Assembly (NCBI GenBank): GCA_009937625.1
Contig: JAACFA010000004.1
Location: 1-34,707 of the forward strand
Direction: 5' to 3'
From: Gammaproteobacteria bacterium
GTDB taxonomy: Bacteria > Pseudomonadota > Gammaproteobacteria > GCA-001735895
Length of the DNA: 34,707 nucleotides
Shown here: positions 1 to 34,707 of the stretch, piece by piece
Layout of the letters: every line of letters begins with the position of its first letter
Position numbering within the stretch: the stretch's first letter is position 1
Program-made: the position numbers and the translations under genes
The notes under the pieces: model-generated
Seen by the model: the letters and a program-made list of their open reading frames with translations, nothing else
Told to the model about the DNA's origin: nothing
Database searches by the model: none

Positions 1-2
1 AC

Positions 3-122
3 GTCATGATGTGCGGCAGCTCGGCCATGATTACCGACGTTAGCGCCGAGTTGATTTCCCGCGACATGAAAAAACATCGGCGCCGCGATCCCGGTCATTT
101 CACTACCGAGAAATATCACTAG
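3..122 (+). CDS. C-terminal end of a ferredoxin--NADP(+) reductase-like protein (partial, truncated by window start)
   Basis: Frame 3 reads VMMCGSSAMITDVSAELISRDMKKHRRRDPGHFTTEKYH*; the VM.CG...M pattern and the RRxPGHxTxExY C-terminus resemble FNR (Fpr) proteins. Confidence 0.6.
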   Translation, partial: VMMCGSSAMITDVSAELISRDMKKHRRRDPGHFTTEKYH

Positions 123-165
123 TCAGAGTCCTCGAGCCAGCTTTGTCGGGCAGGCTCCGGGGTAT

Positions 166-801
166 TTACCGGGCGCGTAACAAATCGATCAGCGACAGCG
201 TCATACGCGCGGTCGCGCCCCACAGCATCTCGCCATCGTAAAGGTCGTAGTAAACAATCGGCCACGGCCGCCGGGATTCCGGGTGCCGGCGCTCCTCGGT
301 GCGGTAATTGGATTCGTGCGCCAGCCAGTTGAGCGGAATCGTAAACGCGCGCGCGACTTCGACCTCGTCCAGCGTCAACTCGTACGGCCAGGGCACGACG
401 CCGACGTAGGGGCGCACCTGGAACTCGCTGATGGTGTGATGATGATTGATATGCCCCAGCACTTCGATGTCGTTCGCGGCAATGCCTACCTCTTCCTCGG
501 TCTCGCGCAGCGCCGTAGTCAGTAGCGAGTCGTCGCTGGCTTCCCGTTTACCCCCGGCAAAAGCGACCTGGCCGCTGTGGCGGTCCCCCTCGCAGTGCGC
601 GCGCCGAATGTAGAGGATATGCCAGGCTTCCTCGATGCGCAGGAAGGGCATCAGTACCGCGGCCTCGCGGGCCGAATCGCTCAGCATTTCCGGGGGTACA
701 TCATAGGTCCTGCCGCCCTGGGCATGCAGCCGGTCGCGAATTTCATCGGCGCTGAGCTGGTCGAGATCAGGCACGTCTGTTTTTAGTTTCCCGCCGTGCA
801 C
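166..801 (-). CDS. NUDIX hydrolase, CoA pyrophosphatase (NudL-like)
   Basis: HSGQVAFAGGKREASDDSLLTTALRETEEEVG matches the CoA-pyrophosphatase-type Nudix box. The longer ORF (to 894) overlaps the DUF1289 gene, so a GTG start near 801 (or 774) is more likely. Confidence 0.85.
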   Translation of the reverse strand: MHGGKLKTDVPDLDQLSADEIRDRLHAQGGRTYDVPPEMLSDSAREAAVLMPFLRIEEAWHILYIRRAHCEGDRHSGQVAFAGGKREASDDSLLTTALRETEEEVGIAANDIEVLGHINHHHTISEFQVRPYVGVVPWPYELTLDEVEVARAFTIPLNWLAHESNYRTEERRHPESRRPWPIVYYDLYDGEMLWGATARMTLSLIDLLRAR

Positions 802-970
802 TAGCCTGCAACAGAATTGCGCGGCGCTGCTCATTGTCGGCACCACCCCAGGCACAGATCTCATCGATGCTGCGATAACAGCCCACGCAAACATCGTCGC
901 TATCCAGCGTGCATTTGCGCACGCAGGGCGACTCGACGCGCAACGCGTGGTTAATATCCGAAGTCGCCAT
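767..970 (-). CDS. DUF1289 family small Cys-rich protein
   Basis: 67 aa with SPCVRKCTLDSDDVCVGCYRSIDEICAW, the typical DUF1289 cysteine pattern. Confidence 0.85.
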   Translation of the reverse strand: MATSDINHALRVESPCVRKCTLDSDDVCVGCYRSIDEICAWGGADNEQRRAILLQASARRETKNRRA

Positions 971-1850
971 GATCGAATTCCGGGTGACTCTTGAAGTACT
1001 CGATCGATTGATCGATTTGCTGCAACAGGCGCTGCTTATCCTTGCCGAGCACAGCTTTCAGCACCATGTGATTGGATGCATGATCGCTACGGAAAATGGT
1101 GTTTTCGAGCTGCAGTGCGCCGATAAAGGTTTTCATTTCCTGGCACAACCCCACCGTATCGAGTTCCTCGAAACGGTTATCGAACCCCGCCTCGAACCGC
1201 TCGCGTCCCTTGTAAAATGTCAGCACCAGCGTTGCGAGGTAATCGGGTTGCGTCTCGTTCGCCAGGCGCGCCGACGCCAGCGCGTGTTGCCGGCTCAATG
1301 CCCTACCGCCGAGACCGTTCAGTATCATCACCGAGGTCTTGATGCCGGCCGCCCGGGCGCGCAGCAGCGCCTCCGCGGTAGTCGCGTGGGTCTCGCCCTT
1401 GTCGATCTTTTGTAAAACCTCGTCGTCACCGCTTTCGGCACCCACGTAAACGATCTTCAGCCCCAACGCCGCGAGTTCGGCCAGATCGTCGTCACTCTTG
1501 CGCTTCAGGTTTGCCGGCAGGCAGTAGGACGAGACCCGGTTCACCGTCGGCAGCGAGATCCTGATTTCCTCGAGAATGTTGCGCAGGCGCCGCATCGGTA
1601 ACACCAGCGCATCGCCATCGGCGAGAAATACGCGGCGCGGCGTCAAACCCTGTTCGGCGCAGTTGCGGATTTCGGCCAGCACTTCCGATTCAGGTCGCGC
1701 CCTGAATTTCTTTTGCGGATCGGTGTACATTTCACAGTAGCTGCAGCGGTTCCAGCTACAGCCGTTGGTGACCTGGAAAATGAGCGATCGCGCCTCGCTC
1801 GGCGGGCGAAACAGCGGCTCGATATATTGCGCGGGGAGTTGTCGAAACAT
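951..1850 (-). CDS. Radical SAM family protein
   Basis: NGCSWNRCSYCEMY cluster motif near the N-terminus, SAM-domain-like VYVGAESGDDEVLQKIDKGET, 299 aa. Confidence 0.85.
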   Translation of the reverse strand: MFRQLPAQYIEPLFRPPSEARSLIFQVTNGCSWNRCSYCEMYTDPQKKFRARPESEVLAEIRNCAEQGLTPRRVFLADGDALVLPMRRLRNILEEIRISLPTVNRVSSYCLPANLKRKSDDDLAELAALGLKIVYVGAESGDDEVLQKIDKGETHATTAEALLRARAAGIKTSVMILNGLGGRALSRQHALASARLANETQPDYLATLVLTFYKGRERFEAGFDNRFEELDTVGLCQEMKTFIGALQLENTIFRSDHASNHMVLKAVLGKDKQRLLQQIDQSIEYFKSHPEFDHGDFGY

Positions 1851-1957
1851 GGTAACAGAAGGCTTAAGTTATCACTGCAGCATGACACAAGTTCGACGGG
1901 CTTGCATCATACGATAAATCCTGTAGTTTTACCCCGATGCGGGTGTCGATTATCAAG

Positions 1958-2040
1958 CTCGGCCATTTTACGAGATGGACCGAGGAGCGCTCATATCGGG
2001 GGCCACGCCCCAGGCTACCCGACCCGAGTCGTGATCGGGT
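1958..2040 (+). promoter_or_regulatory. Structured 5' leader candidate upstream of the dmdA-like gene (three consecutive hairpins)
   Basis: CTCGGCCAT/ATGG-a-CCGAG (1958-1984), GGGGC-CAC-GCCCC, ACCCGA/TCGGGT (2017-2022 / 2035-2040); also contains CCGAGGAGCGCT and CCCAGGCT. Confidence 0.35.
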
Positions 2041-2070
2041 AAAAACAGGGTGCATTCAGGTAACTTCTGA

Positions 2071-2083
2071 TTTGTCAGACAAA
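2071..2083. promoter_or_regulatory. Perfect 13-nt palindrome TTTGTC-A-GACAAA, operator-like (GntR-type half sites)
   Basis: 6-1-6 inverted repeat, about 70 nt upstream of the dmdA-like start. Confidence 0.4.
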
Positions 2084-2152
2084 ACAAAAACGACTAGCAT
2101 TAGCGCGCCTTCTAGAACCAAAAAAACCTGTTAACCACGCTGGAGTCCCGTT

Positions 2153-3253
2153 TTGGCTGACAAGATCCTGAGCATATCACGGCGCACGCGCAAAACTCCG
2201 TTCACCCCACGCGTCGAGGCGGCCGGCGTCAAGGGTTACACGGTCTACAACCACATGCTGCTACCCACCTTCTTCGAGAGCAACGAGGCGGATTACTGGA
2301 GCCTGTGTCAGGACGTCCAGGTGTGGGACGTTTCCTGCGAACGGCAGATCGAGGTCTCGGGTCCGGATAGCGAGCGCCTGATCCAGTTAATGACGCCGCG
2401 CGACATCTCCAGGGCCGTCATCGGCCAGGGAATGTATGCGCCGCTGTGCGATGAACATGGCGGCCTGGTAAACGATCCGGTCTTGATAAAGTTCGCCAAA
2501 AACGACTGGTGGATTTCGATCGCAGATAGCGACGTCCGTTTATGGGCACGCGGCCTCGCGTTCGGCCTTGGCCTCGACGTCCAGATCCGGGAGGCAGCGG
2601 TCTGGCCGCTTGCGGTGCAGGGTCCGAAGGCGGAGGAACTAGTTACCCGGGTATTTGGCGACGAAGTTCCGGGTATTCGCTTCTTTCGCTCCAAAATGCT
2701 CGAGTTCCGCGGCAAGGCGATGATGGTGATGCGCTCCGGTTACAGCAAGCAGGGCGGTTTCGAAATTTATCTGAATGACCCCGACCTGGCCGAGCCGCTG
2801 TGGGACGAGCTGTTCGACAAGGGGCAGGATCTGAACGTGCGGCCCGGCGGGCCAAACCTGATCGAACGTATCGAGAGTGGCTTGCTGTCTTACGGCAATG
2901 ACATGAATTTCACGCATAACCCGTTCGAGTGCGGCCTCGACGCCTTTATCGACCTTGACGCCGAGATCGAAGCCATGAGCCTGCCCGCGCTGCGCAAGAT
3001 CCAGGGCAAGCACGTGCACCAACTGGTCGGGCTGGTATTCGACCAGCCGGTGGAGTTCGACGATTTCAAGGTAATCGCGGACGATGGCGTGGTCGGCGAC
3101 GTGCGCTCGCAAGTCTGGTCGCCGCGCTACCGGAAGTTCCTGGCGATGGCGATGATGAAGCGGGATTTCCTCGAAACCAGCCAAAGCGTAACGGTCGATG
3201 GAAAAACCGGTAAAATAGTCGACCTGCCCTTCGATTTTGACGCGATTTGCTAA
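2153..3253 (+). CDS. dmdA: DMSP demethylase-like aminomethyltransferase (DmdA / GcvT-fold)
   Basis: ISRRTRKTPFTPRVEAAGVKGYTVYNHMLLPT, NDPVLIKFAKNDWWISIADSDVRLWARGLA and PNLIERIESGLLSYGNDM resemble SAR11 DmdA as I remember it. TTG start preceded by GGAG. Confidence 0.75.
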   Translation: MADKILSISRRTRKTPFTPRVEAAGVKGYTVYNHMLLPTFFESNEADYWSLCQDVQVWDVSCERQIEVSGPDSERLIQLMTPRDISRAVIGQGMYAPLCDEHGGLVNDPVLIKFAKNDWWISIADSDVRLWARGLAFGLGLDVQIREAAVWPLAVQGPKAEELVTRVFGDEVPGIRFFRSKMLEFRGKAMMVMRSGYSKQGGFEIYLNDPDLAEPLWDELFDKGQDLNVRPGGPNLIERIESGLLSYGNDMNFTHNPFECGLDAFIDLDAEIEAMSLPALRKIQGKHVHQLVGLVFDQPVEFDDFKVIADDGVVGDVRSQVWSPRYRKFLAMAMMKRDFLETSQSVTVDGKTGKIVDLPFDFDAIC

Positions 3254-3267
3254 CCCGGGAGACCAAA

Positions 3268-4575
3268 ATGAGTCGATCTTCGTACCTCAAACCTGACACG
3301 GTGGCGCTGCATACCGGGTACGTGCCGGAGAGCGATCACGGTTCACGCGCGGTGCCAGTCTACCAGACCACGTCCTACGTATTCGAAAGCGTCAGCGACG
3401 GCTCGTCGTTGTTCAATGTCGAACAGGGTGGCCATATCTACAGCCGTATCACCAACCCCACGGTGGCGGTGCTGGAGCAGCGCATCGCCGCGCTCGAAGG
3501 CGGCAGTGGCGCGATTTGTACCGCGTCGGGCATGAGTGCACTGTTTACCGCCTTTATTACGCTGTGCTCGGCCGGCGATCACCTGATTTCGGCGACGCAA
3601 ATCTACGGCTCCACCGCGACCCTGCTGAAACACACCATCAAGCGCCTCGGTATCGAATGCAGTTTCATCCCGATCAATGACGAACAGGCGCTGCGCGACG
3701 CGATCCAGCCGAATACCAAGATGGTATTTTGCGAGTCGATCGGCAACCCGGGCCTGGAAATTGCCAATATCCCCGCAATCAGCGCGATCGCGCACGAAGC
3801 CGGGATACCGCTGGTGGTCGATGCGACCTTTGCGACGCCCACCCTGTGCCGACCGATCGATCACGGCGCCGATATCGTGGTTCACTCGGTGACCAAGTGG
3901 ATGGGTGGTCACGGTGTCGCAATCGGCGGTGCAATCGTCGACGGCGGACGCTTCGACTGGGCGCAGAGCGGCCGCTTCCCGGAGTTGACCGAGCCCTATG
4001 CGCCGTTCCACGGCATCCGCTTCTGGGAAGAGTTCGGGCCCTCGGCGCTGGCAATGAAAATGCGCGCCGAATCGATGCGCGACGTGGGCGCGGCTATGAG
4101 TCCGCACAACGCGTTTCTAATCCTGCAGGGGCTCGAAACCCTGAGCCTGCGCATGAAACAGCACGTTGCCAATGCCGCGCAGCTGCTCGCATGGCTGCAA
4201 CAGCAAGAGTCGGTAACCTGGACCAACTATCCCGACATGGAATCGAATCCCAGTCACGCGCTGGCGGCGACCCTGTTTCCGCAGGGCGCGGGGTCGATGC
4301 TGTGCTTCGGGGTGGTCGGCGGTCGCGCCGGCGGCGCGGCGTTCATCGATTCGCTGCAGCTGGCGTCCAACCTGGCCAACGTCGGGGACGCGCGCACGCT
4401 GGTGCTGCACCCCGCGAGCACGACGCATTCCCGGCTTACGGTCGACGATATGCAGGCAGCCGGTATCAGTGAAGACATGATCCGCGTCTCGGTCGGCATC
4501 GAGGATATCGCCGACATCAAGGCCGATTTCAAGCGCGGTTTCAAGGCCGCGCAGCGCGTCGCTGGAGCAGCCTGA
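3268..4575 (+). CDS. metY: O-acetylhomoserine (thiol)-lyase / Cys-Met metabolism PLP enzyme
   Basis: KPDTVALHTGY, QTTSYVFES, YSRITNPTVAVLEQRIAALEGG and PLP lysine motif VHSVTKWMGGHG. ORF track start is 3247, but ATG 3268 fits better. Confidence 0.85.
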   Translation: MSRSSYLKPDTVALHTGYVPESDHGSRAVPVYQTTSYVFESVSDGSSLFNVEQGGHIYSRITNPTVAVLEQRIAALEGGSGAICTASGMSALFTAFITLCSAGDHLISATQIYGSTATLLKHTIKRLGIECSFIPINDEQALRDAIQPNTKMVFCESIGNPGLEIANIPAISAIAHEAGIPLVVDATFATPTLCRPIDHGADIVVHSVTKWMGGHGVAIGGAIVDGGRFDWAQSGRFPELTEPYAPFHGIRFWEEFGPSALAMKMRAESMRDVGAAMSPHNAFLILQGLETLSLRMKQHVANAAQLLAWLQQQESVTWTNYPDMESNPSHALAATLFPQGAGSMLCFGVVGGRAGGAAFIDSLQLASNLANVGDARTLVLHPASTTHSRLTVDDMQAAGISEDMIRVSVGIEDIADIKADFKRGFKAAQRVAGAA

Positions 4576-5381
4576 TGTACCTCGACGTACGTGGTAACAA
4601 AACCTACGCCGCGACCGGCGGCAAGGAATTCGACAACAGCCTGCCGACCGTCATGTTCGTGCACGGCAGCGGGCTCGACCATCGCAGCTGGGCGCTGCAG
4701 ACCCGCTGGTTCGCCTATAACGGTTACTCGGTGCTGGCGCCAGACCTGCCGGGCCATAGCCTGTCTGACGGCAAGCCGCTCGAAAGTATCGAGGATATGG
4801 GCGCCTGGCTGGCTGAATTTATTCGCGCCGCCGGCGCCGACAGCGTGCACGCGGTCGGGCATTCGCAGGGCTTTCTCGACGTGCTCGAGCTGGCGCGCCA
4901 GGCGCCGGAGTTACTGAAATCGATTACTGGCGTCGGCACGGCGGGGGCGATTCCGGTCAACCCGGCATTGATCGACGCCGCCGCTAACAGCGCTGGCGCC
5001 GCCGCGGAAATGCTGTTGATGTGGGGTTTCGGCCCCGATGCCCAGTTCGGGATCAGCGCGGTGCCTGGAATGCAGCCGATTGCGATCGGGCGTCAGATCA
5101 TGGCGCGCAACCCGCTATACGAAGACCTGGTCGCCTGTAACAATTACCGCGAAGGCAGCGCGGTTGCGAAAAGCATCGACCTGCCATCGCAGTTGGTTCT
5201 GGCGCGCAAGGATTTGCTGACTCCATTCAAGGCAGGCATGGCATTTGCCGAAGAGTTAAACGCCAGCGTCACGATTATCGAACGTTACGGACATATGTTA
5301 CCCATAGAGGCCCCGCGCCAAACGCTACAAAAGCTGCGTGAACTGATCGGTGGACTCGAGCACAGCAGCGAGAGGAAATAG
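4575..5381 (+). CDS. Alpha/beta-fold hydrolase
   Basis: VMFVHGSGLDHRSWALQTRWFA and nucleophile elbow GHSQG; TGATG overlap with the upstream stop codon. Confidence 0.85.
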   Translation: MYLDVRGNKTYAATGGKEFDNSLPTVMFVHGSGLDHRSWALQTRWFAYNGYSVLAPDLPGHSLSDGKPLESIEDMGAWLAEFIRAAGADSVHAVGHSQGFLDVLELARQAPELLKSITGVGTAGAIPVNPALIDAAANSAGAAAEMLLMWGFGPDAQFGISAVPGMQPIAIGRQIMARNPLYEDLVACNNYREGSAVAKSIDLPSQLVLARKDLLTPFKAGMAFAEELNASVTIIERYGHMLPIEAPRQTLQKLRELIGGLEHSSERK

Positions 5382-5382
5382 C

Positions 5383-7686
5383 ATGAGCATTCGGAAAGTT
5401 GCCGTAATCGGCGCCGGCACCATGGGTTCGGGCATTGCCGGCCAGGTTGCCAACGCGGGTATCGAGGTCTGGCTGCTGGACCTGCCTTCCGAGGACAATC
5501 CCAATGCGCTGGCGGAACGCGGGTTACAGCGCCTGCAGGACCCGAATCAACCGGGACTAATCAGCAAGCAGGCTGAAAGCCTGATTCGTCTCGGCAACAC
5601 GCGCGACGATTTCGAACAGCTGGCCGATTGTGACTGGATCGCCGAGGCGGTGGTCGAACGGCTGGACATCAAGCAGGACCTTTACCAGCGTCTCGACACG
5701 GTCTGCAAGCCAGACGCAATCATCACGTCGAATACCTCGACCATCCCGATCCGGTTACTGGTCGAGAATATGCCGCAATCCTTTCGACGCCGTTTCGCGA
5801 TTACCCATTTTTTCAACCCGGTACGCTTCATGCGCCTGCTCGAACTGGTACGCGGTGAAGATACCGATCCCGCCATCATCGAGCTGCTGGGTGATTTCTG
5901 CGAACAACAGCTCGGCAAGGGCGTCGTACCCTGCCTCGATACCCCTGGCTTTCTCGGCAACCGCGTCGGGGTCTTCGCGATCCAGTGCGCGCTGCATGCC
6001 GCCTTCGACCTCGGGTTGACGCCGCTCGAAGCCGACGCAATCTTCGGCCGCCCGATGGGCATACCCAAGACCGGCGTTTTCGGCCTTTACGACCTGATCG
6101 GCATCGACCTGATGTCGGACGTGGTGCAAAGTCTGGTTAACATTCTGCCCGAGAGCGACGCGTTTCACGCCGAGGCGGCAAAAATCCCGTTAATGACGCA
6201 GATGATCGCCAACGGGCAGACCGGCAACAAGCAGGGCCAGGGATTTTATCGTGACAGCGAATCCGGGCGCGAAGTGCTGAGCCTCGAAACCGCGCAGTAC
6301 CAGGAGGCACCGCGGCTTAACCTGCCGCTAGCCGAACTGGCCGAGCGCGAAGGGATCAACAAGTTGCTGCAGGATGACAGCCTGCATGGTCGCTATGCCT
6401 GGCGCGTCCTGTCGCGCAGCCTGAGCTACGCGGCCTCTTTGATCCCCGAGGTCGGGGAAGACCCGGTCGGTATCGACGATGCAATGAAGCTTGGTTACAA
6501 CTGGATCAAGGGTCCGTTCGAAATGATCGACGAAATCGGCGTCGATGACTTTATCGGGCGGCTCGAAGCGGACAACATGCCGGTACCCGGGTTCCTCGCC
6601 GAGGCCGCCGGTTCCAGTTTCTACCGGGTTAGCGATGGCGAGCTTCAGGCGCGCCACTTTGGCGGCAGCTGGCACGCCATAGAACGCCCCGAGGGCGTCA
6701 TTCGATTCACCGAAAAACGGCAAACGATGCAGCCGCGCAAGCGCTGTGCCGTCGCCAGCTGGTATGACCTCGACGGTATCGCGCTGGTCGAGTTTCACAG
6801 CAAGGCGAACGCGCTCGACGCGGATTCGATGCAAATACTCGATGACGCGTTAAGCCATGTCGAACCGGATGGCATGCGCGGCCTTATCGTGCACAACGAC
6901 GCACAGCACTTTTCCTGTGGTGTCAACCTGCAGGCAGTGCGCGAGTTCTTCCGCCGCGACGACATGGACGGCCTGGATCGATTCCTGAAGGATTTCCAGG
7001 ATACCGTGCACCGCATGGAAACCGCACCGTTCCCGGTCGTGGCTGCGCCGGTCGGCATGTCGATCGGTGGCGGTTTCGAAGTCGTGCTGCACGCCAGGCA
7101 GGTCATATGTCACGCCAATTCGGTTACCGGGCTGGTCGAGTCGCTGGTCGGCGTCGTACCCGGCGGCGGCGGCTGTAAGGAAACCCTGTACCGCTGGATC
7201 GAGCTACTCCAGTGCGGCGACGATATTACCGAGGCCTGCTGGAAAGCTTTCATGAATCTCGGTTACGGCAAGACCGCCACCTCGCCGATCATCGCCAAGA
7301 AACAGGCCATGCTGCGCCCCAACGATCGCTTCGTCATCAACCGCGACCGTATCCTTGGCGAGGCGATCAAGGCGATCGACGATCCTGCCGGCCAGGTTGC
7401 ATTTGAACGCCCCGCCCTGAAGCTGCCCGGTAGACCGGTGTTCGAAGAAATGATCAAATGGCTGGAAACATCGCGTGACAAGGGCATGTTCATGCAGCAC
7501 GACGTCAACGTCGGCACCGAAATGGCCCGCATCGTCACGGGTGGCGATGTCGACCCGGGAACGGTCTGGAGCGAACAGGACTTCTACGATGCCGAGCGAC
7601 GTTCGTTTCTGAGCCTGGTTGCGACCGATGCAACGCGCGAACGCATTAACAGCATGCTCGATGCCGGGTCACCGGTACGAAACTGA
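5383..7686 (+). CDS. 3-hydroxyacyl-CoA dehydrogenase / enoyl-CoA hydratase fusion (FadN-like order)
   Basis: N-terminal Rossmann VIGAGTMGSGIAGQVANAG, THFFNPVRFMRLLELV; C-terminal crotonase fold with GGGFE and VESLVGVVPGGGG, both catalytic Glu positions retained. Confidence 0.88.
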   Translation: MSIRKVAVIGAGTMGSGIAGQVANAGIEVWLLDLPSEDNPNALAERGLQRLQDPNQPGLISKQAESLIRLGNTRDDFEQLADCDWIAEAVVERLDIKQDLYQRLDTVCKPDAIITSNTSTIPIRLLVENMPQSFRRRFAITHFFNPVRFMRLLELVRGEDTDPAIIELLGDFCEQQLGKGVVPCLDTPGFLGNRVGVFAIQCALHAAFDLGLTPLEADAIFGRPMGIPKTGVFGLYDLIGIDLMSDVVQSLVNILPESDAFHAEAAKIPLMTQMIANGQTGNKQGQGFYRDSESGREVLSLETAQYQEAPRLNLPLAELAEREGINKLLQDDSLHGRYAWRVLSRSLSYAASLIPEVGEDPVGIDDAMKLGYNWIKGPFEMIDEIGVDDFIGRLEADNMPVPGFLAEAAGSSFYRVSDGELQARHFGGSWHAIERPEGVIRFTEKRQTMQPRKRCAVASWYDLDGIALVEFHSKANALDADSMQILDDALSHVEPDGMRGLIVHNDAQHFSCGVNLQAVREFFRRDDMDGLDRFLKDFQDTVHRMETAPFPVVAAPVGMSIGGGFEVVLHARQVICHANSVTGLVESLVGVVPGGGGCKETLYRWIELLQCGDDITEACWKAFMNLGYGKTATSPIIAKKQAMLRPNDRFVINRDRILGEAIKAIDDPAGQVAFERPALKLPGRPVFEEMIKWLETSRDKGMFMQHDVNVGTEMARIVTGGDVDPGTVWSEQDFYDAERRSFLSLVATDATRERINSMLDAGSPVRN

Positions 7687-7699
7687 CACGGGTGTAAAC

Positions 7700-9331
7700 A
7701 TGACAATCGAATACGATCAACTGGAAGCCAATGCCGCCAATTTCGTGCCGCTGACGCCGCTTTCCTTTTTGCATCGAACCGCCGATATTTATCCGCAGCG
7801 CGAATCCCTTGTTTATAACCAGCGCCGCTATACCTGGGCGCAAACCCGCAACCGTTGCCTGCGCATCGCTTCCAGCCTGGCGGCACGCGGCATCGGAAAA
7901 AACGATACGGTTTCGGTGTTCGCATTCAATACGCCGGAAATGTTCGAGAGCCATTTTTCGATCCCGATGGCTGGCGCGGTGCTGAACACGATCAACACTC
8001 GTCTCGACGCGCCCACCGTCGGTTACATCATCGACCACGGCGAGTCACGGCTATTTATCTGCGACCGTCAGCTGTGGCCGGTGCTGGAGCAGGCCCTGCA
8101 GCACTGCGAGCGGCGACCCGAAATCGTCATCATTGACGATATAGACGCGAGCGAAAAACCCGCGTTACCCGACAATATCGAGTTCAGTTTTTACGAGGAC
8201 CTGGTGGATCGCGGTGACGATACCTTCGAGTGGCGTCCGCCCGAGGACGAGTGGCAAGCCTTGACGCTGAACTATACCTCGGGCACCACCGGTCTCCCCA
8301 AGGGCGTGGTTTATCACCACCGCGGCTCTTATCTGATGACCATGGGTACGGTTATTTCCTGGGCCTTGCCGCCGCATCCACGCTACCTCTACACGGTACC
8401 GATGTTTCACTGCAACGGCTGGGGCCATGCCTGGACCATGACCGCACTGGCGGCAACGGTAGTCTGCATCCGCGCATTCGTACCGAAGCTGTTCTTCGAA
8501 TTAGCCGAAGCGCACGACATCACCCATTTTGGCGGTGCGCCGATCGTGTTGAACATGCTCGCCAACGCACCGGCCGAGGATCAGAAAAAATTCGAACACA
8601 AGATCTACGCCATGACCGCCGGTGCGCCGCCCCCGGCCAAGGTGCTCGAGAGCATGGCGCAGTTCAATTTCGAGGTCATGCACGTTTACGGCCTCACCGA
8701 AACCTACGGCCATATCCTGCACTCGGCGCCACAGGACGACTGGTACCAGCAGTCGATCGAACGACAGGCGGAGCTGAAAGCGCGCCAGGGCGTGCGTTTT
8801 GCGATGACCGAAGCGGTAGACGTCATCGATCCGGAATCCGGCGAGTCGGTACCCTGGGATGCCGAAACCATGGGTGAGATCGTGATTCGCGGCAATACCG
8901 TCATGAAGGGTTACCTCAAGGATCCGAGAGCGACCGCCGAAGTCTTCAAAGACGGCTGGTTTTACAGCGGCGATATTGCGGTGGTGTATCCAGACGGTTA
9001 TATCCAGGTGAGGGATCGCGCCAAGGACGTGATTATTTCGGGTGGAGAAAACATTTCCTCGGTCGAGGTCGAGGGCGTGCTGTATAAGCACCCCGCGGTT
9101 GGCGAAGCCGCGGTGGTGGCACTGGCCGATGAAAAATGGGGCGAGGTGCCCTGTGCTTTTATCGAGCTCAAGGCGCAGGCCGAGACCAGCGAGCAGGAAC
9201 TCATCGACTTTTGCGCCAACAACATGGCGCGTTTCAAACGCCCCAAGAAAGTCGTTTTCGGGGAACTGCCCAAGACGGCAACCGGCAAGATCCAGAAAAA
9301 TGTATTGCGCGAACGGGCGAAAGAGTTGTAA
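7700..9331 (+). CDS. AMP-dependent acyl-CoA ligase
   Basis: YTSGTTGLPKGVVYHHRGSY, NTINTRLDAPTVGYIIDHGE, DGWFYSGDIAVVYPDGYIQVRDRAKDVIISGGENISSVEVE, GKIQK. Confidence 0.9.
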   Translation: MTIEYDQLEANAANFVPLTPLSFLHRTADIYPQRESLVYNQRRYTWAQTRNRCLRIASSLAARGIGKNDTVSVFAFNTPEMFESHFSIPMAGAVLNTINTRLDAPTVGYIIDHGESRLFICDRQLWPVLEQALQHCERRPEIVIIDDIDASEKPALPDNIEFSFYEDLVDRGDDTFEWRPPEDEWQALTLNYTSGTTGLPKGVVYHHRGSYLMTMGTVISWALPPHPRYLYTVPMFHCNGWGHAWTMTALAATVVCIRAFVPKLFFELAEAHDITHFGGAPIVLNMLANAPAEDQKKFEHKIYAMTAGAPPPAKVLESMAQFNFEVMHVYGLTETYGHILHSAPQDDWYQQSIERQAELKARQGVRFAMTEAVDVIDPESGESVPWDAETMGEIVIRGNTVMKGYLKDPRATAEVFKDGWFYSGDIAVVYPDGYIQVRDRAKDVIISGGENISSVEVEGVLYKHPAVGEAAVVALADEKWGEVPCAFIELKAQAETSEQELIDFCANNMARFKRPKKVVFGELPKTATGKIQKNVLRERAKEL

Positions 9332-9364
9332 AACCCAGGTTTGACCTTAGTTATTTTGCCTAAC

Positions 9365-10153
9365 ATGAATCAGGATATTTCACCCCTCGAACTGCGGCAC
9401 AGGATTCGCAGCGGCGCATTCACCAGCAACACTTCCGGTTATTCGCGTGGTTACGTGCAGGGCAATCTTTGCATTTTGCCAGCCGATTACGCCGGAGAAT
9501 TTCTGCAATTTTGTCAATCCAATCCGAAGCCCTGTCCGCTGATCGGGATGGCCACGAGCCCGGGTGACTACTACATTCCGAAACTCGGCGCGGATCTCGA
9601 CCTGCGCACCGATGTACCGAGCTACCGGGTGTTCGAAAACGGCGAATTGGTCGACGAAGTGCACGAGATCGGCGATCTCTGGCGCTCCGACCTGGTGTCG
9701 TTCGTACTCGGTTGCTCGTTTTCCTTCGAGGAGGCCCTGATCGACGACGGCCTGGAAATTCGCAACGTCACCGAGGGTGTCAACGTGCCGATGTATCGCA
9801 CCGATATCGACTGCAGTCCGGCGGGCCGCTTCGCCAGCAAGATGGTGGTCAGCATGCGCCCGATGATTCCGTCCGATGCGATTCGCGCGATTCAGATTTG
9901 CACCCGCTTCCCCGCGGTGCACGGCGCGCCGGTTCACTTCGGCGATCCCGCCCGGATCGGCGTGCGCGACATAAACCAGCCCGATTTCGGTGACGCCGTC
10001 ACCATTCGCGAGGACGAGGTGCCCGTGTTCTGGGCCTGCGGCGTGACGCCACAGGTTGCGGTCGAACAGGCCAGGCCGCCGTTTTGCATCACCCACTCGC
10101 CGGGCTGTATGCTGGTAACAGATCAGCCCAATAGTCACCTCGCGGTCATGTAG
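9365..10153 (+). CDS. DUF1445 (YcsI-like) protein; homologous to the N-terminal part of D-glutamate cyclase
   Basis: [41 protein letters not shown] and [13 protein letters not shown] are DUF1445 hallmarks; adjacent to pxpA. Confidence 0.85.
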
Positions 10154-10165
10154 CTGGAGGCAACC

Positions 10166-10897
10166 ATGTTAATGCTCAATTGCGACCTCGGTGAGAGCTA
10201 CGGCTCCTGGAAAATGGGACGTGACGACGAAGTCATGCCGCATATCGACCAGGCCAATATCGCCTGCGGGTTCCATGGCGGCGATCCGCTGGTGATGGAG
10301 CGTACCCTGGCGATGGCGAAGCAAAACAACGTCATGGTCGGGGCCCATCCTGCCTATCCCGATCTGGTCGGTTTTGGTCGTCGTCCGATGCACTGCTCGC
10401 CCGAGGAAATATCGGCGTTCATGCACTACCAAATCGCCGCCCTCGAAGGCATGGCCAAGATCCAGGGCCTGGAGCTCGCCTATGTAAAGCCTCACGGCGC
10501 GCTGTATAACGACATGATGGCGCGGGAATCGGTGCGCGCGCCGATTCTCAAAGCGATCGCCGATTTTCATAAACCGGTGCGGCTGATGCTACAGGCCACG
10601 CCCGAGGCCGATCTGCATCGCACCGAGGCCGCCTCCCATGGTATCGAGCTCTGGTTCGAGGCATTTGCCGATCGCTGCTACGACGACGACGGCAAGCTGC
10701 TGTCCCGTGCCAGGCCGGGTGCGGTGCACAACCGCGACAAGATGCTAGCCCAGGTCGAACAGATATGTCGTGAAGGCACGGTCACTTCGGTTAGCGGCCA
10801 TACCCTCGAATTGAGACCCGATACGCTATGCGTGCACGGTGATAACGACGAGGGCGTCGCGGCGATTAAAGAAATTCGCAAGATAATCCACTCCTGA
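10166..10897 (+). CDS. pxpA: 5-oxoprolinase subunit A (LamB/YcsF family)
   Basis: LNCDLGESYGSW, IDQANIACGFHGGDPLVMERT, VGAHPAYPDLVGFGRR, YVKPHGALYN. Confidence 0.93.
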   Translation: MLMLNCDLGESYGSWKMGRDDEVMPHIDQANIACGFHGGDPLVMERTLAMAKQNNVMVGAHPAYPDLVGFGRRPMHCSPEEISAFMHYQIAALEGMAKIQGLELAYVKPHGALYNDMMARESVRAPILKAIADFHKPVRLMLQATPEADLHRTEAASHGIELWFEAFADRCYDDDGKLLSRARPGAVHNRDKMLAQVEQICREGTVTSVSGHTLELRPDTLCVHGDNDEGVAAIKEIRKIIHS

Positions 10898-10904
10898 CAA
10901 CCCG

Positions 10905-11582
10905 ATGAAGATTGAAATCGCCGGGCAGAACGCATTTATCGTGTATTTTGCCGACCAGACCAGTGCGGCGATTTCCGCCCGAATCCAGGCGGCGGTGGCA
11001 AATATACTCGCGACGATGGGCGACAGCATTATCGACCTGGTACCGTCTTACGCGTCTCTGCTTGTCATCTTCGACCTCGATCGCAGCGACCATTTCGCGA
11101 TCAGAAAACAACTAGGCGCTGCGCTTACCGACCTCGATAACATCGACTCGAGCGCGGGCGAACTCGTCACGCTGCCGGTCTACTACGGCGTCGAATCGGG
11201 TCCCGACCTCGAGGGCATCGCCGAGCGTGCTGGCTTGAGTATCGAGCAGGTTATCGAAATCCACCAGCAGCAGGAGTACCGCGTCTACGCCATCGGTTTT
11301 GCTCCCGGGTTCGCGTATCTCGGCGAGGTCGACGAGCGCATAGCCGCGCCGCGGCTGGCGACTCCGCGGCAAAAGGTGCCACGCGGTGCGGTCGCCATCG
11401 CCGACCGTCAAACCGCCGTATACCCGGCGGTATCACCGGGTGGCTGGAACCTGATCGGGCTGTGCCCGACGCGTATGTTCGATCCTGACCGAACGCCCAG
11501 CATGCCGGTCAAGGTCGGCGACCGAATACGTTTCGAGGGCATTAGCCGCGACGAGTTTCTCGCCCAGGGCGGTGAATTATGA
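10905..11582 (+). CDS. pxpB: 5-oxoprolinase subunit B (KipI-like)
   Basis: VYAIGFAPGFAYLGEVDERIAAPRLATPRQKVPRGAVAIADRQTAVYP, SPGGWNLIG. Confidence 0.93.
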   Translation: MKIEIAGQNAFIVYFADQTSAAISARIQAAVANILATMGDSIIDLVPSYASLLVIFDLDRSDHFAIRKQLGAALTDLDNIDSSAGELVTLPVYYGVESGPDLEGIAERAGLSIEQVIEIHQQQEYRVYAIGFAPGFAYLGEVDERIAAPRLATPRQKVPRGAVAIADRQTAVYPAVSPGGWNLIGLCPTRMFDPDRTPSMPVKVGDRIRFEGISRDEFLAQGGEL

Positions 11583-12514
11583 GCGGCTTTATTGTCCAGC
11601 AGCCGGGATTGCTGAGCCTGCTGCTGGATCGCGGCCGCTACGGTGCTCATAACCTTGGCCTGACGACTGGTGGCCCCCTCGATTTCGTCGCCTTCGACTG
11701 GGCTAATCGCCTGCTGGGCAACGATGCCAACGCGACCTGTCTCGAGGTAGGCTTTGGCGGACTCTCGCTCGACGCTGAAATCGACAGCAGCTTCGTCATT
11801 ACCGGCGCCGAAGCTCCTTGCAAACTCAACGGTGATGCCATACCGCAGTGGCAGACGCTCGATATCCAGGCCGGCGACCGGCTCGAGATCGGCTTTGCCA
11901 CGAAGGGCACGCGCGCCTATCTGGCGGTTCGGGGTGGGTTCGACATAGCCCCGAGCTTTGGCAGCACCGCGACCGTGGTGCGTGAAAAAATCGGTGGCCT
12001 GCACGGCGATAAGCTACAGGCCGGTGATCGACTGCCCTGCAGCGGGGGCAGGATCGGCGACAAGCGTCGCCTGGCCGTGGCGGATCGGCCCGATTATGGT
12101 GAATTCGCCCGCCTGCGCGTGGTGCCCGGTTACCAGCAGGCCGTCTTCGGCCCGACGCAGCAGTGGCGCTTTTTCAACTCGGATTACCGCCTGACCGAAC
12201 GCTGCGATCGCATGGGTTTCCGCCTCGAAGGCGAAACCGTGCATTCGAACATGGTTGGTATGCTGTCCGAGGGCATATGCCATGGTGCGGTCCAGATTCC
12301 GGCCGACGGGCAACCGATCGTGCTGATGAACGATCGCCAGACCATTGGCGGCTATCCCAAGATAGGATCGGTGATCCCGCTCGATACTTCGAGACTGGCC
12401 CAGTTATCTCCGGGTTCGAGCGTGCGTTTCGAGGCAATCAGCATCGAGCAGGCGCACAACATTCACTGCCTCGAGCAGGCGCGTTTCCAACGCTGCAGCC
12501 TGCAGGCCTGTTGA
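11579..12514 (+). CDS. pxpC: 5-oxoprolinase subunit C (KipA-like)
   Basis: PGLLSLLLDRGRYGAHNLGLTTGGPLDFVAFDWANRLLGND, RAYLAVRGGFD; ATGA overlap with pxpB. Confidence 0.93.
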   Translation: MSGFIVQQPGLLSLLLDRGRYGAHNLGLTTGGPLDFVAFDWANRLLGNDANATCLEVGFGGLSLDAEIDSSFVITGAEAPCKLNGDAIPQWQTLDIQAGDRLEIGFATKGTRAYLAVRGGFDIAPSFGSTATVVREKIGGLHGDKLQAGDRLPCSGGRIGDKRRLAVADRPDYGEFARLRVVPGYQQAVFGPTQQWRFFNSDYRLTERCDRMGFRLEGETVHSNMVGMLSEGICHGAVQIPADGQPIVLMNDRQTIGGYPKIGSVIPLDTSRLAQLSPGSSVRFEAISIEQAHNIHCLEQARFQRCSLQAC

Positions 12515-12524
12515 GAGTAGAAGC

Positions 12525-13370
12525 ATGAACCAGGCCGCAGAACTGGCGCTTAGCCGCGTGATCGAAGATATCCTGGTGGCACGGAACCTGCGCGGCATGA
12601 AAACGCTGCAATCGCATCTCGAACCAGGCTATTGCCTGCGCGCGGCGCGGATACTGAACGATTGTCGCGGCAATATCCTGATCGGCACGGGCTTCCCGGT
12701 GGTCAAGACTTTCGAAACCGATGGGCCGGTCGGCGCCATCGCCATGTACGAAGCTTTCGAAAAACTCGGCGCTACCCCGACGATCGTCTGCGGGCGGCCA
12801 ATTTCGCAGGCGCTTGCCGAAAAATACCGGGTGCACGAAATCAGGGTTGGCGATCACGATCAGCGCGAGCAGGAAGCGCAGCAAGCGCTCGAACATTTCC
12901 AGCCAGAGGCGATCATATCGATCGAACGCCCCGGCCAGGCGGCCGACGGCGGCTACTACAACATGCGCGGCGAGAGTATCAGCGAACACACGGCCTGTTT
13001 CGATACCTTCATGACCGCGAGTCGATGCCCGACCATCGCTATCGGCGACGGCGGTAACGAAATCGGCATGGGCAAGGTTGCCGCGGCGCTGCAGGAGCTG
13101 AATATCGTACCGGCAACTACGAGTTGCGACGAGCTTATCGTCGCCGACGTTTCCAATTGGGGCGCCTACGGCATTATCTCGTTTCTGTCGCTGTGGACCG
13201 GGCGCGACCTGCTCGGCGAAATCGTGCCACTCGATACCCTGCGCTACATCTCCGAGCTCGGTAGCGTCGATGGCGTTACCCGCGTCAACCAGTTGACCGA
13301 GGACGGGCTCGACGCCAGCGAAGGTGAAAAGGTTTTACTCGAACTACGACAGGTTTGCGGCTTCACCTGA
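12525..13370 (+). CDS. DUF4392-type D-glutamate cyclase (C-terminal-half homolog)
   Basis: ILIGTGFPVVKTFETDGPVGAIAMYEAFEKLGATPTIV, SIERPGQAADGGYYNMRGESISEHT, IGDGGNEIGMGKV. Confidence 0.85.
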   Translation: MNQAAELALSRVIEDILVARNLRGMKTLQSHLEPGYCLRAARILNDCRGNILIGTGFPVVKTFETDGPVGAIAMYEAFEKLGATPTIVCGRPISQALAEKYRVHEIRVGDHDQREQEAQQALEHFQPEAIISIERPGQAADGGYYNMRGESISEHTACFDTFMTASRCPTIAIGDGGNEIGMGKVAAALQELNIVPATTSCDELIVADVSNWGAYGIISFLSLWTGRDLLGEIVPLDTLRYISELGSVDGVTRVNQLTEDGLDASEGEKVLLELRQVCGFT

Positions 13371-13500
13371 CGCCTATAGTTGCGGTCACTACCCTGCCCT
13401 GGCACCATTATTTCAATCGAGTGGCTCTATTCCGCCAAGTCGGGTTTCTGCTTAACTTGCGAGCCATTTTGAGTACTACCGAAACATCTGAGGCACTGGT

Positions 13501-14358
13501 ATGACGATTGCATATTTGAACGGTGAATTCCTGTCCCTGGAGGAAGCCCGCATATCGCCGATGGACCGAGGGTTCCTGTTTGGCGACGGCATATACGAAG
13601 TTATTCCCGCCTACGGTGGCAAAATGGTTGGCTTCGGACCGCATATATCACGGATGCGAGATGGCCTCGACGCGATCGAGATCAAGTTCGACTGGAGCGA
13701 TGAACAATGGCGTGACCTCTGCACCGCGCTGCTGGAAAAGAACGGCAACGGCAATCTCGGTATTTACCTGCACGTTACCCGTGGCGCCGACAGCAAACGA
13801 CATCACGCCTACCCCGAGGGCGTAGAGCCGACCCTGTTCGGCTATGCCTTCGAAATTCCCGCACCGCCGATACCGGACCGGGAGCACATCAAGCCCTACA
13901 CCTGCTCCACCGGTCGCGACATGCGCTGGGATCGCTGCAACATCAAGTCGATTTCGCTGCTCGGTAACGTCATGCATTTCCAGCAGGGCCATAGCAAGGG
14001 CGACGCCGAAATCCTGTTGTACAACGAACACGACGAACTCACCGAATGCGGTGCCTGCAACGCTTATGTCGTCAAGGACGGTATCGTCTCGACCCCACCG
14101 CTGGATCACCAGATTCTTCCCGGCATTACGCGCCACCTGCTACTCAGCGTGTTGCGTGCCGACGGCAGTATTCCGATCGAGGAACGCGTGATCACGATGG
14201 ATGAAGTCTGGGATGCCGACGAAATCTGGATCTCGAGCTCGAGCAAGGAAGTCGTCCCCGTGGTGAAGCTGGATGGCAAACCGGTCGGCGATGGCAACCC
14301 GGGCCCGGTCTGGGAAAAGGCCGCCAAACTCTACTCTGCCGGTAAATACGACTTTTAG
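13501..14358 (+). CDS. D-amino-acid transaminase (class IV aminotransferase)
   Basis: AYLNGEFLSLEEARISPMDRGFLFGDGIYEVIPAYGG, RWDRCNIKSISLLGNVM, DEIWISSSSKEVVPV. Confidence 0.9.
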   Translation: MTIAYLNGEFLSLEEARISPMDRGFLFGDGIYEVIPAYGGKMVGFGPHISRMRDGLDAIEIKFDWSDEQWRDLCTALLEKNGNGNLGIYLHVTRGADSKRHHAYPEGVEPTLFGYAFEIPAPPIPDREHIKPYTCSTGRDMRWDRCNIKSISLLGNVMHFQQGHSKGDAEILLYNEHDELTECGACNAYVVKDGIVSTPPLDHQILPGITRHLLLSVLRADGSIPIEERVITMDEVWDADEIWISSSSKEVVPVVKLDGKPVGDGNPGPVWEKAAKLYSAGKYDF

Positions 14359-14438
14359 CCACGCTTCGCGTCGCACGGATTTTAGCTGAAGCGGTCGACG
14401 GGTTTTGCCGGGCGCAGCATTGCGACCGATGCGTGTAG

Positions 14439-15011
14439 CTAGCGGTAAATCGCCTGCTCGGTAACGATCATGTCGAGCCTGACGTCCCAATCCTGCGGCA
14501 CGATGCGTTCGACCCTCTGCAACTCGTGCGCTACCCCGATCAAAACCGGCTCTGCATTCGAGGGATCCTTGCGGAAGGCGAAGCTTCGATCGTAAAAGCC
14601 TCCTCCCATCCCGATCCGGTTGCAGTCGGCGTCGAATACCACCAGCGGCACCAGCACCAGTTCCAGCGCGTCGGGTGCCAGCATGTCTCCGGAATCGACG
14701 TCGGGTTCGGGCAGACGAAACTTGTTGCTGCGCATCTTTTGCCCATGAAAATACGGTGCAAAACGCAGCGCCTGTTGATCCAGGTTCGGCAGGAATACCT
14801 GTTTACCCTGGGAAAGGGCGTGCTCGATCACGGGGTCCAGCCCGATCTCGCCATTGACCGCAAAATAAGCAGCAATGCTGCGCGCCTGCCGATACTCGGA
14901 CAAGCCCAGCACACGCTGCGCCAGCGCGCTGGCGGCCTGCTCGAGCACGGCATCGTCGAGCGCGGCGCGCCGCGCGCGATTGCGTTGTCTCAATTCGTCG
15001 TGAGATTCCAT
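14439..15011 (-). CDS. 5-formyltetrahydrofolate cyclo-ligase
   Basis: LVPLVVFDADCNRIGMGGGFYDRSF and LRQRNRARRAALDD; ATG at MESHDEL. Confidence 0.92.
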   Translation of the reverse strand: MESHDELRQRNRARRAALDDAVLEQAASALAQRVLGLSEYRQARSIAAYFAVNGEIGLDPVIEHALSQGKQVFLPNLDQQALRFAPYFHGQKMRSNKFRLPEPDVDSGDMLAPDALELVLVPLVVFDADCNRIGMGGGFYDRSFAFRKDPSNAEPVLIGVAHELQRVERIVPQDWDVRLDMIVTEQAIYR

Positions 15012-15049
15012 GGACTGCTCCCGCCTGGCATTAGCCGCGCATGATACTG

Positions 15050-15931
15050 TCAATCAACCAGGCTGAGTAGCCATTCCTTGAACGCCAGCACCGCGGGATT
15101 TTTCAGGTGTGACTCCGGGCAAACCACGTAGTAGCTGAATTCGTTTTCGAGGATCACGTCAAAAGGCCTCACCAGCCTACCCGATTCGAGATGATCTTCG
15201 ACGAACGTTGTCGAACCCAGTGCGATCCCCTGCCCGTCGAGCGCGGCCTGGATCAGCACGTTGGTGTCATCGATGATCGTTCCCTTGTCGGCCTGGATGT
15301 CGTTCAATCCGGCAAGCTTGAGCCAGTCGCGCCAGCATTCGTAATTAGCGTCGTGCAGCAGGGTGTAATAGTGAAGGTTGTCGATGCTGGTCAAAGGCTT
15401 GTCGTTGCGCAGGAAAGCCGGCGAGCAGACCGGAAAAAAATCGAGACTCAAAAGCTTGTCAGCGACCACGCCCGACCAGGCACCCTTACCGTAGGTAACC
15501 GCGATGTCGATTTCTTCACGCTCGAAGTCCACCGCGGCGTGAGCGTGGAACAGGCACAGGTCGATTTCCGGATACTGCAGCCAGAAGTATTTCAGGCGCG
15601 GCGACAGCCACTTGGCGGCGAACGACGGCGCCAGGCGCACGCTGATTATGTTGGAGTAATGATCCTTGCTGAGCATGCCGATCGCGGCCGAAACCCGGTC
15701 GAAAGCCTCGATAACCTCGGGCAACAGGGCCTTACCCTGCTCGGTCAGGGCCAGGCGTCTCGGATAGCGTTCAAACAGTGAAACGCCCAGGTATTCCTCG
15801 ATAACCTTGATCTGATGACTTATCGCGGCCTGGGTCACGTTAAGCTCGCGCGCAGCACCGGTAAAACTTAACAGACGCCCGGCGGCCTCGAAGCACTTGA
15901 GACTGTTCAACGGCGGTAAACGGCGCCCCAT
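15050..15931 (-). CDS. LysR-family transcriptional regulator, GcvA-like
   Basis: LPPLNSLKCFEAAGRLLSFTGAARELNVTQAAISHQIKVIEEYLGVSLFERYPRRLALTEQG HTH; GcvA-type effector domain. Confidence 0.93.
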   Translation of the reverse strand: MGRRLPPLNSLKCFEAAGRLLSFTGAARELNVTQAAISHQIKVIEEYLGVSLFERYPRRLALTEQGKALLPEVIEAFDRVSAAIGMLSKDHYSNIISVRLAPSFAAKWLSPRLKYFWLQYPEIDLCLFHAHAAVDFEREEIDIAVTYGKGAWSGVVADKLLSLDFFPVCSPAFLRNDKPLTSIDNLHYYTLLHDANYECWRDWLKLAGLNDIQADKGTIIDDTNVLIQAALDGQGIALGSTTFVEDHLESGRLVRPFDVILENEFSYYVVCPESHLKNPAVLAFKEWLLSLVD

Positions 15932-15943
15932 CGTGATACACCT

Positions 15944-15994
15944 ATGGATTATTAAAACTAATGCATACTATAAAAAATAATAGTTTGAATCCAT
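15944..15994. promoter_or_regulatory. Imperfect long inverted repeat in the lysR/mttB-like divergent intergenic region (putative regulator operator)
   Basis: ATGGATT-att-AAAACTA ... TAGTTT-g-AATCCAT; ATTAAAACTA (15951-15960) versus TAGTTTGAAT (15981-15990) is 9/10 inverted. CTAAT at 15958-15962. Confidence 0.5.
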
Positions 15995-16064
15995 TTAATT
16001 CTGATTCGAAAATGCCGGTTGTTGTGCCATTTCCTGTTAACGCTGGCAATCGAGGATAACCACC

Positions 16065-17612
16065 ATGGCAAGACGCTCCAACGCCCGTCAGGCTAAAATC
16101 GCGTTGCGCAAGGCCGCGCTCGCCGAAGACCTGAAACCGGTTCGCGCCGGCGAATCCGGCGGGCAGTACAAGCCGCTTTCCGAATCCGATATAGAGCAAA
16201 TAGATGCCACCGTTTATCGCATCCTCGAGGAAGTCGGCTTTGCCGATGCCAACGAGTACTGTATCGAAACCTGCCTTGCGGTCGGCGCCACCTATGGCGA
16301 GGACAAGCGCCTGCGCTTCCCGCGCTCGGTGGTCGAGGACGCGCTCAACAAGTGCCAGCGCGAACTGACCCTGTACGGACAGGATCCGAAACACGATCTG
16401 CAGTTAAAAGGCAGCCGGGTCCATTTCTCGACCGCCGGCGCCGCGGTCATGATTGCAGACCCCGAAAATAACGAGTACCGCGAATCGGGCGCGCAGGACC
16501 TGTATGACATGGCCCGCATCGCCGACCGGTGCGAGCACATCCACATGTTCCAGCGTACCTGCGTGTTGCGTGACATTACCGATAACAAGGCGATGGATAT
16601 CAACACCGCCTACAACGCGGTGATGGGCACGACCAAGCATATCGGCTCGAGCTGGACCGAGGCGCACCATCTCGAAGAGACGCTAAAGATGCTGCACCTG
16701 GTCGCCGGCGGCGAGGACAAGTGGCGCGAGCGGCCCTTCATGAGCATTTCCTGCTGCCACGTCGTGCCGCCGATGAAGTTTACCGACGAAGCGCTGAGCT
16801 GTATCAAGGTCGCGGTCGAGGGCGGGATGCCGGTATTGCTGCTATCTGCCGGACAATCCGGGGCCACGGCACCGGCCTGCCTCGCGGGTGCGGTCGCCCA
16901 GGCCTGGGCCGAGTGCCTCGGCGGCCTGGTCTACGTCAACGCGATCAAGCCGGGCGCCCCGGCGATTATCGGCACCTGGCCCTTCGTCTCGGACCTGCGT
17001 ACCGGTGCCATGAGCGGCGGCTCGCCCGAGCAGGCAATCCTGTCGTCGGCCTGCGCGCAAATGGGAAATTACTATAACCTGCCCACCGGCACCGCCTGCG
17101 GCATGACCGATTCCAAGTTCCCGGATTTCCAGGGTGGCGCCGAGCGCGCTTATACGCTGTCCTGCGCGGCGACCTCGGGCGCCAATATCATTTACGAATC
17201 GGCTGGCATGTACGCCAGCCTGCTCGGCACCTGCCCCGAATCGCTGTTGATCGACAACGACGTTCTGGGCGCCGCCCTGCGCATCACCCGCGGTATCGAG
17301 ATCAACGAGCAAACCCTGAGCTTCGACGTGCTGAAAGACGTCTGCCTCGGCAACAAGGGGCACTATCTCGGGTCCGGACAAACGCTCGAAGTCATGCAAA
17401 CCGAGTATATCTACCCAGAACTCGGCGACCGCCTGAGCCCCAACGAATGGGCGGAACAGGGTAAACCGGTGCTGCTGGACAAGGCCATCGCACGCAAGCG
17501 GGAAATACTCGCCAGCTATTTCCCGGATCACGTCAGCGACGAGGTCGACAAGCAGATTCGTGCACAGTTCGATATATTTCTGCCGCGTTCTGCCTTCGGC
17601 CGAAGCGATTAA
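16065..17612 (+). CDS. Trimethylamine methyltransferase (MttB) family protein, non-pyrrolysine
   Basis: 515 aa uninterrupted (no in-frame amber). IEQIDATVYRILEEVG, FSTAGAAVMIADPENNEYR, VLLLSAGQSGATAPACLAGAVAQAWAECLGGLVYVN, GGSPEQAILSSACAQMGNYYNLPTGTACGMTDSK are MttB-superfamily-like. Confidence 0.9.
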   Translation: MARRSNARQAKIALRKAALAEDLKPVRAGESGGQYKPLSESDIEQIDATVYRILEEVGFADANEYCIETCLAVGATYGEDKRLRFPRSVVEDALNKCQRELTLYGQDPKHDLQLKGSRVHFSTAGAAVMIADPENNEYRESGAQDLYDMARIADRCEHIHMFQRTCVLRDITDNKAMDINTAYNAVMGTTKHIGSSWTEAHHLEETLKMLHLVAGGEDKWRERPFMSISCCHVVPPMKFTDEALSCIKVAVEGGMPVLLLSAGQSGATAPACLAGAVAQAWAECLGGLVYVNAIKPGAPAIIGTWPFVSDLRTGAMSGGSPEQAILSSACAQMGNYYNLPTGTACGMTDSKFPDFQGGAERAYTLSCAATSGANIIYESAGMYASLLGTCPESLLIDNDVLGAALRITRGIEINEQTLSFDVLKDVCLGNKGHYLGSGQTLEVMQTEYIYPELGDRLSPNEWAEQGKPVLLDKAIARKREILASYFPDHVSDEVDKQIRAQFDIFLPRSAFGRSD

Positions 17613-17643
17613 ACCAAGTTATATTCAGTAACGGGATAAACAG

Positions 17644-20058
17644 ATGAAAAGTCACGCCAGAGTCGTAATTATCGGGGGCGGCTCACTCGGGGTAAACCTG
17701 CTCTACCACCTGACCAAAGAAGGCTGGAGCGACGTGGTGCTGGTCGAAAAAGGCGAACTGACCAGCGGCTCCACCTGGCACGCCGCCGGCCTGTGTTCGA
17801 ACTTCATCGGTAACCACACCGTCGCGCAAATCCACAACTACACGATCAAGCTCTACAACGAAATCCTGCCGCAGGAAACCGGCGAGAAATCGGTATTTCA
17901 CCAGACAGGAAGTATCCGCCAGGGTTTCACCCGGGTCGAAGAGGAATGGTTCAAGAACCTCGAAAGCCGCTCGAAAAATGTCGGCTTCGAGTTCAATATC
18001 ATCTCCAAAGAAGAAGCACAGAAGCTGAACCCGTTGATGAATTTCGACAAGGCGCGCGTGATCGCGAGCACGCCCAACGATGGCCACGTCGATCCGACCT
18101 CGGTGGTGATGCCACTGTCGAAGCTGGCGCGCGACAACGGCGCCGAAATTTACCGCAATACGCGCGTCACCGATATCAGCGAACAGCGCAACGGCGAATG
18201 GGAAGTCGTCACCGCCAAGGGCACGATCGTGGCCGAACACGTGGTCAACGCCGCCGGCTGTTTCGCGCGCGAGGTCGGCGCCATGGTCGGCGTCAACGTG
18301 CCGCTGATCAATCTCGAACACCAATACCTGGTGACCGAGAAGCATTCCGATATCGAGGCGCTGGACTTCGAACTGCCGGTCTGCCGTGACTCTTACAGTT
18401 CGGCCTATATCCGCCAGGAAGGCCTGGGCTTCCTGGTCGGGCCCTACGAAATGTGGGGTTCGCGTCCGTGGGCGCTGGACGGCATGGACTGGGCCTTCGA
18501 TCGCGAACTGTTCGAGCCTAACCTCGAAGTCCTGATGCCATTCCTGGAGCGTTGTTTCGAATTGACGCCGAAATTCGAGGAAGTCGGCGTCAAATCGGTC
18601 GTCAACGGCCCTATAACGCATACCCCCGACGATAACATCCTCGCCGGCCCGGTCGCCGGCCTGCGCAACTTCTGGAACCTGTGCGGTGCCAGCATCGGTA
18701 TCGCCCAGGGCGGCATCGGCAAGTACATGGCGCAGTGGATGAAATACGGCCAGACCGAGATCAACATGGCGCCGCTGGATACGCGCCGCTTCGGCGACTG
18801 GGCCGACAAGAAATACTGCACCATCCGGGCAATCGAATCGTACGAGGCGATGTACGCAGTCGGCGCGCCCAACGACAACCGCCCGCACGGTCGCCCGATG
18901 CGCAGCAGCCCGCTTTTTACCCGCCTGCTGCAGCACGGCGCGGTGCACGGCGCGGCGCAGGGCTACGAGAAGCCGCTCTGGTACCAGACCGACGCGGTGC
19001 GCAGCGAATCCCTGAGCTGGTCGCATAGCGAGGCGCACGCGGTGGTGGCCGAGGAATGCAGGGCGGTACAGGAATCTGCCGGTGTGATCGACATTTCCGG
19101 CGCCGCAAAGTATGAAGTCAGCGGGCCCGACGCGGCGGCCTTTCTCGACCGGCTATCGTGCAACAAGTTACCGCGGACCGGTCGTATCGGCCTGTCACTG
19201 TTCCATGCGCCGAATGGCGGCATCATGTGCGAGATGTCGATCACGCGGCTCGACGAAAACCGCTTCTACCTGGTGTCCGCGATCGGCTCCGAGCACAAGG
19301 ACCTGCACTGGATGCAGGCCAACGCCGATGACTTCGACGTCGACATCCTCAACCTCACCGAAGACGTTTCCTCGATGCTGATCACCGGCCCTAGATCGCG
19401 TGAAATCCTGCAGCAAATGACCGAGGAAGACCTGTCGAACGAAGCCTTTCCGTGGCTGTGCGCGCGCGAGGTTCAGATCGATAGCGCCATGGTACGCGTG
19501 CTCAGGGTTTCATATGCCGGTGAACTGGGATACGAACTGCATATGCCGTCTTACCAGCTGCTGTCGATCTACGACTCGATGTGGCGCCGGGGTGAACCTT
19601 TGGGGCTGCGCGACTTCGGCGGCTACGCCTTCAACTCGATGCGCATGGAGAAGATGTATCGCGCTTACGGCAACGAGTTTACCGAGGAAATCAGCGGCTT
19701 CGAAGCCGGCATGGGCCGTTTCATCGACACCAGCCGCGATTTCATCGGCTGTGAAAACCTGAAACAGCGCCAGCAGGCCGGTTACGCCATCGAACTCGCT
19801 TACCTGGTGTTCGACGACGATGTTGCCTGCGAGTGTTACGGCAACGAGGGCGTATATCACAACGGCGAGCTCATCGGGCTGACCACCGGCGGCGCCTACG
19901 GCCACAGGATCGGCAAGAGCACCGCCTTCGCCTACCTGAAACCCGCCATTATCGACGCCGGGCTCGAAGTGACGATCGATACCTCGGTCGGCAGCCGCAG
20001 GGCGCATATCGAAATGGACGCGGCCTACGATCCGGGCAACGAATTGCTGCGCAGCTAG
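17644..20058 (+). CDS. Dimethylglycine/sarcosine dehydrogenase-like FAD oxidoreductase with C-terminal GcvT domain
   Basis: VVIIGGGSLGVNLLYHLTKEGWSDVVLVEKGELTSGSTWHAAGL (Rossmann plus the WH motif of covalent-FAD DMGDH/SARDH); C-terminal GcvT (SGPDAAAFLDRLSCNKLP, SYAGELGYELHMP). Confidence 0.92.
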   Translation: MKSHARVVIIGGGSLGVNLLYHLTKEGWSDVVLVEKGELTSGSTWHAAGLCSNFIGNHTVAQIHNYTIKLYNEILPQETGEKSVFHQTGSIRQGFTRVEEEWFKNLESRSKNVGFEFNIISKEEAQKLNPLMNFDKARVIASTPNDGHVDPTSVVMPLSKLARDNGAEIYRNTRVTDISEQRNGEWEVVTAKGTIVAEHVVNAAGCFAREVGAMVGVNVPLINLEHQYLVTEKHSDIEALDFELPVCRDSYSSAYIRQEGLGFLVGPYEMWGSRPWALDGMDWAFDRELFEPNLEVLMPFLERCFELTPKFEEVGVKSVVNGPITHTPDDNILAGPVAGLRNFWNLCGASIGIAQGGIGKYMAQWMKYGQTEINMAPLDTRRFGDWADKKYCTIRAIESYEAMYAVGAPNDNRPHGRPMRSSPLFTRLLQHGAVHGAAQGYEKPLWYQTDAVRSESLSWSHSEAHAVVAEECRAVQESAGVIDISGAAKYEVSGPDAAAFLDRLSCNKLPRTGRIGLSLFHAPNGGIMCEMSITRLDENRFYLVSAIGSEHKDLHWMQANADDFDVDILNLTEDVSSMLITGPRSREILQQMTEEDLSNEAFPWLCAREVQIDSAMVRVLRVSYAGELGYELHMPSYQLLSIYDSMWRRGEPLGLRDFGGYAFNSMRMEKMYRAYGNEFTEEISGFEAGMGRFIDTSRDFIGCENLKQRQQAGYAIELAYLVFDDDVACECYGNEGVYHNGELIGLTTGGAYGHRIGKSTAFAYLKPAIIDAGLEVTIDTSVGSRRAHIEMDAAYDPGNELLRS

Positions 20059-20115
20059 GGCTTGCGCTACACTGCCCGATCATGGTTCGCAACCCGCCAA
20101 CAACCGGAGACTACG

Positions 20116-20703
20116 ATGCAACAAGTTGATTTCATCCGCATGGAAGATGGCACCCGCGAAGAGTACGAGTTTCTCGATCGCATGGAAGACGAGTACAAGG
20201 CCGGTTTGCCCGAGCGCATCATGCAGAGCATGCGCAAACTCGAACACAGCATCTCCGGTTACCGCATCAATCGCCTGCAGCACTGCCTGCAGGGTGCGAC
20301 CCGCGCCTACCGCGCCGGCGAATCGGACGAAATGATCGTTGCGGTGTTGCTGCACGATATCGGCGACGACCTGGCGCCATACTCGCACAGCGAAATGGCT
20401 GCCGCTATCCTGCGTCCCTTCGTTTCCGAGAAACTCTACTGGATCGTCAAGCATCACGGCGTGTTCCAGATGTATTACTACGCCCACCACTGTGGCGGCG
20501 ACCGCAATAGTCGTGAAATGTTCAAGGATAGCCCCTGGTACCAGGACGCGATCGATTTTTGCCACAACTACGATCAGAACTGCTTCGACCCGGACTACGA
20601 TTCGGAACCGCTGGAATTCTTCGAACCGATTCTGCGCCGGGTGCTGTCAAAGCCCCGGGGAGAAGATCCCGAGCAGGTAGCGCGCTACGGCAAAGCCGGT
20701 TAA
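20116..20703 (+). CDS. HD-domain protein, candidate HD-type mixed-valent diiron oxygenase (PhnZ/TmpB/MIOX-like)
   Basis: LQHCLQGATRAY-(15)-LLHDIGDDLAPYSHSEMAAAILRPF-(8)-VKHHGVFQMYYYAHH ... FCHNYDQNCFD; H56-x23-H80-D81 spacing and later His/Asp pattern resemble PhnZ. Confidence 0.75.
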   Translation: MQQVDFIRMEDGTREEYEFLDRMEDEYKAGLPERIMQSMRKLEHSISGYRINRLQHCLQGATRAYRAGESDEMIVAVLLHDIGDDLAPYSHSEMAAAILRPFVSEKLYWIVKHHGVFQMYYYAHHCGGDRNSREMFKDSPWYQDAIDFCHNYDQNCFDPDYDSEPLEFFEPILRRVLSKPRGEDPEQVARYGKAG

Positions 20704-20728
20704 CTCCCGGGCTGGAGCATCTTGCCGA

Positions 20729-23242
20729 TCAGGTCCTGATCGGCTTCGGCTTTTCGATATAGAAACCCTGGGCATAATCGAGGCCGATTTCGCGTAAGGC
20801 GCGCAGGGTAGCCTCGTTTTCGACGAACTCGGCGATGGTTTTCTTGCCCATGACGTGCCCGACATCGTTGATCGACTTGACCAGCTCGAAATTGATTCGG
20901 TCTTCGACCATATCGCGCACGAAGAAACCATCGATCTTCAGGTAATCGACGGGGAGCGTCTTCAGGTAAGCGAACGACGACAGGCCGCTGCCGAAATCGT
21001 CCAGCGCGAAAACGCAGCCGCGATCACGCAGTTGATTGATAAAATGATTCGCCTTGCTGAGGTTCTGGATCGCGGCGGTTTCGGTAATTTCGAGACAGAT
21101 TCGGTTCGGGTAGACCCTCTTTTCATCAATCACGTGAAGCATGAAACCTAGAAAGCCCTCGTCGGCGATCGACATGCCAGAAAGGTTGATGGTGCAGCGC
21201 ACTTCAGGGTCCGAGGCCATCCAGTCGAGCGTATTGTTGACGACCCAGGTATCGAGCTGGGTGGCGAGGTTGTAGCGTTCCGAGGTCGACAGAAAATTAG
21301 CGGGCAGCACCGGAAAACCGTCTTCGTCCAGCATGCGCACCAGCACCTCGCAGAAGTGTTCATGGCCGTCCTTTTCCGGGTTCAGCGACAGGATCGGTTG
21401 CTGGTACAGCACGAAGCGGTCCTCGTCGAAAGCGTGGTTGAGTTCGACGATACGCTGCATCTCCTGGTGTCGCTGGGCCACCTCGAAGCTATCTTCGCTG
21501 TAAACGTGGATACGGTTGCGACCCGCATCCTTGGCGGTATAACAGGCGGCATCGGCGGAGCGCATAACCTTGGCGATATTGCCGCTGCTGAAATTGATGG
21601 GAATCACGCCGATACTCGCCCCCAGGCGGAAATTCCGGCCGGCCCACATGAATCGGAAATTGTCGATTGCCTCGCGCACAGTCTCGGCTACCCGGTTCGC
21701 CTGGTTCATGCTGCAACGCTCGAGTAACAGTCCGAATTCGTCGCCACCGAGGCGCGCGATGGTATCACGCTTTCTAACCTTGTCCTCCAACAGCGCGCCT
21801 ATCTGGCGCAGCAGCTCGTCCCCGGCGTCGTGCCCGCAGGTGTCGTTGACCACCTTGAACTGGTCGAGATCGATATAACACAGGGCGTGCTCGCTATCGT
21901 TACTGCGGCAATCCTTGATCACGCGCGACAGGCGCAGCTCGAACTCGCGCCGATTCACCAATCCCGTCAACGGGTCGTGAGATGCCTGGTAATTGAGCTG
22001 TTGCGATAGACGGTAAGACTCGGTTATATCGATTCCGGTGCCGCGATAACCGGTAAAATTGCCGTCACCGTCGAATAGCGGTTTACCGCTAATACGTACC
22101 ACCACTTCGTAATCATCGGGCCGCGCATAGGTGTATTCGAAATTATGGAATGGCTCGCGGTTTTCCAGCCTGGCCGCCAGGCGCTTCCATTTCTCGGATT
22201 TAAAGTTATTGTTTTTGGCGATTTCCTCGCGAGTCTTGCCGATTACATTGTCGATCGCCAGCGAATCAGATCCCGGGTAATTGCCGGACAGGTAGGTGAA
22301 ACGCAGTGCCGCATCCTGCTCCCAGAACCAGTCTGCCCCCATTTCGGCAAAGTCGCGCAACCGTTCCTCGCTTTCCTTGAGCGCCCGTTCGGCCAGGCTT
22401 TGATCGGTAATGTCCCGCGCGTGCACGATGACGCTCGAATCCCGCCTCGGCTCGCAGTGCCGAATTTGCTGACGCGTCACTTCCAGCACTTTGATCGAAC
22501 CATTCTTGTGCTGGTAACGATAAATCCCGGATACCACGCGTTCAGGATGTTCCAGCACCTCGGCCATGGCCTGCTGGATGCGAACCCGGTCTTCCGGGAT
22601 CGCATGCTCGCCGGCCTGCCCCGGTTGCAGCTCGTCGACGCGATATCCCAGCAACTTCTCGACCGCGTTATTCATAAACTCGATCTCACCATCGGCGCTA
22701 ACGATGCAAACGATGTCCGTGACATGCTCGACGACATTGCGAAACCGGTTTTCGCTTTCGAGCAGTTGCTGCCGGGTGGTAACCGCTTGCGATATGTCGC
22801 TGCCGACGCCGCGGTATCCCATGAAAGCGCCGCTATCGGCAAAAAATGGCTTGCCGCGCGTGCGCAATACCCGGACTTCACCATCGGGGCGGCGCAGGGA
22901 CCAAACCATCGAATACTCGTCGCGCTGCAGCAGCGCTTCGCCCAGGCTGCTCCACTTGTCGAGGTCGTCGATGCGTCCCGCAAACGCCTCTTCACGGGTC
23001 TTGCCGATGACGTCGGCAACCGCTATGCCAGTAATTTTCTCGAATCTGCTGGACTGGTAAGTGAAGCGTAGATCGGCATCCATCTCCCAGAACCAGTCAG
23101 CGGCCAGAATCGCAACGTCGCTGAAACGCCCCAGCACCTGCTCGCTATCGAGGCTTCGCTGAGCGCTGGTCGCACCGGGGGAAACGTCTTGACTAGATTT
23201 CAGCTGCAGCGCGTCCTGCCTGGTTGCCGATTGGCTTTTCAT
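20729..23242 (-). CDS. PAS-PAS-PAS-GGDEF-EAL protein (diguanylate cyclase/phosphodiesterase)
   Basis: RKRDTIARLGGDEFGLLLER (GGDEF plus RxxD I-site), EVLVRM (EAL variant EVL), NLSGMSI, EITETAAI, FALDDFGSGLSSFAYLK. Confidence 0.93.
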   Translation of the reverse strand: MKSQSATRQDALQLKSSQDVSPGATSAQRSLDSEQVLGRFSDVAILAADWFWEMDADLRFTYQSSRFEKITGIAVADVIGKTREEAFAGRIDDLDKWSSLGEALLQRDEYSMVWSLRRPDGEVRVLRTRGKPFFADSGAFMGYRGVGSDISQAVTTRQQLLESENRFRNVVEHVTDIVCIVSADGEIEFMNNAVEKLLGYRVDELQPGQAGEHAIPEDRVRIQQAMAEVLEHPERVVSGIYRYQHKNGSIKVLEVTRQQIRHCEPRRDSSVIVHARDITDQSLAERALKESEERLRDFAEMGADWFWEQDAALRFTYLSGNYPGSDSLAIDNVIGKTREEIAKNNNFKSEKWKRLAARLENREPFHNFEYTYARPDDYEVVVRISGKPLFDGDGNFTGYRGTGIDITESYRLSQQLNYQASHDPLTGLVNRREFELRLSRVIKDCRSNDSEHALCYIDLDQFKVVNDTCGHDAGDELLRQIGALLEDKVRKRDTIARLGGDEFGLLLERCSMNQANRVAETVREAIDNFRFMWAGRNFRLGASIGVIPINFSSGNIAKVMRSADAACYTAKDAGRNRIHVYSEDSFEVAQRHQEMQRIVELNHAFDEDRFVLYQQPILSLNPEKDGHEHFCEVLVRMLDEDGFPVLPANFLSTSERYNLATQLDTWVVNNTLDWMASDPEVRCTINLSGMSIADEGFLGFMLHVIDEKRVYPNRICLEITETAAIQNLSKANHFINQLRDRGCVFALDDFGSGLSSFAYLKTLPVDYLKIDGFFVRDMVEDRINFELVKSINDVGHVMGKKTIAEFVENEATLRALREIGLDYAQGFYIEKPKPIRT

Positions 23243-23421
23243 ATTTGTTTTTGGTTACTGTCGTTTATTATGTGGTTTTGATCCTGATTCCAAGTCTAGG
23301 TTTTCCGGGAGATAAGTCCAGCCGGATCTTATGCTAAATCAAGCTGCACTAGCAGATTATTTTACGTTTCGCTCCCGCGTTTAAATCGGTAGACTGCGGG
23401 TTTTCAGGCCTTTCTGACAGT

Positions 23422-24606
23422 ATGACAACACTCTCCGCCCAATTGAGCCATATCAGCAATCCCATGGTTAGCCGGCATTCGCCCTACCCCGACGAACTGA
23501 TCGAAATTGCCAGCCTAGAACAGGCCGCCACGGCCCGTAACGAGATTTCACGCTGGCCGGACTACCACGCGACCCCGCTTTATCGGCTCGACAGTATCGC
23601 CCGGCAAATTGGCGTCAGGGGAATCTTATACAAGGACGAGTCGCAACGGTTTCATTTGAAGAGCTTCAAGGCGCTCGGCGGTGCCTTCGCCGTTGCGCGC
23701 CAGCTGCAGCAGCGAATTCGGCAGGAAACGGGTAACTCGGCCTCGATCGAGGATTTGCTGCAGCGTCGTTACCCGGCAATCGTCGAAAATATCGTTATCA
23801 GTTGCGCCACCGACGGCAATCACGGGCGCTCGGTCGCCTGGGGTTGCCAGCTGTTCGGCTGCGGCTGCATCATTTATATCCACCGCGACGTGTCGGAGGG
23901 CCGCAAGCAGGCGATGGAGGCGTTCGGCGCCGAGGTGATTCGCATCGATGGTAACTACGACGCCTCGGTCAAGCAGGCCGACGCCGATGCGCAAGCCCAC
24001 GGGCGTATCATCGTCTCCGATACCAGCTACCCCGGGTACATGGATATTCCTCGCGATGTCGCGATTGGCTACACCGTGATGCTGGCCGAGGCGGTCGAAC
24101 AGATGCAGGGCGAGATCCCGACGCATGTTTTCATCCAGGCGGGCGTCGGCGGGCTGGCCGCCGCGGTTTGCGCCTACTTCTGGGAACTCTGGGGCGAGCG
24201 CCGGCCGCGCTTTGTCGTGGTCGAGCCGGAGCAGGCAAATTGCCTGCAGCAGTCAGCCGTATCGGGCAAGCCGGTGGCCGTCGAGGGCGATCTCGAAACC
24301 CTGATGGCCGGTCTTTCCTGCGGCGAGGTTTCGCTGCTGGCGTGGCAAGTTCTGCAAACGGGTGCCGACGACTTCATGACGCTGAGCGAAGACGCGGTCG
24401 CACCCTGCATGCGCCTGCTCGCCGCCAACGATCCGGCTATCGAGGCCGGTGAATCGGCGGTTGCCGGCCTGGGGGCCGCGATCGCTGCCCGCGAGGACCG
24501 GAAAATGGCGGCCACGCTGGGACTGGACGAGTCCAGCCTGGTCTTCGTGATCGGCACCGAGGGTGCAACCGATCCGGAACTGTATCAACAGCTGGTGGCG
24601 AGCTGA
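23422..24606 (+). CDS. dpaL: Diaminopropionate ammonia-lyase
   Basis: YHATPLYRLDSIARQIGVRGILYKDESQRFHLKSFKALGGAFAV, ATDGNHGRSVAWGCQLFGCGCIIYIH, IFVIGTEG-like C-terminus. Confidence 0.9.
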   Translation: MTTLSAQLSHISNPMVSRHSPYPDELIEIASLEQAATARNEISRWPDYHATPLYRLDSIARQIGVRGILYKDESQRFHLKSFKALGGAFAVARQLQQRIRQETGNSASIEDLLQRRYPAIVENIVISCATDGNHGRSVAWGCQLFGCGCIIYIHRDVSEGRKQAMEAFGAEVIRIDGNYDASVKQADADAQAHGRIIVSDTSYPGYMDIPRDVAIGYTVMLAEAVEQMQGEIPTHVFIQAGVGGLAAAVCAYFWELWGERRPRFVVVEPEQANCLQQSAVSGKPVAVEGDLETLMAGLSCGEVSLLAWQVLQTGADDFMTLSEDAVAPCMRLLAANDPAIEAGESAVAGLGAAIAAREDRKMAATLGLDESSLVFVIGTEGATDPELYQQLVAS

Positions 24607-25784
24607 TGCCCGCGCAGCAGCCCGAACGCGGGTTTCCGCAAACCGAGTACGAATCCAGGACCGAGAGCGCGCAACGTATGATGCGTGAACGACAACTCGA
24701 TGCCATGCTGCTCACCACCGAGCCGCATGTGCGGTATTTCAGCGGCTTCCTGACCCAGTTCTGGCAAAGCCCGACCCGGCCCTGGTTTTTGCTGCTGCCC
24801 GCGACCGGCAAACCGATAGCGGTGATACCAACCATCGGCGTTGCCGGCATGCGTCAAACCTGGATCGAGGATATCCGCAGCTGGGCCTCACCCCGGCCCG
24901 AGGACGATGGGATTTCGCTGCTGTTGTCGACCATCAGGGAGCTCCCGGCGCGCTTCGGGCGCATCGGGCTGACGCTCGGCGCCGAAAGCTATTTGCGCAT
25001 GCCGGCCCGTGATTACCGGCGGCTGGAGGACGAGCTGTCGACGCTGGAACTGATCGACTGCGCCGCGCTGATGCTGAAGCTCTGCAGCGTGAAGTCTGCG
25101 GCCGAAATCGAAAAGATAAGATACGTCTGCGAACTGGCGTCGGACAGCTTCAATGCCCTGCCCGGTTTCGCACGGCGGGGCCAGAGCGAACGCGAAATCG
25201 TACAGGCATTGCGCATCGACCTGCTGCAGCGTGGCGCCGACCATGTGCCATATATCGTCTCGGCCTCGGGCAACGGCGGATACGGCGATATCATCATGGG
25301 CCCCGGCGATCGCAAACTGGAAGACGGAGACGTCCTGATTATCGATACCGGCAGCGTATACGACGGCTATTATTGCGATTTCGATCGCAACTATGCTTTT
25401 GGTCACGCGCCTGATAACGCCCGGCGGGCATACGAAACCGTGTATCGCAGCACCGATGCCGGACTGGCAGCGGCCCGACCGGGCGCCACCACGACCGACC
25501 TGTGGCAGGCGATGTGGTCGGTACTCGAAGCCGGCGGCGCAACCAGCAACGATGTCGGCCGCATGGGCCACGGCCTGGGCGCACAGCTCACCGAATGGCC
25601 CTCGATTACCGCCAGCGATAACAACCCGCTGGAGCCCGGGATGGTGATAACGCTCGAACCCGGCATGGACTGCGGCGAAAACAAGATGATGGTGCACGAG
25701 GAAAACATTGTCATCACCGAATCGGGCGCAAAACTTCTGAGCAAGCGCGCCGCCGCCGAACTGCCGATCGTCGAGCCAGTCTAA
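24606..25784 (+). CDS. M24 family metallopeptidase / creatinase-like (Xaa-Pro peptidase-type)
   Basis: Five metal ligands visible: IIDTGS (D), CDFDRNYA (D), GHGLGAQLTEWPS (H), ITLEPGM (E), VHEENIVITE (E). Confidence 0.9.
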   Translation: MPAQQPERGFPQTEYESRTESAQRMMRERQLDAMLLTTEPHVRYFSGFLTQFWQSPTRPWFLLLPATGKPIAVIPTIGVAGMRQTWIEDIRSWASPRPEDDGISLLLSTIRELPARFGRIGLTLGAESYLRMPARDYRRLEDELSTLELIDCAALMLKLCSVKSAAEIEKIRYVCELASDSFNALPGFARRGQSEREIVQALRIDLLQRGADHVPYIVSASGNGGYGDIIMGPGDRKLEDGDVLIIDTGSVYDGYYCDFDRNYAFGHAPDNARRAYETVYRSTDAGLAAARPGATTTDLWQAMWSVLEAGGATSNDVGRMGHGLGAQLTEWPSITASDNNPLEPGMVITLEPGMDCGENKMMVHEENIVITESGAKLLSKRAAAELPIVEPV

Positions 25785-25792
25785 TCAACGTT

Positions 25793-26305
25793 ATGGGTCA
25801 ATTCTTAATCAGTCTAAGTCAACAGCGTCGCTACTGGGTCGCACTGGTGGGGCTCGGTATTTTTCTCGAGGCTACCGCGCTCTTTTACCAGTACGCGCTC
25901 GACGAGTGGCCCTGCGTGCTCTGTATCCACGTGCGAATCCTGGTCATGGCGTTCGTCCTGCTGGGGTTACTGGGCCTGGTTTTCAACGCTTCGGTCCCTG
26001 CGAGACGACTGCTCCACGGGGTTAATATCGTTATCATGGTCGGGCTGCTGGAACGCTCCTGGCGCCTGCTCGCCGTGGAGCGCGGATGGATCTTCGGCGA
26101 TTGCGAGATGGACCTCGGCATGCCGCCCTGGTTCGCGCTGGACCAATGGTTCCCGTGGCTGTTCGAGGTGCAGACTTCCTGCGGCTACACTCCGCTCATC
26201 ATGTTCGACATTAGCATGGCGGAGGTGTTGCTTGTTTTATCGGCTGCGCTGTCGGTATTAAGCATGGCGGTATTCATCGCGAGCTGGTTCACCAGGCATC
26301 CGTAG
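25793..26305 (+). CDS. dsbB: Disulfide bond formation protein B
   Basis: ALFYQYALDEWPCVLCIHVRI, four TM segments, second Cys pair in GDCEMDLG...QTSCGY. Confidence 0.85.
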   Translation: MGQFLISLSQQRRYWVALVGLGIFLEATALFYQYALDEWPCVLCIHVRILVMAFVLLGLLGLVFNASVPARRLLHGVNIVIMVGLLERSWRLLAVERGWIFGDCEMDLGMPPWFALDQWFPWLFEVQTSCGYTPLIMFDISMAEVLLVLSAALSVLSMAVFIASWFTRHP

Positions 26306-26346
26306 AATCCAGGACATCCGCGCTCGTTGGACACTCGGGCACTCGC

Positions 26347-26369
26347 GAGCTGGTCTACGAAACCAGCTC
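26347..26369. terminator. Perfect 8-bp hairpin between convergent dsbB and nudF (possible bidirectional terminator without U-tract)
   Basis: GAGCTGGT-CTACGAA-ACCAGCTC; no T-run on either side. Confidence 0.3.
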
Positions 26370-26965
26370 TAAGCCGACTCGTCGCGCAGTCGCGATTCGT
26401 TCAATTCCAGCCACAGCAGCGCGATGATGGTCGCCGACGACCGGATCCTGCCCACGCGAACCCAGGCATAAGCCTGCTCGGCGTCCATTACCATTACCCG
26501 GATATCCTCGTGCTCGTGCGACAAACCGTGAATCCCCCCAACACCCTCGCTGTCGACGATGCCGCAGAACAGGCTGCAGTGCTCGCTGGTTCCACCGGGA
26601 CTGACATAATAATTGCTGATCGTTTCCAGCCGTTCGATGTTGCAACCGGCCTCCTCGACGCACTCGCGTAACGCAACCTGCCGCTCCGATTCACCGGCAT
26701 CGATAACACCGGCGACGCATTCCACCAGCCAGGGTCCATCGGCATCGTCTATGGCACCGGCTCTGAACTGTTCGATCAAAACCACCTTGCCGCGCCGGGG
26801 ATCGTAGGGCAGCACCGCCACCACCACGCCACGCTCGAAAATCTCGCGGGTGAACACCGGGCTGTTACCGCCGGCGAACAATTCGTGGGAGATACTGTAT
26901 TCGTCCAGCCTGAAATACTTTTCGAACAGGGTACGGTGACTCTCGAGCTTCCAGCGGTATTTCAT
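26369..26965 (-). CDS. nudF: ADP-ribose pyrophosphatase (NudF-like NUDIX)
   Basis: VVLIEQFRAGA..., WLVECVAGVIDAGESERQVALRECVEEAGC Nudix box; starts at MKYRWKLE. Confidence 0.88.
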   Translation of the reverse strand: MKYRWKLESHRTLFEKYFRLDEYSISHELFAGGNSPVFTREIFERGVVVAVLPYDPRRGKVVLIEQFRAGAIDDADGPWLVECVAGVIDAGESERQVALRECVEEAGCNIERLETISNYYVSPGGTSEHCSLFCGIVDSEGVGGIHGLSHEHEDIRVMVMDAEQAYAWVRVGRIRSSATIIALLWLELNESRLRDESA

Positions 26966-27702
26966 GCCAGTTTCGACTCCATGATCGCGGTCACTCGCAC
27001 CAGATCCTCCTCGGTGTCGATCCCGGGGCCCGGGCTGGCGTTCGCCTCGGCGCTGTGAATCGCGTAACCGTTGCACAGGGCGCGCAACTGCTCCAGCGAT
27101 TCGGCAAGCTCGAGCTCGCAGGGCGGCAGGCTGCTGAAGGTCTCGAGAAAGCCGACCCGGTAAGCGTAGATACCGATATGCCCGAGGTACTCGTCGACTA
27201 CCCCGCCGCGATCGAACGGAATCATCGAGCGGCTGAAGTACAGGGCATGACCGTTCTTGTCCTGCACCAGCTTGACCTGGTTAGGATCGCGGGCCGTGGC
27301 GGCATCGATGCGCTTATGCAGGGTTGCCATGGCGCAGTCGTGACTGGCGAGATTATGTGCCACCTGAAAGATGTTGGTCGCCGGCATCAGCGGTTCGTCT
27401 CCCTGCAGATTCACCACTATACTGTCGGTGCTCCAGCCCAGTTTTTGCGTGACCTCGAGTATCCGATCGGTGCCGCTGCGATGCTCGCTATCGGTAAGAC
27501 AGGCAGACCCGCCGAACGCCGTCACGGCATCGGCAATACCCTGGTCGTCGGTCGCCACCACCACTTCGGTGGCCTCGGCATCGCGGGCAGCCAGGTAAAC
27601 CCATTCGATCATCGGCTTGCCGCAAATCTTTCGCAACGGCTTGCCGGGTAGCCGTACCGAGGAGTAACGCGCCGGAATAACGATGCGAAATTCGGGATTC
27701 AT
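26962..27702 (-). CDS. kdsB: 3-deoxy-manno-octulosonate cytidylyltransferase
   Basis: FRIVIPARYSSVRLPGKPL, NLQGDEPL, GHIGIYAYR; ATGA overlap with nudF. Confidence 0.95.
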   Translation of the reverse strand: MNPEFRIVIPARYSSVRLPGKPLRKICGKPMIEWVYLAARDAEATEVVVATDDQGIADAVTAFGGSACLTDSEHRSGTDRILEVTQKLGWSTDSIVVNLQGDEPLMPATNIFQVAHNLASHDCAMATLHKRIDAATARDPNQVKLVQDKNGHALYFSRSMIPFDRGGVVDEYLGHIGIYAYRVGFLETFSSLPPCELELAESLEQLRALCNGYAIHSAEANASPGPGIDTEEDLVRVTAIMESKLA

Positions 27703-27706
27703 CGAC

Positions 27707-27895
27707 TCAATCCAATGCCTCGACCTCTTCGCTGGTCAGTTCCCTGGCCTCCTCCGGCAGCATGACCGGAATACCGTCTCGAATCGGGTAGGCCAGGCGC
27801 GACGCGCGCGAGATCAGCTCCTGTTGCTGCTTGTCGTAAATCAGCGGACCCTTGGTCACCGGGTCGACCAGTATATCCAGTAAATGTTTATCCAC
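27707..27895 (-). CDS. Trm112/YcaR family protein
   Basis: [49 protein letters not shown]. Confidence 0.92.
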
Positions 27896-30206
27896 GGTGT
27901 CGACTCTCCAGTAGTTGCATTAGCTGGCCGGTCAGGTTATCGCTCAACTCGATACTAAGCGGCACCACCCAGATACTTTCACGGGCCAGGCCCCTCAATT
28001 TTACCGCATCCTTGTGGGTTACCAGAATCGGCAATTCTGGTTTCAGATTCACGTCCTGGGCGCTGAATTCGTGATGATCCGGGAATTCGTGCTCGATGAC
28101 GTCGATACCCATCTGCCTCAGGCTGGCAAAAAAGATTTCGGGAAAACCAATCCCGGCCAGGGCATGCACCTGGCGCCCCTGGAACTCGCTGATATGACGT
28201 CGCCGATCCGGATCCGACAGGTTCCAGACCTCGCCCAGCGACTCGATCACCTGGTCACTGTCGCGATCGATGGTAATGTCGACCTGCTGCAAACGAGCGC
28301 GTGGCTCTCGCAGGGGTCCTGCGGGCAGCATCAAACCGTTGCCTAGCGACAGGTAGCGACATACGGCAATCTCGATGTCGCGCTTGAGCGCATAGTGCTG
28401 CAGGCCATCATCCGCAAGGATGATATCGGTAGCCGGGTACTGCTCGAGAATTTGCGTGGCGGACGCGATCCGGTTCGAACCGACCCCGATCGGGCAACGA
28501 CAGATCTCGGACATCATGTTGGCTTCATCACCGGCCGCATTGTCGGTGATACCATCGTGCAGGATTTGCACCCTGTGCTCGTTTCCACTTTTGTAGCCGC
28601 GCGTTATGATCGCCGGCTGATAACCCCTGTCCCGCAATAGCTGGTACAGCGCCACCACGATCGGGGTTTTGCCATTGCCGCCGAGGGTAATGTTGCCAAC
28701 CACGATGGTCGTAACCGGGAGTCGTCGCGAGCGCCTTAAACCGAGCCGGTAAGCCAGCCGCCGCAGGCTGCTCAGCAGGTAATAAATCAGCGACAGCGGC
28801 ATCAGCAGAATCGATAGCGGATTCATCGACCATAGCCACCAGCCCTGCCGTTTTTGCGACGACAGGCTGACCCAGTTTTGCATCAGGGATTTGTTGAGCA
28901 CCGACGAGCGAATAATCCTTGGCCTGGCATCGCCGGTTTTTACATCGCCTTCCTTGCCATCGCGGAACTGCATCGAGTGGAGCTTGGCATAGATACCGTC
29001 GTTTTCCAGCAATTTGGCATGGGTACCCTGTTCGACGATTTTGCCGCTCTCCATGACCAGGATATGGTCGGCATGTTCGATCGTCGACAGGCGATGCGCG
29101 ATAACCAGGGTGGTACGATTTTCCATCAAGTGCTCCATCGCATGCTGGATGAAGCGTTCCGACTCGGTGTCCAGTGCCGAGGTCGCCTCGTCCAGAATCA
29201 GTATCGGAGCATCTTTCAGCAGCGCCCGGGCGATTGCGATACGCTGGCGTTGACCGCCGGATAGCAAGACGCCGCTTTCTCCGACCTCGGTATCGAGCTG
29301 TTCCGGCAAATCTTCGATAAACTCCCAGGCATGGGCCTGCCTGGCGGCCTCGATAATCTGCGATTCGTCGACCTCGTTTACCACGCCGTAGGCAATATTA
29401 TTGCGTATGGAATCGTTGAACAGGCGCGCATCCTGGCCAACGTAGGCAATCTGGCGACGCAGGTCGGTAATGTTGTATTCGGTGATAGGTTTACCGTCTA
29501 ACAGTATTTTGCCGCTGTCGGCCTCGTACAGCCGAGGTATCAGGTTGACCAGGCTCGATTTACCGCTACCGGAACGCCCGACGATCGCGACCGTCTGCTT
29601 CGGCTTGACCTCGAAGCTTATCTCATCGAGCACGCGCTGCTCACTGCGTCGATATTGCAATACCACCCCGTCGAACTGCAAACTGCCTTTGGCACGCTCG
29701 AGTTCGAGCTGACCCTCGTTGTGCTCGCTGTCACGCGAGGTCAGTTCAAACACGCTTTCACCGGCAGCAATACCTTTCTGGATGTTGGCGTTAATCGAGG
29801 ACAGCACTCGCATCGGCGCCAGCAGCATCGTCATTGCAAACAAAAACGATACGAAGTCACCGGTGGTAACGACGTCACGCATCGATTCAGAGGTCGCAAA
29901 AGCAACAATTGCGGCGAACGCAATCGCCACCACCAGCTGAATCAGCGGCATGCTAACCGCCTGAGCGATCGACATTTTCAGATGCAGTTTCAGATTGTTC
30001 CGGTTCTTACGCTCGAACTTGTCGCGCTCGAAATCGTCACCGCCGAAAATCTTAACGATACGGTTACCGTCGATTACTTCCTGGGCGACCTGGGTCACCC
30101 CGCCCATCGACTGCTGGATATTTCGACTGATAACGCGGAAACGTCCCGAAATTTTGACCACGATCAAAAATACCACCGGCCCGGCTACCAGGAATATCGC
30201 GGTCAA
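27888..30206 (-). CDS. lpxK: Single ORF: C-terminal part of MsbA lipid A flippase (TM part + ABC ATPase) running in frame into LpxK tetraacyldisaccharide 4'-kinase
   Basis: Walker [26 protein letters not shown], then [53 protein letters not shown]. No stop between MsbA and LpxK parts; TTG-initiated 5' end lies within the msbA coding region. Confidence 0.85.
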
Positions 30207-30709
30207 ATAATGCGCAGGCTATCCTGGATGAAAGCCGTCAATGAAGACGAAACGGCCTTCGAAACCTGCTCCACATCATAGGAAAACCGCGCCACGATCG
30301 AGGCGCTCGAAGATTGGTCGTATTCATCGCTGGTCATCGTCAGCAGCTTCTCGAACATCATGCGTCGAAGGGTGTTGATTACATGGCGTCCGATATAGCT
30401 CATACAGTAGCTGCGCAGGAATACCGCGACCATGCGCACCATGAACAGGGCCACGATTGCGAACGGTATCAGCTTGATGATCTTGGGGTCGCGATCGATA
30501 AAGCCTTCGTCCATCAGCGGCTTCATCATGTAGGCGAATGCCGCGTCGGTGGCGGCAAAGATAATCATACCGATAAACGCCAGCAGGAAATAGAGCTTAT
30601 GCTCGAACGCCAGCGAGAGTAGCGCGCGATAAGCCTTGAAGCCCGTCAAATTACCTTCGATCGGTTTCACTATGCTGACTCGCCTACTCGATCGGGCGCG
30701 TGGTGGCAA
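30203..30709 (-). pseudogene. msbA: 5' fragment of msbA (first TM helices), frame-disrupted relative to the downstream ORF
   Basis: [72 protein letters not shown]; the continuation [17 protein letters not shown] is in another frame. Confidence 0.75.
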
Positions 30710-31100
30710 TCGATACCTGCTTCAGGCCCAATTGGCTGACGACGTCCATCGCGGTAACCAGGGATTGCACCGGTGAATCTGCATCTGACTGGATTACGAT
30801 CGGCAACCGGTTGCCATCCATGGCACGCTCGAGCGCTGCTCGCAGCGTTGCACTCTTGCTATTGGTTAGTTCACGCGAGTTCAGAAAGAAGCGGCCTTTA
30901 GCGTCGATCAGCAGGTTAAGTTTTCGCGGTGGATCCTGGGTTTGCGCCTGGCTGGCTTCGGGCAACCTGATCTTAAGCTGGGAGGTGGTATCAAAAGTGG
31001 TCGATACCATGAAAAAAATCAGCAACAGGAAAACGACATCGATTAACGGCGTCAGGTTGATGCTAACGTCTTCTTCGGGTTTGCCGTGATAAAAATTCAT
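30684..31100 (-). CDS. exbD: ExbD/TolR family biopolymer transporter
   Basis: EEDVSINLTPLIDVVFLLLIFFMVSTTF. Confidence 0.93.
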   Translation of the reverse strand: MNFYHGKPEEDVSINLTPLIDVVFLLLIFFMVSTTFDTTSQLKIRLPEASQAQTQDPPRKLNLLIDAKGRFFLNSRELTNSKSATLRAALERAMDGNRLPIVIQSDADSPVQSLVTAMDVVSQLGLKQVSIATTRPIE

Positions 31101-31104
31101 CGGT

Positions 31105-31722
31105 CTATCCTAGCTTCTTGCGATCGCCATGCAGAAATTCGACTAGCTTCATCGCCTCCTGCTCCATGACCACTACCAGGTCATCGATCTTGCGCTTTAA
31201 GTGACGATAGAAAATGAGGCTGGGTATGGCAATGGTCAGCCCGGCCGCGGTGGTTATCAGAGCTTCTGAAATACCGCCCGCCAGTTGCCCCGGATCACCC
31301 ACGCCGACGACCGTGATCGCGGTGAACACGCGAATCATGCCGATGACCGTGCCAAGCAGGCCCAGCAACGGCGTTATCGTCGATATCGTACCCAGCGTGT
31401 TCATGAAGCGTTCCATTTCGTGCACCACGTGCCGACCCGTCTCCTCGATGCTTTCGCGGATCAGGTCGCGCGACAGGTGACGATTGATAAGGCCGGCGGC
31501 AAGCACCTTGCCCAGCGGCGAACCACTCTCGATTTCCGCAATGTGCTTGTCGGTCAAAGCATCGCTACTGAGTAGATTCCAGATACCGGTTAACAACTTT
31601 TCCGGAATAACCTTTTTTTGGCGCAGGGTCCACGTTCGCTCGATAATAATGGCTGCCGCGACGATCGAGCACAGCAATATCGGCAGCATCAGCCAGCCAC
31701 CTGCCTGAACCAGTTCAAACAC
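31105..31722 (-). CDS. exbB: MotA/TolQ/ExbB proton channel family protein
   Basis: TISTITPLLGLLGTVIGMIRVFTAI and GGISEALITTAAGLTIAIPSLIFYRH. Confidence 0.93.
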   Translation of the reverse strand: MFELVQAGGWLMLPILLCSIVAAAIIIERTWTLRQKKVIPEKLLTGIWNLLSSDALTDKHIAEIESGSPLGKVLAAGLINRHLSRDLIRESIEETGRHVVHEMERFMNTLGTISTITPLLGLLGTVIGMIRVFTAITVVGVGDPGQLAGGISEALITTAAGLTIAIPSLIFYRHLKRKIDDLVVVMEQEAMKLVEFLHGDRKKLG

Positions 31723-31773
31723 GCTATTTCCTCAGGATTAAATGCCGCACATCATACTGTGACAGGCCGCTTT

Positions 31774-34056
31774 TTACCATCGCCGCCAGATGCGTTCGCG
31801 TCGGCTACGTTCGGCCCTGATCCTCAGGCCATCGGCCGTGCTGTCAATCGTAATCGCACCATCGCGATCGCTGCGCAGCTGGCTTGCCGCTAGCGCCTGG
31901 TAGCGCGCGACTACCGCGGTTGACGGAAAGCCCCAGCGGTTCCCCCGGGCCAGCGTATAGACGACATGCCGCGGCGCGACCCGCTCGACAAAACCGGCGC
32001 TGGAGGAGGTTGCGCTGCCGTGATGCGGCACCACCAGCACCTCGGCCTCGAGCCTGGAACCATGCTCCGCCACCAGTCTCGCCTCACGCGAAATTTCGAT
32101 ATCGCCAGGCAACAGTAATCGGTGCCTGCCATTGACCAGCAACACACAGGATCGATTATTGGTGCTGCGCCAGTGGCCCACGCTCGGCAGAAAACTAAAA
32201 TCGACTCCGTCCCAGCGCCAGTCCGGGTAGCCATGACAGGAGCGTACCCGCTGCTCGAGCCCGAATCGAGACTGCAGTTCATGCGGCGTGCCCGAGATCA
32301 GGCGCGCTGTCGGCAGGTCGCCGATTACCCCGTGCAGGCCACCACTATGGTCCTGATCGACATGGCTGACAATCGCCAGGTCGGGCCAGGCGATTGCCCG
32401 AGCGCGCATAGCCGGCAGCAAGCCCCAGTCGGTGGCGCTGAAAGCAGCGGCCTTACCCGGCCCAAAATCGTACACCAGGCTGTGATGACGGGTACGTAAC
32501 AGAATCGATGTGCCCATGCCGACATCGAACACGATCAGCTCGAAGTCGCCTTGCCGCGGCCGTGCTGGCTGCCAGATCAGCAAAGTCGACAATCCGAGCA
32601 TCATGACCGCACGCGCCGCCAGTCCGGCCGGCATCAACAACCACAGGAGCATCGCCAACGCCAGCAGTACCAGCGGCGCAGGTAGTGCCGCAGTCACCGA
32701 ATCCATGCCGCTCGACAGCAGGAACTCGAGATAATCCAGCAGGACCTGCAATGCCCCGTCCGCCAGCCTGAAAAGCACTCGAGCCAGGTCGACATCGGCT
32801 AGCGCCAGCAGGCCGCCCAGCAGCACTGCTGGCAGCACGATAAAGCTGATCACCGGTATCGCGACGACATTCGCCGGCAATCCCGCAGGATTGAACTGCT
32901 CGAATATCAATAGCCCGAGCGGCGCAAACAGCAAGGAAAAGCCGCATTGCAGCAGCAGTAACTGCTGCCAGCCGCGCATTCGTCGTGGCAATCTGAACTG
33001 CACGAACGCGATAACCAGCAGTGCGCAGGTGCTCAACCAGAAGGAAGCCGAACCCACCGAGCGGGGATCCAGCGAAAGTATGACCGCCACCGCGAGTGCC
33101 AGCGACTGTAGCAAATTGATCCGGTTGCCGAGTAATAATGCCAGTGTCATGACGATCAGCATCACCAGCGCTCGCACCGTCGGCAGGCTGAAACCCGCCA
33201 GCGCCGCGTAGACCGAGGCGGCCAGAATCGCCATTACCGCGGCCATCTGCAACCGGTTCAAACCGCAGTAGTAGAATCTGGGTCGCCAACAGTAACGACC
33301 GAGCGCGAACATCACCAGCGCCACCATTCCGACGTGTAGTCCGGATATGGCCAGCAAATGGGCGGTGCCGCTGGACTGCAACAGGTTTCTATCGGCGAGC
33401 GTGATATCGCCGCGAAATCCAAGCAGCAGGGCCTTGATCAGGCCGGCATGACGACAATCGCTGCAGTGATCGTCTACCGCGAAGGCCAGGTGAGAACGCC
33501 AGTAGGCGATACCTACCGGACTCGCGGCTTCGAGCCGCAGGTTCGACGGCGAAGCGCGGATATAGCCGGCCGCGTCTATGCCGCGGGCAAACTGCCAGGC
33601 TTCATAGTCGAAGCCGCCCGGATTGAGCATCCCACGCGGTTGTCTCAGCTTGACCTGGAAGCGCCACCTCTCTCCAGCGCGCGGTATGATTTCGTTCTGG
33701 TGCCAACTCAACCGCAGCAGGCGAGGTGTGGCGCCGGGGTAACGATCGATCTCGAGGTTTTCGAGGTACAGCCGGATACGCCCTGTCTGAACCTCGGGCA
33801 GATCCGCCACCACGCCGCTGACGCTGGTTAACTGGTGATCATAACTGTTGATCAAACGGTGATCGAGGTGATGGTGAAACAGCGCGCTGCTCCAGAGATA
33901 CGCCGCGGCGGCGAGCAGCAGGAAGCGGTGGCCAGGACAGTAACAGCACAACAGCAGCAGTAGCGGCGCAATCGCCGACCAGAATCGATCCGGTAATTCA
34001 TTGCCGTAAAATGCCGACAACGAGCCCAGTAAAATGGCAACTGCCAGTTGGGGCAT
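31774..34056 (-). CDS. comEC: DNA internalization competence protein ComEC/Rec2
   Basis: SGTAHLLAISGLHVGMVALVMF competence domain and metallo-beta-lactamase-like VSHVDQDHSGGLHGVIGDL; 760 aa. Confidence 0.95.
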   Translation of the reverse strand: MPQLAVAILLGSLSAFYGNELPDRFWSAIAPLLLLLCCYCPGHRFLLLAAAAYLWSSALFHHHLDHRLINSYDHQLTSVSGVVADLPEVQTGRIRLYLENLEIDRYPGATPRLLRLSWHQNEIIPRAGERWRFQVKLRQPRGMLNPGGFDYEAWQFARGIDAAGYIRASPSNLRLEAASPVGIAYWRSHLAFAVDDHCSDCRHAGLIKALLLGFRGDITLADRNLLQSSGTAHLLAISGLHVGMVALVMFALGRYCWRPRFYYCGLNRLQMAAVMAILAASVYAALAGFSLPTVRALVMLIVMTLALLLGNRINLLQSLALAVAVILSLDPRSVGSASFWLSTCALLVIAFVQFRLPRRMRGWQQLLLLQCGFSLLFAPLGLLIFEQFNPAGLPANVVAIPVISFIVLPAVLLGGLLALADVDLARVLFRLADGALQVLLDYLEFLLSSGMDSVTAALPAPLVLLALAMLLWLLMPAGLAARAVMMLGLSTLLIWQPARPRQGDFELIVFDVGMGTSILLRTRHHSLVYDFGPGKAAAFSATDWGLLPAMRARAIAWPDLAIVSHVDQDHSGGLHGVIGDLPTARLISGTPHELQSRFGLEQRVRSCHGYPDWRWDGVDFSFLPSVGHWRSTNNRSCVLLVNGRHRLLLPGDIEISREARLVAEHGSRLEAEVLVVPHHGSATSSSAGFVERVAPRHVVYTLARGNRWGFPSTAVVARYQALAASQLRSDRDGAITIDSTADGLRIRAERSRRERIWRRW

Positions 34057-34129
34057 GCGGTCCCTGCCCTTTATTCCCTGTTATTTGATCCAACTCTTTG
34101 CAGATTATTCAATATCTGTCGATAATACA

Positions 34130-34681
34130 ATGATCATGGCAAGGAAGTTTCTCAGGAAATTACTGCCGCACTCTGACGTCATCACAAAGAACCGCTGGAT
34201 CAAACTCCTTGGCCCGCGGCTGCAGGAGCCGTCACTGTGGCATATCAACCGGCGCTCGTTTCCGCTGGCGGTGGCGCTCGGAATATTTTGCGCATTTATC
34301 CCGATTCCGTTTCAAATGCTGGTGGCCGCGGTGGGCGCCATCTGGTGGCGGGTCAATATACTGGTGGCGGTATCCATGGTGTGGATCAGCAATCCGTTCA
34401 CCATGGGGCCGATGTATTACTTCTGTTACCTGCTGGGCGCGAAAATGCTCGGCCTCGAACCGGGAAGATTCCACTTCGAGCTGACTATCGACTGGCTGCT
34501 CAGCGGCCTGGCGGCAATCTGGGAGCCATTCCTGCTGGGATGTTTTACCGTAGGCTCGATTACGGCGATCCTATCGTTCGTGCTGGTACGCATTCTCTGG
34601 CACTTGCACATCCTGAGCCATATCAAGGCGCGCGCGAGGCGGATCCACAACCGCCATCGCCATGCCGCCGAGAAAAGGTGA
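34130..34681 (+). CDS. DUF2062 family membrane protein
   Basis: LWHINRRSFPLAVALGIFCAFIPIPFQMLVAAVGAIWWRVNILVAVSMVWISNPFTMGPMYYFCYLLG; start at ATG 34130 (or 34136). Confidence 0.88.
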   Translation: MIMARKFLRKLLPHSDVITKNRWIKLLGPRLQEPSLWHINRRSFPLAVALGIFCAFIPIPFQMLVAAVGAIWWRVNILVAVSMVWISNPFTMGPMYYFCYLLGAKMLGLEPGRFHFELTIDWLLSGLAAIWEPFLLGCFTVGSITAILSFVLVRILWHLHILSHIKARARRIHNRHRHAAEKR

Positions 34682-34707
34682 ATCTTCCACTAGCCATTCT
34701 GATAACG

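Follow-up and report, generated by a model that had tools for sequence, protein, structure and literature searches.

The aerobic demethylation of glycine betaine was described in 2025 in Ruegeria pomeroyi, where it is carried out by MtgBCD; the set comprises a PF06253 methyltransferase, MtgC, MtgD, MetF2, DUF1638 and a RamA-type reactivase, and is followed by further demethylation (PMC12478193). In dimethylglycine dehydrogenase (DMGDH) the FAD is covalently attached to a histidine, His91 (PMC5082570). A 2020 review lists only three oxygenases among the HD-domain proteins, namely MIOX, PhnZ and TmpB, and the last two have a YxxE loop, missing from MIOX, that serves both to gate the iron and to bind the amine (PMC8177086). 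The locus analysed here lies in a window of 34,707 nucleotides, this being the whole stretch of gammaproteobacterial DNA that was analysed, and its features are the following:

14439..15053, minus strand: 5-formyltetrahydrofolate cyclo-ligase (TIGR02727, 156 bits, over the cut-off)
15050..15931, minus strand: GcvA-type LysR regulator, divergent from the trio (NCBIfam PRK11139, 339.5 bits against a cut-off of 288)
15948..15992, no strand: conserved regulatory element in the gcvA-mttB spacer (alignment of 10 intergenic regions)
16065..17612, plus strand: MttB-superfamily (non-pyrrolysine) corrinoid methyltransferase, 515 aa (PF06253, 364 bits)
17644..20058, plus strand: DMGDH-like FAD/folate oxidoreductase with GcvT domains, 804 aa (DAO, FAO_M, GCV_T and GCV_T_C)
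20116..20703, plus strand: HD-domain protein, candidate diiron oxygenase, 195 aa (HD PF01966, 28 bits)

The trio MttB-DMGDH-HD thus occupies 16065-20703 of the plus strand, with 31 bp between the first two genes and 57 bp between the last two, and for the HD gene the ATG at 20116 is preferred over the TTG at 20062 of the mechanical ORF. The MttB-like protein scores 364.5 bits against a curated PF06253 cut-off of 25, and its frame is open over the 515 aa, with no internal stop and no amber (pyrrolysine) codon. Its best solved relative is the glycine betaine methyltransferase MtgB (9yce, 219 bits). The DMGDH-like protein aligns over its full length to human DMGDH (5l46, 568 bits), and it has both the architecture of the family and the histidine that attaches the FAD, kept in the motif STWHAAG. 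It resembles the mammalian enzyme in homology, domain order and this histidine, and differs from it in being a member of a bacterial operon with a regulator and an HD partner; dimethylglycine is a candidate substrate here.

The same genome harbors on another contig (C193) a module that includes MtgC/CorrP, DUF1638, DUF5981, MetF2/MTHFR, the pterin-binding methyltransferase MtgD, RACo and an MtgB-like protein, that is, homologues of the Ruegeria Mtg set. The genes run in the order mtgC-DUF1638-DUF5981-metF2-mtgD-RACo, accompanied by the MtgB-like gene, and mtgC is cut off by the contig edge (L166); AraC-type regulators resembling GbdR are found in this locus as well. The corrinoid protein, the tetrahydrofolate methyltransferase and the reactivase for an MttB-type enzyme are available in trans. 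The MttB on C193, with 763 bits to PF06253 against 364, is a much stronger MtgB candidate, whereas the MttB of the window is a separate, low-scoring paralogue that stands away from mtgCD, together with DMGDH and HD and beside a GcvA-type regulator. Several other MttB and DMGDH-like paralogues are encoded in the genome (contigs C253, C55, C51, C275, C152 and C116 of G000), with a further MttB-DMGDH pair, lacking HD, on C253, and this multiplicity argues against fixing a substrate for the pair in the window from homology.

The first-pass annotation had described the trio as three tightly spaced genes on one strand, divergent from a GcvA-type gene and close to a 5-formyltetrahydrofolate cyclo-ligase, and this description stands, with profile matches over the cut-offs for MttB, GcvA and the cyclo-ligase. 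It had also proposed the conservation of the neighborhood as a check, and the gene order does recur, since at least 13 other contigs from gammaproteobacterial metagenome-assembled genomes or symbionts carry a collinear MttB-DMGDH-HD with a divergent gcvA (L039, L041, L044-L051, L057, L059 and L062), L049 being from the Olavius algarvensis Gamma 3 endosymbiont. Compared with six relatives, each of the three genes shows a pN/pS of 0.05-0.24, which indicates purifying selection. Variant arrangements with the same MttB group are also found: MttB-HD without DMGDH (L081 and L126), MttB and HD convergent (L113), and MttB and HD divergent around GcvA (L075 and L082, the latter also with a 2-oxoglutarate (2OG) oxygenase). 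In two other loci an additional DMGDH is inserted in the trio (L053 and L054).

The position of gcvA next to the trio is kept in relatives, and the cyclo-ligase gene, which comes immediately after gcvA in the same orientation, is kept beside it in window-type loci. Within the conserved element of the spacer, positions 15948-15962 match ATTA-n7-TAAT containing CTAAT, the published GcvA motif (PMC5002191, PMC3658693), in what is its sole copy in the window. A GcvA-like operator is accordingly predicted between gcvA and the trio, through which GcvA may regulate the latter. GcvA of Escherichia coli responds to glycine, and control of this type would be consistent with glycine as the end product.

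In the same window a DMSP demethylase gene, dmdA (2153-3253, plus strand; 464.6 bits against a cut-off of 410), together with the O-acetylhomoserine sulfhydrylase-family gene downstream of it (3247-4575), forms a second locus for the demethylation of a methylated osmolyte. A D-glutamate/5-oxoproline cluster (9341-14358, plus strand) contains two D-glutamate cyclase genes, LamB/YcsF, the carboxyltransferase domains CT_C_D and CT_A_B (5-oxoprolinase-like) and a D-amino-acid transaminase-like gene, and parts of it are kept beside the trio in relatives. A diaminopropionate ammonia-lyase gene and an M24 peptidase/ectoine-hydrolase-like gene (23422-25784, plus strand) trail the trio in relatives too. 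Between these and the trio lies a large signalling-type gene (20729-23242, minus strand; GGDEF/EAL by reading), which is found in some genomes and missing from others (L044, L045).

The genome collection contains 496 relatives of the HD protein, and its subfamily occurs in 59 of 399 Pseudomonadota genomes, including those of abundant marine groups such as SUP05. In a tree of representative sequences of the family, the HD protein of the window falls in a clade of 24 members (support 0.987), whose members come from MttB-DMGDH, soxBDAG and 2OG oxygenase (with or without Mtg) loci; in SUP05-type genomes the HD gene is preceded by soxBDAG. In many relatives the HD gene is directly adjoined by an Fe/2OG oxygenase gene, of the GBBH/TmpA-like type in Arenicella, Cocleimonas and others, and of the PhyH type in still others. 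Genomes were also drawn evenly, and of the 66 HD loci that they yielded, 16 have such an oxygenase within 3 kb of HD. The inner 41% of sequence contains 18 of the 21 matches (p 3e-5), an enrichment that is somewhat inflated because HD-adjacent genes contributed in part to the profiles. No 2OG oxygenase was found beside the trio of the window, and among the TauD-family matches of its genome the single GBBH-like one belongs to a TmpA-TmpB pair. Assignment of the 2OG partners as GBBH, TMLD or TmpA by the NCBIfam models was attempted, and since most of them score under all the cut-offs, no substrate was called; two HD-adjacent oxygenases (L269 and L130) narrowly exceed the TmpA cut-off. The HD-associated GBBH-like oxygenases have a serine in place of an asparagine found in both TmpA and GBBH, which we take to be N292 in GBBH numbering, and this replacement hints at another substrate. 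Carnitine dehydrogenase genes neighbor HD in L243 and L269, both from the phylum sample. The HD gene is also found in loci without N-methyl genes, among them many of the phylum sample and those of Acidiferrobacteraceae, in which HD lies between coaD-like and rsmD-like genes (L094-L112). A CoxL/xanthine-dehydrogenase-like gene, as read from the sequence, is next to or near HD in L252, L251 and L242, the first of which also contains a PhyH gene.

At the level of whole genomes, HD was found in 28 of 369 genomes of the class and MttB in 22, both being present in 15 against 1.7 expected (p 3e-14), while DMGDH was found in 31, together with HD in 19 (p 2e-17). When the genomes are collapsed to families, of which about 180 are assumed, the association holds for HD-MttB (p 2e-6) and HD-DMGDH (p 4e-10). 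DUF1638, a marker of the Mtg system, is present in 15 of the 28 HD genomes, and in six of the seven SUP05-type genomes with HD. A single locus (L143) gathers Sox subunits, DMGDH, HD, a 2OG oxygenase, RACo, MtgD, MetF2, DUF5981, DUF1638, MtgC and MtgB. Beside HD, family-wide, MttB and DMGDH are not enriched above background in the evenly drawn loci (ratios 1.1-1.3), so that their link to HD is strong only in the clade of the window and in genome co-occurrence. Because of the loci without N-methyl genes, and of the nine of 28 HD genomes without DMGDH, the family may have several substrates or more than one role.

The fold of the HD protein was modelled with AlphaFold2 (pLDDT 89, pTM 0.86). A Foldseek search of the PDB returned only PhnZ and TmpB under an E value of 1e-4 (probability 1.0, E 4.5e-6 to 5.6e-5), to both of which the sequence matches are weak, and MIOX came next (E 0.05); MIOX shares the HD-domain diiron fold and the lack of a YxxE loop, and it differs in being longer and in this weak fold match. 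The six diiron ligands, H56, H80, D81, H91, H114 and D153, are kept in 106-107 of 107 family members and, at the same positions, in 19 TmpB/PhnZ-type sequences. The modelled fold and the ligand set suggest that the protein may well act as an HD-type diiron oxygenase, its use of iron and O2 being what we infer from them. It could instead be a metal-dependent phosphohydrolase that serves housekeeping or signalling and is in the operon by coincidence, given that hydrolases make up most of the known HD-domain proteins (PMC8177086) and that some lineages carry HD among housekeeping genes such as coaD and rsmD. We consider this unlikely: the hydrolases of the PDB rank far under PhnZ and TmpB in the fold search, the six-residue dinuclear ligand set is invariant, and HD is recurrently paired with 2OG oxygenases and N-methyl loci.

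The reading with an oxygenase is the one to which we give a slight preference overall, namely that in marine aerobic gammaproteobacteria the trio forms an operon under GcvA control that degrades a trimethylammonium (betaine-type) compound, and in which the HD oxygenase, of a subfamily distinct from PhnZ, TmpB and MIOX, would supply the betaine. The gene identities, their conservation and co-occurrence, the ligand set, the fold and the partner genes of relatives are computed; the demethylation part, which draws on strong homology and co-occurrence, remains a prediction, and the HD chemistry, its substrate, the bond cleaved and the order of steps are proposed on this basis. The HD protein would cleave a hydroxylated precursor with O2, at a C-C or C-N rather than a C-P bond, to give the betaine for MttB and DMGDH, and in relatives its pairing with a 2OG oxygenase would follow the scheme of PhnY/PhnZ and TmpA/TmpB, “hydroxylate, then cleave with O2”. 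The MttB-like enzyme would then transfer one N-methyl group to a corrinoid protein, from which the MtgC/MtgD system on C193 would pass it to tetrahydrofolate for oxidation, a route that appears available, as the genes for MtgC, MtgD, MetF2, DUF1638 and RACo-type proteins lie on that contig. The DMGDH-like flavoenzyme would convert the next N-methyl group into 5,10-methylene-tetrahydrofolate, so that two N-methyl groups of a betaine would enter the folate pool. As there is no 2OG partner beside the trio, the hydroxylated substrate in the lineage of the window is perhaps made elsewhere or imported. The stepwise dismantling of an N-methylated compound, as initially proposed for these genes, holds insofar as they form an N-methyl operon tied to folate one-carbon metabolism and include an HD protein of the diiron-oxygenase type. 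On their own the three genes probably fall short of a complete pathway, since in relatives HD often comes with a 2OG oxygenase that is absent here.

The initial proposal had also placed the HD protein as a late step. In such an order it would act after demethylation and split the demethylated amine, or a one-carbon adduct, by oxidation. Its gene is indeed the last of the trio and comes after soxBDAG in SUP05-type genomes, and still we hold this order to be quite improbable, as the pair of HD and 2OG oxygenase, where present, resembles a precursor-forming module, and as Mtg, DMGDH and Sox already convert betaine to glycine (L143; PMC12478193); HD more probably supplies the betaine.

The residues around the metal site separate the HD protein from its nearest structural relatives. 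Instead of the YxxE loop the family has an LxGY-type one, in which the position of Y46 is mostly L, I or F and that of E49 is Y in 96 of 107 members; H84 is changed to D (HDxGH to HDxGD), K118 to Q and S127 to G, and R150, the arginine ahead of the last ligand, is not conserved. YxxE, K118, H84, S127 and R150 are all fixed in the 19 TmpB/PhnZ-type sequences, and in PhnZ the phosphonate is presumably contacted by these H, K, S and R residues. The NCBIfam TmpB model NF049941 gives the HD protein 37.7 bits, below its cut-off of 300, and a separate TmpA-TmpB pair is encoded in the same genome on contig C261 (L153, 8461-10195), whose TmpA passes the NCBIfam cut-offs of both TmpA and GBBH. As judged from the replaced residues and from the existence of this pair, the HD protein is a member of a subfamily distinct from PhnZ/TmpB, and not a TmpB; a phosphonate identity was accordingly set aside. 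Of the three bond types first suggested for the cleavage, C-P is thus unlikely, while the assignment to the diiron-oxygenase type is kept on the strength of fold and ligands. It is very unlikely, in view of that score, of the altered residues and of the pair on C261, that the protein is a TmpB-like enzyme turning hydroxylated trimethylaminoethylphosphonate into glycine betaine for MttB and DMGDH, even though TmpB and PhnZ are its nearest families, GBBH/TmpA-like oxygenases adjoin HD in relatives (two of them just passing the TmpA cut-off), and such a product would suit both demethylating enzymes.

In the preferred reading, in which the HD oxygenase supplies a betaine, the resemblance to TmpA/TmpB and PhnY/PhnZ consists of the pairing with a 2OG oxygenase in relatives, the same fold and the six metal ligands, whereas the window protein lacks an adjacent 2OG gene as well as the YxxE loop and the other fixed residues, and the informative HD loci are of the betaine or carnitine type. 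The enzyme classes and the aerobic Mtg route are already known, so the earlier statement that no such pathway had been described needs correction with regard to MttB-type betaine demethylation; it stands for the trio and for the HD subfamily, no account of which, nor of an HD protein in betaine loci, was found in the open-access literature, and it is the HD protein and its subfamily that are apparently new. More tentatively, and as a possibility about which we have more doubt than conviction, the family could be a new functional class that, together with GBBH-like or PhyH partners, acts on hydroxylated quaternary amines, for instance trimethyllysine- or carnitine-like ones, by breaking their C-C or C-N bonds, and feeds betaine and one-carbon metabolism in many Pseudomonadota, including SUP05. 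The HD subfamily is common, and no reaction assigned to it was found in the open-access literature; if it is an oxygenase of quaternary-amine catabolism, it would provide an O2-dependent entry to the marine cycling of methylated nitrogen and one-carbon units.
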